Below are positions 1 to 64,000 of a DNA stretch of 64,000 nt, in pieces. The notes beneath the pieces were generated by a model. It was given only the letters and a program-made list of their open reading frames with translations, was not told where the DNA came from and ran no database searches. Source of the DNA: Georgenia satyanarayanai (GTDB taxonomy: Bacteria > Actinomycetota > Actinomycetes > Actinomycetales > Actinomycetaceae); contig NZ_UETB01000009.1 in the NCBI RefSeq assembly GCF_900116375.1, forward strand, positions 62,001 through 126,000, in the 5' to 3' direction. The position numbers and the translations under genes were made by a program. The number at the start of each line of letters is the position of its first letter. The first letter of the stretch is position 1.

Positions 1-1074
1 CCGGAGGGTCGTCGCCTCGACCACAGTCGTTACGACCGCTGGGTCGCCGGCCTCGGCCCCGCCGAGCTGCGCGGCCTGTACCGCGACATGGTGCTCGCGC
101 GCCGCTTCGACGCCGAGGCCACCGCGCTCCAGCGCCAGGGCGAGCTCAGCCTGTGGCCGCCGAGCCTGGGCCAGGAGGCCGCGCAGGTGGGCTCGGGCCG
201 CGCGATGCGCCCGCGAGACTTCGCCTTCCCCTCCTACCGCGAGCACGCCGTCGCCCACACCCGCGGCATGGACATGCGCGAGCTGCTGCGGGTCTTCCGT
301 GGTGTCGAGCACGGTGGCTGGGACCCGGCGGCCCACAACTTCCACCTCTACACCTTCGTCATCGGCTCCCACACGCTCCACGCCACCGGCTACGCCATGG
401 GGGCGCAGCGCGACGGCGACGTCGGCACCGGCGACCCCGAGCGGGACCGCGCCGTCGTCGTCTACTTCGGTGACGGCGCCACCTCCCAGGGGGACGTCCA
501 CGAGGCCATGGTCTTCGCGGCGGTGACCCAGGCGCCGGTCGTCTTCGTGTGCCAGAACAACCAGTGGGCGATCTCGGTGCCCGCCAGCGGCCAGACCACC
601 GTCCCGCTCGCCCGTCGCGGCACGGGCGTCGGCATCCCCTCGGTGCGCGTCGACGGCAACGACGTCCTCGCCAGCTACGCGGTCACCGCCGAGGCGCTCG
701 ACCGTGCCCGCAGCGGCGGGGGTCCCACCCTCATCGAGGCCTACACCTACCGGATGGGCGCGCACACGACCGCCGACGACCCCACCCGCTACCGCACGAG
801 CGCGGAGGAGGACTACTGGCGCGAGCGTGACCCGATCGCCCGTCTGCGCACCTATCTCACCGACCAGGGCCACGCCGACGACGACTTCCTCGCCGAGGTG
901 ACGGCCGCCGCGGACGAGCTCGGCGAGTCGACCCGCGAGTACTGCCGGGCCCTCACGCCGGTCGGTCCGGAGGCGATGTTCGACCACGTCTACGGCGCCG
1001 CCCACGCCCAGGTCGAGGCCGAGCGCGCCTGGTTCACCGACTACCAGCAGTCCTTCGCGGAGGCCGACCGATGA
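1..1074 (+). CDS. 2-oxoacid dehydrogenase E1 alpha subunit, 5' end cut by window edge
   Basis: Thiamine-diphosphate-dependent decarboxylase alpha subunit of a pyruvate or branched-chain 2-oxoacid dehydrogenase complex. The reading frame is open through base 1, so the true start lies upstream. The TPP/Mg motif GDGATSQGD is present about 30 residues before QNNQWAIS, as in the heterotetrameric E1 family, and the phosphorylation-loop-type YRMGAHTTADDP follows. Its stop overlaps the E1 beta start by 4 bp (ATGA) and E2 follows, so the three form one operon. Actinobacteria normally use a homodimeric AceE for pyruvate, so a branched-chain (bkd) role is the better inference. Substrate cannot be read from sequence. 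No E3 gene follows. Confidence 0.93.
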   Translation, partial: PEGRRLDHSRYDRWVAGLGPAELRGLYRDMVLARRFDAEATALQRQGELSLWPPSLGQEAAQVGSGRAMRPRDFAFPSYREHAVAHTRGMDMRELLRVFRGVEHGGWDPAAHNFHLYTFVIGSHTLHATGYAMGAQRDGDVGTGDPERDRAVVVYFGDGATSQGDVHEAMVFAAVTQAPVVFVCQNNQWAISVPASGQTTVPLARRGTGVGIPSVRVDGNDVLASYAVTAEALDRARSGGGPTLIEAYTYRMGAHTTADDPTRYRTSAEEDYWRERDPIARLRTYLTDQGHADDDFLAEVTAAADELGESTREYCRALTPVGPEAMFDHVYGAAHAQVEAERAWFTDYQQSFAEADR

Positions 1075-2087
1075 CGGCGACGACCACCGCCACCTCCCTC
1101 CCGCTCGCCAAGGCCGTCAACGCCGGGCTGCGCGCGGCCATGCGGCGCGACTCGACGGTCCTCCTCATGGGCGAGGACATCGGCGCCCTGGGTGGGGTGT
1201 TCCGGGTGACCGACGGCCTGCAGGCCGAGTTCGGCTCCCAGCGCGTCGTCGACACGCCCCTGGCAGAGTCCGGGATCATCGGCACCGCGATCGGCCTGGC
1301 GATGGCCGGCTACCGGCCCGTGTGCGAGATCCAGTTCGACGGCTTCATCTTCCCCGGCTTCGACCAGATCACCACCCAGCTGGCCAAGCTCCGCTACCGC
1401 TCCGGTGGCCGGGTCGAGGTGCCGGTCGTCATCCGGGTGCCCTACGGCGGCGGGATCGGCTCCATCGAGCACCACAGCGAGTCGCCGGAGGCGCTCTTCG
1501 CGCACACCCCGGGCCTGCGCGTGGTGTCGCCCGCCACGAGCAGCGACGCGTTCACGATGATCCAGCAGGCGATCGCCTCGCCCGACCCGGTCCTCTTCTT
1601 CGAGCCCAAGGCTCGGTACTGGGACCGCGAGGACGTCGACGTCGAGGCGCCCGTGGACCTCAGCGAGGCCGGCGTCACGACCGGCCTCCACGGCGCCCGG
1701 GTCGTGCGCGCCGGACGCGACGCGACGCTCGTGGGCTACGGCCCCACCGTCAAGACCCTGCTCCGGGCCGCGGAGGTCGCCGCGACCGACGGGCAGGAGC
1801 TCGAGGTCCTCGACCTGCGCTCCCTGTCCCCGCTCGACGTCACCACCGTCGCCGACTCGGTGCGTCGCACCGGTCGCCTCGTCGTCGCCCACGAGGCCAC
1901 GACCTTCCTCGGCCCCGGCGCCGAGCTGGCCGCCCGTGTCACCGAGGAGTGCTTCTACAGCCTCCAGGCGCCGGTCCTGCGCGTCGGCGGCTTCCACACG
2001 CCCTACCCGGCCTCCGCGCACGAGGAGGAGTACCTCCCGGGTCTCGACCGGGTGCTCGACGCCGTCGACCGCGCCATGGCGTACTAG
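1071..2087 (+). CDS. 2-oxoacid dehydrogenase E1 beta subunit
   Basis: A 338-residue transketolase-like beta subunit that pairs with the upstream E1 alpha to bind TPP and decarboxylate a 2-oxoacid. The N-terminal pyrimidine-binding domain carries the signature MGEDIGALGGVF (about residues 33-44) and QFDGFIFPGFDQ. The C-terminal transketolase domain carries VGYGPTVKT and SLSPLD. Length fits the family (about 325-340). The start is the ATG overlapping the E1 alpha stop (ATGA). The next gene begins 8 bp after the stop behind a strong Shine-Dalgarno. Known for the family: E1 alpha2beta2 passes the acyl group to lipoyl-E2. Branched-chain versus pyruvate specificity is not resolved. Confidence 0.94.
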   Translation: MTATTTATSLPLAKAVNAGLRAAMRRDSTVLLMGEDIGALGGVFRVTDGLQAEFGSQRVVDTPLAESGIIGTAIGLAMAGYRPVCEIQFDGFIFPGFDQITTQLAKLRYRSGGRVEVPVVIRVPYGGGIGSIEHHSESPEALFAHTPGLRVVSPATSSDAFTMIQQAIASPDPVLFFEPKARYWDREDVDVEAPVDLSEAGVTTGLHGARVVRAGRDATLVGYGPTVKTLLRAAEVAATDGQELEVLDLRSLSPLDVTTVADSVRRTGRLVVAHEATTFLGPGAELAARVTEECFYSLQAPVLRVGGFHTPYPASAHEEEYLPGLDRVLDAVDRAMAY

Positions 2088-2095
2088 GAGGACCC

Positions 2096-3475
2096 GTGCC
2101 GAGCTACCAGCAGTTCAAGCTTCCCGACGTCGGTGAGGGCCTGACCGAGGCCGACGTCGCCGAGTGGCGCGTCGCCGTGGGTGACACGGTCGAGGTCAAC
2201 CAGACGATCGTCGAGATCGAGACGGCCAAGTCCCTCGTCGAGCTGCCCGTCCCCTGGGCGGGGGTCGTCACCGAGCTCCTCGTCCGGGAGGGCGAGACGG
2301 TCCCGGTGGGCACACCGATCGTCGTCATCGACGTCGACCCGGGCGGTCCGGCCGCCGACGACGGCGCCCCCGCCGCGGCCTCGACGAGCGGTGACGTCCT
2401 CGTGGGCTCGGGGACGAAGGAGGGCTCCACCGCCCGCCGTCGGCGCCGCTCCGCCCCCGTCGCCGGCGCGGCGGCCGCCCAGGACGAGTCGGCCGCCCCC
2501 GGCGTGCCCGCCACCCCGGCGGCCCCCGCGGAGCGACGCGCGGACACGCCGGCCCGCGCGGGCGTCTCGCCCGCCGTGCTGGCCAAGCCGCCGGTGCGCA
2601 AGCTCGCCAAGGACCTCGGCGTCGACCTCACCGCCGTCGCGGCAACCGGACCTGGCGGGATCGTCACCCGCGAGGACGTCCTCGCCCACGCCAAGCGGTT
2701 CGAGGCGGAGGAGCTGGCCACCTACCCGGGTGACGACAAGCCGTGGCTGGCCGACGGCGTCGTCTCCGCCAACGGGCGCCAGACCCGTGTCCCGGTGCGC
2801 TCGGTGCGCCGCCGGACCGCCGAGGCGATGGTCAACTCCGCCTTCACCGCCCCGCACGTCACGGTCTTCCAGACCGTCGACGTCACCCGCTCGATGAAGC
2901 TCGTCGCGCGGCTCAAGGAGGACCGCGCCTTCGGCGACGTCCGCGTCACCCCGCTCCTCCTCGCCGCCAAGGCGCTGCTCCTCGCCGTGCGCCGCCACCC
3001 GGAGATCAACGCCTCCTGGGACGACGAGGCCCAGGAGATCGTCTACAAGCACTACATCAACCTCGGGATCGCGGCGGCCACACCCCGCGGGCTGGTCGTG
3101 CCCAACATCAAGGACGCCCACCGGCTGGACCTGCACGAGCTCGCGGGCGCGATCGCCGGGCTCACCGCCACCGCGCGCGCCGGCCGCACGACGCCGCGGG
3201 ACATGACCGACGGCACCGTGACGATCACGAACGTCGGGGTCTTCGGGATCGACACCGGCACCCCGATCCTCAACCCGGGGGAGTCGGCGATCCTCGCGTT
3301 CGGCGCGATCCGCAAGCAGCCGTGGGTGCACAAGGGGAAGGTCAAGCCCCGCTGGGTCACCCAGCTCGCGCTGTCCTTCGACCACCGACTCGTCGACGGC
3401 GAGCTCGGGGCACGGGTGCTGGCGGACGTGGCCCGGGTGCTCGAGAACCCCGACATGGGCCTCGTCTGGAGCTAG
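2096..3475 (+). CDS. dihydrolipoamide acyltransferase (E2) with one lipoyl domain
   Basis: Acyltransferase core of the complex encoded by the two genes before it, 459 residues. An N-terminal lipoyl domain has the lipoylation lysine K45 in ETAKS. An Ala/Pro-rich linker follows, then a peripheral subunit-binding domain at about 160-200 (PVRKLAKDLG, TGPGGIVTREDV), and the catalytic domain ends with the SFDHRLVDG motif (H430, D434). The GTG at 2096 is chosen because AGGAGGA lies just upstream; the frame stays open further upstream, but inside E1 beta. A single lipoyl domain and the ETAK variant are common in actinobacterial BkdC-type E2s. No E3 follows, so lipoamide dehydrogenase must come from another locus. 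Confidence 0.94.
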   Translation: MPSYQQFKLPDVGEGLTEADVAEWRVAVGDTVEVNQTIVEIETAKSLVELPVPWAGVVTELLVREGETVPVGTPIVVIDVDPGGPAADDGAPAAASTSGDVLVGSGTKEGSTARRRRRSAPVAGAAAAQDESAAPGVPATPAAPAERRADTPARAGVSPAVLAKPPVRKLAKDLGVDLTAVAATGPGGIVTREDVLAHAKRFEAEELATYPGDDKPWLADGVVSANGRQTRVPVRSVRRRTAEAMVNSAFTAPHVTVFQTVDVTRSMKLVARLKEDRAFGDVRVTPLLLAAKALLLAVRRHPEINASWDDEAQEIVYKHYINLGIAAATPRGLVVPNIKDAHRLDLHELAGAIAGLTATARAGRTTPRDMTDGTVTITNVGVFGIDTGTPILNPGESAILAFGAIRKQPWVHKGKVKPRWVTQLALSFDHRLVDGELGARVLADVARVLENPDMGLVWS

Positions 3476-3494
3476 ACGGTCCGCGCGAGAGACG

Positions 3495-4682
3495 CTAGGC
3501 GGGGAGGAGCTCCCTGCCGCCCCCCGGCGACCACTGGATCTTGAGAAGGGTGGCGTCGTCCTGGAGACGTCCGCGCTGGTGGTCCAGGACGTCGCGGAGC
3601 ACCAGCCGCAGCGTCTCGGGCGGCGGCGTGGCGACGGAGTCGTGCTGCTCGATGAGGTCGATGAGCCGCTGGAGGCCGAAGAACACCCCGGCGTCGTCGC
3701 GGGCCTCGGTGATGCCGTCGGTGAAGAGGACCACCTGGTCGCCGGGGCGCAGCTGCACCCTTCCGGCGGTCGCCTCCTGCCCGCCGAGCCCGAACAGGGG
3801 GCGGCCGGAGTGGTCGAGCACCTCCAGCACCTTTCCGTCGCGCAGCAGCAGCGGGTGGGGATGGCCGGCGTTGAGGTAGTGGAGCACCCCGGTGGCGGTG
3901 TCGAGCCGGGCGAGCACGCCGGTGGCGTACCCGGCCGAGTCGGTCTGCTCGGCGAGGACCCGGTCGATCTCGCGGGCGCAGTCGCCGAGGTCGGCCCCGC
4001 GCCGTCGCTGGTTGCGGTAGGTGGCGAGCACCACCGAGGTGAGGAGCCCGGAGGTGAGGTCGTGACCGGCGCCGTCGAAGAGGGCGAGGTCGACGCACGT
4101 GCCGTGGACCGCGTAGTCGAAGGCGTCCCCGGCCACGCGCTCGCTGGGCTCGAGGAGACCGGTGATGACGACGTCGTCCGAGGCGTAGGTCAGCGGCGGC
4201 AGCAGGTTCCACAGCAGCTCGGCCTCGACGGTGCGGCTCGCGCCGCCGCGGGTCCGGGTGATGTTGTCGCCGTAGGGTGTCATGACAGCCACGAGGTGAC
4301 CGATGAGCAGGGACGCCCACCGCAGCGTGGCGGTGTGGTCGGCCGGCCGCCGGCCGCCGGGCTGCCGGACGGCGGTGAGCGTCCCGAGCCGCTCCACGCC
4401 GTCGAGCAGCGGCACCCAGGAGGTGTCGCCGTCGTGGACCGGCCGCATGGTGCGGAAGGCCTGCCCGGCAGGGGTGTCGAGACCGAGCTCCTCCCTCCCG
4501 TCGCCGAGCGGGACCAGCCACCGCTGGTCGAAGGTCACGAGGTGGGCGCTGAGGTCCCAGCCGAGCATCCGCCCCGCGTCGGCGACGACGGCGGCGAGCT
4601 GGTCGGGCGTGGCGCGGTGCGACCCGTCCAGGAGCGTGGTCAGGAAGGCCAGCACTGCCTTGTCCGGGTCGTCGTGGTTCAC
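3495..4682 (-). CDS. PP2C-type (SpoIIE-like) serine phosphatase
   Basis: A 395-residue protein with a divergent N-terminal sensory region (about 1-150, GAF-like in length and position) and a C-terminal SpoIIE/RsbU phosphatase domain. Visible catalytic features are the metal-binding GDAFDY near residue 184, FDGAGHDL near 204, NAGHPHPLLLRDG and the LFTDGITEARD motif near 320. Such enzymes usually dephosphorylate anti-anti-sigma factors in partner-switching stress pathways; no anti-sigma or STAS partner is encoded nearby, so the target is unknown. No signal peptide or membrane segment is seen, so it should be cytosolic. It converges with the E2 gene, with only 19 bp between the stops. Confidence 0.88.
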   Translation of the reverse strand: MNHDDPDKAVLAFLTTLLDGSHRATPDQLAAVVADAGRMLGWDLSAHLVTFDQRWLVPLGDGREELGLDTPAGQAFRTMRPVHDGDTSWVPLLDGVERLGTLTAVRQPGGRRPADHTATLRWASLLIGHLVAVMTPYGDNITRTRGGASRTVEAELLWNLLPPLTYASDDVVITGLLEPSERVAGDAFDYAVHGTCVDLALFDGAGHDLTSGLLTSVVLATYRNQRRRGADLGDCAREIDRVLAEQTDSAGYATGVLARLDTATGVLHYLNAGHPHPLLLRDGKVLEVLDHSGRPLFGLGGQEATAGRVQLRPGDQVVLFTDGITEARDDAGVFFGLQRLIDLIEQHDSVATPPPETLRLVLRDVLDHQRGRLQDDATLLKIQWSPGGGRELLPA

Positions 4683-4691
4683 GCCCGCAGC

Positions 4692-4728
4692 CTACGCGGC
4701 TCCGGCGCTGGAGGACGGAGCCGCGTAG
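4692..4728 (-). terminator. hairpin downstream of the S9 peptidase gene
   Basis: A perfect 12-bp inverted repeat (CTACGCGGCTCC / GGAGCCGCGTAG) with a 13-nt loop lies between the stop of the minus-strand peptidase gene (4732) and the start of the phosphatase gene (4682). Position and stem strength suggest a terminator; there is no U-tract, as is common in high-GC actinobacteria. Confidence 0.6.
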
Positions 4729-4731
4729 CGC

Positions 4732-6783
4732 TCAGCCGAGCGTGTGGGGCAGGTCTCCCGGCTCCTCGCCGAGCACGTGCTCGGCGAGGAAGGCGAGGTT
4801 GACGTCGTACCAGACCTTGGCGTTCTGCGGGGTGAGGATCCAGTGGTTCTCGTCGGGGAAGTAGAGGAAGCGGTGCGGGCTCGCGCCGTTCTCGTCCGCC
4901 GGCAGCTCGGACGAGGCGAGCAGCTCGTACCAGAGCCGCAGGCCCTCGCCGATCGGCACGCGGTAGTCCTTGTCGCCGTGGATGACGAGCATCGGGGTGC
5001 GGATGTTGCCCACGTGCAGGTGCGGGGAGTTGGCCAGCGCCATCTCCGGGGACATCTCCCGGCCCCAGTACCAGGCGGCGTCCGTCGTCGGCCCGAAGGC
5101 GTCCAGCGCCCACAGGCTCGCGTGGGTGACGACGGCGCGGAAGCGGTCGGTGTGCCCGGCGACCCAGTTGGCCATGTAGCCGCCGAAGGAGCCGCCCATG
5201 GCGGCGGTGCGCGAGGCGTCGATGTCGGCGCGCTCCTCCACCGCGTCGGTGACCGCCATGAGGTCGGTGAAGGGGGCCGCGCCCCAGGCGCCCCAGCCGC
5301 GCTGGACGAAGTCCTGCCCGTAGCCGGTCGACAGGGCCGGGTCCGGCAGCAGCACGGCGAAGCCGCGCGCGACCATGATCCACGGGTTCCACCGCCACGA
5401 CCACGAGTTCCACGAGCCGAGCGGTCCGCCGTGGATCCACAGCAGCAGGGGCGCCGGGGCGTCCGGGCCGGCGCCCTCGGGCAGCGCGAGCCAGGCCCGC
5501 ACCCGCGCGCCGTCCGCGGCGGTGGTCTCCACCTCGGTGAGGGTGCCCGGCAGGGCCGGACGCTCGACTGGCCCAGCCAGCGCCGTCACCTCGACCGGGC
5601 CGGTGAGGTCGGCGAGGTCGATGCGCACGACCTCGGCCGGGTACTCGTACGAGGCGCGCAGCGCGTACGCGGCCGTCCCGTCCGGGGCGACGACGACGTC
5701 GCTGAGCGCGCCCTCGTCGGTGAGCCGGGTGACCGCACCGGTGTCGAGGGCGACGTGGAAGAGGCGCGAGCGGCCGTCGTCGTCGGCGACGACGAGCAGT
5801 CCCGAGGAGTCGGGCAGCCACTGCAGCTGGGCGGGCCACCGGTCCCACTCGCGGGTGAGGGCGCGGGACTGCCCGCCGGTCGCGTCGACGACCTCGACCC
5901 ACATGTGCGGCGCCTGCTCGGCCGTGCTGAGCGCCTCGCGCACGTAGGCGACGAGCCGGCCGTCGGGGCTGACCCGCGGGCCACCGACCTCCGCGTCGGT
6001 GTCGTCGACGAGGACGGTGCGGGCGCCGTCGGCGAGGTCCACGCGGCACAGCTGGGTGCGCACGGCGCCCCGCGCCACGGGCACGTTCCACGTCGTGACG
6101 AGGAAGCTGCCGTCGGCCGCCAGGTCGGTGGACGCCTCGGTGAGCGCGCCGCCCGCGGCGGGGGTGAGGTCGCGCAGGGCGTGGCTCCCGCGGGGCGCGG
6201 CGTCGTCCTCACGCTTCTCGTCGCCTGCCGGCTCGGCGGCGTAGAGGCGGGGGAGGTCCGGGCCGAGGTCGTGGTCCCAGTACCGCACCGGGTAGGCGCT
6301 GTGGAGGATCGCGCTCACCTTGCGCTCGGTGCGCTCCGTGCGCAGGCGGTGGTCCTCGTCGACGTCGCCGGCCGAGGGGAGCGTGTTCGCCACGACGACG
6401 ACGACGGCGGCGCGCGCGGCCGCGCTGACGCCCGAGATCCCGCCGGGGTGGGCGGCGAGCATGCTCGCCTCGCCCCCGGCCGAGGGCAGCGACCAGACGG
6501 CGGGCGTCGCGTCGTCGTCGGTGCCGCGCTTGGCGACGAAGAGGAGGTCGCCGTCGGCGGTGAAGGTCGGCTGGGACTCCCCGCTCGGGCCGTGGGTGAG
6601 GCGGCGGGCGGGGCGCTCGCCCGCCGGGTCCACCTCCCACAGGGCCGGCTGGTAGCGGGTGCGGTCCTCGTTCAGGGCGCTCAGCGTGGTGACGAGCCGC
6701 TGCCCGTCCGGGGAGATCGCCAGCCCGCCGAGGCGGGGCAGGGCGATGTAGTCGTCGAGGTCGTGGAAAGGAGTGTCGCTCAC
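4732..6783 (-). CDS. S9 family prolyl-oligopeptidase / acylaminoacyl-peptidase-like enzyme
   Basis: A 683-residue serine peptidase of the prolyl oligopeptidase clan. The N-terminal two thirds read as a WD40-like beta-propeller (repeated SPDG, WLPDSSGLL, VAPDGT elements). The C-terminal third is an alpha/beta hydrolase with WIHGGPLGSW, the nucleophile elbow GGSFGGYMANW (S532), and Asp (VIHGDKDYRVP) and His (PDENHWIL) positions completing the triad. No signal peptide is visible, so it is probably cytosolic. It likely releases residues from peptides or acyl-peptides; exact specificity is not deducible. Monocistronic by context, with a hairpin on each side. Confidence 0.9.
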   Translation of the reverse strand: MSDTPFHDLDDYIALPRLGGLAISPDGQRLVTTLSALNEDRTRYQPALWEVDPAGERPARRLTHGPSGESQPTFTADGDLLFVAKRGTDDDATPAVWSLPSAGGEASMLAAHPGGISGVSAAARAAVVVVVANTLPSAGDVDEDHRLRTERTERKVSAILHSAYPVRYWDHDLGPDLPRLYAAEPAGDEKREDDAAPRGSHALRDLTPAAGGALTEASTDLAADGSFLVTTWNVPVARGAVRTQLCRVDLADGARTVLVDDTDAEVGGPRVSPDGRLVAYVREALSTAEQAPHMWVEVVDATGGQSRALTREWDRWPAQLQWLPDSSGLLVVADDDGRSRLFHVALDTGAVTRLTDEGALSDVVVAPDGTAAYALRASYEYPAEVVRIDLADLTGPVEVTALAGPVERPALPGTLTEVETTAADGARVRAWLALPEGAGPDAPAPLLLWIHGGPLGSWNSWSWRWNPWIMVARGFAVLLPDPALSTGYGQDFVQRGWGAWGAAPFTDLMAVTDAVEERADIDASRTAAMGGSFGGYMANWVAGHTDRFRAVVTHASLWALDAFGPTTDAAWYWGREMSPEMALANSPHLHVGNIRTPMLVIHGDKDYRVPIGEGLRLWYELLASSELPADENGASPHRFLYFPDENHWILTPQNAKVWYDVNLAFLAEHVLGEEPGDLPHTLG

Positions 6784-6841
6784 GGACCTGTCCTATCACG
6801 TGACCCGTGCCACCCCGCCCGCGTCCCGTCCCCCTCCCCCG

Positions 6842-6909
6842 CGAGTACGCACCTACGGTCACGGGCGCGCGGGTGCCGGCCGTCCGAGGTGACCGGATGT
6901 GCGTACTCG
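6842..6909. terminator. long intergenic palindrome between dehydrogenase and peptidase genes
   Basis: A 21-nt arm at 6842-6862 and its complement at 6889-6909 match at 19 of 21 positions (core CGAGTACGCAC ... GTGCGTACTCG) with a 26-nt loop. It lies after the stop of the minus-strand MDR gene (6918) and before the peptidase gene, so a terminator role is plausible. The length and near-perfect symmetry also resemble dispersed intergenic palindromes. Confidence 0.55.
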
Positions 6910-6917
6910 GCTGGGGG

Positions 6918-7931
6918 TCAGTCGTGCCAGAGGGTGACGAGGACCTTGCCGGACTCCTGCGAGTCGCGGGCGACGGCGAAGGCCTCGACCGCCCGCTCGG
7001 CGGGCAGCTCGTGGGTGACGACCTGCTCGATGCCCGGCTGCGCGTCCAGCAGCGCGACCGCCGCGTCGATCTCGTCGCTGAACCGGAAGGAGCCGTGGAC
7101 GGTGAGCTCCTTGGAGATGACGGGGGCGAGGTTGAGGCCCGTGGGCTCGTCCGGCACCATCCCGAGCTGGACGTGGACCCCGGCCCGCCGGGCCGCGCGG
7201 AAGGCGGTGTTGATCGACGCGGGCACGCCGGAGCACTCGAGGACGACGTCGTAGGTCTCGGCCGGGACGTCCTCGCGAGTCACGTCGATGGTGGCGTGCA
7301 CGCCGAGGGCGCGGGCGCGCTCGAGCGGCCCGGGCAGCACGTCGGTGGCCGTGACCTCGGCGGCGCCCCCGGCGAGGGCGGCCGCGGCGGTGAGCAGCCC
7401 GATGGGCCCGGCGCCGGTGACCAGCACGCGCCGTCCCTCGACCCCGCCGGCCAGGGCGACGCCGTGCATCCCGACGGCGAGCGGTTCGGCGAGGGCGGCG
7501 CGTCGCAGCGGCAGCGAGGCGGGCAGCACCCGCACCATCGAGCGGTCGACGAGGAGGTACTCACTCATCCCACCCTGGGTGTGCGGCCAGGTGGAGGCGC
7601 TGCCGAGGTAGGCCCCGCCCGGCCACAGGTGCGGGCGGTCCTCGACGCCGGGACGCACCACGCCGAAGGTGGCGGGGTGGACGGTCACCGGCGTGCCGGC
7701 GGGGAGCTCGCCGGAGGGGTCGAGGTCCACCGTCCCGGACACCTCGTGGCCCGGCACGAGCGGCTCGCGCACGACGAAGGCCCCGTTCGCGCCGTCGTCG
7801 TAGTAGTGGAGGTCCGATCCGCAGATGCCGGCGTAGGCCATCCGGAGCCGGACCTGACCGTGCCCGGGCTCGGGCGTGGGGACCTCGACGAGCTTGAGGT
7901 CCTCCTTGCCCCTGATGACGATCGCGCGCAC
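6918..7931 (-). CDS. MDR-family L-idonate 5-dehydrogenase-like enzyme
   Basis: A 337-residue medium-chain dehydrogenase/reductase. Catalytic-zinc ligands are present in GICGSDLHYYDDG (Cys) and PGHEVSG (His, Glu), and the NAD(P) fold in VTGAGPIGLL. The usual four-cysteine structural-zinc lobe is absent: the equivalent stretch (HPATFGVV to YLGSAS) has no cysteine. That recalls a subgroup of L-idonate dehydrogenases. The GTG at 7931 follows AGGAGGAGG, which decides the start. It is the last gene of a GntP-SDR-MDR set (11 bp after the SDR stop), suggesting oxidation of L-idonate or a related polyol/sugar acid to 5-ketogluconate. Substrate is inferred from the family and neighbours. Confidence 0.82.
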   Translation of the reverse strand: MRAIVIRGKEDLKLVEVPTPEPGHGQVRLRMAYAGICGSDLHYYDDGANGAFVVREPLVPGHEVSGTVDLDPSGELPAGTPVTVHPATFGVVRPGVEDRPHLWPGGAYLGSASTWPHTQGGMSEYLLVDRSMVRVLPASLPLRRAALAEPLAVGMHGVALAGGVEGRRVLVTGAGPIGLLTAAAALAGGAAEVTATDVLPGPLERARALGVHATIDVTREDVPAETYDVVLECSGVPASINTAFRAARRAGVHVQLGMVPDEPTGLNLAPVISKELTVHGSFRFSDEIDAAVALLDAQPGIEQVVTHELPAERAVEAFAVARDSQESGKVLVTLWHD

Positions 7932-7942
7932 GAGGCCTCCTC

Positions 7943-8716
7943 CTAGACGACGGCGGTCATGCCGCCGTCGACGAAGACGTTCTGCCCCGAGACGAAGCTC
8001 GCGGCGTCCGAGCACAGGTAGACGAGGGTGCCGACGAGCTCCTCGACGCGGCCCCAGCGGCGGGCCGGCGTGCGGTCCACGACCCAGCGGGTGAAGTCCT
8101 CGTCCTCGACGAGCGCCCGGTTCATCTCCGTGGCGAAGTAGCCGGGGGAGATCGCGTTGACCTGGATGTTGAAGCGGGCGAGGTCGGCCGCCATGCCCTT
8201 GGTCAGCATGACGAGCCCGCCCTTCGTCGCCGAGTAGGGCGCGATGGTCTGCCGGGCGAGCTGGGACTGGACCGAGGCGATGTTGACCACCTTGCCCGAC
8301 CCGCGCTCGGCCATCCCCCGGGCGATCTGCTGGGAGACGTAGAACGCGCTGCTGAGGTTGGCCGCCACGACGTCGTCCCAGTCACCCGGGTCGAAATCGT
8401 TGAACGGTGCGCGGCGCTGGATGCCGGCGTTGTTGACGAGGACGTCGGGCACGCCGTGCTCGGCGAGAAGCGTCGCGACGCCCTCCCGCACGGCCGCGGC
8501 GTCCGTGACGTCGAAGCTCACGGCCGGCACCTGCGCGCCGTCCCCGGCCGCGGCGACCTGCTCGCGGGCGCGGGCGAGCGCCTCACGGTCGCGTCCGTGC
8601 AGGACCACCCGGGCGCCGTGCTGAGCCAGGCCGGTGGCCAGCGCGAGTCCCAGGCCGCGGGAGGAGCCGGTGACGAGCGCGAGCCGGCCGGTGAGGTCGA
8701 ACAGGGTGCTGGTCAT
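7943..8716 (-). CDS. SDR oxidoreductase, gluconate 5-dehydrogenase-like
   Basis: A 257-residue classical short-chain dehydrogenase. It shows the cofactor motif TGSSRGLG, the NNAG motif, the catalytic Ser in NIASVQS, YSATKGG (Tyr-x3-Lys) and a C-terminal SGQNVFVDGG. The family member IdnO/Gno interconverts 5-keto-D-gluconate and D-gluconate, which fits the neighbouring idonate-type MDR and gluconate permease. The ATG at 8716 is used because similarity begins at LFDLTGR; the frame continues upstream only inside the permease gene. The permease gene ends 8 bp before this start. No gluconate kinase or GntR-type regulator is adjacent. Confidence 0.85.
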   Translation of the reverse strand: MTSTLFDLTGRLALVTGSSRGLGLALATGLAQHGARVVLHGRDREALARAREQVAAAGDGAQVPAVSFDVTDAAAVREGVATLLAEHGVPDVLVNNAGIQRRAPFNDFDPGDWDDVVAANLSSAFYVSQQIARGMAERGSGKVVNIASVQSQLARQTIAPYSATKGGLVMLTKGMAADLARFNIQVNAISPGYFATEMNRALVEDEDFTRWVVDRTPARRWGRVEELVGTLVYLCSDAASFVSGQNVFVDGGMTAVV

Positions 8717-8724
8717 GCCCGCCC

Positions 8725-10104
8725 CTAGAAGATCGCGAAGACGGCGAGGGCGAAGAGGAAGCCGACGATCGACTGGATGGTCTGCTGGACCGTCCACGTC
8801 TTGAGGGTGGTCTTGACGTCCATCCCCATGAGCCGGCCGACCAGCCAGAAGCCGGAGTCGTTGACGTGGCTGGCGAACACGGACCCGGCCGCGGTGGCGA
8901 GGGTGATCGCGACGACCTGCATCTCGCTGAAGCCTCCGGCCGCGACGGCCGGCGCCATGAGTCCGGCGGCCGTGACGAGGGCGACCGTCGCCGAACCCTG
9001 CGCCACGCGCAGGATGACGGCGATGAGCCACACGGCGAGGATGACCGGGATGCCGGTGTCCCCGAGCACGTCGGCCAACGCGTCGCCGATACCGGACAGG
9101 CGCAGGATCCCGCCGAACATGCCGCCGGCACCGGTGATGAGGATGACGGAGGCGACCGGGCCGAGGGCCGAGTCGACGATCTTCTCCAGCGCGGTGCCGT
9201 GCTCGCCGCGACGGTTGCCGAGCACGAAGAGGGCGACGATCACCGAGATGAGCAGGGCCACCGGAGCGGTGCCGATGGACGCGAGGAGCTGGACCCAGGT
9301 CTCGGACTCGTCGACGACCCCGGCGGTGCCGAGGAAGTCCAGGCCCGTGTTGAGGAAGATGAGGACGAGGGGCAGGAGCAGGATCCCGACGACGGTCGTG
9401 ACGCTCGGCGGGTTGACCTGGCGGTCGTCGTCGGTGCTGCCGAAGAGCGCGGGCACGGGCAGGACGACTCGCCTGCCGACGAACGTGCCCCAGAGGTAGC
9501 CGGCGAGATACCAGACCGGGAAGGCGAGGACGATCGCGACGACGAGCACGAGGCCGACGTCGGCGCCGTAGAGCTCGGAGGCCGCCACCGGGCCGGGGTG
9601 CGGTGGCACGAAGACGTGCATGACCGAGAAGGCCGTCGCGGCGGGGATGCCGTAGAGCAGGACGTTGTTCCCCAGCCGGCGGGCGACGGCGAAGATGATC
9701 GGCAGCATGACGATGAGGCCGGCGTCGAAGAAGATCGGGAAGCCGAAGGCGAGGGACGCGATGCCCAGCCCCAGCGGGGCCCGCTTCTCGCCGAAGATGC
9801 TCACCATCTTCTCCGAGAGCACCCGGGCACCGCCGCTGTGCTCGATGAGCTTGCCGAGCATCGCACCCAGCGCGATGAGGAGGGCGACGTTCCCCAGCGT
9901 GCCGCCGAAGTTCGTCACGAGGGCCGGCACGATCTCGCCGACCGGGATCCCCGTGACGAACGCCGTCAGCAGCGAGACGAGGATGAGCGTGAGGAACGCG
10001 TGCAGCTTGAAGACGATGACGAGGACGAGGATGAGGGCGATCGCGCCGGCTGCGATGAGCAGCAGCGGCCCGGCCCCCAATGTCTGAGTCCAACCTTCGA
10101 TCAC
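8725..10104 (-). CDS. gntP: GntP-family gluconate:H+ symporter
   Basis: A 459-residue integral membrane protein with about 12-14 hydrophobic segments and GntP-family signatures such as PVGEIVPALVTNFG, GLGIASLAFGFPIFFDAG, FVPPHPGPVAA and GSATVALVTAAGLMAP. Predicted to import gluconate or related sugar acids with protons across the cytoplasmic membrane. The GTG at 10104 (VIEGWTQ) is preceded by a GAGGGGG Shine-Dalgarno; the frame stays open far upstream but that stretch lacks membrane character. First gene of the operon, followed by SDR and MDR dehydrogenases, so uptake and oxidation are probably co-expressed. An 8-bp GC hairpin (10126-10147) lies in the presumed leader. Confidence 0.9.
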   Translation of the reverse strand: MIEGWTQTLGAGPLLLIAAGAIALILVLVIVFKLHAFLTLILVSLLTAFVTGIPVGEIVPALVTNFGGTLGNVALLIALGAMLGKLIEHSGGARVLSEKMVSIFGEKRAPLGLGIASLAFGFPIFFDAGLIVMLPIIFAVARRLGNNVLLYGIPAATAFSVMHVFVPPHPGPVAASELYGADVGLVLVVAIVLAFPVWYLAGYLWGTFVGRRVVLPVPALFGSTDDDRQVNPPSVTTVVGILLLPLVLIFLNTGLDFLGTAGVVDESETWVQLLASIGTAPVALLISVIVALFVLGNRRGEHGTALEKIVDSALGPVASVILITGAGGMFGGILRLSGIGDALADVLGDTGIPVILAVWLIAVILRVAQGSATVALVTAAGLMAPAVAAGGFSEMQVVAITLATAAGSVFASHVNDSGFWLVGRLMGMDVKTTLKTWTVQQTIQSIVGFLFALAVFAIF

Positions 10105-10250
10105 GGGAGCCCCCTCAGTGTCGTGGCCCCGGCTCCCCCGCCGGGGCAGCGCCGTCGACGCTGCCTCGCACAGTATCGGTGACGGCCGACACACCCAAGA
10201 GGTAGGCGCGACTCGCCGCGTCTGCCCGGTCGCGGGGATGCCGGGGCCGC

Positions 10251-10256
10251 TAGCGT
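10251..10256 (+). promoter_or_regulatory. -10 box TAGCGT of a leaderless gene
   Basis: TAGCGT is followed by 7 nt and then the GTG at 10264, the spacing expected when transcription starts at the start codon. It selects 10264 over the in-frame GTG at 10255, which overlaps the -10 box. The 10105-10250 stretch holds no gene, only the divergent gntP leader. Confidence 0.55.
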
Positions 10257-10263
10257 GGGCCTC

Positions 10264-11082
10264 GTGGCGGTCGACGACGGCGTACCGGAGCAGGAGGAGC
10301 TCCTCGCCGAGCCGGCGAGCTCGGTCGAGGTCGAGCTGGCGCGTGCCCTGTCCGCGGCGCAGCGCCAGATCCACTGGCTTCGGGAGGAGCGTGACCGGTT
10401 GCGGGCCGAGCTCGCCGCCGAGCCGCGCGAGGACCGCACCGACGACCCGGCGGACCTGCTCGCCGACGTCGTCGACCAGGCCGTCCCCGAGGCGGCGCGG
10501 CGCCTGGCGCTGCGGGAGGCAGCGGGCAGCGACACCTGGGACCGGCTGACCGAGGGCGTGCGCGAGGTCTACCTCTCCCGCGCCCGCTCCGCCGTCGAGG
10601 CGGTCGTGCCGGTCTTCGACGCCGCCGTGGCCGCGATCCCCGGCCTGGGCGAGGTGCGCCGTGCCCAGCTGCGGCTGGGCCTGCCACCCGAGGGGGACCT
10701 GGCCGGGCTGCTCGACCACGTCCGCGCGGAGAGCCGGGCACGTGCGCTCCAGGAGGTCTCGGAGGACCTGCGCGCGCGGCTGGAGGACCACGAGCTGATG
10801 CGCCGGGCCGTGCAGGCGGTCGAGCTCGTGCTCGTCGAGGGTGAGCACATGGCCGCGCAGCACGCCTCGCCGGTCGCGGTGGAGGTCGCCGAGTGGTTCG
10901 CCCGGCGGTTGCAGCAGGCGCTCGCCGGCCCCGACGTCACCCTCGGCGACGCGCTCGAGGCCGAGCGGGAGCAGGTGCTCCTCGCCGTCGCCAGCGAGCT
11001 CGGCCTGGAGGGGATGGACGCGCTGGCCTGGTACAGCGACATGAGCACGCGTCTGGACGCCGCCGACGAGGCGGAGGAGTAG
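10264..11082 (+). CDS. hypothetical Glu/Arg-rich helical protein
   Basis: A 272-residue soluble protein that I do not recognise. It is strongly charged and predicted mostly helical, with heptad-like stretches near the N-terminus (ALSAAQRQIHWLREERDRLRAEL, split here as ALSAAQRQ and LREERDRLRAEL) and between about 155 and 210 (SRARALQEVSEDLRARLEDH), consistent with coiled coil. No catalytic motif, signal peptide or membrane segment is seen. The GTG at 10264 follows a -10 box by 7 nt. It is transcribed away from gntP, and the HAD gene begins 44 bp downstream. Coding periodicity is clear, so the gene is real. Confidence 0.75.
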   Translation: MAVDDGVPEQEELLAEPASSVEVELARALSAAQRQIHWLREERDRLRAELAAEPREDRTDDPADLLADVVDQAVPEAARRLALREAAGSDTWDRLTEGVREVYLSRARSAVEAVVPVFDAAVAAIPGLGEVRRAQLRLGLPPEGDLAGLLDHVRAESRARALQEVSEDLRARLEDHELMRRAVQAVELVLVEGEHMAAQHASPVAVEVAEWFARRLQQALAGPDVTLGDALEAEREQVLLAVASELGLEGMDALAWYSDMSTRLDAADEAEE

Positions 11083-11126
11083 CGGAGCGGATGCGGCCGG
11101 CTCCCGGCTGGGGTAGCAACGGGTCC

Positions 11127-11807
11127 ATGCCTACTGACGCACCCGGTGCCGTCCTGCTCGACATCGACGGGACCCTGGCCGACTCCAACTACGTCCACAC
11201 CTTCACCTGGGCCCGGGCCTTCCGCGAGGTGGGGCACCCGGTCGACGCCTGGCGCATCCACCGCTCCATCGGCATGGGCGGGGAGCTGCTCCTCGCCGAG
11301 CTGCTCGGGGACCGCGTCGACGAGCTGGGGGAGGCCGCCAAGGAGAAGCACACCGAGTACTACGCGCAGGCCGCGGAGGAGGTGCACCGCTTCGACGGCG
11401 TCGTCGAGCTCGTCGCCGCGCTCAAGGAGCGCGGGACGAAGGTCGTGCTCGCCACCTCCGCCGCTCCCGCGGAGCTGGAGATCCTCGAGCGGCTCCTCGG
11501 GGTGTCAGACGACGTCGACGCCATCACCTCGGCCCAGGACGTCGAGGAGGCCAAGCCGGACCCGGACCTCGTGCAGAAGGCGCTCGACGCGGTCGACGTC
11601 CCGGCCGAGCGGGCCGTCTTCGTCGGCGACACCGTGTGGGACGTCGAGGCCGCCGCCCGGGCGGGTGTGCCGTGCGTCGGCGTGCTCACCGGCGGCGTCG
11701 GTGAGGGCGAGCTGCGGGACGCGGGGGCCGTGGCGGTCTACCGGTCCGTGGCCGCCATCCTCGAGGACCTCGACTCCTCCCCGCTGCGCCACGCCTGGGG
11801 CGGCTGA
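11127..11807 (+). CDS. HAD-superfamily phosphatase (phosphoglycolate phosphatase-like)
   Basis: A 226-residue subfamily IA HAD hydrolase. Motif I is LLDIDGTLADS (nucleophile and acid Asp), motif II LATSAAPAEL, motif III lysine in EEAKPDPD, motif IV VFVGDTVWDVEAA. The cap domain lies between residues about 20 and 85. Members hydrolyse small phosphate esters such as phosphoglycolate; the substrate here is unknown. The ATG at 11127 is the first start that leaves motif I at the expected distance (about 15 residues). It converges with udgX, with a long hairpin between the stops. Confidence 0.87.
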   Translation: MPTDAPGAVLLDIDGTLADSNYVHTFTWARAFREVGHPVDAWRIHRSIGMGGELLLAELLGDRVDELGEAAKEKHTEYYAQAAEEVHRFDGVVELVAALKERGTKVVLATSAAPAELEILERLLGVSDDVDAITSAQDVEEAKPDPDLVQKALDAVDVPAERAVFVGDTVWDVEAAARAGVPCVGVLTGGVGEGELRDAGAVAVYRSVAAILEDLDSSPLRHAWGG

Positions 11808-11822
11808 GCCCACTCGCCTCGG

Positions 11823-11868
11823 CAACGTGTGGACTTTCGACCCCAGAGGTCGCAAAGTCCACACGTTG
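11823..11868. terminator. 15+5 bp intergenic hairpin between convergent genes
   Basis: Perfect 15-bp arms CAACGTGTGGACTTT (11823-11837) and AAAGTCCACACGTTG (11854-11868) enclose a further 5-bp stem CGACC/GGTCG, one unpaired C and a CCAGA loop. It sits between the convergent HAD and udgX stops, so it could terminate both. Sequence symmetry far exceeds what termination needs, and a dispersed palindromic repeat is possible. Confidence 0.6.
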
Positions 11869-11885
11869 TCCTCGGGTCGGGGCGG

Positions 11886-12515
11886 TCAGCCTCCCGCCGC
11901 GGCGCTCGCGGCGCGCAGGTCGGTGACCAGCTCGGCGAAGGCCTCGTCCCAGCCGCCGCGCCCGCGCAGCCGCAGCAGCGCCGAGGGGTGCGTCGTCACG
12001 AGCACCGGCAGGTCCTCGCCGTCGAGGACCTCGCCGCGCACGTCCCCGATGCGCACGTCCCGTCCCAGGACGGCGCGGGCCGCCGTCGCGCCGAGACAGA
12101 CGACGACGGCGGGGCGCACCGCGGCCCGCTCGGCCGCCAGCCACGGGTGGCAGGCCTCCACGTGCGCGGCCCCGGGCTTCTTGTGGATGCGGCGCTTGCC
12201 GCGGTCCTCGAAGCGGAAGTGCTTGACGGCGTTGGTGAGGTAGACGTCCTCGCGGGCGATGCCCGCCGCCTCCAGCGCGTCCGCCAGCACCCGCCCGGCC
12301 GGCCCGACGAAGGGCTGACCCTCCCGGTCCTCCCGGTCACCGGGCTGCTCACCGACGAGCATGAGCCGTGCGCCGGCCTCGCCGGCGGAGAACACCACCT
12401 GGGTGGCGTCGGCCCACAGCTCGCAGCCCCGGCAGCCGGGCGCCGCGGCACGCAGGGCGGCGACGTCACCGTCCGAGGGCACCCACTCCTGGGCGCCGGG
12501 TCGCTCCGCGGCCAT
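11886..12515 (-). CDS. udgX: uracil-DNA glycosylase superfamily protein UdgX
   Basis: A 209-residue family 4-like uracil-DNA glycosylase. The motif GEQPGDRED (residues 55-63), FVGPAGRVL, and the UdgX-specific loop KRRIH ending at H111 are all present; VTTHPSALLR is the C-terminal motif. In Mycobacterium smegmatis UdgX the KRRIH histidine (H109) forms a covalent bond with DNA after uracil excision and helps hold a 4Fe-4S cluster; the cysteines here (CRGCEL, HVEACHP, VVCLG) fit cluster ligation. The ATG at 12515 stands 6 nt after a TACGGT -10 box and is preferred over the long upstream extension. Role: DNA uracil processing, inferred from family. Confidence 0.88.
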   Translation of the reverse strand: MAAERPGAQEWVPSDGDVAALRAAAPGCRGCELWADATQVVFSAGEAGARLMLVGEQPGDREDREGQPFVGPAGRVLADALEAAGIAREDVYLTNAVKHFRFEDRGKRRIHKKPGAAHVEACHPWLAAERAAVRPAVVVCLGATAARAVLGRDVRIGDVRGEVLDGEDLPVLVTTHPSALLRLRGRGGWDEAFAELVTDLRAASAAAGG

Positions 12516-12587
12516 GGGCCCACCGTAGGCAGCGGCGTGCCTCGCCGCGCGTCGGCTCGGGCCTGCGGCGCCCGTACCGTTGTCCCC
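12516..12587. promoter_or_regulatory. divergent promoters of udgX and the LmeA-like gene
   Basis: On the minus strand TACGGT (12527-12522) precedes the udgX ATG by 6 nt. On the plus strand TACCGT (12575-12580) precedes the ATG at 12588 by 7 nt. Both spacings imply leaderless transcripts starting at or next to the start codon. No convincing -35 boxes are visible. Confidence 0.6.
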
Positions 12588-13283
12588 ATGCGCCGCCTCG
12601 CCTCCGTGGTCCTCGTCCTGCTCGTCGTGCTCGCGGTCGTCGGCACGGTGGTCGACCGCGTGGCCGTGGCCCGGACCGAGGACCGGCTCCTCGCGGAGGC
12701 CCGCGAGCAGCTCGAGCTGGCGCCGGACGCCGACGTCGAGATCGACGGCTTCCCGTTCCTCACCCAGGTGGTGGCCGGGCGGCTCGCCGAGGTCCGCGGC
12801 ACCACCCCGACGCTCCTCCTCGAGGGCTTCGAGCTGCACGACGTCCGGGTGGCGCTGCGCGGCGTCGCGCCGGAGGCGCCCTACCCGGCGGAGACGGTCG
12901 AGATCAACGCCGAGGTGCCCGCCGCCACCCTGCAGTCGGCGCTCAGGGACGCGGCCGACCTGCCCGGTGACCCGCTGCGCGTGGACGTGGCGGACGGGCT
13001 CGTGCAGCTGGGCGTCGAGGTGGCCGGCCTGGACCTGGCCGTGGTGCTCGACCCGGTCCTCGTCGACGGCGCGATCGGCCTCGAGCTCGGGGAGGTCTCG
13101 GTGGGCGGCGGGAGCGTTCCCCAGGACCTCGTCGACGTCGTCGGTGGCCTGCTCGGCGACGTCCGCATCGACATCCCCGGCCTGCCCGAGGGGCTCGTCC
13201 CCACCCGCCTCGAGGTCGGCCGGGACGCCGTCGAGCTGCGCCTCCAGGGCAGCGACGTGGAGCTCGGCGAGTGGGTGGGGTAG
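12588..13283 (+). CDS. LmeA-like DUF2993 lipid-binding envelope protein
   Basis: A 231-residue protein with one N-terminal membrane anchor or uncleaved signal (hydrophobic residues about 4-20, MRRLASVVLVLLVV). A DUF2993 fold rich in beta strands follows, with the characteristic VEIDGFPFLTQVVAGRL and FELHDVRVAL. In mycobacteria LmeA is a periplasmic phospholipid-binding protein involved in lipomannan elongation; the role here is inferred only from fold. The ATG lies 7 nt after TACCGT. Convergent with the CtaG gene, with 4 bp between the stops. Confidence 0.82.
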   Translation: MRRLASVVLVLLVVLAVVGTVVDRVAVARTEDRLLAEAREQLELAPDADVEIDGFPFLTQVVAGRLAEVRGTTPTLLLEGFELHDVRVALRGVAPEAPYPAETVEINAEVPAATLQSALRDAADLPGDPLRVDVADGLVQLGVEVAGLDLAVVLDPVLVDGAIGLELGEVSVGGGSVPQDLVDVVGGLLGDVRIDIPGLPEGLVPTRLEVGRDAVELRLQGSDVELGEWVG

Positions 13284-13287
13284 TCCC

Positions 13288-15309
13288 TCAGCGGGCGGCG
13301 CCGTCGCGCCCGGCCATCTGCGCGAGCCGGGCGTTGTACTCGGCCAGCGCGGCGTCGTCGTCGCGGTCGGCCTGACGGTCGGTGCGGCGGGTGACGCGCT
13401 CCTCGTCCCGGGCCCACGCGATCGCGACGGCGACGGCGAGGGCGAGCGTGGGCAGCTCACCGATCCCCCACGCGATCGCCCCGCCGGCCTCCTGGTCGGC
13501 GAGCGCGTCCACGCCCCAGGGCAGGCCGAGGCGGCCGAAGTGGTCCCCGGCGAAGAGGGTGGTGGCCTGCATGACCGAGACCCCGAAGAAGGCGTGGAAG
13601 CCCATCGTCGCGAAGAGCAGGAGCAGCCTCATCGGGTAGCGCGGGCGGCTGGGGCCCGGGTCCACGCCGATGAGGGCGCCTGCGAACAGGTACCCGGCCG
13701 CGGTGAAGTGGACGACCATGGCGATGTGCCCCACGTGGGTGCTCAGCGCCAGCTCGAAGAGGGGCGAGTAGTAGAAGACGATCATCGAGCCGGCGAAGTT
13801 CACCGCCGCCGTCCCCGGGTGGGCGAAGAAGCGCGCCCAGCGGGAGTGGACGGTCGCGAGGAGCCACTCGCGCGGCCCGCGCGAGCCGTCGTCGCGTGCC
13901 GGCAGCGCGCGGACGGCGAGGGTGATCGGGGCGCCGACGACGAGGAAGATCGGCACGACCATCGCGAGCAGCATGTGCTGGACCATGTGGGCGCTGAACA
14001 TGACGACGCCGTAGACCGACGGCCCGCCGGACGTCACCCACGCGAAGAGCACGAGTCCCGTCACCCACGACGCCGTGCGCGGCAGCGACCAGTGGTCCCC
14101 GCGGCGGTACAGCCGATACACCCAGCCGAGGTACACGCCGATGCCCGCGACCGCGAGGATCCCGAACAGCACGTCGGGTCGCCACTCGGTGAACCACGCG
14201 AGGAGGCTCGGCTCCGGGGGAGCGGCGTAGCCGGTGATCTCCTGCACCGGGGTGGGCCGGCTCACCGGGTCCTGTGGGACGGGGGGTGCGGAGGAGCCGA
14301 GCGCCACCGAGACACCGATGACGGCGCCCACGAGGACGACCTCGCCCGCCGCGAGACGCCAGAACGCGGCAGGACGGTCCGTGGCCGCCGGCACGGTGCT
14401 GCGACGGTGCACCCAGCCGACGAGCCCGAGGACGACGAACATCACCGTCTTGGTGAGGAGCAGCAGCCCGTAGTCGGTGCTGACGAGGTCCTCGAGGGCC
14501 CCCAGGCGCACCCCGCCGTTGACGAGGCCGGAGACGCCGACGAGCGCGAAGCTCCAGCCGGCGAGCGTGGAGAAGCGCCGCACGGCCGGCCCGCGGTCGG
14601 CCCCGAGCCGCCGGGCGACGAGGCAGAGCACCGCCAGGCCGCCGGCCCACACGCTGATGGACCCGATGTGCAGCCACATCGCCGAGACGGCGAGGTTGTG
14701 GCCCTCCGCGCCGGCGGCGTGACCGGTGAGGGCGATGGGCACGACGGTGGCGAGGGCGAGGACGCCGGCGAGGGCGGCCGCCGTCGGCGTCGCGACCGCT
14801 ACGCAGACCGTGGCGAGCACGGCGGCCATGACCGTGGCCACGAGGTGGGCCTGGCCCATGGGGATGTCGGTGACGAACTGGGCGAGCTCGGCACCGAAGG
14901 TGGGCTCGTCCAGGCTGCGCCCGGAGGTGCGCGCGTAGGTGAGGACGATGCGCACGACGCTCGCCAGGGTCCACACGACGGCGGCGACGGCGGCGACCCG
15001 CGCGGCCAGCGACCACGCCGCGCCCTCGACGGCGACCCGCGGACGGCGCCGCTCGTCCCCGCGTCCGGCGTGCGGCAGGACGAGCGCGCACATGGCGAGC
15101 GCGCCGATCGTCACGGCCGCGGCACCGTCGGCGACCACGGTGACCAGCGGGACGCCCCAGCGGACGACGGCGCCGGGGTCGAGCACGGCGGAGGGCTGGG
15201 CCGCGCCGGAGAACAGGAGCCCGGCGACGGCGAGCACCAGCGCCGCGACCGCGGCCCCGACGAGGGCGAGGGCCGGACGGTGGCGGGGCGCTGGGGCGGG
15301 CGTGGACAC
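13288..15309 (-). CDS. fused CopD / CtaG-like copper and cytochrome c oxidase assembly membrane protein
   Basis: A 673-residue polytopic protein with roughly 14-16 hydrophobic segments. The N-terminal half resembles CopD (copper resistance D: HIGSISVWAGGLAVL, GWSFALVGVSGLVNGG). The C-terminal half resembles Caa3-type CtaG (SAHMVQHMLLAMVVPIF, VHFTAAGYLFAGA), with conserved His/Met residues suited to copper. Known actinobacterial members deliver copper for cytochrome oxidase. The GTG at 15309 follows TACCCT by 6 nt and is preferred over the longer frame, whose extra residues lack membrane character. Divergent from the MoxR operon, 92 bp apart. Confidence 0.87.
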   Translation of the reverse strand: MSTPAPAPRHRPALALVGAAVAALVLAVAGLLFSGAAQPSAVLDPGAVVRWGVPLVTVVADGAAAVTIGALAMCALVLPHAGRGDERRRPRVAVEGAAWSLAARVAAVAAVVWTLASVVRIVLTYARTSGRSLDEPTFGAELAQFVTDIPMGQAHLVATVMAAVLATVCVAVATPTAAALAGVLALATVVPIALTGHAAGAEGHNLAVSAMWLHIGSISVWAGGLAVLCLVARRLGADRGPAVRRFSTLAGWSFALVGVSGLVNGGVRLGALEDLVSTDYGLLLLTKTVMFVVLGLVGWVHRRSTVPAATDRPAAFWRLAAGEVVLVGAVIGVSVALGSSAPPVPQDPVSRPTPVQEITGYAAPPEPSLLAWFTEWRPDVLFGILAVAGIGVYLGWVYRLYRRGDHWSLPRTASWVTGLVLFAWVTSGGPSVYGVVMFSAHMVQHMLLAMVVPIFLVVGAPITLAVRALPARDDGSRGPREWLLATVHSRWARFFAHPGTAAVNFAGSMIVFYYSPLFELALSTHVGHIAMVVHFTAAGYLFAGALIGVDPGPSRPRYPMRLLLLFATMGFHAFFGVSVMQATTLFAGDHFGRLGLPWGVDALADQEAGGAIAWGIGELPTLALAVAVAIAWARDEERVTRRTDRQADRDDDAALAEYNARLAQMAGRDGAAR

Positions 15310-15401
15310 CCGTCCAGGGTAGATCCAGACTCGGGTGGCATACTCGCGCGGGTACACGGCGCGAACCGGGCGGCAGCAGTCGCCCCCAGGACAGGGGAAC
15401 C

Positions 15402-16424
15402 ATGACGACACCGAGCGGCGCTGGGCTGGCGCCCAGCACGGCCACGATCGAGCACGGCGACCTCCAGCGCTCCGCGGAGCTGCTCGGGCGGGTCAACGCG
15501 ATCTTCGGCCAGCGGGTCATCGGCCAGGAGGCACTGCGCACGGCCCTCGTGTCCACCCTGCTCGCCGGCGGGCACATCCTCCTCGAGTCGGTCCCCGGGC
15601 TGGCGAAGACGACGGCCGCGCAGACGCTGGCCTCCTCGGTCTCCGGCACCTTCCACCGGATCCAGTGCACCCCGGACCTCATGCCCAACGACATCGTCGG
15701 CACGCAGATCTTCAACTACGCGACCGGCCAGTTCAGCACCCAGCTCGGGCCGGTCCACGCCAACCTCGTCCTCCTCGACGAGATCAACCGCTCCAGCGCG
15801 AAGACGCAGTCGGCGATGCTCGAGGCGATGCAGGAGAAGCAGACCTCCATCGGCGGCGAGGTCTTCCCGCTGCCCACGCCCTTCATGGTCCTCGCGACGC
15901 AGAACCCCATCGAGGAGGAGGGCACCTACGTGCTGCCCGAGGCCCAGATGGACCGCTTCCTCGTCAAGGAGGTCCTCACCTACCCCACGCCCACCGAGGA
16001 GATCAGCGTCCTCGACGGCATCAGCTCCGGCTCCTTCGAGGCGCCGCTGCGCAGCGACCCCATCAGCCTGGACGACGTCGTGCTCCTCCAGCACCTCGCC
16101 GCGCAGGTGTACGTCGACGCGTCGATCAAGCAGTACATCGTCGCGATCGTCAACACCACGCGCGGTGGTGGGCCCCGGCCGCTGCCGAAGTTCTCCCAGC
16201 ACGTGCGGGTGGGCGCGAGCCCGCGTGGCGCGATCGCGCTCATGCGCGTGGCCCAGGCCCACGCCCTCCAGCAGGGCCGCACCTACGTCGTGCCCGACGA
16301 CGTCAAGGCGCTGAGCCACAGCGTCCTGCGTCACCGGCTCGTGCGCACCTACGACGCCCTGGCGAACAACGTCGCTCCCGAGGCGCTCATCGACGCCGTC
16401 TTCGCCGCCGTCCCCGCGCCGTAA
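15402..16424 (+). CDS. MoxR-type AAA+ ATPase
   Basis: A 340-residue AAA_3/MoxR ATPase. The Walker A variant is SVPGLAKTT (K69) and Walker B is LVLLDEINR (D126), with ATQNPIEEEGTYVLPEAQMDRF (split: ATQNPIEEEGTY, LPEAQMDRF) as the sensor region. These ATPases act with VWA-domain partners as chaperones for metal insertion or complex assembly. It starts a tightly coupled operon: the stop overlaps the DUF58 start (TAATG), then a membrane protein, two VWA proteins and an acidic-tailed protein. The ATG at 15402 follows AGGGGAAC. Client protein unknown. Confidence 0.93.
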   Translation: MTTPSGAGLAPSTATIEHGDLQRSAELLGRVNAIFGQRVIGQEALRTALVSTLLAGGHILLESVPGLAKTTAAQTLASSVSGTFHRIQCTPDLMPNDIVGTQIFNYATGQFSTQLGPVHANLVLLDEINRSSAKTQSAMLEAMQEKQTSIGGEVFPLPTPFMVLATQNPIEEEGTYVLPEAQMDRFLVKEVLTYPTPTEEISVLDGISSGSFEAPLRSDPISLDDVVLLQHLAAQVYVDASIKQYIVAIVNTTRGGGPRPLPKFSQHVRVGASPRGAIALMRVAQAHALQQGRTYVVPDDVKALSHSVLRHRLVRTYDALANNVAPEALIDAVFAAVPAP

Positions 16425-17311
16425 TGTCGAGCGCGTCCCGGCTGGCGAAGGTCCGCGCGCGCCTCGACCTCCCCACGGTCCGGCGCGCCTCGGGCCTGCT
16501 CGACGGGCACCACCGCTCGATCTTCACCGGGCACGGGCAGGACTTCGACGACATGGTCGAGTACCACCCGGGCGACGACGTCGGCGACATCGACTGGAAG
16601 GCCTCGGCCCGCACCGGTCACCCGGTCATCCGCCGCTTCGTCCACGAGTCCAACCTCGCGATGGTCCTCGCCGTGGACACCGGCCGCTCGATGGCCGCCA
16701 GCGCCCCGAGCGGGGAGCGCAAGTCGGAGATCGCCCTCTTCGCCGCCGACGTCGTCGCCTACCTCGCGCGGGCCCGCGGGGACCTCGTCGGGCTGGTGGC
16801 CGGCGACTCGCGGCGCATCACCCAGGTCCCGGCCCGCGGCGGCACCGGCCACATGGAGATGCTGCTGCGCCTCCTCGAGGGCGAGCTCACCCGGGACGCG
16901 CCCGTCTCGGACCTCTCCCGCGTCCTGGACCGGATCCTCACCTCGGCCACCCGGCGCACGCTCGTCGTCCTCATCACCGACGAGGCGCGTCCCGCCCTCA
17001 GCGACGAGGACGCGCTGCGCCGCCTGCGCACCCGGCACGACGTCATGGTCATCTCCGTGGCCGACGCCGTGCCCACGACGCCCGGCCTGGGCGCCGTCGC
17101 CGACGTCGAGGGCGGGCTCGTGCTGCCGCCCTTCCTCCAGCGCGACCGCCGCCTGCACGCCGCGGCGACCACCGCCGTGGCCAACCGCAAGAAGCGGGTG
17201 CGGGACATGCTGCGGCGCCGCGGCGTCGAGCACGTCGTCGCCGCCAGCTCCGACGACGTCGTCGACGCCCTCCTCGACCTGTTCCGGAGGCAGCGACGTG
17301 TCCGGAGCTGA
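16424..17311 (+). CDS. DUF58 domain protein
   Basis: A 295-residue cytosolic protein with the DUF58 signature YHPGDDVGDIDWKASARTG (about residues 46-64) followed by a degenerate VWA/MIDAS-like segment (VLAVDTGRSMA). DUF58 proteins are the regular partners of MoxR ATPases; molecular role is unresolved. The ATG shares one base with the MoxR stop. The gene overlaps the next start by 14 bp. It is predicted soluble, unlike the next three products. Confidence 0.9.
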   Translation: MSSASRLAKVRARLDLPTVRRASGLLDGHHRSIFTGHGQDFDDMVEYHPGDDVGDIDWKASARTGHPVIRRFVHESNLAMVLAVDTGRSMAASAPSGERKSEIALFAADVVAYLARARGDLVGLVAGDSRRITQVPARGGTGHMEMLLRLLEGELTRDAPVSDLSRVLDRILTSATRRTLVVLITDEARPALSDEDALRRLRTRHDVMVISVADAVPTTPGLGAVADVEGGLVLPPFLQRDRRLHAAATTAVANRKKRVRDMLRRRGVEHVVAASSDDVVDALLDLFRRQRRVRS

Positions 17312-17753
17312 GACCCTGCTGCCCCCCGAGGCCTACTCCACGTGGGTGCCGGTCCTCGGCGGCGTGCTGCTGCTCGCCGTCGCGGCCTGGTACGCCTTCG
17401 TGCTGCTCTCCACCCGCCGCCCGGACCGTGCCCGCGAGCCGGGACCGCTGAGCCGGGACGGCCGCGCCCGCTACGAGGAGGACGTCGAGGCGGCGCTCGC
17501 CGCCTACCGCAGCGGGGAGCGCGACGTGCGCACCCTGCACCTCGACCTCGCGCGCATCATGCGCTCCTTCGCCTCCGAGCGGATCGGGCGCGACGTGCGC
17601 TCGTGGACCGCCGGCGAGATCGCCGACCACGACCCGACGGCGCAGCTCGGTGACCTCCTGCACCTGTGGGAGGAGCCGTCCTTCGCGCGGCGCAGCGACG
17701 CGGAGGCCGAGACGGCCGTGCAGCGCGCCAGGGAGGTGATCCGCCGGTGGTGA
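17298..17753 (+). CDS. small single-pass membrane protein of the MoxR operon
   Basis: A 151-residue protein with one membrane helix (about residues 17-36, VPVLGGVLLLAVAAWYAFVLL) and a charged cytoplasmic domain containing RYEEDVEAALAAYRSG and RIMRSFASERIGRD. This position in MoxR/DUF58 operons is usually held by a DUF4381- or DUF4129-like protein, and the size fits, but I cannot assign a family with certainty. The GTG at 17298 has GGAGG 8 nt upstream and lies inside the DUF58 gene. Its stop overlaps the following start (TGATG). Confidence 0.8.
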   Translation: MSGAETLLPPEAYSTWVPVLGGVLLLAVAAWYAFVLLSTRRPDRAREPGPLSRDGRARYEEDVEAALAAYRSGERDVRTLHLDLARIMRSFASERIGRDVRSWTAGEIADHDPTAQLGDLLHLWEEPSFARRSDAEAETAVQRAREVIRRW

Positions 17754-18769
17754 TGCTCATGGCGTGGCTCATCCCCGTGGTCCTCGGCGTCGTCGTCCTC
17801 GCGGCGGTCCTCGGCTGGTTCCGGCCGCGGCACTCCCGCGAGACGAGGTCGGTGCGGTGGGTGGCCAACACCGCCTACCTCCGCCGGCTGCCCACCTACC
17901 GCCGCCGGATGCGGCTCTACCAGGTCGCGCTCGGCGGGGTGGGTGTCTTCGCGCTCGTCGCGGCCCTCGGCTCCTCGCTGCTGCTCGCCCGCCCGGCCGA
18001 GCGGGACGTGCGCGCGGAGGTCCTGGCCACCCGCGACATCGTCCTGTGCCTGGACGTGTCCGGCTCGATGATCGAGTTCGACACCGAGATCGTCCAGACC
18101 TTCTCCGAGATGGTCGAGGGCTTCGACGGCGAGCGGATCGCGCTGTCGGTGTGGAACTCGACCTCCCGCACCGTCTTCCCGCTCACCGACGACTACGCCC
18201 TCGTCACCGACGAGCTCGACGCGGCCGCCACCGCCCTGGACTTCGACCTCGACGCCCTCGTCCACGCCCCCGAGGCGCTGGACCGGCTCGAGGAGTTCGT
18301 CGCCGGGACGATGTCGCTGGACCCCAACTCCTCCTCGCTCGTCGGGGACGGCCTGGCCACCTGCGCCTACGCCTTCGACGAGACGGACACCGAGCGCTCC
18401 CGCTCGATCATCATCGCGACCGACAACCAGGTGCTCGGCGAGCCGATCTACGGCCTCCAGGAGGCCGCCGACCTCGCCGCCGAGCGCGACATCCGCCTCT
18501 ACGGCCTGTTCGCCGCCTCCGACGAGGCGTACTCCCCGGAGAACGAGGAGGCCTACCGGCAGGCCATCACGGGGCACGGCGGGCTCGTCTACAACGCCGA
18601 CGACCCCGGCGCCGTCGACGCGATCATCGAGGACATCGCCTCCCAGCAGGCCGTGGAGCTCGAGGCCGAGCCGGAGGTCGTCATCACCGACCGGCCCGAG
18701 ACCGTCCTGTGGATCGCCGTCGCCGGCGTCGCCGGGCTGGTCCTCGCCGCGTGGAGGCTGCGGTCATGA
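17753..18769 (+). CDS. VWA-domain membrane protein 1
   Basis: A 338-residue BatA-like protein. Two N-terminal membrane helices (about 4-22 and 60-80) precede a von Willebrand A domain with a complete MIDAS motif DVSGS (in LCLDVSGSMIEFD), and a C-terminal helix (about 316-333) anchors it. The metal-binding Thr/Asp segments are seen around MSLDPNSSSLVGDGLA and IIATDNQ. It probably forms an outward-facing adhesion or scaffold domain serviced by the MoxR ATPase. ATG 17753 shares a base with the preceding stop; GTG codons at 17747 and 17750 are alternative starts. Next start overlaps as ATGA. Confidence 0.88.
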   Translation: MLMAWLIPVVLGVVVLAAVLGWFRPRHSRETRSVRWVANTAYLRRLPTYRRRMRLYQVALGGVGVFALVAALGSSLLLARPAERDVRAEVLATRDIVLCLDVSGSMIEFDTEIVQTFSEMVEGFDGERIALSVWNSTSRTVFPLTDDYALVTDELDAAATALDFDLDALVHAPEALDRLEEFVAGTMSLDPNSSSLVGDGLATCAYAFDETDTERSRSIIIATDNQVLGEPIYGLQEAADLAAERDIRLYGLFAASDEAYSPENEEAYRQAITGHGGLVYNADDPGAVDAIIEDIASQQAVELEAEPEVVITDRPETVLWIAVAGVAGLVLAAWRLRS

Positions 18770-19809
18770 TCCTGCGACTCGTGTGGCCGCTGTGGGTCAT
18801 CGCCCTGGTCCTCCTGCCGCTCATCGTCGTCTGCGTCCTCGCCGCCGTGCGGGCCCGCCGCACCGAGGACGGCTCCTTCGCCGCGTGGCTGCGCCGCGGG
18901 GGCATGGTCCTCGCGCTCGCGGCGATCGCGCTGGGCCCGGCCGTGCCGAGCACGACGACGACGGTCGCGACCAACGTCGAGATGTTCTTCGTCGTCGACC
19001 GCACCGGCTCGATGGCGGCGGAGGACTACGACGGCGGACGCCCCCGGCTGGACGGCGTGCGGCACGACGTCGAGGCGCTCGTCGAGGCGATGCCGGGCGC
19101 CCGCTACTCCGTCATCACCTTCGACTCCCAGGCCGCGCGCCAGCTGCCTCTCACCACCGACGCCCGGGCGGTGAGCACGTGGGCCGAGACCCTCGTCCAG
19201 GAGATCACCTACTACTCGGCGGGCTCCGCCGTCGACCGTCCGTTGCCGGCGCTGCGCGGCGCCCTCGAGGGCGCCGCCGACCGCAACCCCGAGAACGTCC
19301 GGCTCGTCTTCCTCCTGTCCGACGGCGAGAACACCCGCGGTGACGGGACGGGGGACAGCGAGACACAGTCCTACGCGGAGCTCGCACCCCTGGTCGACGG
19401 GGGCGCGGTGCTCGGGTACGGCACCGCCGAGGGCGGGCAGATGCGCTTCTACGACGGCACCGAGACGACCGGCCCCGGCACCGACGCACCGTGGATCCTC
19501 GACGAGACCCAGCCCGGCTCCCCGGCGGCCGTCTCGCAGATCGACGAGACCCAGCTGCGGCGCGTGGCCGAGCAGCTCGGTGTCGACTACACCCACCGCA
19601 CCGCCCCCACGGACGTGTCGGGGCTCGTGGCCGGCATCGACGCCGAGACCATCGCCGCGGAGGACGGCCGCCGCGAGGTGTCCGTCTACGAGGACGTCTA
19701 CTGGCCGGCGGCCACGGTGCTCGCCGTCCTGCTCGCCTGGGAGGCGTGGTACCTGGCGCGCCGGTTCCCCCGTCCCTTCGCGTCCCGCCGAGGAGGGAGC
19801 GCCGCATGA
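18766..19809 (+). CDS. VWA-domain membrane protein 2
   Basis: A 347-residue BatA/BatB-like protein with helices at about 5-27 and 44-60, a VWA domain and a C-terminal helix (about 307-325). The MIDAS is altered: VVDRTGSM has DRTGS instead of DxSGS, keeping Asp and Ser but changing the middle. LLSDGENTRGDG supplies the later metal ligand. It pairs with the upstream VWA protein; two different VWA proteins in tandem behind MoxR is the usual Bat-type arrangement. ATGA overlap with the gene before and after supports translational coupling. Confidence 0.88.
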   Translation: MILRLVWPLWVIALVLLPLIVVCVLAAVRARRTEDGSFAAWLRRGGMVLALAAIALGPAVPSTTTTVATNVEMFFVVDRTGSMAAEDYDGGRPRLDGVRHDVEALVEAMPGARYSVITFDSQAARQLPLTTDARAVSTWAETLVQEITYYSAGSAVDRPLPALRGALEGAADRNPENVRLVFLLSDGENTRGDGTGDSETQSYAELAPLVDGGAVLGYGTAEGGQMRFYDGTETTGPGTDAPWILDETQPGSPAAVSQIDETQLRRVAEQLGVDYTHRTAPTDVSGLVAGIDAETIAAEDGRREVSVYEDVYWPAATVLAVLLAWEAWYLARRFPRPFASRRGGSAA

Positions 19810-20666
19810 CCGCCGAGGACGTCACGCAGCCGGAGCGCCCGCCGCTGCCCGCCCACCTGCGCCGCCGCCGACGGCTGCTCGCGTGGTCCGCGCCGGTGGT
19901 GCTGGCCTTCCTCGTCACCGGGTCCCTGCTCCTGGGCACGGTGCTGGGCGCCGCCCTGGGCACCCGCGACTTCGACGCGCTGCGCTTCCCGGAGGCGGCG
20001 CGGCAGTACCAGGCGCAGCAGCGCTGGACCGGCTTCGCCGAGCAGTGGAAGGCGTGGTTCAACAGCGGCACCGCGCAGTACCGGGCCGAGGAGCACTTCC
20101 TCGCGGTCGAGGACCTGCGCGTCGCGCTCGACCTGGTCCCCGAGGCGGGTCCGCTGCCGGACGGCCCGGAGGGCAGCAAGGCGCCGGAGTCGCCCGAGTG
20201 CCGGGTCCGGACCAACCTCTCCCTGGCGATCGAGGCGATGGGGGACGTCGCCGCGACGGACGACGAGGACCCCGGCATGGCCGAGGTCTACTACGCCGAG
20301 GCGCAGGAGGTCATCGCGCCCTGCACGAGCTCCGCGGAGAACGAGGAGACCTCCGAGCGCCAGGAGGACAAGGAGCAGCAGGCCCGCGAGGACCAGCAGG
20401 ACCCCCAGGAGGAGCCCTCGGAGCAGCCCTCGGGGGAGCCGAGCGACGAGCCGAGCGACGAGCCCAGCGACCAGCCCTCCGACGGGCCGAGCGACCAGCC
20501 CACCGACGAGCCGAGCGACGAGCCGGGCGAGCAGGACCCCACCGACGAGCCGAGCGACGACCCCCGGCGTGAGGAGCTCGAGGACCGCAACCGCGAGGCC
20601 GAGCGCGACCGGCAGGAGCAGCAGGAGCGCGGTGGCGGAGGGTTCGGCGGCGGCCAGAACTGGTAG
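19806..20666 (+). CDS. membrane protein with acidic Pro-Ser-Asp-Glu repeat tail
   Basis: A 286-residue protein ending the MoxR operon. A short basic N-terminus (LRRRRRLL) leads into one membrane helix (about 28-50). A 120-residue domain with helical TPR-like character follows (FAEQWKAWFNSGTAQYRAEEHF; split FAEQWKAWFNSG, AQYRAEEHFLAVEDLR), with several Cys residues. Then comes a very acidic low-complexity tail built on PSDE/PSDQ units, and a Gly-rich end (GGGGFGGGQNW). This matches the BatC-like TPR component of Bat operons in position. The tail is probably outside the membrane if the topology is N-in. Function is inferred from context only. Confidence 0.8.
   Translation: MTAEDVTQPERPPLPAHLRRRRRLLAWSAPVVLAFLVTGSLLLGTVLGAALGTRDFDALRFPEAARQYQAQQRWTGFAEQWKAWFNSGTAQYRAEEHFLAVEDLRVALDLVPEAGPLPDGPEGSKAPESPECRVRTNLSLAIEAMGDVAATDDEDPGMAEVYYAEAQEVIAPCTSSAENEETSERQEDKEQQAREDQQDPQEEPSEQPSGEPSDEPSDEPSDQPSDGPSDQPTDEPSDEPGEQDPTDEPSDDPRREELEDRNREAERDRQEQQERGGGGFGGGQNW
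20412..20560 (+). repeat. PSDEPSD-type coding repeat
   Basis: About 150 bp of imperfect 12-nt units (Glu/Gln-Pro-Ser-Asp) at the 3' part of the preceding gene. Units vary (PSDE, PSDQ, PSDG, PTDE), so the repeat is likely prone to slippage and length variation between strains. It is coding, not an array of spaced repeats. Confidence 0.75.
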
Positions 20667-20726
20667 CCGCCCCGGCGGCCGGGGACCCGACGTGTGGAGG
20701 ACCGCCGAGGAGGGGTGCAGACTGAG

Positions 20727-22211
20727 GTGGTGCCGACACCGAGGGAGACGACCGACGTCGTCGTCGTGGGTTCTGGACCCAACGGGCTCGCGGCGGCGGT
20801 GACGATGGCGCGAGCCGGTCTCGGCGTCGTCGTCCTCGAGGCCGAGTCCACGATCGGGGGCGGGGCCCGCACCCTCGACCTCCCCGGCGCGGAGGGCCTG
20901 CGCTACGACGTCTGCTCCGCCGTCCACCCCCTCGCGACGGCCAGCCCCTTCCTCGCCGAGTTCGACCTCCCCTCCCGCGGGGTGGAGCTCGTCACCCCCG
21001 AGCTGTCCTACGCCCACCCGCTCGACGGCGGCCGCGCCGGCCTCGCGTGGCGGGACCTCGAGCGGACGGTCGACGGCCTCGGCGCCGATGGCCCGGCGTG
21101 GCAGCGGCTCTTCGGGCCGCTGACGCGTGAGCCGGAGGCGGTCGTCGGCGCCACGCTGGGGGACATGCGCAGCATCCCGCCGGAGCTGCGCACGCCGAGC
21201 GGCGTGCGCGCCGCCGTCGCCTTCGGTCTGCGGGTGCTCACCCAGGGCACCCACCTGTGGAACCTCCCCTTCCGCAGCGACGTCGCCCCGGCCATGGTCA
21301 CGGGCGTCGCCGGCCACGCCATCGCGCCGCTGCCGGGCCTCGCCCCCGCGGGCGTGGCGCTGATGCTCGGCACGCTCGCCCACGGTGTCGGCTGGCGCAT
21401 CCCCGTGGGCGGCTCGCAGGCGATCGTCGACGCGCTCGTCGCCGACCTCGAGGCCCACGGCGGGCAGGTGCGCACCGACGTGCGGGTGCGCTCGTGGCGC
21501 GACATGCCCCGCGCCCGCACCTACCTCCTCGACACGACGCCCCGGGTGGCCGCGGGCATCTGGGGGGACCGGATGCCCGCGGCCATCGCCCGGCGGCTGC
21601 GTACGGCCCCGCGCGGCGGCGGCGCCGCGAAGGTCGACTTCGTCCTCGACGGTCCCGTCCCGTGGGCGGTGCCCGAGGTGGGGCAGGCCTTCACCGTCCA
21701 CGTCGGCGGCAGCCGCGAGCAGATCACCGCCGCCGAGACCCAGGTGGCACGCGGCCTCATGCCCGAGCGGCCCAGCGTCCTCCTGTCCGACCCCGCCGTG
21801 GCCGACCCCGGGCGCGAGCAGGGCGGGTTGCGACCGCTGTGGACCTACGCCCACGTGCCCGCCGGCTCCGACGTCGACATGACCGAGGCGATCACGCGGC
21901 AGATCGAGCGTTTCGCGCCCGGGTTCCGCGACGTCGTCGTCGACAGCGTGAGCGTGCCGGCGGCGCGGATGGTCGAGCACAACGCCAACCTCGCCGGTGG
22001 CGACATCGCCGGTGGTGAGGTGACGATGCGCCGTGTCCTCGGTGGTCCCACCGGCCGCTGGGACCCCTACTTCCTCGGCATCCCCGGCGTGTACCTGTGC
22101 TCGTCCTCGGCGCCCCCCGCGCCGGGCGTCCACGGCATGAACGGCTGGCACGCCGCCCGCCGGGCGCTGCGCCGGCGCTTCGGCCTGCCCGTCCCCTCCC
22201 TCGCCCCCTGA
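20727..22211 (+). CDS. FAD-dependent phytoene-desaturase-family oxidoreductase
   Basis: An approximately 494-residue flavoprotein. The N-terminal Rossmann motif VVVVGSGPNGLAAAVTMARAG and the following Glu (VVLEAE) bind FAD, and a C-terminal motif (YLCSSSAPPAPGVHGMNGWHAA; split YLCSSSAPPAP, GVHGMNGWHAA) matches the carotenoid-desaturase/amine-oxidase fold. No carotenoid genes are nearby, so the substrate is unknown. The start is uncertain: GTG codons at 20694, 20715, 20727 and 20730 are in frame. I prefer 20727 because GAGGAGG lies about 13 nt upstream and the sequence reaches the Rossmann strand at typical length. Monocistronic by context. Confidence 0.85.
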   Translation: MVPTPRETTDVVVVGSGPNGLAAAVTMARAGLGVVVLEAESTIGGGARTLDLPGAEGLRYDVCSAVHPLATASPFLAEFDLPSRGVELVTPELSYAHPLDGGRAGLAWRDLERTVDGLGADGPAWQRLFGPLTREPEAVVGATLGDMRSIPPELRTPSGVRAAVAFGLRVLTQGTHLWNLPFRSDVAPAMVTGVAGHAIAPLPGLAPAGVALMLGTLAHGVGWRIPVGGSQAIVDALVADLEAHGGQVRTDVRVRSWRDMPRARTYLLDTTPRVAAGIWGDRMPAAIARRLRTAPRGGGAAKVDFVLDGPVPWAVPEVGQAFTVHVGGSREQITAAETQVARGLMPERPSVLLSDPAVADPGREQGGLRPLWTYAHVPAGSDVDMTEAITRQIERFAPGFRDVVVDSVSVPAARMVEHNANLAGGDIAGGEVTMRRVLGGPTGRWDPYFLGIPGVYLCSSSAPPAPGVHGMNGWHAARRALRRRFGLPVPSLAP

Positions 22212-22261
22212 CCGACGACGACGGCGTCCGGGCGCCCGCGTCCTGGGCGGTCCCGGCCCGG

Positions 22262-22267
22262 TAGGGT
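22262..22267 (+). promoter_or_regulatory. -10 box TAGGGT upstream of aroD
   Basis: TAGGGT lies 31 nt before the aroD ATG, leaving a short leader with the AAGGAG Shine-Dalgarno at 22285-22290. No clear -35 hexamer is visible. Confidence 0.4.
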
Positions 22268-22297
22268 GCCCTGCGGACCGAGTGAAGGAGAGTGCGG

Positions 22298-23062
22298 ATG
22301 GGCGGCGTCGTGCGGCTGCGTGACGTGGCGGTCGGGGAGGGGCGGGTCAAGATCGCCGCCCCGCTGTGCTCGCCGACCCTCGAGGCGCTCCTCGAGGAGG
22401 CGGGGCGGGTGACCGCCGCGGGCGTCGACGTCGCAGAGTGGCGCGCCGACTACCTCCTCGCCTCCCGTCCCGACGCGCCGCTGGAGGAGCTGCCGGCCGC
22501 CCTGCGCGAGCGCTTGGGTGCCACACCCCTGCTCCTCACCGTGCGCAGCGCCGAGGAGGGCGGACAGGTCACCCTCGACGACGCCGCGTACGCCGCGGCC
22601 GTGTCGGCCCTCCTCGACGGCGGCGCCGGCGACGCGGTCGACCTCGAGCTCGCGCGTGGTCGCGTGCTGCCCTCACTCGTCGACCGCGCCCGGGAGGTGG
22701 GCGCTCAGGTGCTCGTCTCGAGCCACGACGTCACGGGCACCCCGTCCGCCGCGGAGATGGCCGACCGGCTGGCCGCGATGGCCGCGGCCGGCGCGGACGT
22801 CGTCAAGATCGCCGTCACGGCGCGGGACCCGCTCGACGTCATCGCCCTGCTCGAGGCGACGTGCACGGCCGACCGGGAGCTCGACGTCCCCGTCGTGACG
22901 ATGGCGATGGGCCCGCTGGGCCTGGTGAGCCGCCTGTGCGGGGAGGTCTTCGGCTCCGCCGTCACCTTCGGGTCGGTCGACCGGGCCTCGGCGCCCGGGC
23001 AGATCGACGTCGCCCGCCTGCGGGACGTCGTCGGGCTCGTCCACGAGCACGCGGCGCGATGA
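22298..23062 (+). CDS. aroD: type I 3-dehydroquinate dehydratase
   Basis: A 254-residue class I dehydroquinase converting 3-dehydroquinate to 3-dehydroshikimate in the shikimate pathway, in the cytosol. The Schiff-base lysine is K170 (VVKIAV) and the general acid/base is H143 (SSHD), at the same numbers as in the enterobacterial enzymes. VAEWRADYL carries the substrate-binding Glu/Arg pair and the C-terminus ends in the Ser-Ala-Pro-Gly-Gln motif (SAPGQIDV). The ATG at 22298 has AAGGAG 7 nt upstream. Many actinobacteria use the unrelated type II AroQ, so a type I enzyme is worth noting. Overlaps the next gene by ATGA. Confidence 0.93.
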   Translation: MGGVVRLRDVAVGEGRVKIAAPLCSPTLEALLEEAGRVTAAGVDVAEWRADYLLASRPDAPLEELPAALRERLGATPLLLTVRSAEEGGQVTLDDAAYAAAVSALLDGGAGDAVDLELARGRVLPSLVDRAREVGAQVLVSSHDVTGTPSAAEMADRLAAMAAAGADVVKIAVTARDPLDVIALLEATCTADRELDVPVVTMAMGPLGLVSRLCGEVFGSAVTFGSVDRASAPGQIDVARLRDVVGLVHEHAAR

Positions 23063-23583
23063 GCCAGCCGCCCCCACCGACGGGAGCGCCGCAGGAGCCG
23101 TGGAGGCCGCCCGCCGGTCCCTACCGCCCGCCCGCCGGCCCCCGCCCGCCCGCCGGCGCCGGCCCGGCCGCTGGCCCGTCCCGTCCCGCTGCCGATCCCT
23201 ACCGGCCGGGCGGCTACGCCCTCCCGTACCAGGCCACGCCGCCCGGTCCGACCGGCTCGCCCCTGGACGCCTACGCCTACCAGCTGCCCGCCCCGCGCCG
23301 GCGGACGGGGCTCGTGGTGGCGATCGTCGTCGGCGCGGTGGCTCTCCTCGCCGCGCTCACCGTCGTCGTCGTCGCGCTCGTGGGACTCGTGGGCGGCGGT
23401 CGGGCCTACGGCGAGGACGCCGACCTCGACCGCCTGTGGGACTCCTGCGCGGAGGGAGACGCGCAGGCCTGCGACGACCTCTACCTCGAGTCCCCGGTCG
23501 GCTCGGAGTACGAGGAGTACGGCGACACCTGCGGCGGCCGCTTCCCGCCGGGCGAGCAGCTGTGGTGCCGCGGGCGCATGTGA
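23059..23583 (+). CDS. Pro-rich single-pass membrane protein with C-terminal DLDRLWDSC domain
   Basis: A 174-residue protein. The first 75 residues are Pro/Gly-rich and disordered (PPAGPYRPPAGPRPPAG), one membrane helix spans about 88-112, and a short external domain follows. That domain carries LWDSCAEGDAQACDDLY, SPVGSEYEEYGDTCGGR and WCRGRM, with four cysteines likely forming disulfides. I have seen this C-terminal arrangement in uncharacterised actinobacterial proteins; function unknown. It overlaps aroD by 4 bp and converges with the Nudix gene 2 bp downstream. Confidence 0.8.
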   Translation: MSQPPPPTGAPQEPWRPPAGPYRPPAGPRPPAGAGPAAGPSRPAADPYRPGGYALPYQATPPGPTGSPLDAYAYQLPAPRRRTGLVVAIVVGAVALLAALTVVVVALVGLVGGGRAYGEDADLDRLWDSCAEGDAQACDDLYLESPVGSEYEEYGDTCGGRFPPGEQLWCRGRM

Positions 23584-23585
23584 GC

Positions 23586-24032
23586 TCAGCCCCGCAGCCC
23601 GAGCACCGCGACGACCGGCAGGTCTGCCGGTAGCCACGGCAGCGCGGCCCAGTCGGCCTGGCCGACCCACTGCAGCGCGTCGTGGTCGACCAGCGGCCGC
23701 GGGCTGCCCGTCCCGACGCCGGCCAGCCACACGCGCAGGCGCAGCGCGGAGGTGATCGGCCAGTCCCCGTCGAGCGGCCCCGTCACGCGCGCCCCCAGGC
23801 AGACGCGGACCCCGAGCTCCTCGTGCAGCTCGCGGTGGAGCGCAGCGACGGGGTCCTCCCCGGGCTCGACCTTCCCGCCGGGCAGCTCCCACCGGCCGGC
23901 GAGCTCGACCGGTGCGGACCGGCGGGCGGCGAGCAGCCGCGAGGGCCGGGTGACGTCGTCGACGATCGCCGCGGCGACGACGAGACGGCCCGTCCAGGCG
24001 GGAGGGGCGCTGTCAGGGCGACGATCGGGCAC
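23586..24032 (-). CDS. Nudix hydrolase, MutT-like (8-oxo-dGTP type)
   Basis: A 148-residue Nudix enzyme. The Nudix box is complete: GGKVEPGEDPVAALHRELHEE with the following LGV (written in parts to show G-x5-E-x7-REL-x-EE-x-G). ELPGGK-like spacing and the WELPGGK entry match MutT-type sanitation enzymes that hydrolyse oxidised dGTP or CTP. GTG 24032 is selected because TAGCGT lies 7 nt upstream on the minus strand; another GTG at 24041 overlaps that box. Soluble, monocistronic. Exact nucleotide specificity is not readable. Confidence 0.87.
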   Translation of the reverse strand: MPDRRPDSAPPAWTGRLVVAAAIVDDVTRPSRLLAARRSAPVELAGRWELPGGKVEPGEDPVAALHRELHEELGVRVCLGARVTGPLDGDWPITSALRLRVWLAGVGTGSPRPLVDHDALQWVGQADWAALPWLPADLPVVAVLGLRG

Positions 24033-24078
24033 GCCGTGCACGCTACCGCTGCCGCCCTCGCCACGGCACGATGGCGGG

Positions 24079-24789
24079 ATGGACCTGACGGCGGTGCTCG
24101 CGCGGCTGCGCCCGGGCGCGGCGCTCGCGGAGCTCGGCGTGGCGGACGCGGCTGTGTGGGCGGCGCTCGCGGCGGGGCTGCTCGTCGTGGGTGTGCGTCC
24201 GCTGTGGCGGGTGCTGCGCGTGGTGGTCACCGTGGTCCACGAGCTCGGCCACGCGGTCGTCGGCGTCCTCGTCGGACGCTCGTTCACCGGCCTGGTGCTG
24301 CGCCCGGACATGTCGGGGCACGCCGTCACGGTGGGGCGCTCCCGCGGCCCCGGACGGGTGGCGACGACGTGGGCCGGCTACCCGGCACCCGCGATCGTCG
24401 GTCTCGCGCTCGTCCTCGCGGGGACGAGCGGGTGGTCGGGTGCGGCGACCTTCGTCGTGGCGCTGCTCCTCCTGCTCGCCCTGCTGCGCTCCCGGTCGGT
24501 CTACACGGGTCTGGTCATGGTGGCGGCCCTGGGCCTCGCGGCATGGCTGTGGTGGGCGGCCGACGAGCGGGTCCGGGGCCTGGCGCTGCTCACCGTGGGC
24601 GTCGTGCTGCTGCTCGGCGCCTGGCGGCACCTCGGCGCTGTGCTCCGTGCGCCGGACCGTGGCTCGGACCCGGCGGTGCTCGCGCGCCTCACCCGGGTGC
24701 CGGCGGCGCTGTGGGTGCTGTCCTTCGCCGCCGTCCTGGCTGTCTCGAGCTGGCTCGCTGCCGGCCGGCTGTGGGAGCTGGTGCGTTGA
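24079..24789 (+). CDS. M50B-like membrane metalloprotease family protein
   Basis: A 236-residue integral membrane protein of the peptidase M50B-like type. The zinc motif HELGH is at residues 54-58, in VVTVVHELGHAVVGVL. About six hydrophobic segments follow and there is a conserved YPAPAIVGL loop. The second-half metal ligand of true S2P proteases is not obvious, so proteolytic activity is not assured. The ATG at 24079 starts the conserved region; an out-of-frame ATG sits 8 nt upstream. The stop (24787-24789) overlaps the -35 region of the following MarR gene. Confidence 0.82.
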   Translation: MDLTAVLARLRPGAALAELGVADAAVWAALAAGLLVVGVRPLWRVLRVVVTVVHELGHAVVGVLVGRSFTGLVLRPDMSGHAVTVGRSRGPGRVATTWAGYPAPAIVGLALVLAGTSGWSGAATFVVALLLLLALLRSRSVYTGLVMVAALGLAAWLWWAADERVRGLALLTVGVVLLLGAWRHLGAVLRAPDRGSDPAVLARLTRVPAALWVLSFAAVLAVSSWLAAGRLWELVR

Positions 24790-24826
24790 CAACGCGGCCG
24801 ACGAGGGCCAATACTTGAACGATCAA
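24786..24826 (+). promoter_or_regulatory. promoter and probable MarR operator
   Basis: TTGACA (24786-24791) and ATACTT/TACTTG (24811-24817) form a promoter with a 19-20 nt spacer. The inverted repeat TTGA-ACGA-TCAA (24815-24826) overlaps the -10 box, typical of a MarR operator controlling its own gene. A following leader ends in AGAGGC before the ATG at 24842. Confidence 0.65.
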
Positions 24827-24841
24827 CCATGAGAGGCACAC

Positions 24842-25339
24842 ATGAGCGATCCGCGCTGGCTGTCCCCCGTCGAGCGGGAGACCTGGCTGAGCATCTCCGA
24901 GCTCGTCACCACGCTACAGGGCGCCCTCGACACGCGTCTGCAGCAGCACGCGGGCGTCACCTTCTACGAGTACATGGTCATGGCCATGCTCTCCGAGCAC
25001 GACGACCGCACCCTCCAGCTCAGCGAGCTCGCCGAGCTGACCTCCGGTTCGCTGTCGCGACTGTCCCACGTGCTCACCCGGCTCGAGCGGCACGGGTGGG
25101 TGGTGCGCGAGCGGTCCCCGCTCAACCCGCGGGCCCGCATCGCCACGCTGACGGACGAGGGTCTGGAGAAGGTGGAGCAGACGGCGCCCGCCCACGTCCG
25201 CGACGTGCGCGAGCTCGTCTTCGACGCCATCGCCCCCGAGGACGTCCCCGAGCTGGCCCGGATCCTCGCCCCGGTGCTCGACCGCGCCCGTCCGCCCGGG
25301 CGCCGCGTGCGCACCGGCCGCGGCCTGGGCGTGCGCTGA
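24842..25339 (+). CDS. MarR-family transcriptional regulator (first of two)
   Basis: A 165-residue winged-helix regulator. The DNA-binding part runs about 55-105 with LQLSELAELTSGSLSRLSHVLTRLE (split LQLSELAELT, SGSLSRLSHVLTRLE) as helix-turn-helix and LNPRARIATLTDEG as wing. MarR dimers bind palindromes and often sense small phenolics or oxidants. The TTGA-n4-TCAA palindrome at the promoter suggests autorepression. No drug exporter is adjacent; the other MarR gene converges on it. The C-terminal codons lie inside a 24-bp tandem duplication. Confidence 0.9.
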   Translation: MSDPRWLSPVERETWLSISELVTTLQGALDTRLQQHAGVTFYEYMVMAMLSEHDDRTLQLSELAELTSGSLSRLSHVLTRLERHGWVVRERSPLNPRARIATLTDEGLEKVEQTAPAHVRDVRELVFDAIAPEDVPELARILAPVLDRARPPGRRVRTGRGLGVR

Positions 25340-25372
25340 TCCAGCAGGCTGGGCGTGCGCTGACCTAGCAGG
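25325..25372. repeat. 24-bp tandem duplication across two convergent gene ends
   Basis: Two adjacent 24-bp units (25325-25348 and 25349-25372), each beginning CTGGGCGTGCGCTGA, match at 22 of 24 positions. The first carries the TGA stop of the plus-strand MarR gene. The second supplies the minus-strand TAG stop of the facing MarR gene, where the first copy has a sense codon. The duplication therefore fixes both C-termini. Confidence 0.8.
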
Positions 25373-25946
25373 CGGCCGACGCGCCGCCGATCTGGCGCGG
25401 CAGGTCGCGGTGGGCGCCGAGGTTGAGCGCGTCGGCGGCGATACGCATCTGGTCGAGCTCCGGGCCGCCGAGGGTCTGGGCGACGGTGTCGAGGAGCCGG
25501 ATCCGGATGGCCTCGGACTGGACGAGGACCGCCTCACCCTTGGGCGTGAGGTGCACGAGGGTGGGGCTGGCGTCCGCGTTGCGCTCGTTGGGGTGGTGGT
25601 GGCGGCTCAGCAGCCCCTTGCGGACGAGGCCGCTGACGGTGGCCGCGGAGGCGGCGTCCGCCTGGCCGGTGAGCCTGGCCACGGTGCGGTGGTGGTCGGC
25701 TCCCTCGGCGACGGCGGTGAGGGCCTGGAGCTCACCCAGGCGCAGCCCGGTGAGCTCCTCGACGCCGCCGACGAGGAGCCGGCGTGCCTGCTCCCGCTGG
25801 GCGGAGTCGGAGTCGAGCTCGAGGATGGCGTCCAGACCCGACCCGGGGGTCGTGCCACGCAGCACCTGACGGGCGCGGCTGAGGAGGTCCGTCTCGTCGG
25901 GGTCGGCGGCCGGGACCGGCGGGGGGTCGTCCTGCTGAATGCTCAC
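25365..25946 (-). CDS. MarR-family transcriptional regulator (second of two)
   Basis: A 193-residue MarR-type regulator with a Pro/Asp-rich N-terminus. The helix-turn-helix is around VARLTGQADAASAATVSGLVRKG (split VARLTGQADAAS, ATVSGLVRKG), and the wing holds HHHPNERNADASPTLVHLTPKG (split HHHPNERNAD, PTLVHLTPKG). A terminal Cys precedes the stop. The GTG start at 25946 lies 9 nt after TAGCGT on the minus strand, giving an almost leaderless transcript. It is only distantly similar to the facing regulator, so a recent duplication is unlikely. Target genes unknown. Confidence 0.85.
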   Translation of the reverse strand: MSIQQDDPPPVPAADPDETDLLSRARQVLRGTTPGSGLDAILELDSDSAQREQARRLLVGGVEELTGLRLGELQALTAVAEGADHHRTVARLTGQADAASAATVSGLVRKGLLSRHHHPNERNADASPTLVHLTPKGEAVLVQSEAIRIRLLDTVAQTLGGPELDQMRIAADALNLGAHRDLPRQIGGASAAC

Positions 25947-26071
25947 AGTTCGACAACGCTACGGGACTCCACCGAGTTCCACCCGGTGGGCTGCTGGTCG
26001 CCGGAGGCGGTTTCCGAACCGGCGCGGGCCGTGGCTATACTCGTCTCCGGCAGCGGCACAGTCGCTGTCAC

Positions 26072-26145
26072 GCGGGTGTAGTTCAATGGTAGAACTTCAG
26101 CTTCCCAAGCTGACGGCGCGGGTTCGATTCCCGTCACCCGCTCCA
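26072..26145 (+). tRNA. tRNA-Gly (anticodon CCC)
   Basis: A 74-nt cloverleaf with encoded CCA. The acceptor stem GCGGGTG pairs with CACCCGC, the D-arm is GTTC/GAAC, the anticodon stem TCAGC/GCTGA flanks loop TTCCCAA giving anticodon CCC, and the T-loop is TTCGATT. The discriminator base is T. The 3' 47 bp are repeated at 33529-33575, and an integrase gene begins 112 bp downstream, so it is the integration site of the following element. The tRNA itself stays complete. Confidence 0.97.
26097..26143 (+). repeat. attL: 3' part of tRNA-Gly
   Basis: Left copy of the 47-bp direct repeat. It begins in the anticodon stem and covers variable region, T-arm and acceptor 3' strand up to the first C of CCA. 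The base before and after differs from the right copy, so 47 bp is the exact identity. Confidence 0.93.
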
Positions 26146-26217
26146 CTGCAAAGATGCAGGTCAGAGCACCGCACACCCCCTCGGTTACGGTTCTCCTGGC
26201 CCCGCCCGATCGGCGAT

Positions 26218-26234
26218 CGTGCCACTACGTGCCA
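26218..26234 (+). promoter_or_regulatory. putative left integrase arm site
   Basis: Two CGTGCCA heptamers separated by 3 nt (CGTGCCACTACGTGCCA). The right end of the element has the same pattern with one mismatch. Such short direct repeats flanking the core are typical arm-type binding sites of the integrase N-terminal domain or excisionase. Confidence 0.5.
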
Positions 26235-26257
26235 CAACGACGCCGATAGGACACCAC

Positions 26258-27619
26258 ATGGCGCCCCGCAAGAAGCACCGCCGAGCGTTCGGGAGCCTGC
26301 GCAAGCTGCCCTCGGGCCGCTACCAGGCCCGCTACCCCGTCGACGGGGAGGCCGCGATGCGCTCACTCGGCACCTTCGCCACCCGCCGTGAGGCCGAGGA
26401 GGCGCTCGCGGTCATCCAGTCCCAGATGGTCCAGGGCGCGTGGCGCGACCCCCGGCTGGGGGAGGTGGCGCTCGGCGCCTACGTCGGCGACCTCATCACG
26501 TCCGCCACCCACCTGCGGGAGAGCACCCGTGCCCTCTACGCCCGGCTCCACCGAGAGTGGATCGACGCCGACCTGCCCGCAGAAGGCCGCGGCGGCAACG
26601 GGCGTGGGGTCAAGCTCGGCGGCCGGTCGATCGGGACATTGACACCGGCCGACGTGCGCGAGTGGCACGGTGCTGTCCACAGGGAAGCCGAGCGCCGGGC
26701 CCTCGACCGCCACGCCCGCGCCGCGACCGCCCCCTCGCGCGTCAACGCTGCGATCCGCGCCTGGGCGGCCGGCAACGGCAGGTCCGTCGCCACGACCGGA
26801 CGTATCCCAGCGCACATACGAGATGCGTGGGAGAAGGCCGGAGGGCTCGACCTCATCACCGCCCCGCGCGAAACTGTCAACGCCGGCAAGACCGAGCCGG
26901 CACAGGCGTACCGGCTTCTCCGTTGGGCGCTCGGGCACGCTGTCGACGATGGCCTCCGCGCGGACAACCCCTGCAAGATTCCCCACGCCGGCCAGGCCGA
27001 CGAGTTGCTCCGACAGGAGCGCACTCCGGCCACCGTCGTGGACGTGCAGAACATCGCTGCGGCGATGCCCGCGCGCTATTCCGCAGCCGTCTGGCTCGCG
27101 GCGCTCAGCGGTCTCCGGGCCGGCGAGCTCTTCGGTCTCCAGCGGCGGCATGTGAACCTTACGACCGGCGAGCTGAGGGTCGTGCAGGCCCTGGTCCCAG
27201 GCACCGCAGGTGCAGTAGGCGCGCCGAAGACCGCAGCAGGCAAACGTGTCGTGCACCTCCAAGGTCCAGCGCTCGCAAGCCTGGTGGAGCACATGGCGAC
27301 GTACACCGCCGCTGGCAAAGACGCATTCATCTTCTCCACCGCCTCGGGCCGACCCTTGGACTCGTCCAACCGCAGCAAGGTCTTCCGTCGCGCCGCTCAG
27401 GGCGCGGGACGCCCGGACCTTACCTGGCACGACCTCCGCCACACGGCCGCCCTCTACGCAGCAAAGAGCGGCGCGACCGTTGCCGAGCTGCAAGCCCACC
27501 TCGGTCACTCGAACGCACGTGCCGCGATGCGCTACCAGCACGCCGTCAAGGGATCGGCCGCCAGGTTGGCCGCGGGGATCGCCGACTACGTGCAGGGCGA
27601 GCTCACAGCCTCTGCCTGA
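26258..27619 (+). CDS. int: tyrosine site-specific integrase
   Basis: A 453-residue phage-type integrase. A basic N-terminal arm-binding segment (MAPRKKHRRAFGSLRKL, then SGRYQARY) precedes a core-binding domain (about 60-250) and a catalytic domain with R287 (SGLRAGEL), H391-x2-R394 (HDLRH), H417 (LGHS) and nucleophile Y426 (MRYQH). The ATG at 26258 is chosen over an earlier GTG because the conserved basic arm begins there and the arm-type repeats lie upstream. It sits next to attL in the tRNA gene and reads into the element. Closest in style to actinobacterial pSAM2/phage integrases. Confidence 0.95.
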   Translation: MAPRKKHRRAFGSLRKLPSGRYQARYPVDGEAAMRSLGTFATRREAEEALAVIQSQMVQGAWRDPRLGEVALGAYVGDLITSATHLRESTRALYARLHREWIDADLPAEGRGGNGRGVKLGGRSIGTLTPADVREWHGAVHREAERRALDRHARAATAPSRVNAAIRAWAAGNGRSVATTGRIPAHIRDAWEKAGGLDLITAPRETVNAGKTEPAQAYRLLRWALGHAVDDGLRADNPCKIPHAGQADELLRQERTPATVVDVQNIAAAMPARYSAAVWLAALSGLRAGELFGLQRRHVNLTTGELRVVQALVPGTAGAVGAPKTAAGKRVVHLQGPALASLVEHMATYTAAGKDAFIFSTASGRPLDSSNRSKVFRRAAQGAGRPDLTWHDLRHTAALYAAKSGATVAELQAHLGHSNARAAMRYQHAVKGSAARLAAGIADYVQGELTASA

Positions 27620-27943
27620 CGGGCACAGTCCGGGATGCGTTTCTACGACGACGCCCGCGTCGACGTCCTCAATCACAAGACCGACTCGGGCGACCGGTCA
27701 TGGCGGTCCTGAGGCGGAGGGAGATGCTGGCTTCGGGCGAATCCACGGGGGCGTTGCGCGAGCTGAACCGCCTGTTCTTCCCCACGAATCTCCCGAACCG
27801 GCGCGCTGTGGTGCCGCTCGGTGCACGGCCAGGACCGTCGGTGTCGGGCGCGCTCCATAGCGTTATTGGCGACCAAGCCGAGCGTGTCGGTGGCCCACGG
27901 CACCGAGCGTCACGGCGTTCCAGCACGTCGCCACGGAGAAGAC
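27620..27943. other. non-coding stretch in the element
   Basis: 324 bp between integrase and excisionase. Short open frames exist on both strands but none has convincing codon bias, Shine-Dalgarno or recognisable product. It may hold the excisionase promoter; no clear -10/-35 pair is visible. Confidence 0.5.
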
Positions 27944-28177
27944 ATGCCCACCCACAGCACCATCGTCGAGCGCCGCAGGAGTGCCGCCTCCGACATGGAC
28001 CCCTTCCTCAAAGTCCCAGAGGTCGCCGCCTACCTCGGCACCTCGGAGCGCTACGTCCGCAACCTGGTCGCCGACGGTTGCCTGACGACTTTCCGGCCCG
28101 GCCGGCGTGTGCTCGTCCGCCGGTCAGCCGTGGACGCCTTCATCACCGCGCACACGTCCCCTGCGGTCGGTCGGTGA
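27944..28177 (+). CDS. xis: excisionase-like helix-turn-helix protein
   Basis: A 77-residue MerR/excisionase-type DNA-binding protein. The sequence FLKVPEVAAYLGTSERYVRNLV (split FLKVPEVAAYLG, TSERYVRNLV) is the winged-helix recognition part, and PGRRVLVRRSAVDAFI the wing. It matches the HTH_17 excisionase family, which bends DNA at attachment sites and directs the integrase towards excision. The ATG at 27944 has GGAGAAG a few bases upstream. Order int-xis-rep, all rightward, resembles a rearranged int/xis/rep module of actinomycete integrating plasmids. Confidence 0.85.
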   Translation: MPTHSTIVERRRSAASDMDPFLKVPEVAAYLGTSERYVRNLVADGCLTTFRPGRRVLVRRSAVDAFITAHTSPAVGR

Positions 28178-28301
28178 GTACGCACGCCCCGGTGGCAGAC
28201 GACACCTCCCTCGATAAGTACCTCCAAACACATCACCCGCGGTCCCCTGGCCGCGCTGCCCGTCCAAGGGGCACGTCGAGATCCGTCGAGCGTCGGGTCA
28301 A

Positions 28302-28895
28302 GTGGCCTCTTGGCGCTGCGGGAGCTTGAGGTGCCACGCATGTCTCGTGCCTCAGGTGCTTGACCAGGCTGCGGCAATCTCCCTCGCGCGTCCTCGTCAC
28401 CTGCTGACGCTGACGCAGGTGGGGCCACGCTGGCCCGCCGTCAAGCGGGCCATGGCAGCCTTCCTGCGCTCCCTGCGGGGTTCCGTGGCGCCCGTCGAAG
28501 CCGTTTACCACGTTGAGGCCAATCCCGGCGGGACGGGCAACCACATGCACCTGTGGGTGCGGTCGTCCCGACTTCCCCGGCGGGCCGTCGCCTCGGCCGT
28601 AGCCTGCGCCGGGTTCGGGACCGTATTCGACGTCCGGCGCGTCGAACTCCCCGCCGAAGGGCAACGCCTCCAGGCCACGACCTACGGGATGAAGGCGTGC
28701 CTCCAACGCCCGGCTGGCGCCACGGGTCTCTGGCCTGCCGCCGAGCAGTACCTCACCCTCAACGGCGACCGCCTCGAGCATCACACGCGCGACTTCTACT
28801 TGGACAGGTCGGGAAGCCCGGCTGGTGGGGTCCGGGCGGCGATCAGGGAGGCCCGCCAGCAGTACGGCCTGAGGGGAGGGTGGGCGACCGTTTGA
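28302..28895 (+). CDS. HUH-endonuclease / rolling-circle Rep-like protein
   Basis: A 197-residue protein with the three features of rolling-circle initiators: a Cys pair cluster near the N-terminus (WRCGSLRCHAC), the HUH metal motif H81-M-H83 in NHMHLWVR, and a Tyr-x2-Lys motif Y128-G-M-K131. Mid-sequence ILTL-like strand LLTLTQVGPRW fits Rep motif 1. It is short compared with full plasmid Rep proteins (about 300-450), so it may be a minimal or truncated initiator. The GTG at 28302 keeps the cysteines; no strong Shine-Dalgarno is seen. Replicative behaviour of the element is an inference. Confidence 0.6.
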   Translation: MASWRCGSLRCHACLVPQVLDQAAAISLARPRHLLTLTQVGPRWPAVKRAMAAFLRSLRGSVAPVEAVYHVEANPGGTGNHMHLWVRSSRLPRRAVASAVACAGFGTVFDVRRVELPAEGQRLQATTYGMKACLQRPAGATGLWPAAEQYLTLNGDRLEHHTRDFYLDRSGSPAGGVRAAIREARQQYGLRGGWATV

Positions 28896-29162
28896 CCTTT
28901 GCCCTGCGAGGTCACCGGTTTCCAGTACTGAGTGGGTCTGTTGGCCGGGGTGCCAGGGTCCGCCTCCGGGCGGCTGGCACCGTGCGAGGAAGCACCAACT
29001 AGCTGGCCTGCACCTCGAAGAACGCGCCCCTCCGCGACGGCGGCCCGTCGATGTGGCAGTTATGTCGGTCGCCAACGCGCGCGCACGTACGACACCCGAG
29101 CGATCCGTGCCGGCTCGCCGGGCGTTCCCGATAGGCTCGGAGCGGGCGGAGGAGGCTCTAGG
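28896..29162 (+). promoter_or_regulatory. intergenic region with promoter of the restriction-modification gene
   Basis: 267 bp without a convincing gene. A TAGGCT -10-like box at 29132-29137 is followed by GGAGGAGG and the TTG start at 29163. No clear -35 box or operator palindrome is seen, and there is no C-protein gene. Confidence 0.45.
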
Positions 29163-32100
29163 TTGACGCAGACAGCACAGTGGCTCGCGAAGGCGGTCTC
29201 CACTTTCGGTGATACCTGCAAGGCCAAGTTGTCCGGCCCTGGCGACCGGGAGGCCGCGATTCGCGCGCCGCTGGAGGCCCTCCTCGGTGCGGCCGGCGAC
29301 CGACTCGGCGTGGATGCCGTCTTCCACGACGAGGTCCGCGACACCGAACGTCAGGTGCGCCCCGACTACGGCGTGAGCGTCAAGGGCGCTATCACGGGGT
29401 ACGTCGAGGTCAAGGCCCCCGGTCGTCACATCGATCCCGCGAGGTTCACCGGCCATGACAAGCGGCAGTGGGAGCGTCAGCGCGACCTGCCGAACCTCCT
29501 CTACACGAACGGCACCGACTGGCGGCTGTACCGGGACGGTGACCTGCACGCCGGCCCCGTAACGTTCGGCAGCGGCTCCCTGGCGCTCGCGGGCGCCGGC
29601 CTCACTGCCCCGCCCGAGTTCGAGTCGCTCATCACCGACTTCCTCCGCTGGAAGCCGGCGCCGATCACCTCAGTGGGCGCCCTCGTGCGGGCGGTCGCGC
29701 CGCTCACCCGGCTGCTGCGCGGGGAGGTCCTCGACCAGCTCCAATCCGAGGACAGCGCCATCCGTGCCGGCGCCGACAAGTGGTCCCAGCCCTTCACCGG
29801 ACTTGCCAACGACTGGCGTGCCCTCCTCTTCCCCACCGCCGACGACGACACCTTCGCCGACGGCTACGCCCAAGCCGTCACCTTCGCCCTGCTGCTCGCC
29901 CGCACCGAGGGAATCGACGTCACCGGCCAGCCGCTGCACGAGATCGGCGCCGCCCTCGGCGACGACCACTCCCTCATGGGCCGTGCCCTGCAACTGCTCA
30001 CCGACGACGTCGCCGCGGACTTCCGCGTGACGCTCGACCTCCTCGTTCGTGTCATCGGCGCTGTTGACTGGGCGCGGGTGCGACGCGGGCGACGCGACAC
30101 CTACCTGCACCTCTACGAGAACTTCCTCGAGCAGTACGACAACGACCTGCGCAAGCAGTCCGGCTCCTACTACACGCCCCGCGAGATCGTCGACGAGATG
30201 GTCCGCCTCACCGAGGAAGCCCTGGTCGCAAGGCTCGGCCGAGAGCGCGCCTTCCGCGACCCCGACGTCCTCACCGTCGACCCGGCGATGGGCACAGGCA
30301 CCTACCTGCACACCATCCTGGAGCGCGTCGCGGAGCACACCGAGGCCGTCGACGGGCCCGGTGCGGTAGCGGGCGTGGTACGTCAGGTGGCAGAACGCCT
30401 GGTCGGCTTCGAGCTCCAGATGGGCCCCTACGCAGTGGCCGAGCTGCGCGCCACCGACCTGCTTGCGTCCCACGGTGCCAGCGCGCCGGCCAGCGGCATG
30501 CGCTTCTACGTCACCGACACCCTCGACGACCCAGCCGCAGCCGAGACCCAGATCGGCTCTGGCCTGCGCCTCATCGCTGAGTCTCGCCGGCGCGCCAACG
30601 AGGTCAAGCGCCGCGCCAACGTCACGGTCGTCATCGGCAACCCGCCCTACCGAGAACGAGCTGAGGGCATGGGCGGCTGGGTGGAGAAGGGCAGCGAGGC
30701 CCACGGCAAGAACGCACGCGGGATCCTGGAGGACTGGCGCGACCCGGACACCGCGCGCCACTTTCACAACCTCAAGAACTCCTACGTTTACTTCTGGCGG
30801 TGGGCAAGTTGGAAGGTGTGGGAGTCGACTCCCCACGACGCCGACGACGGAGACGCCGGCGTCATCTGCTTCATCTCGACCTCCGGGTACGTCGGGGGCC
30901 CCGGATTCACCGCGATGCGGGAATACCTACGCCGAGAAGCCTCCGAAGGCTGGGTCATCGACCTCACGCCCGAGGGGCAGACCCCGGATGTGCCGACTCG
31001 AATCTTCCCAGGCGTACGCCAACCCCTCGCCATCGGCCTGTTCATCCGCAAGGCGGACGCGATGGGCGATGTCCCGGCGACGATTCACTACCGCGCCGTG
31101 CATGGGCGCCAGGCCGAGAAATTCGCCGAGCTGTCCCGGATCTCACTCGACGACGACGGTTGGAGGCTGGCGCGCACAGACTGGACTGCACCGCTTACCC
31201 CGTCGGCCGACACGGCGTGGGACACGTACCCGGCGCTCAACGACCTGCTTCCGTGGACGTCTCCCGGCGTCACGGGTAACCGGCGGTGGCCGTACGGCCC
31301 TTCGTCCCGCGTGCTGGAGCGGAGGTGGCGGATGCTCCAGGCCGAGGCAGATCCACGAGCGCGCGCGGAACTGTTCAAGGAGACGGGCGACCGATCTCTC
31401 ACAAGCCGCCCTCAGCCGCTGCCGCTAGTGGTCGACGCACCCTCGGATTCCCTCGCGCAGGACCGCGGAGCGTCGATGAACCCTGTGCGGGTGGGATACC
31501 GGAGTTTCGACCGGCAGTGGCTGATTCCCGATGCCCGCGTCCTGGACCGTGCACGACCCGACCTTTGGGCGGCGCGCGTCCGCGGCCAAGTGTTCACGAT
31601 CGAGCAGCACTCCAAGGTGATCGAGGATGGCCCGGGCCTCGTGTTCTCGACCCTCATCCCCGACATGGACCACTTCAATAACCGCGGCGGCCGCACGCTC
31701 CCACTGCTGTATCCCGACGGTAGCCCGAACCTCGCGCCTGGTGTCATTCGTGCCCTCTCGAAGGAGTTGGGTCGCCAGGTCACCGCGAGCGACGTGCTGG
31801 CTTACGTGGCCGGCGTCGTTGCCCATCCCGGCTTCACCCGAACCTTCGCCGACGAGCTCACCACCCCCGGAATTCGCGTGCCCCTGACCGCCGATGCGCA
31901 GCTGTTCGCCGACGCGGTCGCGCTCGGTGAGCAGGTGGTCTGGCTGCACACCTATGGTGAGATGTACGCCGGCAGCGACCGCCCGAGGGGCGATGTCCGA
32001 TACCCGCCCGGCGATGAGCGCCAGCCCAAGGCACTTACACCGATCACGACGATGCCGACTGGGGCAACCTACGATGCCAACCGTGCTGTCGTTGTGCTCG

Positions 32101-32480
32101 GGGACGGCGAGTTCGGACCGGTGCGCGAGGAGGTCTGGGACTACGCCGTCGGCGGCAAGAACGTCATCAAGTCGTGGGTGAACTACCGCAAGGCCGAGCC
32201 GGGCGGGAAGAAGAGCTCACCGCTCGACCACGTCCACGTGGATGAGTGGGACCCGGACTGGACCACCGAGCTCATCGACCTGTTCACCGTGCTGACCCGA
32301 CTCGTCGAGTTGGAACCCGAGCAGGCAGAACTGCTCGAGCGCGTCCTCGCCGGCCCGCTACTGACGATGGAGGAGCTCCGCCTCGACGGGGTGCGCTGGC
32401 CCGCGAGTGCTGCCGACCGCAAGCCACGCCACGGCTTCGAAGCGCGCACCGACGACACCGTCCCAGCCTTCGATCTCTAG
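29163..32480 (+). CDS. single-chain nuclease-methyltransferase (type ISP/IIL-like restriction-modification enzyme)
   Basis: A 1105-residue fusion. Residues about 1-150 form a PD-(D/E)xK nuclease with D68 and E82-V-K84 (PDYG ... YVEVKAPG). A helical linker follows to about 330. The N6-adenine methyltransferase has SYYTPREIVDEM, motif I DPAMGTG (D373-G379) and motif IV NPPY (N493-Y496). The remaining 500 residues form the type ISP-like specificity/C-terminal domain. No DExx-box helicase motifs are visible, unlike LlaGI-type ISP enzymes, so the layout is closer to MmeI-like type IIL. TTG 29163 is chosen for GGAGGAGG 7 nt upstream and because homology-like sequence starts there. Likely phage defence; self-contained methylation and cutting. 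Confidence 0.87.
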   Translation: MTQTAQWLAKAVSTFGDTCKAKLSGPGDREAAIRAPLEALLGAAGDRLGVDAVFHDEVRDTERQVRPDYGVSVKGAITGYVEVKAPGRHIDPARFTGHDKRQWERQRDLPNLLYTNGTDWRLYRDGDLHAGPVTFGSGSLALAGAGLTAPPEFESLITDFLRWKPAPITSVGALVRAVAPLTRLLRGEVLDQLQSEDSAIRAGADKWSQPFTGLANDWRALLFPTADDDTFADGYAQAVTFALLLARTEGIDVTGQPLHEIGAALGDDHSLMGRALQLLTDDVAADFRVTLDLLVRVIGAVDWARVRRGRRDTYLHLYENFLEQYDNDLRKQSGSYYTPREIVDEMVRLTEEALVARLGRERAFRDPDVLTVDPAMGTGTYLHTILERVAEHTEAVDGPGAVAGVVRQVAERLVGFELQMGPYAVAELRATDLLASHGASAPASGMRFYVTDTLDDPAAAETQIGSGLRLIAESRRRANEVKRRANVTVVIGNPPYRERAEGMGGWVEKGSEAHGKNARGILEDWRDPDTARHFHNLKNSYVYFWRWASWKVWESTPHDADDGDAGVICFISTSGYVGGPGFTAMREYLRREASEGWVIDLTPEGQTPDVPTRIFPGVRQPLAIGLFIRKADAMGDVPATIHYRAVHGRQAEKFAELSRISLDDDGWRLARTDWTAPLTPSADTAWDTYPALNDLLPWTSPGVTGNRRWPYGPSSRVLERRWRMLQAEADPRARAELFKETGDRSLTSRPQPLPLVVDAPSDSLAQDRGASMNPVRVGYRSFDRQWLIPDARVLDRARPDLWAARVRGQVFTIEQHSKVIEDGPGLVFSTLIPDMDHFNNRGGRTLPLLYPDGSPNLAPGVIRALSKELGRQVTASDVLAYVAGVVAHPGFTRTFADELTTPGIRVPLTADAQLFADAVALGEQVVWLHTYGEMYAGSDRPRGDVRYPPGDERQPKALTPITTMPTGATYDANRAVVVLGDGEFGPVREEVWDYAVGGKNVIKSWVNYRKAEPGGKKSSPLDHVHVDEWDPDWTTELIDLFTVLTRLVELEPEQAELLERVLAGPLLTMEELRLDGVRWPASAADRKPRHGFEARTDDTVPAFDL

Positions 32481-32534
32481 GCGTCGAGTCGGTCGCTCTC
32501 CATTTTCACCTCCACCTCCGAAAGGCCCGACGTC

Positions 32535-33335
32535 GTGCAGTTCACCGTTCCTCCAGGGTGGCCCCAGCCGCCCCAGGGCTGGACTCCTCCTCCCGCGTGG
32601 CGTCCCGACCCGTCCTGGCCACCGGCGCCCCCCGGGTGGCAGTTCTGGCAGCCCTCCTCTGTGCTCGCTACCTAGGTGCCTGGCCAGGTCGAGCGACCAG
32701 CCGCGACGTCTGACCCGTACGTCCGGGAGGAGATCGCTCAATTGCCGCCACCGGTCCAGCGTGCCCTTGGGGTGCGGCCGGCGAAGGTCGACAACGCAAT
32801 CGCATGGGCGTTGCTCTCGTGCCGGTGGGGCTCATCTTGCTGGACATCGTTTTGCTCCAGCAGGGCATCTCCCCGTTCAGCCTGGTGTCGATCCTGCTCG
32901 CGCTCGCGTTAGGCAGCGGCCTGATGGTGGTCGACCGCCCGGATCCTAGAGCGTCAAGGGCAGCCGGCACCCAGCCTGTGGTACTTGGTGATCGGCGGGG
33001 CGCCGGTCTACCTGGTGCAGCGCAGGAGGCTGCTCGGGCAGTCGTGGGCGACACCCCTGGTGTGGCTCGCGTCGGTCCTTGCGTACCTCGCCTCGGCGGG
33101 CGTTGTCGGGATGCTGGGGGGCGTGGAACTCGATCCGGCGACCCTGGAGTACGAAATTGAGCAGGGGTACAGGGAGTACGGCGAGAGGGCCGTGGTCGAC
33201 TGTCCGGATTCGGCCATCGCGCCCGTCGGGGGGAGCGTGTCCTGCTGGGCGACCTTCTCCGATGGCTCCGTGGCCGAGGGCGTCATCACCGTCGAGAACG
33301 CCCAGGGCTGGTTCACCTGGCAGGAGTCCTGGTGA
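32535..33335 (+). pseudogene. degraded membrane protein gene with PPGWP-type N-terminus
   Basis: The N-terminal part (GTG 32535) has the actinobacterial PPGWPQPPQGWTPPP / PSWPPAPPGWQFW motif, ends at an in-frame TAG (32673-32675), and continues in the same frame to AKVDNAIAWAL. Near 32810 one base appears lost and the frame moves (VPVGLILLDIVLLQQG, membrane helix). At the C-run 32938-32940 one extra base restores the first frame (DRRILERQG, then two helices). The end is a DUF4333-like external domain (VDCPDSAIAPVGGSVSCW) to 33335. One stop and two opposite indels indicate recent decay; sequencing error is the alternative. Confidence 0.7.
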
Positions 33336-33528
33336 CGCACGTTGGGCGAGGGTCGGGACGAGCACGGGACCGTCGGGCGAAGCGTCCCCGCTACTCTCGC
33401 AGGCTGGCGTGCCAGTACGTGCCATTCACCCGTGTTACTCGGTGCATCTCGGTGCATCCCCATGTAACGTCGGACCCGCACGACCTTGCTGATCTCAACG
33501 CAGCGGCGGGGATAGGTGTCGCCGCCCG
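33336..33528. other. right end of the element, non-coding
   Basis: No gene. Contains the right arm-type site, a tandem decamer CTCGGTGCAT (33439-33448 and 33449-33458), and nothing else recognisable before attR. Confidence 0.5.
33408..33424 (+). promoter_or_regulatory. putative right integrase arm site
   Basis: CGTGCCAGTACGTGCCA matches the left-end site at 26218-26234 in 16 of 17 bases and in orientation. It lies 104 bp inside attR, against 74 bp from attL for the left copy. Confidence 0.5.
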
Positions 33529-33575
33529 TCAGCTTCCCAAGCTGACGGCGCGGGTTCGATTCCCGTCACCCGCTC
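33529..33575 (+). repeat. attR: partial copy of tRNA-Gly 3' end
   Basis: Right copy of the 47-bp direct repeat. It lacks the acceptor 5' strand and D-arm, so it cannot fold as a tRNA. Dcd starts 67 bp downstream, suggesting tRNA-Gly and dcd were neighbours before integration. Confidence 0.93.
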
Positions 33576-33642
33576 AGACGGCCGGTCCCGACAGGGCCCG
33601 GCCGTTCGCCATTCTCCCGCCAGGCGGTGGCACAATCGCTGG

Positions 33643-34221
33643 GTGCTTCTCTCCGACCGTGACATCCGGGCCCAGATCGACGGCGGGCGGGTCCACCTGG
33701 ACCCCTACGACCCCGCGATGATCCAGCCCGCCAGCATCGACGTCCGGCTCGACCGGTGGTTCCGGCTCTTCGACAACCACCGCTACCCGGTCATCGACCC
33801 GGCGCAGGACCAGTCCGAGCTGACCCGGCTCGTCGAGGTCGCCCCGGAGGAGCCCTTCGTCCTCCACCCCGGGGAGTTCGCGCTCGGTGCCACCCACGAG
33901 CTCGTCACCCTGCCCGACGACATCGCCGCCCGCCTGGAGGGCAAGTCCTCCCTCGGGCGCCTCGGCCTGCTCACGCACTCGACCGCCGGCTTCATCGACC
34001 CCGGGTTCACCGGCCACGTCACCCTGGAGCTGTCGAACACCGCGACGCTGCCCATCACGCTGTGGCCGGGGATGAAGATCGGGCAGCTGTGCTTCTTCCA
34101 GCTCTCCAGCCCGGCCGAGCACCCCTACGGCTCCGGGGCGCAGGGCTCCCGCTACCAGGGGCAGCGGGGACCCACCGCCTCCCGCTCCCACCTGAGCTTC
34201 AGCCGGACGCACCTGGTCTGA
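33643..34221 (+). CDS. dcd: dCTP deaminase (bifunctional dUMP-forming type)
   Basis: A 192-residue trimeric dUTPase-fold enzyme. It closely follows mycobacterial Dcd, with [58 protein letters not shown] and YQGQRGPT. The mycobacterial enzyme converts dCTP to dUMP directly, so the same is likely here, supplying thymidylate synthesis while avoiding dUTP. The GTG at 33643 is 6 nt after CACAAT, a leaderless arrangement. The stop shares a base with the next ATG. It is the first chromosomal gene after the integrated element. Confidence 0.95.
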
Positions 34222-35228
34222 TGACCGCCGAGCTGCCCGTCCTCGACCGTGCTCTCGCGGAGCCGCGGCACCTGCTCGTCCTGTCCGCGGAGGTCGCCCC
34301 GGAGGAGGTCGAGGCGCTCGCCGTCTCGCACTTCGACGACGCCGGCTGGCTCGGCCCCTCGACGCTGCGTCTGACCGGCGATGTCCAGCTGACCGGCCCG
34401 TGGCGGGTCGACGACCGCGTCCGGGGCGCGCTCGACCTCCCGCCGTGGGCGGCCACCGCCATGCTGCTGCGCTGCCCGGTGCAGCGCGGGGCGCCCGTCC
34501 CGCCCGAGCTGCGGGGCCTGGGTGGGCTGCTCGACGCCTTCCCCGAGGGTGAGCCGGTCGGTCTGGAGCGCCGCGTGCTCGACCACCTGCTCGCCCAGGC
34601 CCGCCGCCTCGCCGGCGCGCTGCGCGTCTCCGGGACGGGCACGGTCCTCGTCCCCGACCCGGTGTCGGCCGTCGACCTCACCGTGCACACGACGGTGTGG
34701 TTGCAGCCCGAGGCCTGCGGCCGGGTGCTCGCCCCCGTCCTGCCGGGCGTGTCGGCCCTCGACGTCCCGGAGGCGCCGGCGGCGCCCACCGACCGTTCCC
34801 GGGCCGACGTCAGTCCCTACCGCGCCCGGGCCGTGGCCGCCCTCGACGACGGCGAGCGGGCCTGGCTGCACGCCGAGGCCGACGCCCTCGACTCCGCCGT
34901 GCTCGCCCAGCCGCAGGTGGTCGAGGGGTACGCCCACCTCGCGCCGGTGCCCGGCGGGACGCTCGAGGTGCTCGTCGCCGGCGACGAGCACACACCGCTC
35001 GTGCTGCGCGGCCTGCCGTGGGCGCGCGGCGGCGTCATCAGCTACGAGGTGCGATGGCGCCCCGACGAGCCGGCCCTCGCGCTCGGCCCGCGCCCGCCGC
35101 TGGCGCTGCGGCGGCAGCGCGAGCAGGTGCGGGCCCTCGTCGAGCGGGTCGCCGCGGCGCTGCACGCCGTCGTCGGCGGGGAGGTCGTCGACGACGACTC
35201 CTTCCTCGTCGCCCTGCCCCCGGCATGA
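34221..35228 (+). CDS. hypothetical protein downstream of dcd
   Basis: A 335-residue soluble protein that I do not recognise. It has an N-terminal alpha/beta-looking region (ELPVLDRALAEPRHLLVLSAEV; split ELPVLDRALAEP, HLLVLSAEV), a repeated pattern of two similar-length halves, and a C-terminal helical region (LALRRQREQVRALVERVAAALHAVV; split LALRRQREQVRAL, VERVAAALHAVV). No catalytic motif, signal peptide or membrane helix is seen. TGATG overlap with dcd argues for translational coupling and a real gene. Ends at a strong hairpin. Confidence 0.75.
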   Translation: MTAELPVLDRALAEPRHLLVLSAEVAPEEVEALAVSHFDDAGWLGPSTLRLTGDVQLTGPWRVDDRVRGALDLPPWAATAMLLRCPVQRGAPVPPELRGLGGLLDAFPEGEPVGLERRVLDHLLAQARRLAGALRVSGTGTVLVPDPVSAVDLTVHTTVWLQPEACGRVLAPVLPGVSALDVPEAPAAPTDRSRADVSPYRARAVAALDDGERAWLHAEADALDSAVLAQPQVVEGYAHLAPVPGGTLEVLVAGDEHTPLVLRGLPWARGGVISYEVRWRPDEPALALGPRPPLALRRQREQVRALVERVAAALHAVVGGEVVDDDSFLVALPPA

Positions 35229-35230
35229 CG

Positions 35231-35264
35231 ACGCGGCGGTCCCCCGGGTGGGGGACCGCCGCGT
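35231..35264. terminator. strong bidirectional hairpin terminator
   Basis: A perfect 15-bp stem (ACGCGGCGGTCCCCC / GGGGGACCGCCGCGT) with a GGGT tetraloop lies 2 bp after one stop and 10 bp before the convergent stop at 35275. It can serve both strands. Confidence 0.85.
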
Positions 35265-35274
35265 GCGCGGGGTG

Positions 35275-35862
35275 TCAGCGGGAGTCGCGGACGGTGCCGG
35301 CGGAGTCCTGGGCCTCGGACTTCACGTCCTGGGCGGCCCCGGTGCCCTCCTCGCGGACGTGCTCGACGCCCTCGGTGGCGGTGTCCTTGACCTCCTGGAC
35401 GGCCTGCTGAGCGGGCTCGCGAAGCTGCTCGGCGGTGTCCTGGGCGGCCGACTTCACCTCCTCGGTCGCCTTGGACAGGGCGTCGCTGTCGCGCGCCTCG
35501 CCCACGAGCTCACGCTCCTTGCGGCTGGAGGGGATGAGCCCGGCCGCGAGGAGGCCCGCACCGAAGGCGATGAGCCCGGCGGCGAGCGGGTTGCCCTCCG
35601 CCTTGTCCTTGACGCGGTGCGGGGCGTCCTGCGCCATGCCGCCGGCGTGGCCGGCACGGTCGCGCACGGAGCCGGCGGCGTCGGACGCCGAGCCGAAGAC
35701 CTTGTCCTTCGCGTCGGTGACGGCGCCGCGGACCTTGTCGCCCTGTCGCTGGGCGATGTTGCCCGGGTTCACCTTGTCGCCGAGGGCGTCGACGTTCTGG
35801 CTCAGGTCGGCGCGGGTGCGTTCGATGTCATGACGGATCGCGTCGGGATCGTTGGTCGCCAT
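35275..35862 (-). CDS. DUF3618 envelope/stress protein
   Basis: A 195-residue protein. The N-terminal DUF3618 motif is IRHDIERTRADLSQNVDALGDKV (split IRHDIERTRADLSQ, NVDALGDKV). A central hydrophobic segment (about 96-112, LAAGLIAFGAGLLAAGLI) and long charged helices rich in Ala/Glu/Asp/Lys resembling CsbD- or LEA-like sequences flank it. It is the third gene of a left-facing operon with a holin-superfamily protein and a Pro/Ala-rich protein. This trio is common in actinobacteria and often stress-induced. Start ATG shares a base with the preceding stop. Confidence 0.85.
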   Translation of the reverse strand: MATNDPDAIRHDIERTRADLSQNVDALGDKVNPGNIAQRQGDKVRGAVTDAKDKVFGSASDAAGSVRDRAGHAGGMAQDAPHRVKDKAEGNPLAAGLIAFGAGLLAAGLIPSSRKERELVGEARDSDALSKATEEVKSAAQDTAEQLREPAQQAVQEVKDTATEGVEHVREEGTGAAQDVKSEAQDSAGTVRDSR

Positions 35863-36317
35863 CAGTGGTCCTGTCCTTTCACTGCGTCCGGGATCTTCTT
35901 CACGGTCTCTTGCGTGCGGGGCAGGCCCTCGGCCTGCTTGATCTCCTTACGACCGGTCACCGCGAGGACGGCTGCGACGACGGCCCAGATGACCGCGACG
36001 ATGAGCGCGGACCAGCCGAGGGCCGGCTCCGCGTCGCCGTCGCCGATCATGGCCCCCAGCGCCCACCACAGGGCGAGGGAGAGGAAGAGCAGGGTGAAGT
36101 ACCCGGCCAGGCCGGCGCCGCCGAACATGCCCGCGCCCTTGCCCGCCTTGCTCACGCTCTGGGAGATCTCCGCCTTGGCGAGCTCCATCTCCTGGCGCAC
36201 CAGCGTGGAGAAGTCCTCGCTGATGTTGCCGATGAGCTCCCCGAGGCTCGCGTCCTGGGGCGGCGGGCTGGTGCCCGGGGCCCCGGTGGGGGGAACGTGA
36301 CCGGGGGGCGTGCTCAT
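35862..36317 (-). CDS. phage-holin-superfamily (DUF1469, PF07332-like) membrane protein
   Basis: A 151-residue protein with a disordered Pro-rich N-terminus, an amphipathic helix (LVRQEMELAKAEISQSVSKAG), and two membrane helices (about 70-92 and 99-121). The family name is historical: these are chromosomal envelope proteins, usually paired with DUF3618. It overlaps its upstream neighbour by ATGA and its downstream neighbour by TGATG, so all three are co-translated. Role is unknown; osmotic or envelope stress is inferred from family company. Confidence 0.87.
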   Translation of the reverse strand: MSTPPGHVPPTGAPGTSPPPQDASLGELIGNISEDFSTLVRQEMELAKAEISQSVSKAGKGAGMFGGAGLAGYFTLLFLSLALWWALGAMIGDGDAEPALGWSALIVAVIWAVVAAVLAVTGRKEIKQAEGLPRTQETVKKIPDAVKGQDH

Positions 36318-37177
36318 CGCAGCCCGCCCGGCTGGTCGCCCCGGGTGCTCGTGCTGCTGTCGGTGCCGTAGGTCTGCGTGGGCGGCGGGGGAGTGGCGGT
36401 GCCACTGAGCGGCGTCGTGCCGGTCGAGTAGCCCACGGGCGCCGTGGTGGTCCCGGTCGTCCCGGGCCGGCCCGAGCCGGACAGGCCCGCGGAGCCGCCG
36501 GTGGAGGTGCCCGAGGTGCCGTCGTCGTCGCCCATGTCCTTGAGGCTGCGCGCGATCCGGCCCGCGGCGAGGCCGAGCCCCGCAGCGATGACCATGAACG
36601 TGCCCGGGTGGCGGCGGGCGTAGCGGCCCACCTCCTCGAGCAGCTCGGTGGGCTCACGGTCCTCGAGCCACCGGCCGGCGTCGTCGGCCGCCTGCGAGGC
36701 CCAGCGAGCCACGTTGGTGGCGACGCCCGGCTCCTCGGAGCCGTCTGCCATCTGGTTCATCTCGGAGGAGAAGGAACGCAGGCCGCTCGCGAGCCGCTGC
36801 TGCTGGGTGCCGGCCTGGGAGGAGAGCTCGGAGGTGCCCTGGCGGTAGAGCTGCTGGGCCTGGCGCTTGGCCTCACCGGCCGCCTGCCTGGCCTCGTCCT
36901 TGGCGGTGCCGGCGACGTTCGCCGCCTGCTCCTTGGCGCTCCCGGCGACCTTGGAGGCCTCCTGCTTCGCGGCCTCCTTGGCGCCGCCACCCTCGTCGTG
37001 CTGGGCCTGGTGGGCAGCGCCGGTGCTCACCGGTGCGGGCGCACCGGGCGGCGGCGGGGTCACCGGTGCGGGCGGGGCGACCGGCGGTGGCGGTCCGACG
37101 GGCGGCCGTCCCGGAGCGCCGGGTTCCTGGCCAAGTGCCTGTGGGTCTCCCGCGGGGCGGGTGAAGTCCTCGGTCAT
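36314..37177 (-). CDS. Pro/Ala-rich helical envelope protein heading the DUF3618 operon
   Basis: A 287-residue protein. Residues 1-60 are Pro-rich and disordered. Residues about 60-130 form a long polar helix of Ala/Lys/Glu (KEAAKQEASKVAGSAKEQ) like LEA or apolipophorin-type repeats. A hydrophobic helix (about 202-216, FMVIAAGLGLAAGRIA) follows, and the C-terminus is Gly/Ser/Thr-rich and low complexity. The ATG at 37177 has GAAGGGA upstream; the frame runs on further but without coding character. Likely membrane-associated; function not known. Confidence 0.8.
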   Translation of the reverse strand: MTEDFTRPAGDPQALGQEPGAPGRPPVGPPPPVAPPAPVTPPPPGAPAPVSTGAAHQAQHDEGGGAKEAAKQEASKVAGSAKEQAANVAGTAKDEARQAAGEAKRQAQQLYRQGTSELSSQAGTQQQRLASGLRSFSSEMNQMADGSEEPGVATNVARWASQAADDAGRWLEDREPTELLEEVGRYARRHPGTFMVIAAGLGLAAGRIARSLKDMGDDDGTSGTSTGGSAGLSGSGRPGTTGTTTAPVGYSTGTTPLSGTATPPPPTQTYGTDSSTSTRGDQPGGLR

Positions 37178-37529
37178 GTGGTTCAGTCCCTTCGGTGCTG
37201 ATCCGGCCTCGTGGTCGTCGAGGCACGTGTCCAGAGTGGGGCCGATCGCGTCAGTGCGCCTCTCGAAGCGATCCGGTCCGGGTGGCGCGCCGTTCGAATG
37301 ACATGCGCGCAATTCCGCGCGAGAAGCGAGAGTGCGCGCCTTGTGCGCAATCGCGTCACAACCGCGTCGGGCTGACGGGTGTCTTCTTCGCCTCGCGGAG
37401 TGACGAGAGAGTCTGGTTGGTACAGTGCTCCCGTCCCCCTTGCTGCGCGAGCCGCGTGCGTACGGGGTTCGTTCTGCGCTGGTCCAGCCGGCGGGGACCT
37501 CTGGCCGACGACAACTGACGGAGCCGCCG
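37178..37529. promoter_or_regulatory. divergent intergenic region between envelope operon and mrp operon
   Basis: 352 bp without a convincing gene. TACAGT at 37421-37426 is a likely -10 box for the rightward mrp operon, giving a leader of about 95 nt. Two decamers TGCGCGCAAT (37304-37313) and TGTGCGCAAT (37342-37351) could be regulator sites. No sigma-B-like promoter is evident for the leftward operon. Confidence 0.45.
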
Positions 37530-40500
37530 GTGCTGCAGCTGCTGATCCTCCACCTCGTGGTGGCTGTGGTCGCGCCTGCGTGCATGCGGCTGTGGGGACG
37601 GCGCTTCTTCCTCGTCCTCGCCCTCGTGCCTGCGTCCGCGGCTGCCTGGGCGGCGGCGCACAGCCCGGCCGTGCTGCGCGGGGACCATCCGGTCGTCGAC
37701 GTCTCCTGGGTGCCGGCGCTCGACCTGCACCTCACCTTCCGGCTCGACACCCTGGCCTGGCTCATGGTGCTGCTCGTCGGGGGGATCGGCGGGCTCGTCC
37801 TCGTCTACTGCGCCGCCTACTTCTCGGCCACCGCGCAGGGGCTCGGACGGTTCGCGGGCGTCTTCGTCGCCTTCGCGGGCTCGATGCTCGGCCTGGTGAC
37901 GACGGACAACACGCTGCTCCTGTACGTGTTCTGGGAGCTCACCACCGTCACCTCCTTCCTGCTGATCGGGCACTACCACGACCGGCAGAGCTCGCGGCGC
38001 GCAGCCGTCCAGGCGCTCGTCCTCACGACCTTCGGCGGCCTGGCGATGCTCGCCGGCTTCATCGCCCTGGGCGAGGCCGAGGGCGGGAGCTACTCGCTGA
38101 GCACGCTCGTCGCATCCCCTCCCGGAGGCACGCTCGTCGAGGTGGCCGTCGCGCTCGTCCTGCTCGGCGCGGTGACGAAGTCGGCCCTGCTCCCCTTCCA
38201 CTTCTGGCTGCCCTCGGCCATGGCCGCGCCCACCCCGGTCAGCGCCTACCTCCACGCCGCGGCGATGGTCAAGGCGGGCGTCTACCTCGTGGCCCGCCTG
38301 GCCCCCGGCTTCGCCGACGTGCCGCTGTGGCGCTGGGCCGTGCTCGTGCTCGGTGGTGGCACGCTCCTGCTCGGTGGCTACCGCTCGTTGCGCCAGCACG
38401 ACCTCAAGCTCCTGCTCGCCTTCGGCACGGTGAGCCAGCTGGGCTTCATCATCCTGCTCGTCGGCTTCGGTACCCGGGCCACGGCGCTCGCCGGCCTGGC
38501 CCTCATCACCGCGCACGCGCTCTTCAAGGCCAGCCTGTTCCTCGTCGTCGGCACCATCGACTGGGCCGTCGGCACCCGCGACCTGCGGGAGCTGACCGGC
38601 CTGACCCGTCGCATGCCACTGACTGCGGCATCCGCGGCGCTCGCGACGGCGTCGATGGTGGGGCTGCCCGTCACGCTCGGCTACGTCGCCAAGGAGGCCG
38701 CGCTCGAGTCGATGCTCCACACCGACGACGGGCTCGGCACGGCAGCGCTCGTCCTCGTCGTCCTCGGCTCGGTCCTCACCTTCGCCTACGGCATGCGGTT
38801 CATGTGGGGTGCCTTCGCGAGCAAGCCGGGCGTGGAGCTCTCCTCGGCGCAGCGCACCTCGCGGCTGATCGTCACCCCCGCCGCCGTGCTCGCCGTCGCC
38901 GGCGTCGTCGTGGGATGCGTGCCCGGCGGCGTCGAGCACCTGCTCGCCCCGCACGCCGACGCCTACCCCGGCGAGCCCGGCCACCTCATCCTCTGGGGCG
39001 GCTTCGGCCCCGCGCTGTACCTCACGCTGCTCGTCATCGGCGTCGGCACCGTGCTGTTCCTCTGGCGGGCGCCCGTCGAGCGGCTCCAGGGAGCGCTGTG
39101 GGAGTTCGACGGCGCCGCGGGCGTCTACAAGCGCATCATCCGCGGCACCGAGCGTTTCGCGGCGGACGTCACCGCCTTCACCCAGCGTGGTTCGCTGCCC
39201 GCCTACCTGTCGACCATCCTCACCGTGACCATCGCCCTGGGCGGCGGCGCCGCGCTCGCGTTCGGGACGCTCCCGGCCGAGGTGCGCCCCTGGGACAGCG
39301 GTGTGCAGGCGGCCGTCGCCGCCGTGGTGGCCCTGGCCTCCCTCCTCGCCGCGCGCGCGCGTCGCCGGCTCAAGGCGGTGCTCCTGCTGGGCGTCTCCGG
39401 CTACGGGATCGCGCTGCTCTACGAGCTCCACGGCGCCCCGGACCTCGCGCTCACCCAGGTGCTCGTCGAGACGATCACGCTCGTCGTGTTCATCCTCGTC
39501 CTGCGCCGCCTGCCCGCCTACTTCTCCAACCGGCCGCTCGCCGCCTCGCGGTGGTGGCGGGCCGCGCTCGGGGCGCTCGTCGGGATCGCTGCCGCCGGGC
39601 TCACCATGGTCGCCGCCGGGTCCCGCGTCCACGCGCCCGTCTCCGTCGACTTCGCCGAGGAGGCCTACGAGTACGGCTACGGCCGCAACGTCGTCAACGT
39701 CACTCTCGTCGACATCCGCGCCTGGGACACGATGGGGGAGATCTCCGTGCTGCTCGCCGCCGCCACCGGCGTGGCCTCCCTCATCTTCCTCCGGGCGCGG
39801 GCGATCAAGATCGACCGCGCGACGAAGCTGGAGGACCCGCAGCAGGCCCGGGTCTGGGAGACCCCGGTGCCCGACCGCAACGTCAGCCTCTACCGCCGGC
39901 TCACCGAGCGCGGCGAGGAGGCCGGTCCCGAGGGCCGCGGCCGGCAGTGGCTCAGTGCCATCCCCACCCTCGCCCCCCAGCGGCGCTCGGTGATCTTCGA
40001 GGTCGGCACCCGGCTCGTCTTCCACACGATGGTGCTGTTCTCCCTCTACCTGCTCTTCGCCGGGCACAACCAGCCCGGCGGCGGCTTCGCCGGCGGCCTC
40101 ATCGCGGGCGTCGCGCTCACCGTCCGGTACCTCGCCGGTGGCCGGTACGAGCTGGGCGAGGCCCTCCCCGTCCAGGCCGGCTGGGTCCTCGGCTCGGGGC
40201 TGTTCCTGTCCGCGGGCGCCGGCGCGATCCCCCTGTTCTTCGGTGGCGACGTGCTCCAGTCGACCGTCATCGAGGCGAGCCTGGGACCGATGGGCGAGCT
40301 CAAGCTCGTGACGACCCTGTTCTTCGACATCGGCGTGTACCTCGTCGTCGTCGGTCTCGTGCTCGACATCCTGCGCACGCTGGGTGCCGAGGTGGACCGG
40401 CAGGGCGAGCGCGAGGGTGACGTCGCCCCCGACGTGCCCTTCGACTCCCCGGAGGTCACCGCCGACGACGCCGCCCCCGAGGCCGCGCCGGCGGGCTGGG

Positions 40501-40532
40501 TCGCGGGCCCACGGCCTGGAGGCTCCCGATGA
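37530..40532 (+). CDS. mrpA: Na+/H+ antiporter subunit A fused to subunit B
   Basis: A 1000-residue polytopic protein. The N-terminal 500 residues form the complex-I-like proton channel (FWELTTVTSFLLIGHY, LPFHFWLPSAMAAPTPVSAYLHAA in parts, DLKLLLAFGTVSQLGF). A DUF4040/MrpA-C segment is near 590-690, and the last 170 residues form an MnhB domain (FHTMVLFSLYLLFAGHNQPGGGF in parts, ending VVGLVLDILRTLG). Fusion of A and B is usual in actinobacteria. The GTG at 37530 follows ACGGAG; the open frame continues upstream across the -10 region. Role: multisubunit cation/proton antiport for pH and Na+ homeostasis. C-terminal 40 residues are acidic and Pro/Ala-rich. Confidence 0.93.
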   Translation: MLQLLILHLVVAVVAPACMRLWGRRFFLVLALVPASAAAWAAAHSPAVLRGDHPVVDVSWVPALDLHLTFRLDTLAWLMVLLVGGIGGLVLVYCAAYFSATAQGLGRFAGVFVAFAGSMLGLVTTDNTLLLYVFWELTTVTSFLLIGHYHDRQSSRRAAVQALVLTTFGGLAMLAGFIALGEAEGGSYSLSTLVASPPGGTLVEVAVALVLLGAVTKSALLPFHFWLPSAMAAPTPVSAYLHAAAMVKAGVYLVARLAPGFADVPLWRWAVLVLGGGTLLLGGYRSLRQHDLKLLLAFGTVSQLGFIILLVGFGTRATALAGLALITAHALFKASLFLVVGTIDWAVGTRDLRELTGLTRRMPLTAASAALATASMVGLPVTLGYVAKEAALESMLHTDDGLGTAALVLVVLGSVLTFAYGMRFMWGAFASKPGVELSSAQRTSRLIVTPAAVLAVAGVVVGCVPGGVEHLLAPHADAYPGEPGHLILWGGFGPALYLTLLVIGVGTVLFLWRAPVERLQGALWEFDGAAGVYKRIIRGTERFAADVTAFTQRGSLPAYLSTILTVTIALGGGAALAFGTLPAEVRPWDSGVQAAVAAVVALASLLAARARRRLKAVLLLGVSGYGIALLYELHGAPDLALTQVLVETITLVVFILVLRRLPAYFSNRPLAASRWWRAALGALVGIAAAGLTMVAAGSRVHAPVSVDFAEEAYEYGYGRNVVNVTLVDIRAWDTMGEISVLLAAATGVASLIFLRARAIKIDRATKLEDPQQARVWETPVPDRNVSLYRRLTERGEEAGPEGRGRQWLSAIPTLAPQRRSVIFEVGTRLVFHTMVLFSLYLLFAGHNQPGGGFAGGLIAGVALTVRYLAGGRYELGEALPVQAGWVLGSGLFLSAGAGAIPLFFGGDVLQSTVIEASLGPMGELKLVTTLFFDIGVYLVVVGLVLDILRTLGAEVDRQGEREGDVAPDVPFDSPEVTADDAAPEAAPAGWVAGPRPGGSR

Positions 40533-41050
40533 TCGACACCTCCCCCAGCCTCGCCCTCGTGCTCCTCGTCGGGGTCCTCGTCGGCGCCGGCGTCTACCTC
40601 CTGCTCGAGCGCAGCCTCACCCGCATCATCATCGGGATCGCGATGATCTCCAACGGGGTCAACGTCATGTTCCTCGTCGCGAGCGGCCGGGCCGGCGGGC
40701 CCCCGCTGGTCGGCACGACCGCCCCGGAGAACATGAGCGACCCTCTCCCGCAGGCCATGGTCCTCACCGCCATCGTCATCACCCTGGGCCTCACCGCCTT
40801 CCTGCTGTCGGTGGCCTACCGTGCCTGGCAGCTCAACGGCCACGACGAGGTCCAGGACGACCTCGAGGACCGCCGCATCGTCCGGCTCGCCGAGAGCAAC
40901 GAGGTGCCCGCCCGCAGCACCGACGACGCCGGCACCACGCTGGCCGAGGACGCCGCCCTGTCCAGGGACGAGACGCTCGTGCTGCCCCACCGTGACGACC
41001 GCACACGACGGGGACCGGGCATCGGCCTGGACGACGAGGAGCTGCGATGA
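40529..41050 (+). CDS. mrpC: Na+/H+ antiporter subunit C
   Basis: A 173-residue protein homologous to NuoK. Three membrane helices cover residues about 7-105 (LVGVLVGAGVYLLLERSLTRIIIG in parts, ISNGVNVMFLV, PLPQAMVLTAIVITLGLTAF). The NuoK-like buried Glu is present in LLER. About 65 additional charged residues follow the last helix, longer than in typical MrpC (about 112-120), ending RRGPGIGLDDEELR. ATGA overlaps join it to mrpA and mrpD. Confidence 0.93.
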   Translation: MIDTSPSLALVLLVGVLVGAGVYLLLERSLTRIIIGIAMISNGVNVMFLVASGRAGGPPLVGTTAPENMSDPLPQAMVLTAIVITLGLTAFLLSVAYRAWQLNGHDEVQDDLEDRRIVRLAESNEVPARSTDDAGTTLAEDAALSRDETLVLPHRDDRTRRGPGIGLDDEELR

Positions 41051-42639
41051 GCTACCTCCTGCCGCTGCCCGTCCTCATCCCCCTCGTCGCAGCGGGGCTG
41101 GCGCTCGCGCTCGCCCGCTTCCCGCACGTCCAGCGGATCGTCACGCTCACCGCGCTCACCTCCGTGCTCGGTGTGGCGATCGCGCTGCTCGTCCTCGTCA
41201 ACGACGGTCCGATGGCGGTGGACATCGGCGGCTGGGCCGCGCCCGTGGGGATCGCCCTGGTCGCGGACCGTCTCTCGGCCCTGCTGCTCGTCGTCTCCGT
41301 CTCCGTCACCCTCGGGGTGCTCCTGTACTCCCTGGCGCAGGGCAACGCCGACGGCGACGAGGGCGCGCCGGTGGCGATCTACCACCCGACCTACCTCATC
41401 CTCTCCGCCGGTGTCTCCAACGCCTTCCTCACCGGCGACCTGTTCAACCTCTACGTCGGCTTCGAGATCCTCCTCGTCTCGAGCTTCGTGCTCATCACCC
41501 TCGGCGGGTCGCGGGAGCGGGTGCGGGCGGGCACCGTCTACATCGTCGTCTCCATCCTGTCCTCGATCCTCTTCCTCGCCGCGATCGCGCTCGTCTACGC
41601 CGCCACGGGCACCGTCAACCTCGCCCAGCTGTCCCAGCGCCTGGGCGACATCGACCCGGGCACCCAGCTCGTCCTGCAGCTCATGCTGCTCGTCGCCTTC
41701 GGGATCAAGGCCGCCATCTTCCCGCTGCACGCGTGGCTGCCCGACTCCTACCCCACGGCGCCGGCGCCCGTCACCGCGGTGTTCGCGGGCCTGCTCACCA
41801 AGGTGGGCGTGTACGCGATCATCCGGACGCAGACGCTGCTCTTCCCCGACGGCCGCGCCGACGACGTCCTCATGGTCCTCGCGCTCCTCACCATGGTCAT
41901 CGGGATCCTCGGTGCCGTCGCCCAGCAGGACATCAAACGACTCCTGTCCTTCACCCTCGTCAGCCACATCGGCTACATGGTGTGGGGCGTGGCGACGTCC
42001 ACGGAGGCCGGGCTGTCCGCGGCGATCTTCTACGTCGTGCACCACATCACCGTGCAGACCGCCCTCTTCCTCGTCGCCGGCCTCATCGAGCGCCGGGGCG
42101 GCACGACGTCGCTCGCCAAGCTCGGGTCGCTCGCGCGCGTCGCCCCGCTGCTCGCGGTGCTGTACTTCGTCCCGGCGATGAACCTCGCGGGCATCCCCCC
42201 GATGTCCGGCTTCCTCGGGAAGGTCGGCCTCATCGAGGCCGGCGCCCAGCGGGGCGGAGCGCTGGACTGGACGCTCGTCGGCGCGGCGCTCGTCACGAGC
42301 CTCCTCACGCTCTACGCCGTGACCAAGGCCTGGAACCAGGCCTTCTGGCAGGAGGCCCCCGAGCCGCTGCCGGACACCTCCACACCCCGCTCGATGGTCG
42401 GCCCCACGGCGGTGCTCGTGGCGATGTCCCTCGCCTTCACGGTCGTCGCCGGGCCGCTGTTCGACTACACCGCCCGCGCTGCGCGGGACCTGCGGGCGCA
42501 GACACCCTACGTCTCCACCGTCCTGCCCGACGGCATGCGCGGCTCGGGCCAGTCCTCCGACCTCACCGAGGAGGCCGAGCGCAACGGCGACTCGGGCCAG
42601 ATCAGCGAGGAGCAGGAGACGAGGGAGGAGGTGCCGTGA
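41047..42639 (+). CDS. mrpD: Na+/H+ antiporter subunit D
   Basis: A 530-residue NuoN/NuoM-like proton-translocating subunit with about 14 membrane helices. Key motifs are YVGFEILLVSSFVLITLG (channel Glu), LVAFGIKAAIFPLHAWLPDSYPTAP (channel Lys, split as GIKAAIFPLHAW and LPDSYPTAP) and QQDIKRLLSFTLVSHIGYM. It carries a hydrophilic acidic tail of about 40 residues (SSDLTEEAERNGDSG) absent from classical MrpD. Overlaps mrpC by ATGA and mrpE by GTGA. Confidence 0.94.
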   Translation: MSYLLPLPVLIPLVAAGLALALARFPHVQRIVTLTALTSVLGVAIALLVLVNDGPMAVDIGGWAAPVGIALVADRLSALLLVVSVSVTLGVLLYSLAQGNADGDEGAPVAIYHPTYLILSAGVSNAFLTGDLFNLYVGFEILLVSSFVLITLGGSRERVRAGTVYIVVSILSSILFLAAIALVYAATGTVNLAQLSQRLGDIDPGTQLVLQLMLLVAFGIKAAIFPLHAWLPDSYPTAPAPVTAVFAGLLTKVGVYAIIRTQTLLFPDGRADDVLMVLALLTMVIGILGAVAQQDIKRLLSFTLVSHIGYMVWGVATSTEAGLSAAIFYVVHHITVQTALFLVAGLIERRGGTTSLAKLGSLARVAPLLAVLYFVPAMNLAGIPPMSGFLGKVGLIEAGAQRGGALDWTLVGAALVTSLLTLYAVTKAWNQAFWQEAPEPLPDTSTPRSMVGPTAVLVAMSLAFTVVAGPLFDYTARAARDLRAQTPYVSTVLPDGMRGSGQSSDLTEEAERNGDSGQISEEQETREEVP

Positions 42640-43298
42640 GCCCGCACCTTGCCGAGCACCGGCCGAGCGAGCACCGGCCGCGCCGCCGCTTCCGGACCCG
42701 CGCCAACTGGGGCGTGCTCCTGTGGCTCACCGTCGTGTGGGTCGCGCTGTGGGGCGACCTCACGTTCGCCAACGTCGTCATCGGCGCCTTCCTGGCCGTC
42801 CTCATCACCGCGGTGCTCCCGCTGCCCAGCACGCCCTTCGACGGCCGCTTCCGACCCTGGGGAGTCGTCCTGCTCCTCGCCTACTTCCTGTGGGACGTCG
42901 TCAAGGCGTCGGTCGAGGTCGCCGCCCTGGCGCTGCGCCGCAGGCCGCCGCGCGGCGCGGTCATCCGGGTGCGGCTGCGCAGCCACAACGACGTCTACCT
43001 CACGATGGTCGCCGGGATGACCTCGCTCGTGCCCGGGTCGGTGGTCATCGAGGCGCACCGCATCACCGGGACGCTCTACCACCACGTGCTGGACGTCGAG
43101 ATGCACGGCGGGCTCGAGCGGTCGCACCAGGCCGTCCTGGACCAGGAGGAGCGCATCCTGCGCGCCTTCGGCAGCCGCGAGGAGCTCATCGAGGCCGGGC
43201 TCGTGCCGGGCAGCTCCCCACGGGCCGGCAGGCTGCGCAGCACCTCCGGTGACCGTGTGGACGCCGACATGGACGCCCGGCGGGAGGAGGAGACATGA
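42636..43298 (+). CDS. mrpE: Na+/H+ antiporter subunit E
   Basis: A 220-residue MnhE protein with about three N-terminal membrane helices (WGVLLWLTVVWVALWGDLTF in parts, FANVVIGAFLAVLI) and a conserved cytosolic half (VRLRSHNDVYLTMVAGMTSLVPG in parts, HVLDVEMHGG). The GTG at 42636 overlaps the mrpD stop; upstream extension in the same frame lies inside mrpD and is rejected. The last 30 residues are charged and variable. Confidence 0.92.
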   Translation: MSPHLAEHRPSEHRPRRRFRTRANWGVLLWLTVVWVALWGDLTFANVVIGAFLAVLITAVLPLPSTPFDGRFRPWGVVLLLAYFLWDVVKASVEVAALALRRRPPRGAVIRVRLRSHNDVYLTMVAGMTSLVPGSVVIEAHRITGTLYHHVLDVEMHGGLERSHQAVLDQEERILRAFGSREELIEAGLVPGSSPRAGRLRSTSGDRVDADMDARREEET

Positions 43299-43717
43299 CC
43301 GCCGTCTACGTCGTCTGCTTCGTCATCCTGCTCGCCGCCGCCGTCATGGCGCTGTTCCGGGTCGAGCGTGGGCCGAGCATGTTCGACCGCATCCTCGGGC
43401 TGGACGTCACGACCGCCGTCCTCATCGGTGGGGTCACGCTCGTCGCCGCGGCGACCAAGCGCGGCGACCTCGTCCCGGTGCTCGTCGTCCTCGCCCTCGT
43501 CGGATTCATCGGCTCCGTCTCCATCGCCCGGTTCGCCGCCGCGGAGTCGGCGGAGGAGGGCCGCATCCTCACCAAGGAGGAGCTCGAGGAGATCCTCGCG
43601 CAGCGCGACGCGCAGCCCGAGGACTCGTCGACCGACGACGAGGACGAGGACAGCGGGGCGGTCATCGTCTCCGTCGAGGCCGACGACGACGAGGAACACC
43701 GCAGGAGGGACCGATGA
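43295..43717 (+). CDS. mrpF: Na+/H+ antiporter subunit F
   Basis: A 140-residue MnhF protein. Three membrane helices fill the first 85 residues (VYVVCFVILLAAAVMALFRV, GPSMFDRILGLDVTTAVLIG and LVPVLVVLALVGFIGSVSI). A very acidic tail follows (EDSSTDDEDEDSG, EADDDEEH). Classical MrpF is about 90 residues, so the tail is an addition. ATGA overlaps on both sides. Confidence 0.92.
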   Translation: MTAVYVVCFVILLAAAVMALFRVERGPSMFDRILGLDVTTAVLIGGVTLVAAATKRGDLVPVLVVLALVGFIGSVSIARFAAAESAEEGRILTKEELEEILAQRDAQPEDSSTDDEDEDSGAVIVSVEADDDEEHRRRDR

Positions 43718-44163
43718 GCACCGACACCGTCCTCGACGTCGTCGCCGGGACCTTCCTCATCTGTGGGGCACTGCTCGCGTTCATCGCGGGCCTGGGCGTC
43801 GTCCGCTTCCCCGACCTGCTCTCCCGCATGCACGCGGCGACCAAGCCGCAGGTCCTCGGGCTCATGCTCCTCATGCTCGGCCTGGGGATCGAGCTGCGGA
43901 GCGTGACGGCGGCGGGCACGCTGCTGCTCGTCGTCGCCTTCCAGCTGGTCACGGGACCGATCTCCGCGCACATGCTCAGCCGTGCCGGCTACCGCACCGG
44001 CAAGGTGGACCACTCGCTGCTCGTCGTCGACGAGCTCACCGAGGACCTCGAGCGGGCCGAGAAGCTCGACGAGCTCGACCGTCTCGAGCTCGAGCGGGAG
44101 CGGGACACCGCCCTCGCCGACGAGGGCCGCGACGCGCGCGGCACCTCGCCGGCGGACGACTGA
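43714..44163 (+). CDS. mrpG: Na+/H+ antiporter subunit G
   Basis: A 149-residue MnhG protein with three membrane helices over the first 95 residues (FLICGALLAFIAGLGVVRFPDLLSRMHAATKPQ in parts) and the conserved RFPDLLSRMHA segment. The C-terminus has a charged coiled-coil-like extension (LTEDLERAEKLDELDRLELE). Last gene of the operon; its stop is 3 bp before the convergent DUF4235 gene end. Confidence 0.92.
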   Translation: MSTDTVLDVVAGTFLICGALLAFIAGLGVVRFPDLLSRMHAATKPQVLGLMLLMLGLGIELRSVTAAGTLLLVVAFQLVTGPISAHMLSRAGYRTGKVDHSLLVVDELTEDLERAEKLDELDRLELERERDTALADEGRDARGTSPADD

Positions 44164-44166
44164 CCG

Positions 44167-44445
44167 CTACGGCCCGGTCACCGGGTTGGGCGCCTTCTCC
44201 TCCACCGGCCCGCCGTACCACTTCGCCGCCCCGGCCTGCGCCAGCTGCCGGCTCAGTCCGATGACCGCACCGCTGACGGCGGCGAACACGACGACCTCGG
44301 TGAGGCTGACCGCGGGGTCGTCGTTGCCCTCACCGGGCGGCTCGTGGCCGGTGACGGCCTTCCACCCGATGTCGAGGAGCTTGTTGGCGAGCAGACCGGC
44401 GAGAACCGCCGATCCCGTGCTGACGATCTTCCACCCGATGTCCAT
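44167..44445 (-). CDS. DUF4235 membrane protein
   Basis: A 92-residue protein of the DUF4235 family. It begins MDIGWKIVSTGSAVLAGLLANK, has a first hydrophobic segment at about 9-24 and a second at about 55-72 (LTEVVVFAAVSGAVIGLSR), with the internal near-repeat DIGWK at residues 2 and 29. Ends with Pro/Glu-rich tail. The ATG at 44445 follows AAGGACGGAG. It is divergent from the thiamine operon and convergent with mrpG. Function unknown. Confidence 0.85.
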   Translation of the reverse strand: MDIGWKIVSTGSAVLAGLLANKLLDIGWKAVTGHEPPGEGNDDPAVSLTEVVVFAAVSGAVIGLSRQLAQAGAAKWYGGPVEEKAPNPVTGP

Positions 44446-44473
44446 GTCACTCCGTCCTTGAGGGCTGGGCACA

Positions 44474-44522
44474 AACCTAACGGGGCCCGTGGTGCCGCGC
44501 ACACCTGGCCGGGAGGTAACAT
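44474..44522. promoter_or_regulatory. divergent promoters of DUF4235 gene and thiamine operon
   Basis: TAGGTT on the minus strand (44479-44474) precedes the DUF4235 gene with a short leader. TAACAT on the plus strand (44517-44522) is placed so that transcription would begin just before the riboswitch. Confidence 0.5.
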
Positions 44523-44530
44523 CGGGGGCG

Positions 44531-44622
44531 AACGACAGGGGAGCACCGGACGGTGCTGAGAGTGCGGCGAGGCCGCAGACCCTCGAACCTGCTCCGGCTA
44601 GCACCGGCGAAGGAAGTCGGGA
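44531..44622 (+). ncRNA. TPP riboswitch (thi-box)
   Basis: The two TPP-binding halves are recognisable: CTGAGA at about 44547-44552 and ACCCTCGAACCTG, then CCGGCTAGCACCGGCGAAGG. P1 can form from CGAC (44533-44536) and GTCG (44616-44619). It senses thiamine pyrophosphate and lies in the leader of thiBPQ, so high TPP should shut down thiamine uptake. Confidence 0.95.
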
Positions 44623-44658
44623 TTCTCTCCCCGGGACGGGACCACCCGTACCCGGACC

Positions 44659-44678
44659 CCTCCTTGCACCTGAGGAGG
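44659..44678 (+). promoter_or_regulatory. putative ribosome-site sequestering hairpin
   Basis: CCTCCT (44659-44664) can pair with AGGAGG (44673-44678), the Shine-Dalgarno of thiB, with an 8-nt loop. This suggests that the riboswitch acts on translation initiation. No intrinsic terminator with a U-tract is seen between aptamer and gene. Confidence 0.5.
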
Positions 44679-44682
44679 ACGC

Positions 44683-45723
44683 ATGACCACCCACCGCACC
44701 CGCACCGTCGCCGCCGGGTTCGTCGCCACGCTCGCCCTGGCGGCGTGCAGCGCCACCGGCTCCGGCGGGGGAGGGGACGAGGACACCGACGTGCTCCGCG
44801 TCGTCACCCACGACTCCTTCACCCTCAGCGAGGGGCTGCTGGCCGGGTTCGAGGACCGCACCGGCTACACCGTCGAGCACATCACCCCCGGCGACGGCGG
44901 CGCGCTCGTCAACCAGCTGGTCCTCACCCGCGACAACCCGCTCGGGGACGTCGTCTACGGCATCGACAACTCCTTCGCGGCACGCGCCGTCGAGGAGGGG
45001 GTCCTGCAGCCCTACCGCTCCCCGGACGCCACGCAGACCGTCATGGAGGACTCCCTCACCGCCGTCGACTTCGGCGACGTGTGCATCAACGTGGACCACG
45101 AGTGGTTCCGTGAGCAGGGCCTGGCCGAGCCGCAGACGCTCGAGGACCTCACCGACCCGGCCTACGCCGACCTGCTCGTCGTGACCAACCCCGCGACGTC
45201 CTCCCCCGGCCTCGCCTTCCTCCTCGCCACCGTCGGTGCGTTCGGCGAGGACGGCTGGGAGCAGTACTGGCGCGACCTCACCGCCAACGGCGTGCAGGTC
45301 GTCGAGGGCTGGTCGGACGCCTACTACGTCGACTTCTCCGGCTCGGAGGGGGCCGGGCCGCGACCGCTCGTCCTGTCCTACTCCTCCTCGCCCGCCGCCG
45401 AGGTGCCGGACGGCGGCTCGGCACCGCGGACCGGGGCGCTGCTCGACACCTGCTTCCGGCAGACCGAGTACGCCGGCGTGCTGGCCGGCGCGGAGAACGT
45501 CGAGGGTGCCCAGGAGTTCGTCGACTTCCTCCTCTCGCCCGAGGTCCAGGCCGACATCCCGGGCAGCATGTACATGTACCCCGTGCTCGACGGCGTCGCC
45601 CTGCCCCAGGAGTGGGCCGACCACGCCCCGGTGAGCCCGGCGCCCCACGAGGTGGAGCCGCAGGCCATCACCGACAACCGGGACCAGTGGATCGAGACGT
45701 GGACCGAGATCGTCGTCGGCTGA
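44683..45723 (+). CDS. thiB: thiamine ABC transporter substrate-binding lipoprotein
   Basis: A 346-residue extracytoplasmic binding protein. The lipoprotein signal peptide has lipobox LAAC with Cys22. The mature part is a ThiB-type periplasmic-binding fold (VVTHDSFTLSEGLL, GDVVYGIDNSFAARA, LVVTNPATSSPGLAFL, VVEGWSDAYYVDFS). It captures thiamine or its phosphates outside the membrane for ThiPQ. The ATG at 44683 has GAGGAGG just upstream and is controlled by the TPP riboswitch. The permease gene overlaps its end. Confidence 0.93.
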   Translation: MTTHRTRTVAAGFVATLALAACSATGSGGGGDEDTDVLRVVTHDSFTLSEGLLAGFEDRTGYTVEHITPGDGGALVNQLVLTRDNPLGDVVYGIDNSFAARAVEEGVLQPYRSPDATQTVMEDSLTAVDFGDVCINVDHEWFREQGLAEPQTLEDLTDPAYADLLVVTNPATSSPGLAFLLATVGAFGEDGWEQYWRDLTANGVQVVEGWSDAYYVDFSGSEGAGPRPLVLSYSSSPAAEVPDGGSAPRTGALLDTCFRQTEYAGVLAGAENVEGAQEFVDFLLSPEVQADIPGSMYMYPVLDGVALPQEWADHAPVSPAPHEVEPQAITDNRDQWIETWTEIVVG

Positions 45724-47395
45724 CCCGGCGCAGCCCCGCGGGCGCGCTGGCCTGGGTGCTCGCGGCCGGGGTGCCGCTCGCGTTCCTCTCCGTCTTCTTC
45801 CTGTGGCCGGTCGCGACGATGGTCGCACGCGGCTTCCTGCCCGACGGCGTCCTCGACCTCGGCGGGATCTCCGAGGTCCTCTCCCGGCGGCGGACGTGGC
45901 GCGTCATCGGGATCACGGTGGGCCAGTCGCTCACCGCGACCGCGGTCGCCCTGCTCCTCGGGCTGCCCGGCGCCTACGTGCTCTACCGCTGCCGCTTCCG
46001 GGGCCGCCGGCTGGTGCGCGGCTTCGTCACGGTGCCCTTCGTGCTGCCGACCGTCGTCGTCGGTGTCGCGTTCCGCTCGCTGCTCGTGGAGACCGGTCCG
46101 CTGGGCTTCCTCGGCATCGACGGCACCTTCGCGGCGGTCGTCGCGGCGCTCGTGTTCTTCAACTACGCGCTCGTCGTGCGCACGGTCGGGGCGCTGTGGG
46201 AGCGGCTCGACCCGCGTGCGGAGGAGGCGGCCCGGAGCCTGGGCGCCTCCCCGTGGCGCGCGTTCCGCACGGTGACCCTGCCGGCACTGGCCCCGGCCGT
46301 CGTCTCGGCGGGCGCCGTCGTCTTCCTCTTCTGCGCGACGTCCTTCGGCGTCGTCCTGACGATGGGCGGGCTGCGCTACGGGACGATCGAGACCGAGGTG
46401 TGGGTCCAGACCACCCAGTTCCTCGACCTGCGGGCGGCCGCGGTGCTCTCGGTGCTCCAGCTCGTCGTCGTCGGCGCCGCCCTGCTGCTCGCCTCCCGCG
46501 CCCGCCGGCGCTACGACCACTCCCTCCACCTGCGTGCCGACCGCTCCGCCACCCGCCCGCTGCGGCTGCGCGGGCCGGGACGGCCCGGACCGGACGCCGC
46601 GGCGGCGGCCGTCACCGCCGTCGTCGTCCTCGGGCTGCTCGTCCTGCCGCTCGCCCACCTGCTCGCGGGGTCGCTGCGCACCCCGGAGGGGTGGGGGCTG
46701 GGCAACTTCCGCCGGCTCTCGACGACGGGAGGCACCAACGCCCTCACCGTCACCGCGTGGGAGGCAGCCCTCAACTCGCTGCGGGCCGCCGTGGACGCGA
46801 CCGTCATCGCCGTCATCGTCGGCACGCTCGTCGCGCTCGTCGTCTCCCGCCGGCCGCGCTCGCCGGGCGGGAGGCGGGCCCTGGGGGTGCTCGACGCCGT
46901 GTTCATGCTGCCGCTGGGCGTGTCGGCGGTGACGGTCGGCTTCGGGTTCCTCATCACCCTGGACTCCCCGCCGCTCGACCTGCGCGGCTCGGCGCTCATC
47001 GTGCCGATCGCCCAGGCGGTGGTCGCGGTGCCGCTCGTCGTGCGGACGGTGCTCCCCGTGCTGCGGGCGATCGACCCGCGCCTGCGGGAGGCGGCGGCCG
47101 TCCTCGGGGCGTCGCCGTGGCGCGTGCTCGCCACCGTCGACGGGCCCTTCCTCGTCCGCGGCCTCGGCCTCGCGGTGGGCTTCGCCTTCGCCGTCTCCCT
47201 CGGGGAGTTCGGCGCGACGTCCTTCCTGTCCCGCCCCGAGAGCCCCACGCTGCCGGTCGTCATCTTCCGGCTCATCGGCCGCCCCGGCGCGGAGAACTAC
47301 GGGATGGCGCTCGCGGCGTCCGTCGTTCTCGCCACCCTGACCGCCGGCGTCATGATGCTCGCCGAACGCCTCCGAGGAGACAGGATGGGCACGTG

Positions 47396-47399
<4 letters not shown>
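45699..47399 (+). CDS. thiP: thiamine ABC transporter permease
   Basis: A 566-residue permease with two tandem binding-protein-dependent inner-membrane domains (about 12 helices). The EAA loops are EEAARSLGASPWRAF in the first half and REAAAVLGASPWRVL in the second. Such fused permeases are standard for ThiP. The start is uncertain: GTG 45699 (also 45687, or a CTG at 45720 forming CTGA with the thiB stop) gives an N-terminus of basic residues before the first helix. Overlap with thiB implies coupling. Stop overlaps thiQ (GTGA). Confidence 0.9.
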
Positions 47400-48402
<1,003 letters not shown>

Positions 48403-48406
<4 letters not shown>

Positions 48407-48954
48407 GCGAGACGCTCATGCTGCTCCTGCTCGTGGCGGTCGTCGCCGTGCCCGCGCTGCTGCTGGCGCGCTCGCGCCGGCGGCTGGGCAGCGCCGTGCG
48501 GCGCACGGAACGGCTGGAGGTCTGGGCCTCGCCGCGCGGCTGGCGCGTGCTCGGCGCCGCTCCCGAGGTGCTGGGCCGCTGGCAGTGCCCGCCCTTCACC
48601 GCGCCCGAGCGGCAGGTGGACGACGCCGTCGCCGGGGAGTACCGCGGCCGGGAGGCGACCTCCTCCCGGCTCGAGACCGCCCCGCCGCGGGAGGTCACGC
48701 ACGTCCTCACCGTCGAGCTGCGCGCGACCGTGCCGGTGGCGCAGCTGATGACCGACGGCGTCCCGGCGGACGAGCTGGGCGCCGACGGCGGCGCGTGGCT
48801 GCGCGAGCGCGGACCGACGGGACTGTCGCTGCGGGCGGAGCGCGGCGTCGTCGTCGGGTGGCTCCCCGGCGAGCCCCTCCTCACCGAGCTCGACCGCTAC
48901 CTCGACGCGCTGGTCGACGTCGCCGAGACCCTCGAACGCCTCCCCCCGCCCTGA
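48403..48954 (+). CDS. hypothetical membrane-anchored protein after thiQ
   Basis: A 183-residue protein not recognised as a known family. One N-terminal membrane helix (about 5-22, LMLLLLVAVVAVPALLLA) is followed by a basic stretch and a mixed soluble domain on the cytosolic or external side (ERLEVWASPRGWRVLG, VTHVLTVELRATVPVAQLM). ATGA overlap with thiQ places it in the riboswitch-controlled operon, but a role in thiamine uptake is unproven. Confidence 0.75.
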
Positions 48955-48990
48955 CCTCCCGCGGGTCCGGGCCCGGTGCAGGATGGGGGG

Positions 48991-50187
48991 ATGACCGAGC
49001 ACCTGCCGACCGACGAGATGAGCACCGGGCCGGGAGTCACGCCGGCGTCGGACTGGAACCCGCGCGGCCCGCGTGTACGGCGTGACCCGCTGGGCGCCTA
49101 CGACGAGATGCGTGCGCGGTGCCCGGTCGCGCGCGGTCCGGCCGGGGACTGGACCCTGTTCTCCCACGCCGCCGTCACCGCCGCTGCGCTGGACGACCGC
49201 ACGTTCTCCAACGCCGTCTCGCGCTACCTCCAGGTGCCCAACGGCCTCGACGGCCCCACGCACACCTCCTACCGCGCCGTCGTCGACCGCTACCTCACCC
49301 CGGAGCGGATGGCCGCCCTCGAGCCGGTCGTCGAGCGGGTCGCGGCCGAGCTGGTCGCCGGGCTCGACGTGCCCGGAGCGGTCGACGCCGTCGCGGTCGG
49401 CGGGCGCTTCGCGGTGCGCGCCCAGTGCGCCTGGCTCGGGTGGCCGGCCGACCTCGAGGACGAGCTGCTCGAGTGGATGGCGGACAACCACGCCGCGAGC
49501 CGCTCGGGGGACCGCGCCCGCACCGCGGAGGTGGCTGCGCGCTTCGACGCGATCATCCGCTCCCTCACCGACGCGCGCCGGCAGGCCGGTGCGGACGCAC
49601 CCGCCGACGTCACGACCGAGCTCGTCCGGGACCACGTGGACGGCCGCCCGCTCACCGACGAGGAGATCGTCTCCGTCCTGCGCAACTGGACCGGCGGGGA
49701 CCTCGGCTCGATGGCCCTGTGCGCCGGCGTCGTCCTCAGCCACCTCGCCGACCACCCGCCGCTGCAGGAGCGGCTCCGGGCGGGGGTCCCGGACCGCGAG
49801 CTGAGCGCGGTCCTCGACGAGATCCTCCGGATCGACGACCCCTTCGTCAGCAACCGGCGCGTCGCCACCGAGGACGTCACGCTCGGGGGCCGCGCGATCG
49901 CCGCCGGCGACCGCGTCCACCTCAGCTGGACCGCGGCCAACCGCGACCCGCGGATCTTCGGCGACCCGGACGCCTTCGACCCCGAGCGTCACGCCCCCTA
50001 CAACCTCGTGTGGGGCATCGGGCGGCACGTGTGCCCCGGCCGTCCGCTCGCCACCCTCGAGCTCCGGGCGCTCACCCGCGCCGTCCTCGCCGCGACGACG
50101 TCCGTCGAGCCGGACCCCGACCGGTCACGCGAGCGCGCCGTGCCCCCGGTGGGCGGCTACGCCGTCGCCCCGGTCCGCCTCCGCTGA
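48991..50187 (+). CDS. cytochrome P450 with altered I-helix
   Basis: A 398-residue soluble bacterial P450. The heme-thiolate loop is VWGIGRHVCPG with ligand C348; the usual Phe at the loop start is Trp. The K-helix EILR (E-x2-R) is present. The I-helix reads NWTGGDLGSM, where the usual oxygen-activating Thr of AGxDT is replaced (Leu at that position). No ferredoxin or reductase gene is adjacent, so substrate and redox partners are unknown. ATG 48991 is used; GTG 48976 is an alternative. A palindrome follows the gene. Confidence 0.9.
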   Translation: MTEHLPTDEMSTGPGVTPASDWNPRGPRVRRDPLGAYDEMRARCPVARGPAGDWTLFSHAAVTAAALDDRTFSNAVSRYLQVPNGLDGPTHTSYRAVVDRYLTPERMAALEPVVERVAAELVAGLDVPGAVDAVAVGGRFAVRAQCAWLGWPADLEDELLEWMADNHAASRSGDRARTAEVAARFDAIIRSLTDARRQAGADAPADVTTELVRDHVDGRPLTDEEIVSVLRNWTGGDLGSMALCAGVVLSHLADHPPLQERLRAGVPDRELSAVLDEILRIDDPFVSNRRVATEDVTLGGRAIAAGDRVHLSWTAANRDPRIFGDPDAFDPERHAPYNLVWGIGRHVCPGRPLATLELRALTRAVLAATTSVEPDPDRSRERAVPPVGGYAVAPVRLR

Positions 50188-50196
50188 CCTCCCGCC

Positions 50197-50261
50197 GACG
50201 TCGCAGCTGTCGCGTCGACGACGGGCGGTCCTGCGTCGTCCAGCCCTCCAGCTGCGACGTC
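50197..50261. repeat. nested intergenic palindrome
   Basis: Perfect 13-bp arms GACGTCGCAGCTG (50197-50209) and CAGCTGCGACGTC (50249-50261) enclose an inner 7-bp inverted repeat (GACGACG / CGTCGTC). It lies between P450 and phosphoglucomutase genes on the same strand. A terminator is possible, a dispersed palindromic element also. Confidence 0.55.
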
Positions 50262-50333
50262 CGGGGGCTGGAGGGGAGCGGGACGGGGGGAATGCTGCAA
50301 GGCTGGGACGGACCTCCAGCGAAGGGAGAAGTG

Positions 50334-51068
50334 GTGCTCGGCCTACCCGACAGCGTGCGTGCGCTCCTGTTCGACCTCGACGGCGTCCTCACCCGGACCG
50401 CCGCCCTCCACGCGAGAGCGTGGACGGAGACCTTCGACGAGTTCCTCCGGGACCATGCCGGCCGCACCGGCGAGCCCTTCGTCCCCTTCGACCCGGTGGC
50501 CGAGTACGCCGCCCACGTCGACGGCAAGCGGCGCGTCGACGGCGTGCGTGACTTCCTCGGCAGCCGTGACATCACCCTGCCCACCGGCACGCCCACGGAC
50601 AGCCCCGAGCGGGAGACCCTCAACGGCATCGGCAACCGCAAGAACGAGCGGGTGCTGCGGCTCATCACGACCGAGGGCGTCGAGGTCTTCCCCGGCTCCC
50701 TGCGCTACCTCGACGCCGCGCGCGAGGCGGGGCTGACCTGCGCCGTCGTCTCCTCCAGCGCGAACGCGGCGCTCGTCCTGGACGTCACGGGCCTGGAGGA
50801 CCGCATCGACGTCCTCGTCGACGGCTCGCTCGCCCACGCCCTCGACCTGCCCGGCAAGCCGGCGCCGGACACGTTCCTCGAGGCCACCCGCCGCCTGGGT
50901 CTGACCCCGCGCGAGGCCGCGGTCGTCGAGGACGCGCTCGCGGGCGTGGCGGCGGGCAGGGCAGGCCGGTTCGGCTACGTCATCGGCGTCGACCGCCTCG
51001 GCCAGGCCGACGCGCTGCGGGAGAAGGGCGCCGACGTCGTCGTCGCGGACCTCGAGGAGCTCCTGTGA
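50334..51068 (+). CDS. beta-phosphoglucomutase-type HAD hydrolase
   Basis: A 244-residue HAD IA protein. Motif I FDLDGVLT has D14 (nucleophile) and D16 (acid), and motif II VVSSSANAA, motif III GKPAPD and motif IV VVEDALAGVAAG follow. The long cap insertion with DGKRRVDGVRDFLGSR is typical of beta-PGMs linked to GH65 phosphorylases. It should convert beta-glucose 1-phosphate to glucose 6-phosphate. GTG 50334 (or 50331) follows AAGGGAGAA. It overlaps the GH65 gene by 4 bp, a strong functional link. Confidence 0.9.
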   Translation: MLGLPDSVRALLFDLDGVLTRTAALHARAWTETFDEFLRDHAGRTGEPFVPFDPVAEYAAHVDGKRRVDGVRDFLGSRDITLPTGTPTDSPERETLNGIGNRKNERVLRLITTEGVEVFPGSLRYLDAAREAGLTCAVVSSSANAALVLDVTGLEDRIDVLVDGSLAHALDLPGKPAPDTFLEATRRLGLTPREAAVVEDALAGVAAGRAGRFGYVIGVDRLGQADALREKGADVVVADLEELL

Positions 51069-53449
51069 CGGGTCCGTCCCTGCCGGTCGAGCCCTGGTGC
51101 CTGCGTGAGCGCGGCCTGGACCTCGAGACGCTCGGGCGGATGGAGTCGCTGTTCGCACTGTCCAACGGCCACCTCGGGATGCGGGGCAACCTCGACGAGG
51201 GCGAGCCGGCCGACCAGCAGGGCACCTACCTGTCCGGCTTCTTCGAGCACCACCCGCTGCCCTACGCCGAGGGCGGCTACGGCTACCCCGAGTCCGGGCA
51301 GACGATCGTCAACGTCACCAACGGCAAGCTCATCCGCCTCCTCGTCGACGACGAGCCCTTCGACATGCGCTACGGCGAGGTCCTCGCCCACGAGCGCGTC
51401 CTCGACCTGCGCGCCGGGACGCTGCGCCGGGAGACCGACTGGATCTCCCCGGCGGGACGCCGGGTCATCGTGCGCTCCACCCGGCTGGTCTCCCTCACCC
51501 ACCGTGCCGTGGCCGCCATCGCGTACGAGGTCGAGCCCGTCGACGGCCCGGCGCGCGTCATCGTCCAGTCCCAGCTCGTCGCCAACGAGGCACCGCCGGA
51601 GGCCGACGACGGCGACCCTCGCGTGGCCGCCGCGCTCCAGGACCCGCTCGCCGCCGTGGCCCGGGACGTCGAGCAGGACGGCGCGATCCTCCTCCACCGC
51701 ACCCGTACGAGCGGGCTGCTCGTCGCGGCAGGGATGGACCACGACATCGAGTGCCCGCACCAGTACGAGGTGGAGCACGAGGCGCGGGACGACTGGGCGC
51801 GGACCACCATCGTCACGGTCCTCCAGCCCGGGGAGCCGCTGCGGATGGTCAAGCACCTCGCCTACGGCTGGTCCAGCGCCCGCAGCGAGCACGCCCTGCG
51901 CGACCAGGTGGCCGCCGCGCTCACCAGCGCGCGGTACGCGGGGTGGGACTCCCTCGTGCGCGACCAGCGCGCCTACCTCGACGACTTCTGGGGATCGGCC
52001 GACGTCGAGGTCGACGGCGACCCGATCCTCCAGCAGGCCGTCCGCTTCTGCCTCTTCCAGGTGCTCCAGGCGGGCGCGCGGGCCGAGGGCCGCGCCATCG
52101 GCGCCAAGGCACTCACCGGGACGGGCTACAACGGCCACACCTTCTGGGACATCGAGGGTTTCGTCCTGCCCGTCCTCGTCATGACGGCACCGGACGCCGC
52201 GGCGCACGCCCTGCGGTGGCGTGCCTCGACGCTGCCGATGGCCCAGGCGCGTGCCGCCACGCTCGGGCTGGCCGGGGCGGCCTTCCCCTGGCGCACCATC
52301 CAGGGGGAGGAGACCTCGGCGTACTGGCCGGCCGGCACCGCCGCCTTCCACCTCAACGCCGTCGTCGCGCGAGCCTTCGAGTACTACCGCCTCACGACCG
52401 GTGACGAGAGCCTGGACCGCGAGTGCGGGGCGGAGGTGCTCGTCGAGACGGCCCGGCTGTGGATGTCGTTGGGCCACCACGACCGCTCGGGTGCCTGGCA
52501 CGTCCAGGGCGTCACCGGCCCCGACGAGTACACCGCCGTCATCGACGACAACGTCTTCACCAACCTCATGGCCGCACGGAACCTGCGCTCGGCGGACGCG
52601 GCGTGCGAGCGCAACCCCGACGTCGCCCTCGCCCTGGGGGTGGACGGCGACGAGCGGGAGGCGTGGCGGGCCGCGGCCGAGGCCGTCCACGTCCCCTACG
52701 ACGCCGAGCTCGGTGTCCACCCGCAGTGCGAGGGTTTCACCCGGTACGGGGAGTGGGACTTCCACGACGGCGAGACCCGCTACCCGCTCATGCTCCACGC
52801 CCCCTACTTCCAGCTGTACCGCAAGCAGGTGGTCAAGCAGGCGGACCTCGTGCTCGCCATGCACTGGTGCGGGGAGGAGTTCACCGCCAAGGACAAGGCG
52901 TGGAACCTCGACTACTACGAGCGCCGCACCGTGCGGGACTCCTCGCTGTCGGCGTGCACGCAGGCGGTCATGTGTGCGGAGGTCGGGCACCTCGACCTGG
53001 CCCACGCCTACCTCCACGAGGCGGCCCTCGTCGACCTGCGCGACCTGCAGGGCAACACCGGCCAGGGCCTGCACATCGCCTCGTCCGCCGGGGCGTGGAC
53101 GGCGCTCGTCGACGGCTTCGGCGGGATGCGCGAGCGCGGGGACCAGCTGTGCGTGGCGCCCGCCCTGCCGGACTCGGTGACGCGACTGACCTTCCGCGTG
53201 CTCTGGCGGGGCATGGCGGTCAAGGTGGAGGCGAGCCACGACGAGGTCGTCTGCACGCTGCTGAGCGGCAACGGGGAGGGGATGGTGGTCCGGGTCTACG
53301 ACGAGGAGGTCGTCGTGCGGGCCGGCGAGCCGGTCACCTGCCGCGCCCAGCGGCGCGAGCCGCTGCTGCCCGCGCCGCCCCAGCCGGTGGGGCGCACCCC
53401 GCGCCCGGCGGGGCGCGAGCCCCTCTCGGTCGCCCGGAGCGCGTCGTGA
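51065..53449 (+). CDS. glycoside hydrolase family 65 disaccharide phosphorylase
   Basis: A 794-residue GH65 enzyme. The N-terminal beta-sandwich has ALSNGHLGMRGN, and the (alpha/alpha)6 catalytic barrel carries FWDIEGFVLPVL, the catalytic acid E488 in GPDEYTAV, and a phosphate-binding loop region with YFQLYRKQVVKQADLVLA in parts. It probably phosphorolyses trehalose, maltose or kojibiose to beta-glucose 1-phosphate, consumed by the adjacent beta-PGM. Acceptor specificity cannot be read. No transporter is next to it, so a cytosolic store such as trehalose is plausible. Mycobacteria have a similar pair. Confidence 0.92.
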   Translation: MTGPSLPVEPWCLRERGLDLETLGRMESLFALSNGHLGMRGNLDEGEPADQQGTYLSGFFEHHPLPYAEGGYGYPESGQTIVNVTNGKLIRLLVDDEPFDMRYGEVLAHERVLDLRAGTLRRETDWISPAGRRVIVRSTRLVSLTHRAVAAIAYEVEPVDGPARVIVQSQLVANEAPPEADDGDPRVAAALQDPLAAVARDVEQDGAILLHRTRTSGLLVAAGMDHDIECPHQYEVEHEARDDWARTTIVTVLQPGEPLRMVKHLAYGWSSARSEHALRDQVAAALTSARYAGWDSLVRDQRAYLDDFWGSADVEVDGDPILQQAVRFCLFQVLQAGARAEGRAIGAKALTGTGYNGHTFWDIEGFVLPVLVMTAPDAAAHALRWRASTLPMAQARAATLGLAGAAFPWRTIQGEETSAYWPAGTAAFHLNAVVARAFEYYRLTTGDESLDRECGAEVLVETARLWMSLGHHDRSGAWHVQGVTGPDEYTAVIDDNVFTNLMAARNLRSADAACERNPDVALALGVDGDEREAWRAAAEAVHVPYDAELGVHPQCEGFTRYGEWDFHDGETRYPLMLHAPYFQLYRKQVVKQADLVLAMHWCGEEFTAKDKAWNLDYYERRTVRDSSLSACTQAVMCAEVGHLDLAHAYLHEAALVDLRDLQGNTGQGLHIASSAGAWTALVDGFGGMRERGDQLCVAPALPDSVTRLTFRVLWRGMAVKVEASHDEVVCTLLSGNGEGMVVRVYDEEVVVRAGEPVTCRAQRREPLLPAPPQPVGRTPRPAGREPLSVARSAS

Positions 53450-53922
53450 GCGCCGCCGGCCCGGGTGAGGCCGCGGCCGTCACCGCGATGGAGGCCGCCG
53501 GCCTGGCGTACACCGTGACCCGGCACGGGCGGGTCAGCAGCCTGGAGGAGGCCGCCGCAGCACGGGGCGTGGAGCCCGCGGCGATCATCAAGACGATCGT
53601 CGTGCGGCGCGCGGAGGAGGACTACCTCCTCGTGCTCGTCCCCGGGGACCGGACGATCTCGTGGCCCAGGCTGCGGGCGCTGCTCGGCGTCAGCCGCCTG
53701 TCCATGCCCGACGCCGCCACGGCCCGGGAGGTGACCGGCTACGAGCGTGGCACGATCACGCCCTTCGGTGCGCTCCGGGCCTGGCCGGTCGTCGCCGACG
53801 AGCGCGTGAGCGGCACCGTCTCGATCGGCGCCGGCGCGCACGGCGTGGCGGCGACGGTCGACGGCGCGGCCCTCGTGGCGGCACTGGACGCGCGGGTCGC
53901 CGACGTCACGGACCCCGCCTGA
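53446..53922 (+). CDS. YbaK/EbsC-family aminoacyl-tRNA deacylase-like protein
   Basis: A 158-residue protein of the YbaK/ProX editing fold. The conserved Lys is in AAIIKTIVVR, the later GTITPFGAL loop and SIGAGAHGVAATVD are typical. These proteins hydrolyse mischarged aminoacyl-tRNAs in trans; the substrate here is unassigned. The GTG at 53446 overlaps the GH65 stop (GTGA); the long upstream extension in frame is an artefact inside GH65. It is a functional outlier in a sugar-phosphorylase operon. Confidence 0.87.
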   Translation: MSAAGPGEAAAVTAMEAAGLAYTVTRHGRVSSLEEAAAARGVEPAAIIKTIVVRRAEEDYLLVLVPGDRTISWPRLRALLGVSRLSMPDAATAREVTGYERGTITPFGALRAWPVVADERVSGTVSIGAGAHGVAATVDGAALVAALDARVADVTDPA

Positions 53923-53997
53923 CACCATCGTCCGCCCGAACCCGGTCCGGAGCGGCGCCTGCGGTGGGATGCTGGAGTCCCGCCGACGGGAGCCGAG

Positions 53998-54384
53998 ATG
54001 TCGCTCGAGGTGCTGGGCCCGCGCGCCTGCCGCCGCCTGCTCGATCAGGTGTCCGTGGCCTGGCTCGCCCACTGTGCCGACGGCGCCGCCCACATGGTGC
54101 CGGTGAACGTCGCCGTGCACGGCACCGAGGTCGTCGTCCGCAGCGCCTACGGTCGCTCGCTCACCGCCGTCGTCGAGGGCCGGCTCCTCACCATCGCCGC
54201 CGGGGACTTCGACGAGGAGACACGGACCGGCTGGTCGGTGACCGTGACCGGGCGGGCGCACCTCATCGGTGACGAGCTCGTCAACCCCGGTGCCCCGACG
54301 GTGGACGTGTGGGCCGACCTGACGTCCACCGTGCCCGTCGCCGTGCCGATGACCACGGTCACCGGCCGGCGCGTGCGGCGCTGA
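53998..54384 (+). CDS. pyridoxamine 5'-phosphate oxidase-like flavin/F420-binding protein
   Basis: A 128-residue split-barrel protein. The pattern LLDQVSVAWLAHCADGAAHMVPVN in parts (SVAWLAHC, HMVPVNVAV), then SVTVTGRAHLI matches the PNPOx-like/Rv1155-type superfamily. Cofactor (FMN, F420 or heme) and substrate are unknown. ATG 53998 is preceded by GGGAGCCGAG. It converges with the ABC transporter operon, 6 bp between stops. Confidence 0.82.
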   Translation: MSLEVLGPRACRRLLDQVSVAWLAHCADGAAHMVPVNVAVHGTEVVVRSAYGRSLTAVVEGRLLTIAAGDFDEETRTGWSVTVTGRAHLIGDELVNPGAPTVDVWADLTSTVPVAVPMTTVTGRRVRR

Positions 54385-54390
54385 GCACTC

Positions 54391-55185
54391 CTACTGGAGC
54401 AGGGTGCGGTCGTCGAGGCCGGCGCCCGCCTGCGCGAAGGCCTGGAGGAGGTCCTGGACCGTCGCCCGCTGCTTGCGCTCCCCGGCGATGTCGACGACCA
54501 CCCGGCCCTCGTGCATCATGATGAGCCGCGTGCCCACCCGCAGGGCCTGGTCCATGTTGTGGGTGACCATGAGCGTGGTGAGGTGGTGGCGCTCGACCGC
54601 CTCGGCGGTGAGCCGCGTGATGAGGTCCGCACGCTGGGGGTCCAGGGCCGCGGTGTGCTCGTCGAGCAGGAGGATCTTCGGCTCGCTGAAGGTCGCCATG
54701 AGGAGCGACAGCGCCTGGCGCTGGCCGCCGGAGAGCAGGCCGACCTTCATCTTGAGCCGGTTCTCCAGACCCAGCTCGAGGGAGGCGAGCTCGGAGCGGA
54801 AGAACTCGCGCTTGGCGCGGGTGACGCCGAGGCGCAGGGCGCGCGTCTTGCCGCGCGCGAAGGCGATGGCGAGGTTCTCCTCGATCGTCATGTCCGGGGC
54901 GGTGCCGGCGAGCGGGTCCTGGAAGACCCGGCCCACGTGGGCCGCGCGGCGGTGGTCGGGCAGGCGGGTGACGTCGTCGCCGTCGACGGTGACGGTGCCG
55001 GAGTCCGGGCTGATCCGGCCGGCGACGGTGTTGAGGAGGGTCGACTTGCCCGCGCCGTTGGAGCCAATGACGGTGGCGAACTCCCCAAGCTCCAGGCGCA
55101 GGGAGATCCCGGCGAGGGCGACCCGCTCGTTGGGCGTGCCGGGGAAGAAGGTCTTGGTGACCGAGTCGATCGCCAGCATGGTCAC
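54391..55185 (-). CDS. ABC transporter ATP-binding protein (TrpZ-like)
   Basis: A 264-residue ABC ATPase with Walker A GSNGAGKS, signature LSGGQRQAL, Walker B ILLLDEHTAALD (the usual Pro after Glu is His) and switch His in VTHNMDQA. It works with the upstream permease and binding protein. GTG 55185 overlaps the permease stop as GTGA; ATG 55179 is the alternative. The DEH variant is typical of the branched importer class with ABC_sub_bind proteins. Confidence 0.9.
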   Translation of the reverse strand: MTMLAIDSVTKTFFPGTPNERVALAGISLRLELGEFATVIGSNGAGKSTLLNTVAGRISPDSGTVTVDGDDVTRLPDHRRAAHVGRVFQDPLAGTAPDMTIEENLAIAFARGKTRALRLGVTRAKREFFRSELASLELGLENRLKMKVGLLSGGQRQALSLLMATFSEPKILLLDEHTAALDPQRADLITRLTAEAVERHHLTTLMVTHNMDQALRVGTRLIMMHEGRVVVDIAGERKQRATVQDLLQAFAQAGAGLDDRTLLQ

Positions 55186-56096
55186 CGGCCTCCCGTCGTC
55201 GTGGTCGTCGCTGCCGTGCGGCGCAGGGAACGCAGTGCCCTCACCCGCCGGAACACGCCCCACCGCGGCAGCAGGAGCGCGGTGACGACGAGGACGGCGG
55301 AGACGAGCTTCATGTCGTTGGCCTCGAGCCACGGCACCTGGAGGGCGAGCTGGATCGCCACCCGGTAGAGGACCGAGCCGAGCACGACGGCAAGCGTCGA
55401 GATGACGATGACGCGGGAGCCGAAGACGGCCTGGCCGAGGATGACCGAGGCGAGGCCGGCGATGATGAGGCCGATCCCCATCGAGATGTCCGCGAAGCCC
55501 TGGTACTGGGCGACGGCCGCGCCGGCGAGCCCGACGAGCCCGTTCGACAGGGCCAGTCCGAGGATCTTCGTGCGGTCGGTGTTGACGCCGAAGCTGCGGA
55601 TCATCGCCTCGTTGTCACCGGTGGCCTGGAGCGCCAGACCGGTGTCGGTGTGGAGGAACCAGTCGAGGGCGAGCTTGACGAGGATGGCCAGCCCCCCGAA
55701 GATCGCGATCGCCGCGGCTCCGCCGAGCAGGCCGCTGTCGCGCAGCGGCGTGATGAGCGTGTCCTCGCGCAGCAGCGGGACGTTCGCCCCGCCCATGATC
55801 CGCAGGTTGACCGAGTACAGGCCGATCTGGGTGAGGATGCCCGCGAGCAGCGGGTTGATCCCGCCCTTGGCGTGGAGCAGCCCGGTGACGACGCCCGCCG
55901 CCAGGCCCGCCACGCCGGCGGCGAGCGTGGCGAGGGCCGGGTGGGTGCCGCCCGTGATGAGGACGGCGGCGGTCGCGGCGCCCGTGGTGAAGCTGCCGTC
56001 CACCGTGAGGTCGGGGAAGTTGAGGATCCGGAAGGTCAGGTAGACCCCCAGCGCCATCACGGCGTAGATCAGCCCGAGCTCGATGGCTCCGATCAT
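55182..56096 (-). CDS. ABC transporter permease (TrpY-like)
   Basis: A 304-residue permease of the branched-chain type (BPD_transp_2) with about 8-9 membrane helices. Signature segments are LNFPDLTVDGSFTTGAATAAV (split NFPDLTVDGSF, TTGAATAAV), NPLLAGILTQIGLYSVNLRIMG in parts, and GDNEAMIRSFGVN, the cytosolic coupling loop. Pairs with the ATPase gene (GTGA overlap). The binding protein gene ends 13 bp before its start. Confidence 0.9.
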   Translation of the reverse strand: MIGAIELGLIYAVMALGVYLTFRILNFPDLTVDGSFTTGAATAAVLITGGTHPALATLAAGVAGLAAGVVTGLLHAKGGINPLLAGILTQIGLYSVNLRIMGGANVPLLREDTLITPLRDSGLLGGAAAIAIFGGLAILVKLALDWFLHTDTGLALQATGDNEAMIRSFGVNTDRTKILGLALSNGLVGLAGAAVAQYQGFADISMGIGLIIAGLASVILGQAVFGSRVIVISTLAVVLGSVLYRVAIQLALQVPWLEANDMKLVSAVLVVTALLLPRWGVFRRVRALRSLRRTAATTTTTGGR

Positions 56097-56109
56097 GACG
56101 AGCCCCGTG

Positions 56110-57108
56110 TCACTCGATGACGGTGTCGGCGCGCTCGACGAGCTCGGCGGGCAGCTCCACGCCCATCCGCTCGGCGGCGGCGGGGTTGACGATGAGCGGC
56201 CACTCCTCGAGCGTCTCGATGGGCATCTCGGCCGGGTCGGCGCCGCCGGTGAGGATCTGCACGGCCATCTCGCCGGTCTGGTAGCCCAGCTGCTCGTAGT
56301 CGATGCCGTAGGTGGCGATCGCGCCGCGCTCCACGGTGTCGCCGTCGGCGGACACGAGCGGGAGGGACTTCGACTCGGCCACCTGCAGCAGCGCCTCGAA
56401 GGACTGGATGACGGTGTTGTCGGTGGGGACGTAGAAGGCGTCGACGTCGAGGGAGTCGGCGGCCTGCTGCACCTCGCCGGAGTTCGTGATCGCGGCGGTC
56501 TCGATCTCGATCCCGAGCTCGGCGGCGGCCTCCTGGGCCAGCTCGACCTGCACCTCGGAGTTCACCTCACCGGAGCTGTAGACGATGCCGACGGTCTGGA
56601 CGTCGGGGGCGATCTCGGCGAGCAGCCCGAGCTGCTCGGCGACCGGGTTGAGGTCGCTCGTGCCGGTGAGGTTGCCACCGGGCGCGTCCCAGCTGTCGAC
56701 GAGGCCCGCGGCCTCCGGCTCGGTGACGGCGGTGATGAGGATCGGGACGTCGGTGATCGCCTGCGCGGCCGCCTGCGCCGTGGGCGTGGCGATCGCCAGG
56801 ACGAGGTCGTGCCCGGCGGAGGCGAAGCCGCTCGCGATCGAGATGGCGGTCGACTGGTCGCCCTGGGCGTTCTCCTCGTCGTACTCGACGTCGAGGCCGG
56901 CGTCCTCGAGGGCGGCCTTGAAGCCGACGAGGGAGGCGTCGAGCGAGGGGTGGGCGGCGATCTGCGTGACGCCGACGGAGTAGGTCCGGGCGTCGTCGCC
57001 GCCCGAGCCGGTGCCGTCCCCGGAGCCGCCGTCGTCGCTCCCGCAGGCGGCGAGGAGGAGGGCGGAGGCGGCCAGGGCGCCGGCCAGTCGGAGGGAGGTG
57101 CGCGTCAT
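56110..57108 (-). CDS. ABC_sub_bind substrate-binding lipoprotein (TrpX-like)
   Basis: A 332-residue lipoprotein with lipobox LAAC and Cys22, then a Gly/Ser/Asp-rich linker and a two-lobed PF04392-type binding fold (VGVTQIAAHPSLDASLVGFK in parts, DLVLAIATPTAQAAAQ, LTGTSDLNPVAEQL, VYSSGEVNSEVQ, DAFYVPTDNTV). Related Gram-positive proteins bind aromatic amino acids; the ligand here is an inference. First gene of the three-gene importer; a palindrome lies in its promoter region. Confidence 0.9.
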   Translation of the reverse strand: MTRTSLRLAGALAASALLLAACGSDDGGSGDGTGSGGDDARTYSVGVTQIAAHPSLDASLVGFKAALEDAGLDVEYDEENAQGDQSTAISIASGFASAGHDLVLAIATPTAQAAAQAITDVPILITAVTEPEAAGLVDSWDAPGGNLTGTSDLNPVAEQLGLLAEIAPDVQTVGIVYSSGEVNSEVQVELAQEAAAELGIEIETAAITNSGEVQQAADSLDVDAFYVPTDNTVIQSFEALLQVAESKSLPLVSADGDTVERGAIATYGIDYEQLGYQTGEMAVQILTGGADPAEMPIETLEEWPLIVNPAAAERMGVELPAELVERADTVIE

Positions 57109-57233
57109 CGGGGGGTCCTTCCAGGGGCACGGTTCGCGTCGCCGAAGCGTACTGGATGTGACCGCTATATGAGAACGTCGTCTCAGGCGGTGGCGGTCGG
57201 GTGGTGTCGGCACCCGCGGGTAGGTTGGTGCCC
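57109..57233. promoter_or_regulatory. divergent promoter region with 16-bp operator-like palindrome
   Basis: The palindrome TGAGA-ACGTCG-TCTCA (57170-57185) lies between the importer operon and the aldo-keto reductase gene. TACGCT on the minus strand may be the importer -10. On the plus strand TAGGTT (57221-57226) is 7 nt before the reductase ATG, a leaderless arrangement. Confidence 0.5.
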
Positions 57234-58244
57234 ATGGTCGCTCACAGGTACCTCGGCAACAGCGGTTTCAAGATCTCGGAGATCGTCTACGGCAACTGGC
57301 TCACCCACGCCTCGCAGGTGGAGAACGACGTCGCCACACGCTGCGTCCACGCCGCCCTCGACGCCGGCATCTCGAGCTTCGACACCGCCGACACCTACGC
57401 GAACACCCGCGCCGAGGAGGTGCTGGCGGACGCGCTCGCCGGCGTCCCGCGCCACGAGCTCGAGATCTTCACCAAGGTCTACTTCCCCATCGGCAAGAAG
57501 GGGCCCAACGACACCGGCCTGTCCCGCAAGCACATCCGCGACGGCATCGACGGGTCGCTGCGCCGCCTGCGCACCGACTACGTCGACCTCTACCAGGCCC
57601 ACCGCTACGACGTCCAGACCCCGCTCGAGGAGACGATGCAGGCCTTCGCCGACATCGTCCGCCAGGGCAAGGCGCTGTACATCGGCGTCTCGGAGTGGCC
57701 GGCGGACAAGCTCCGCGAGGGGCACGCGATGGCCCGCGAGCTGGGCTTCCAGCTCATCTCCAACCAGCCGAAGTACTCGATGCTGTGGCGGGTCATCGAG
57801 GAGGAGGTCGTCCCGGCCTCCCGCGAGCTCGGCATCGGGCAGATCGTCTTCTCGCCCGTCGCGCAGGGCATCCTCACCGGCAAGTACCAGCCCGGCCAGG
57901 CCGTTCCCGAGGGCTCGCGCGCCGCGGACACCAAGGGCGGCGCGCAGATGATCGACAAGGACGTGCACGACGACGTCCTCCTCACCCGCGTCCAGGAGCT
58001 GCGGCCGGTCGCCGAGGAGCTGGGCCTGTCGATGGCGCAGCTCGCCGTCGCGTGGGTGCTCCAGAACGAGAACGTCTCGGCCGCCATCATCGGCGCCTCG
58101 CGTCCGGAGCAGGTCGCCGAGAACGTCGCGGCCTCCGGGGTGGAGCTCCCGGCCGAGGTCCTCACCCGGATCGACGACATCCTCGGGGACTCGGTCGTGC
58201 GCGACCCGTCCCTGACGAACGTGCCGGAGACGCGCTTCGCCTAG
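57234..58244 (+). CDS. aldo/keto reductase (voltage-gated K+ channel beta-like)
   Basis: A 336-residue AKR. The tetrad is visible: Asp in FDTADTYANTRAEE, Tyr in the same segment, Lys in IFTKVYFP and His in YQAHRYDV. NADPH-binding IGASRPEQVAENV is at the C-terminus. It resembles the YghZ/Kv-beta class acting on aldehydes. ATG 57234 is decided by TAGGTT 7 nt upstream. Its stop codon overlaps the stop of the convergent flavodoxin gene within a single CTAG. Confidence 0.92.
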   Translation: MVAHRYLGNSGFKISEIVYGNWLTHASQVENDVATRCVHAALDAGISSFDTADTYANTRAEEVLADALAGVPRHELEIFTKVYFPIGKKGPNDTGLSRKHIRDGIDGSLRRLRTDYVDLYQAHRYDVQTPLEETMQAFADIVRQGKALYIGVSEWPADKLREGHAMARELGFQLISNQPKYSMLWRVIEEEVVPASRELGIGQIVFSPVAQGILTGKYQPGQAVPEGSRAADTKGGAQMIDKDVHDDVLLTRVQELRPVAEELGLSMAQLAVAWVLQNENVSAAIIGASRPEQVAENVAASGVELPAEVLTRIDDILGDSVVRDPSLTNVPETRFA

Positions 58245-58741
58245 GCGCCCGGGAGGACGAGGAGCCCGCGCCCCCACTCGGTGGCGCGCTCCTCCTCCCC
58301 GGGGGCCAGCGGCCCCTCGCTGCCATGGACGGCGAAGTGCTCCGGGGGCGCCACGACCGGGACCTTGAGCTGCCGCAGCCGCCGCACGACGGCGCGGGCG
58401 GCGCTCCCCGGCAGCTTCGACTCGTGGGTGCGGGTGTCGTAGACGGCGACGGGCACGGTGAGCTCCCCGCCCTCCTCGAGCCACTCGCGAATCCCCGGCC
58501 GCGACTCCTCCTCGAGCCCGGCCCGCTCCATCGCCTCGCGGCGTGAGTCGGGCCGGCTGAGGCCGAGCACGTGGGTCGGGGCGCCGATGACGAGGAGGTC
58601 GGCGTCGACCGCGCCCACCGGCGGGGCGTCCGCGACGTCGAGCACCTCGACCTCCGCGCCGGTGCGCAGCCCCGCGGCCACCGCCCGGGCCACCCGGCCG
58701 GTGTTGCCGAAGTGGGACTCGTACACGACGAGCGCCTTCAT
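58241..58741 (-). CDS. flavodoxin-like protein
   Basis: A 166-residue flavodoxin-fold protein. The phosphate-binding loop is YESHFGNTGRVA (T/S-x4-T-like), followed by GAPTHVLGLSRPDSR near the isoalloxazine site. About half the length shows typical alternation; a central insertion (ERAGLEEESRPGIREWLEEGG in parts) extends it. Likely FMN-binding electron carrier or quinone reductase relative; partner unknown. The ATG at 58741 begins the first strand KALVVYES. Confidence 0.86.
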   Translation of the reverse strand: MKALVVYESHFGNTGRVARAVAAGLRTGAEVEVLDVADAPPVGAVDADLLVIGAPTHVLGLSRPDSRREAMERAGLEEESRPGIREWLEEGGELTVPVAVYDTRTHESKLPGSAARAVVRRLRQLKVPVVAPPEHFAVHGSEGPLAPGEEERATEWGRGLLVLPGA

Positions 58742-58816
58742 CCTGGTCGCCTCCTCCGCACGGTGGTCCGGGCAGGCTACTGGACGTGCCCGCCGGTGCG
58801 CGGCACGATGCCGGGC

Positions 58817-59335
58817 ATGGCGATCGACCCGGACACCAAGGACTGGACGTGGGTGCTGCAGCGCCCCTGCCCCGAGTGCGGCACCGAGGCCGCCGCCCAC
58901 ACCCCGGCGACGACGGCGCAGGTGCTCGAGGACGCCGTCGTGCGCTGGGAGGCGGTGCTGCGCCGTCCGGACGTCGCGCGGCGCCCGGACGGGAGCACGT
59001 GGTCACCGCTGGAGTACGCGGCGCACGTGCGCGACGTGTGTGGGGTGTTCCGCGAGCGGCTCCACCTCATCCTCACCGAGGACGACCCGACCTTCCCGAA
59101 CTGGGACCAGGACGCCGCGGCCGTCGCGGGCCGGTACGGCGAGCAGGAGCCGGCGGCGGTCGCCGAGGAGCTGGCCGTGAACGCCCGCGCCGTCGGTGCG
59201 GACTTCGACGCCGTCCCCCAGGACCGGTGGGAGCGCAGCGGCCTGCGCAGCAACGGCTCGCCCTTCACCGTGCGCACGCTGAGCCAGTACTTCCTCCACG
59301 ACGTGCTCCACCACCTGCACGACGTCGGCGGCTGA
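58817..59335 (+). CDS. DinB/YfiT-like putative metal-dependent protein
   Basis: A 172-residue DinB-like four-helix protein. Potential metal ligands are His in LEYAAHVRDV and in the C-terminal LHDVLHHLHDVG. Actinobacterial members include mycothiol-dependent transferases, but activity here is not established. Two cysteines near the N-terminus (RPCPECG) form a rubredoxin-like knuckle. ATG 58817 is chosen; ATG 58808 is in frame. The stop is 1 bp from the UbiA gene end. Confidence 0.83.
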   Translation: MAIDPDTKDWTWVLQRPCPECGTEAAAHTPATTAQVLEDAVVRWEAVLRRPDVARRPDGSTWSPLEYAAHVRDVCGVFRERLHLILTEDDPTFPNWDQDAAAVAGRYGEQEPAAVAEELAVNARAVGADFDAVPQDRWERSGLRSNGSPFTVRTLSQYFLHDVLHHLHDVGG

Positions 59336-59336
59336 G

Positions 59337-60140
59337 TCAGGCCGCCCGCACGAGGAGGACGACGACGTTGGCGAGCGCAATGGCCATCGCCGCGTGGAAG
59401 GGGGCGCGGCCCGGCCGCCCGAGGGAGACGACGGCCAGCACCCCGGCACCGGCGAGCACCGCCCACGCCCACGCCGGCACGGGACCGCCTGGCCCCAGCA
59501 CGGCGACGGCCGTGCCGGTGAGGAGGACGACGACGGCGAGCACGCCCGAGGCCCTCGCCCCGAGCCGGTGGGGCAGGCCGCGGACACCCGTGGCGGCGTC
59601 GTCGTCGAGGTCGGGCAGGACGTTGACGACGTGCGCGCCGGCGCCGAGCAGGCCGCCGACGGCGGGCATCCACCATGGCGGCAGCACCGGCGGGTCCAGC
59701 GCCAGCCACGGCACCACCGGCAGCGCGGCGAAGGCGACGACGTAGGGCAGCCACGAGACGACCGTCGACTTCAGGCCGAGGTTGTAGGCCCACCCGCCGC
59801 CGACGAGGAGCAGGTGCGCCAGGGCCGCGCGCACCCCGAGGGCGAGGGACAGCGCGACCGTGGCCGCCACCGTGAGGCCGAGCGCCAGCGCGACGGCCCG
59901 CGTGCTCAGCACCCCGGTCGCCAGCGGCTTGTCCGCCCGCCCGACGGCGCGGTCGCGGGCGGCGTCGAGGAGGTCGTTGGACCAGCCGATGGACAGCTGG
60001 CCGGTGAGCACCGCCAGGCCGACGAGCAGCGTGCCGCCCGGCCCGTGCCCCGCGCCCACGGCCAGCAGCACGGCCAGCGCGGTGACGACCACGGTCGGCG
60101 CCGGGTGGCTGGCTCGGGCGAGCGCGGTGATGACGGGCAC
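59337..60140 (-). CDS. UbiA-family prenyltransferase
   Basis: A 267-residue membrane protein with about 8-9 helices. The first Asp-rich motif is NDLLDAARD (with the following DKPLATG), and the second is DLDDDAATG. These bind prenyl diphosphate through Mg2+. UbiA enzymes attach an isoprenoid to an aromatic or other acceptor in the membrane. The GTG start at 60140 is 6 nt after TAGCCT, so leaderless. It is divergent from a type III PKS gene only 29 bp away, making a PKS-derived aromatic acceptor plausible. Confidence 0.9.
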   Translation of the reverse strand: MPVITALARASHPAPTVVVTALAVLLAVGAGHGPGGTLLVGLAVLTGQLSIGWSNDLLDAARDRAVGRADKPLATGVLSTRAVALALGLTVAATVALSLALGVRAALAHLLLVGGGWAYNLGLKSTVVSWLPYVVAFAALPVVPWLALDPPVLPPWWMPAVGGLLGAGAHVVNVLPDLDDDAATGVRGLPHRLGARASGVLAVVVLLTGTAVAVLGPGGPVPAWAWAVLAGAGVLAVVSLGRPGRAPFHAAMAIALANVVVLLVRAA

Positions 60141-60169
60141 CCGTGGAGGCTAGCCCGTACTCTCGGCTT
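60141..60169. promoter_or_regulatory. 29-bp divergent leaderless promoter pair
   Basis: The whole space between the two start codons holds a minus-strand TAGCCT (60152-60147, 6 nt before the UbiA GTG) and a plus-strand TACTCT (60158-60163, 6 nt before the PKS GTG). The -35 elements must lie inside the opposing coding sequences. The two genes are therefore likely to be regulated together or to compete. Confidence 0.65.
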
Positions 60170-61225
60170 GTGACTGAGCTGCTCGCCGTCGAGCCGGTGC
60201 TGCCCGAGTACCGCTACTCGCAGGGCGAGCTCACCGACGCGCTCGTCGACATCATCGGGCTGGACCCCCGCGGGGAGCGGCTCATCCGCCGCATCCACGC
60301 GGGCTGCGGCGTCGACGGCCGCCACGTGGCCCTGCCCCTCGAGCAGTACGCCGAGCTCCTCGACTTCGGCCAGACCAATGACGCCTTCATCGCCGCGGCC
60401 GTCGACCTCGGCGCGCAGGCACTGACGCGGGCCCTCGACTCCGCGGGACTCGCGCCCGAGGACCTCGACCTCATCGTGTCCACGACCATCACCGGGCTCG
60501 CGGTGCCGTCGCTCGAGGCGCGTATCGCCGAGAGGGTCGGGCTGCGGCGGGACGTCGTGCGGCTGCCGATCGTCGGTCTCGGCTGCATGGCCGGTGCCGC
60601 GGGGACCGCGCGGCTGCACGACCTGCTGGCCGGGCGTCCCGGTGCCGTCGGCGCGCTCGTCAGCGTCGAGCTGTGCTCGCTCACCGTCCAGCGGGGCGAC
60701 GCGTCCGGTGCGAACCTCGTCGCGAGCGGCCTGTTCGGCGACGGCGCCGGCGCGGTCGTCGCCACCTCCGCCGGAGCGACGGAGACACCGCTCCCGCGCG
60801 TCGTGGCCGCCGCGAGCCGGCTCTACCCCGGCACGCAGGGCGTCATGGGCTGGGACGTGCGCGCCACGGGACTGCGGATCGTCCTCGGCGCCGAGGTCCC
60901 CGACCTCGTCCGCGACAACGTCGGGGCCGACGTCGTCGCCTTCCTCGCCGAGCACGGGCTCACCGTCGCGGACATCGGCTGGTGGGTGTGCCACCCGGGC
61001 GGTCCGAAGGTCATCGACGCGCTCGCCGAGACCCTCGGCCTGCCGCTGGAGGCGCTCGCGCTGACGACGGAGTCGCTGCGCACCGTCGGCAACCTCTCCT
61101 CCGCGTCGGTGCTCCACATCCTGCGGGCGGCGCTGGACGCCGGTCCCGCCCCCGGCAGCCACGGACTCATGATGGCGATGGGCCCGGGGTTCAGTCTCGA
61201 GATGGTGCTCCTGGAGGCCCGATGA
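60170..61225 (+). CDS. type III polyketide synthase
   Basis: A 351-residue chalcone-synthase-like enzyme. The catalytic triad is C139 (GLGCMAGA), H275 (VCHPGGPK) and N308 (VGNLSSAS), and GPGFSLE-like ending MAMGPGFSLEM is typical. It condenses malonyl-CoA units on an acyl starter; with the downstream methyltransferase and flavoprotein the likely products are alkylresorcinols or alkylquinone-type phenolic lipids, as in srsA of Streptomyces griseus. The GTG at 60170 is fixed by TACTCT 6 nt upstream. ATGA overlap with the next gene. Confidence 0.93.
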   Translation: MTELLAVEPVLPEYRYSQGELTDALVDIIGLDPRGERLIRRIHAGCGVDGRHVALPLEQYAELLDFGQTNDAFIAAAVDLGAQALTRALDSAGLAPEDLDLIVSTTITGLAVPSLEARIAERVGLRRDVVRLPIVGLGCMAGAAGTARLHDLLAGRPGAVGALVSVELCSLTVQRGDASGANLVASGLFGDGAGAVVATSAGATETPLPRVVAAASRLYPGTQGVMGWDVRATGLRIVLGAEVPDLVRDNVGADVVAFLAEHGLTVADIGWWVCHPGGPKVIDALAETLGLPLEALALTTESLRTVGNLSSASVLHILRAALDAGPAPGSHGLMMAMGPGFSLEMVLLEAR

Positions 61226-61758
61226 CGTCGCAGGTCCTGTTCACGGTGCTCATCGGCGCGGTCGGTCTCGAGCGGCTCGCCGAGCTCGTCGTCGCCAAGC
61301 GCAACGCCCGCTGGGCCTTCGCCCGCGGCGGGAAGGAGAGCGGCGCGGGGCACTACCCGGTCATGGTCGTGCTCCACACCGGGCTGCTCGTCGGCTGCCT
61401 CGTCGAGGTGTGGGCCGCCGACCGGCCGTTCGTGCCGGCGGTCGGGTGGGTCATGCTCGTGCTCGCCCTGGGTTCCCAGGCGCTGCGCTGGTGGTGCATC
61501 ACGACGCTCGGGCCGCGGTGGAACACCCGGGTCATCGTCGTGCCGGACCTCCCGCTCGTGGCCCGCGGGCCCTACCGGCACCGGTGGCTGCGGCACCCCA
61601 ACTACGTCGCCGTCGTCGTCGAGGGCTTCGCGCTGCCGCTCGTCCACCACGCGTGGGTGACGGCGCTCGTCTTCACCCTGGCCAACGCGGCGCTGCTCAC
61701 GGTGCGGATCCGCACCGAGAACCGCGCCCTGGCCGGCGCGGTCCCGGCGGGCGGCTGA
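61222..61758 (+). CDS. isoprenylcysteine carboxyl methyltransferase-family membrane methyltransferase
   Basis: A 178-residue membrane enzyme with about five helices. The ICMT signature GPYRHRWLRHPNYVAVVVEG (split GPYRHRWLRHPNY, VAVVVEG) and RIRTENRAL bind S-adenosylmethionine. In phenolic-lipid operons (SrsB) this family methylates the resorcinol hydroxyl rather than a prenyl-cysteine. ATGA links it to the PKS gene; the FAD gene starts at the base after its stop. Confidence 0.9.
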   Translation: MTSQVLFTVLIGAVGLERLAELVVAKRNARWAFARGGKESGAGHYPVMVVLHTGLLVGCLVEVWAADRPFVPAVGWVMLVLALGSQALRWWCITTLGPRWNTRVIVVPDLPLVARGPYRHRWLRHPNYVAVVVEGFALPLVHHAWVTALVFTLANAALLTVRIRTENRALAGAVPAGG

Positions 61759-62778
61759 GTGACGCCCGACCTCGTCGTCGCCGGCGGTGGTCCCGCGGGG
61801 CTGGCGACCGCCCTGCACGCCGCGGCGGCGGGGCTGTCGGTCGTCGTGCGCGAGCCGCGGGCCGGTGTCGTCGACAAGGCGTGCGGCGAGGGGGTGATGC
61901 CCGCCGGCGTGGCCCACCTCGCGGCGCTCGGCGTCCACCCGACCGGGCGCGAGATCGTCGGCATCCGGTACTGCGCCCCCGGCCGGAGCGCCGAGACCCG
62001 CTTCCGGGGGCCGGCCGGTCGGGGAGTGCGCCGCACCGAGCTGCACCGCGCGCTGCGCGAGGCGGTGCTCGACGCCGGCGTCACGATCGAGCAGGGACGG
62101 GTCCGCGAGCTGCGGAACCAGCCGGGCGGCGTCGTCGTGGACGGCGAGACGGTGGGGCACGCCGTCGTCGCCGACGGGCTGCACTCCCCGCTGCGCCGTG
62201 CCCTGGGCCTGGAGGCCCGCGCACCCGGACCGGTGCGCTACGGGCTGCGCCGCCACGTGCGCCTGGCGCCGTGGACCGACCACGTCGAGGTGCACTGGGC
62301 CGCCCACAGCGAGGCCTACGTGACGCCGGTGGCCGACGACGAGGTGGGCATCGCGGTCCTCACCTCACGGCGGGCGCCCTACGAGGAGCAGCTCGCGGAG
62401 TTCCCCGAGCTGCTCGCGCGGCTGGCCGGTGCTCAGCCCGCCTCCACCGTGCGCGGCGCCGGGCCGCTGCGGCAGGCCTCGCGACGGCGGGTGGAGGGGC
62501 GGGTCCTCCTCGTCGGGGACGCGTCCGGCTACGTCGACGCCCTCACCGGTGAAGGCATCAGCCTGGCGCTGGCCCAGGCGCAGGCGGCGGTGCGGTCCGT
62601 CGTCGCCGGCGAGCCGGCCGGCTACGAGCGGGAGTGGCGCCGCATCGTGCGTCGCCACCGCCTGCTCACCCACGCACTCCTCACGGTCGGCGCGTCCCCC
62701 GCCCGGCCGCTGCTCGTCCCGGCCGCCCAGCGGCTGCCGCGCGTCTTCGCCGCGGCCGTCAACGCCGTCGGTGGCTGA
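61759..62778 (+). CDS. FAD-dependent monooxygenase / geranylgeranyl-reductase-like protein
   Basis: A 339-residue flavoprotein. The N-terminal Rossmann motif is VVAGGGPAGLATALHAA, the second FAD motif LLVGDASGYVDALTGEGI, with the conserved CGEGVMPAGVAHL segment of the geranylgeranyl reductase/SrsC group. It may hydroxylate the alkylresorcinol ring (SrsC-like) or reduce a prenyl chain. The GTG at 61759 starts directly after the methyltransferase stop. Last gene of the three-gene operon. Confidence 0.9.
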   Translation: MTPDLVVAGGGPAGLATALHAAAAGLSVVVREPRAGVVDKACGEGVMPAGVAHLAALGVHPTGREIVGIRYCAPGRSAETRFRGPAGRGVRRTELHRALREAVLDAGVTIEQGRVRELRNQPGGVVVDGETVGHAVVADGLHSPLRRALGLEARAPGPVRYGLRRHVRLAPWTDHVEVHWAAHSEAYVTPVADDEVGIAVLTSRRAPYEEQLAEFPELLARLAGAQPASTVRGAGPLRQASRRRVEGRVLLVGDASGYVDALTGEGISLALAQAQAAVRSVVAGEPAGYEREWRRIVRRHRLLTHALLTVGASPARPLLVPAAQRLPRVFAAAVNAVGG

Positions 62779-62790
62779 CCCGTCCTGCCG

Positions 62791-62988
62791 CTACGGGCCG
62801 GTCGCGACGCCGTCGGGCGCCGTCCAGCCCGGGGCTGCGGACGTCGTCGTGCCCGGTGAGGTGGGCTCCTCGTCCCCGCCGCCCGGGAAGATCGCAACGA
62901 GCACCGCGACGAGCGCGGTGAGGATCCCCAGGGCGACCGTGACGACGAGCATCGCCTTGAGGTAGCCGCGCTCGTCGTCGCTGTCCAC
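62791..62988 (-). CDS. small single-pass membrane protein
   Basis: A 65-residue protein with a short charged N-terminus (SDDERGYLK), one membrane helix (about 12-33, LVVTVALGILTALVAVLVAIF) and a Thr/Ser/Pro/Gly tail outside. The GTG at 62988 is set by TAGTGT 7 nt upstream, so it is leaderless. It converges with the FAD gene, 12 bp between stops. No known family recognised. Confidence 0.65.
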   Translation of the reverse strand: MDSDDERGYLKAMLVVTVALGILTALVAVLVAIFPGGGDEEPTSPGTTTSAAPGWTAPDGVATGP

Positions 62989-63013
62989 GTCACCGACACT
63001 AGCCGCGCGGCCC

Positions 63014-63538
63014 TCAGGGGAGCGTGCCGAGCGGCCAGCGCTCGCCGGTGGCGCTGTCGATGAGCGCCGCCCTGGTGGCGTGCACCGCGAGCGGCAGGAC
63101 GGCGTACGCGACGTCGGCCACCACCGGCAGGTCGACGAGCCGGGCACGGGGCGTGAGGCTCACGTGCGGCAGCCAGCGGCCGGGCACGTAGTGGCGGTGC
63201 AGCTCCGCGCCCGTCGCCGTCACCGCCTCCACCACCGCCCGCTGCCGGCGGACGAGCTCGGCGGACGCCGCGGGGACGAGCCAGGCCCGGCCGCGCGGCG
63301 CGGTGGCGACAGCGGTGAGGTGGAGCGTGAGCGGACCGCCGTCGGGAAGGCCCGCGACGGCGTCCCGGACGGCGTCGACGTCGTAGCCGTGCAGCACCGC
63401 GTAGGACAGGTGCGGCAGGTGCCGGCCGTGCGTGTGGGTGGCCATGCTCGGCACGCCGGCGTCCTCGACCCGTCGCCACAGCCCCACGAGCGCGCGCTCG
63501 TCCGCCGGGTCGAGGAGCAGGCAGACAGCGAGGGCCAT
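63014..63538 (-). CDS. 2'-5' RNA ligase / 2H phosphoesterase family protein
   Basis: A 174-residue 2H-superfamily protein. The two catalytic motifs are HLSY (LPHLSYAVL, about residue 42) and HVSL (LPHVSLTPR, about 124), both of the H-x-S/T-x type. Known members hydrolyse 2',3'-cyclic phosphates or related bonds; the role here is unassigned. The ATG at 63538 leaves the first motif at the expected distance. Soluble and single-gene by context. Confidence 0.83.
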   Translation of the reverse strand: MALAVCLLLDPADERALVGLWRRVEDAGVPSMATHTHGRHLPHLSYAVLHGYDVDAVRDAVAGLPDGGPLTLHLTAVATAPRGRAWLVPAASAELVRRQRAVVEAVTATGAELHRHYVPGRWLPHVSLTPRARLVDLPVVADVAYAVLPLAVHATRAALIDSATGERWPLGTLP

Positions 63539-63598
63539 GGTCGGGCCAGGCTATCGGGGGTGCTTGTGCGGCTGCGGTGGCGGGGATAGACAGAGCCC

Positions 63599-64000
63599 AT
63601 GCCTCTCGTCTCGCGTCACCTCCTCGGTCCCGGCCCCACGAACCCCTACCCCGAGGCGACGGCGGGTCTCGCCGCGCCGCTGCTGGGCCACCTCGACCCG
63701 GGGTTCCTGCGCGTCATGGACGAGACCTGCGCGATGCTCCGCGAGGTGTGGCAGACCGACAACGCCCGCACGCTGCCACTGTCGGCCACCGGCTCGGCCG
63801 GGATGGAGGCGGCGTTCGTCAACACGGTGGGCGAGGGGGACGTCGTCGTCGTCGCGGTCAACGGGCTCTTCGGCGAGCGCATGTGCGAGGTGGCCCGCCG
63901 CTGCGGTGCCGAGGTGGTGCGCGTGGAGCACGAGTGGGGGCAGCCGGTGGACGTCGAGCGCGTCGCCGCGGCGCACCCCGCGCCCACGGTCGTCGCGATC
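63599..64000 (+). CDS. class V aminotransferase (alanine-glyoxylate/serine-pyruvate type), 3' end cut by window
   Basis: The first 134 residues of a PLP-dependent fold-type I aminotransferase. LLGPGPTNPYPE, HLDPGFLRVMDE and LSATGSAGMEAAFVN match the AGXT/SPT family, with the PLP-phosphate-binding GSAGMEA. VVVVAVNGLFGERM follows. The catalytic Lys lies beyond the window edge. Members make glycine or alanine by transamination of glyoxylate or pyruvate. The ATG at 63599 is the first start before the conserved LGPGP. Confidence 0.9.
   Translation, partial: MPLVSRHLLGPGPTNPYPEATAGLAAPLLGHLDPGFLRVMDETCAMLREVWQTDNARTLPLSATGSAGMEAAFVNTVGEGDVVVVAVNGLFGERMCEVARRCGAEVVRVEHEWGQPVDVERVAAAHPAPTVVAI

Follow-up and report, generated by a model that had tools for sequence, protein, structure and literature searches.

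The window analyzed here, a 64 kb stretch of DNA in which every feature described below lies on the forward (+) strand, carries a 7.4-kb element inserted in a tRNA-Gly gene, and the integrase of this element contains, as judged by profile and alignment, an Lsr2 DNA-binding domain embedded in its core-binding domain. It is this embedded domain, together with a family of elements that share it, that is new; we found no published description of such a family. At a probability of roughly 65%, we read these elements as a lambda-like integrative family in which an Lsr2 domain has been repurposed within the integrase.

Insertion in a tRNA-Gly Gene

The target is a complete tRNA-Gly(CCC) gene (26072..26145; ARAGORN, Rfam 73.2 bits), the 3' part of which is the 47-bp core repeat. 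The first copy of this repeat (attL, 26097..26143) is 100% identical to the second (attR, 33529..33575), which stands behind a degraded 5' tRNA half (33506-33528) and within a poorer tRNA-like match (Rfam 36.9 bits vs 73.2 bits for the left tRNA). This confirms the perfect direct repeat of the tRNA 3' end that the sequence-only reading had placed at both ends of the element. The start-to-start spacing of the two copies is 7432 bp, and the insert lies ahead of the host gene dcd (dCTP deaminase, 33643..34221; Pfam DCD, 1.6e-48).

The same reading had supposed an interrupted tRNA-Gly/dcd neighborhood and proposed a comparison with relatives, which we ran and which agrees with it: in four of five same-genus genomes (G001, G002, G004 and G005, the last only 57% complete), the site is uninterrupted, with a single tRNA-Gly immediately ahead of dcd and no further 47-bp copy in the 3.6-kb loci. 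Two of these four congeners have a single exact 47-bp copy, and the other two have one differing tRNA-Gly(CCC). The fifth congener (G003) has a Fic-family gene at the site, with one 47-bp copy in the stretch examined. The Lsr2-containing part of the window integrase has no match at 1e-5 in any of the five.

An Lsr2 DNA-Binding Domain within the Integrase

The tyrosine integrase (453 aa, 26258..27619; Pfam PF00589, Phage_integrase, 1.1e-20) was assigned from this match, motif positions and alignment, and consists of a presumed arm-binding N-terminus, a core-binding domain that the Lsr2 insert interrupts, and a catalytic domain. Tyrosine recombinases share the catalytic residues R, K, HxxR, H/W and Y, and the R, K, HxxR, H and Y motifs were located in the window integrase. 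The five best phage matches show about 30% identity over 96-97%, and each falls 72-78 codons short of the part of the query to which it aligns. A single-sequence structure prediction reached a pLDDT of 38 and was left unused. The sequence-only reading mentioned neither an Lsr2 domain in the integrase nor an element family sharing it.

About 70 residues are inserted in the core-binding domain, and the Lsr2 DNA-binding domain (26744..26839) lies within them, as indicated by the insert alignment, by PF23359 (1.2e-9; 37.8 bits vs a curated cut-off of 26.9) and by the PHROG Lsr2 family (2.3e-8). A profile of the embedded region built from seven family integrases retrieved the Lsr2 structures 2kng, 6qkp and 6qkq from the PDB at about 3e-8, and nothing else below 0.2. 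In the reverse direction, the window fragment matched, besides itself, in only 13 of 200 family genomes, all 13 matches being genuine Lsr2 proteins, while the corresponding fragment of L037 found one genuine Lsr2 protein (in G817). Because the profile finds Lsr2 structures only and the reverse matches are true Lsr2 in 13/13 loci read, we ruled out a chance helix-turn-helix similarity.

The likeness to the Lsr2 silencers, by profile and PDB sequence match, is thus to their C-terminal DNA-binding domain; no Lsr2 N-terminal domain was seen in the family integrases. A further difference lies in the minor-groove hook, which is Arg-Gly-Arg in Lsr2 and Thr-Gly-Arg in the window integrase. Across all ten integrases, it reads Thr/Ser-Gly-Arg/Lys/Ala (Thr-Gly-Ala in L039) and never Arg-Gly-Arg, whereas the first hook residue is Arg in the host Lsr2 and in 13/13 family Lsr2 proteins.

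A Clade of Integrases Sharing the Insert

Nine further integrases with the Lsr2 insert were found, giving ten with the window included, across four families. In an alignment of 22 of the 33 tree sequences, the aligned segment spans 123-134 aa in all ten Lsr2-type integrases; of 12 plain integrases, 11 have 58-60 aa there and the remaining one has 71 aa. The tree of 33 comprised 29 of 30 fetched loci (L047, which has a stop, was dropped) and L002, L092, L095 and L098, and was built on the 373 columns in which 70% or more of the rows have a residue, a selection that excludes the Lsr2 insert. In this tree the ten Lsr2-type integrases form one clade (support 100/99); L052, the integrase of L071, is a long branch of unsure placement.

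Integrase matches at 1e-30 occur in 97 of 394 class genomes, the best 30 places of which were fetched as loci and the others judged by match range. Most of those judged by range alone begin after residue 200, although they include two weaker places starting before residue 180 (in G511 and G483); the loci of G373 and G314, which were read, show no Lsr2 stretch. A search of genome contigs returned one locus, from Mumia quercus. The best four candidates per genome were scored, and up to 14, 15 and 18 in other searches, so that frequencies of Lsr2-type integrases are lower bounds.

A tRNA-Gly gene adjoins 8/10 of these integrases, and tRNA repeats, 6.1-16.3 kb apart, bound nine of the ten elements. 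L071 lacks arm repeats, and no second core copy is seen on its short contig, so that its cargo is assigned by position only.

Arm-like Repeats at the Element Ends

An arm-like site of two tandem 10-bp repeats (CGTGCCACTA CGTGCCACAA) is found on the int side (26218..26237), and another (CGTGCCAGTA CGTGCCATTC) at the distal end (33408..33427). A pattern derived from these two sites matches the 64 kb just twice, at the sites themselves, against 0.02 matches expected, with the caveat that both the pattern and the repeat period were picked after inspecting the sequence. A second distal tandem repeat (CTCGGTGCAT twice, 33438..33457) is a candidate excisionase or integrase site. Exact tandem 10-bp repeats resembling integrase arm sites occur at the ends of eight of the nine bounded elements. 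Counted as overlapping positions, exact period-10 tandem matches number 74 in element ends (17.9 per kb) vs 6 in element interiors (0.06 per kb); in the ends, periods of 8, 9, 11 and 13 gave none and a period of 12 gave three. In 8/10 family members, the T-loop is followed by the int-side motif at +94 to +99. Closer to the core, a GGTCA motif (26159..26163) lies 37 bp downstream of where the T-loop GTTCGA begins, and recurs at +35 to +38 in 6/10 members (window, L066, L067, L070, L100 and L101).

In the lambda integrase system, arm sites likewise stand on both sides of the core. The element shares with lambda/L5-type tRNA integrases the catalytic motifs, arm-like repeats flanking the core, an excisionase and a tRNA 3'-end target, and differs from them in that its core-binding domain is split by the Lsr2 DNA-binding domain.

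Restriction-Modification Cargo, Replication and Transfer

The genes framed by the repeats are the integrase, an excisionase, a candidate HUH-type Rep, a restriction-modification enzyme and a decayed gene. The sequence-only reading thus named integrase, excisionase and nuclease-methyltransferase correctly, while its HUH Rep can be assigned only tentatively. The excisionase (77 aa, 27944..28177) matches HTH_17 (3e-11) and, scanned from residue 11, TIGR01764 (6.9e-13); a match to the PHROG terminase small subunit family at 1.7e-6 is taken as a shared HTH.

The nuclease-methyltransferase (29163..32480; Type_ISP_C, 1.5e-76; PADLOC Type IIG, 4e-297) is, from its domain content, a single-chain Type IIG restriction-modification enzyme. 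Its probable start is a TTG after GGAGG, the longest ORF beginning at 28932. The chain of about 1105 aa combines a nuclease-like PD...ExK stretch, recognized by motif alone, with an NPPY N6-adenine methylase and a Type ISP C-terminal specificity domain, all of which it shares with the single-chain Type ISP enzymes LlaBIII and LlaGI. Type ISP enzymes, however, have an SF2 helicase domain that separates the nuclease from the methylase, and LlaBIII has 1578 aa; in the window enzyme, Pfam gave no helicase match and the methylase match begins at residue 315. The length and the lack of a helicase match are the grounds for assigning Type IIG, not ISP. Downstream, a decayed membrane/DUF4333-like gene (32535..33335; DUF4333 6.6e-6, just under cut-off, and read by eye) has its coding pieces in two frames, interrupted by a stop.

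Proteins matching known or candidate defense families occur in at least seven of the ten elements, a count of single-protein family matches rather than complete systems, in which PADLOC covered seven chosen window proteins and part of the ORFs elsewhere (for example, 4/8 in L068, 3/9 in L069 and 3/8 in L070).

The candidate HUH Rep (197 aa, 28302..28895) shows a Cys-rich stretch, a His-Met-His and a downstream Tyr, of which the HxH and Tyr are common to a relative in G509. Up to 0.01 it matches nothing in Pfam, NCBIfam, PADLOC or PHROGs, and up to 1 it matches no PDB sequence; a profile of the two Reps gave no PDB match that looked related either. Among 394 class genomes, 13 match at 0.01: its own, G509 (32% identity, 3.3e-11, the single convincing relative) and 11 weak ones, none of the five read being Rep-like. 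The G509 protein itself weakly matches Pfam REP_ORF2-G2P (0.011, below cut-off). The only match in 297 order genomes is the window's own genome, and that in 17 genomes of the G509 family is G509 itself; neither Rep found relatives in plasmids, nor did the G509 Rep in phages, and viral contigs yielded none. The similarity between the two seems to run upstream of the first ATG/GTG/TTG in the window, which makes the start or intactness of rep uncertain, and the gene may be decayed. With signs of partial decay in both this gene and the membrane gene, the element may be a stranded one.

The compact restriction-modification carrier lacking a transfer gene that the sequence-only reading described is what we find, with no FtsK/SpoIIIE match in the element and, among seven window proteins, no relaxase match in Pfam or NCBIfam. 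The candidate Rep could act as a relaxase. The suggestion that the element replicates or spreads with help remains a conjecture, given the weak assignment and possible decay of this Rep, an orphan that is the only candidate replication gene in the window element.

The tRNA target, integrase, excisionase and candidate Rep are what one would expect of a truncated actinomycete integrative conjugative element (AICE) that has lost its FtsK-like TraSA, or of an element mobilized by one. AICE replication modules are RepSA, RepAM or Prim-Pol (PMC3218068). A primase-polymerase-like gene is adjacent in three family members (L068, L069 and L102), as shown by a Prim-Pol Pfam match of 2.1e-35 for L068, the one member this test covered, and by similarity for the other two. 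We consider this reading rather unlikely, since it is precisely in the transfer gene that the family departs from the AICEs of that source: no FtsK_SpoIIIE match was found in any of the nine bounded elements (window included) or on the L071 contig, so that what defines an AICE, its transfer module, is lacking throughout the set rather than in the window alone.

Origin and Possible Role of the Embedded Domain

The Lsr2 insert might simply be kept by descent, as a neutral passenger in an ordinary tRNA-inserted genomic island, and some observations favor this. The hook varies, as far as the Thr-Gly-Ala of L039; the Lsr2_DNA-bd match exceeds the cut-off in eight of the ten integrases but falls below it in G763 and is absent in G288; and some family copies are damaged, the Mumia copy (L041/L070) having lost the catalytic HxxR from its frame. 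Against this, the insert is retained in 10/10 members over four families, and no clade member is without it, although it had itself served as a query in finding some of them. Moreover, although the embedded regions of the seven aligned integrases share only 32-44% identity with L037, the Lsr2 stretch has invariant positions, among them Trp and Gly. We therefore regard a passenger as unlikely.

The domain might instead target or tune the integrase via AT-rich, Lsr2-coated xenogeneic DNA, coupling recombination to host Lsr2 occupancy. Besides the integrase, an Lsr2_DNA-bd match occurs at least once in seven of the ten hosts, and a phage Ku-Lsr2 fusion that retains the RGR hook (PMC8612146) gives a precedent for an Lsr2 domain grafted on a DNA-handling enzyme, there as a C-terminal fusion and here as an internal insert. 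However, three hosts (G412, G774 and G1062) have no other such match, and the replacement of the first hook Arg by Thr or Ser in all ten integrases sets them apart from the Lsr2 proteins themselves. The A+T content exceeds the element mean in 6/9 left and 7/9 right ends, by at most 12.6 points (L069 left), and the most A+T-rich 25 nt of any end reach 64% (L102), and 48% in the window. With this modest enrichment and no long AT tract, we set aside AT-rich landing sites for the domain; as the ends are somewhat A+T-richer than the element mean, a residual AT preference is possible. Taken together, such cross-talk appears distinctly improbable.

A phage satellite packaged by a helper phage is very improbable: satellites resemble the family in size (6-16 kb here), in their tRNA site and defense cargo, and in the primase-like genes that some members here carry, but PHROGs gave integration and Lsr2, HTH and unknown-function families and no capsid or packaging family among seven window proteins, the excisionase HTH match aside, the window integrase found no relative in viral contigs, and 36 viral-contig stretches with the arm pattern held no Lsr2-type integrase (tblastn with the ten family integrases; two weak integrase matches, both outside the insert).

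We thus return to the lambda-like family with a repurposed Lsr2 domain. An integrase of the lambda type would hold the tandem 10-bp repeats near both ends through its N-terminal arm-binding domain, while its core-binding and catalytic domains would act in the tRNA-Gly 3' end; the element would supply a new tRNA 3' end, so that the tRNA gene stays whole, and the excisionase would favor excision. The Lsr2 DNA-binding domain probably entered the core-binding domain of an ancestral integrase once, and most likely gives the enzyme additional hold on the DNA close to the core, or bends it there, perhaps substituting for a host bending protein, its AT-hook silencer role having been lost. The Type IIG cargo may protect both the cell and the resident element. 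More tentatively, and with some doubt, the clade may drive 6-16 kb elements that lack transfer genes of their own and spread defense, mostly via tRNA-Gly, any transfer presumably requiring outside help.

Conclusions

Silencer domains such as that of Lsr2 guard against foreign DNA; here, one resides inside an enzyme that inserts foreign DNA, where the recombination site should be touched. The arrangement makes it simple to test if a domain from a nucleoid protein can stand in for the bending factors that a host supplies to site-specific recombination. With their regularly built ends and their tRNA-Gly sites, these elements might also yield compact tools for integration. The embedded domain is, in addition, the mark of a group of small elements by which restriction and other defense genes seem to travel between actinobacteria.

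The Element and Its Insertion Site

The sequence-only reading had described an island framed by a perfect 47-bp direct repeat, and both perfect copies are present in the window, at 26097–26143 and 33529–33575, the left one forming the 3′ end of a complete tRNA-Gly(CCC) and the right one following a degraded 5′ half of the tRNA. Between them lie genes for an integrase (26258–27619), an excisionase (27944–28177), a candidate Rep (28302–28895), and a nuclease-methyltransferase (29163–32480, start probable), as well as a decayed membrane/DUF4333-like gene (32535–33335). The G+C content of the element is slightly below that of much of its flanking DNA.

The same reading held that the element interrupts what was probably a tRNA-Gly/dcd neighborhood, and this insertion is borne out by empty sites in congeners: a single tRNA-Gly(CCC) stands directly before dcd in four of the five (G001, G002, G004, and G005), whose 3.6-kb loci contain no second copy, and the window flanks, once joined, align with these loci through the tRNA. 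In the fifth congener, G003, a Fic-family gene (L035:3373–4608) lies between tRNA-Gly(CCC) and dcd, with one copy of the 47 bp seen; the spot seems to be a hotspot. The Lsr2-containing part of the window integrase (see below) has no match at 1e-5 in the five congeners, with G005 being 57% complete. More broadly, dcd was matched in 38 of the 39 genomes searched (the window's own included), and tRNA-Gly(CCC) lies at dcd, often in the opposite orientation, in 20 of the 29 relatives' loci fetched, counting the four empty-site congeners.

The best, and only convincing, relative of the window Rep is encoded by G509, in a separate int-xis-rep neighborhood (L084:6544–9085 and 11309–12568, oriented; a possible Schlafen/AlbA-like gene follows, by eye) whose integrase shows no Lsr2 insert. 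The aligned parts of the two Reps share Cys residues, a His-x-His, and a Tyr. As judged by eye, the resemblance reaches past the window ORF's first start codon into the sequence upstream, suggesting that the start of this gene may be missing or may be of an unusual kind. A working rolling-circle stage is possible.

An Lsr2 Domain within the Integrase

Pfam places an Lsr2 DNA-binding domain (1.2e-9, over the curated cut-off) within the window integrase, along with the catalytic domain, and a PHROGs search also gives Lsr2. When the embedded regions of seven integrases are combined into a profile, it matches the Lsr2 DNA-binding domains of known structure (2kng, 6qkp, and 6qkq; about 3e-8) and no other structure below 0.2. 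The aligned segment that starts just ahead of the second core-binding helix and runs as far as the NPC motif behind it spans 123–134 residues in all ten integrases of this Lsr2 type, versus 58–60 in 11 of 12 plain integrases and 71 in the twelfth. The extra residues fall between two core-binding-domain helices. Eight of the ten pass the cut-off for the domain match; G763 scores under it, and G288, which was assigned to the family by alignment and tree, shows no match. Within its own genome, the window integrase shares the Lsr2 DNA-binding domain with a single other place, the chromosomal lsr2 (matches at 0.001). Queried with fragments of Lsr2-type integrases, 13 of 200 genomes from the window's taxonomic family, and also G817, gave genuine Lsr2 proteins.

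A phage Ku protein with a fused Lsr2 domain is described in PMC8612146; the literature consulted also included PMC7074111 and PMC11706625. No integrase with an Lsr2 domain is named in the titles or abstract openings listed, which come mainly from openly available papers and, for one query, from 10 of 913.

The Integrase Family and Its Cargo

In a tree of 33 integrases, built from 373 well-filled columns with the insert left out, the ten Lsr2-type integrases form one group (support 100/99), and thus a single gain, or a single loss elsewhere, suffices. The plain integrase L002 and the Lsr2-type L052 have long branches and are unsurely placed. The ten members (the window's element, L066, L067, L068, L069, L070 from Mumia quercus, L071, L100, L101, and L102) adjoin tRNA-Gly(CCC) (four), tRNA-Gly(TCC) (four), tRNA-Thr(CGT) (one), and tRNA-Ala(TGC) (one); L102 occupies a different tRNA-Gly(CCC), with a dcd gene nearby (by eye). 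Nine are bounded by tRNA-end repeats, spaced 6139, 7416, 7432, 7958, 8177, 15107, 15993, 16173, and 16343 bp apart, and no second copy was seen for L071, close to a contig end. Searches with the integrase fragments L037 and L039 found Lsr2-type integrases in two bacterial families, in at least 5 of 245 genomes with the first fragment and at least 3 of 249 with the second, both lower bounds because only the best candidates per genome were scored. We note that the Mumia quercus copy (L041/L070) looks defective, its integrase frame lacking the catalytic HxxR end while both tRNA repeats remain, and that in L068 and L069 the Lsr2-type integrase is accompanied by another tyrosine-recombinase-like gene, situated toward the distal end and confirmed by Pfam for L068 alone.

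The window nuclease-methyltransferase belongs to the Type IIG restriction-modification proteins (4e-297 in PADLOC), with nuclease-like and methylase motifs and no helicase match. Matches to known or candidate defence families occur among the proteins of at least seven of the ten members, the remaining three having been scanned in part: there are HEC-06/Orf5-like and Type IV-like proteins in L066, MmeI-type enzymes in L067 (together with an LmuB-like ATPase) and L101 (together with a helicase), a DzbB-like protein in L100, a candidate-system protein in L102, and a 1618-aa restriction-modification enzyme in L071, on a contig where no second element boundary is seen. The N-terminal part of the L101 MmeI-type enzyme (10399–15264, oriented) matches RNase_H_2 in the same frame. 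Beside the DzbB-like gene, L100 holds a metabolic-looking block (11735–17332, oriented; ligase, enoyl-CoA hydratase-like, and transporter-like genes, by eye), and family cargo is therefore not defence alone. DUF2510/DUF4333-like small membrane protein genes were recognized by eye in the distal half of the window's element (the decayed gene) and of L070.

The claimed lack of a transfer gene also stood: the window's element has no match to FtsK/SpoIIIE, the transfer gene type of actinomycete integrative conjugative elements (modules described in PMC3218068), nor have the other eight bounded elements or the L071 contig.

End Repeats and the Role of the Lsr2 Domain

The motif CGTGCCANNA stands in period-10 tandem at 26218 and 33408 of the window, and a pattern drawn from these two tandems has only those two matches in 64 kb, with 0.02 expected. 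Counted over all nine bounded elements, exact tandem matches of period 10 reach 17.9 per kb at the ends versus 0.06 per kb in the interiors, the period having been noticed in the sequence before the statistics were run; the ends show no such exact matches at other periods from 8 to 13, save period 12 (0.72 per kb). Exact end repeats occur in eight of the nine, and the distal side of L100 has imperfect repeats. The int-side motif lies 94–99 bp from the T-loop GTTCGA in eight of the ten members (as a single copy in L100), is exact only at +117 in L068, and is absent from L071. Six of the ten also have a GGTCA motif at +35 to +38, and five of these six, all but the window, carry a mirrored TGACC at −54 or −55. 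The tandem 10-bp repeats look like arm sites of a lambda-type integrase.

The Lsr2 domain most likely serves as an accessory grip or bend, contacting att DNA next to the core. That it instead binds Lsr2-coated, AT-rich DNA is improbable: A+T is somewhat over the element mean in six of nine left and seven of nine right ends, but these ends lack a long AT tract, three of the ten hosts have no further Lsr2 domain match, and the Arg-Gly-Arg hook, kept in the host Lsr2 and in all 13 Lsr2 proteins of the family genomes, is altered in every one of the ten integrases (Thr-Gly-Arg in six, Thr-Gly-Lys in two, Ser-Gly-Arg and Thr-Gly-Ala in one each). The integrase would probably bind the arm repeats and the tRNA core and insert the circle, leaving the tRNA gene whole, and the excisionase would reverse this reaction. 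The restriction enzyme would guard both host and island, and movement between cells would call for a helper.
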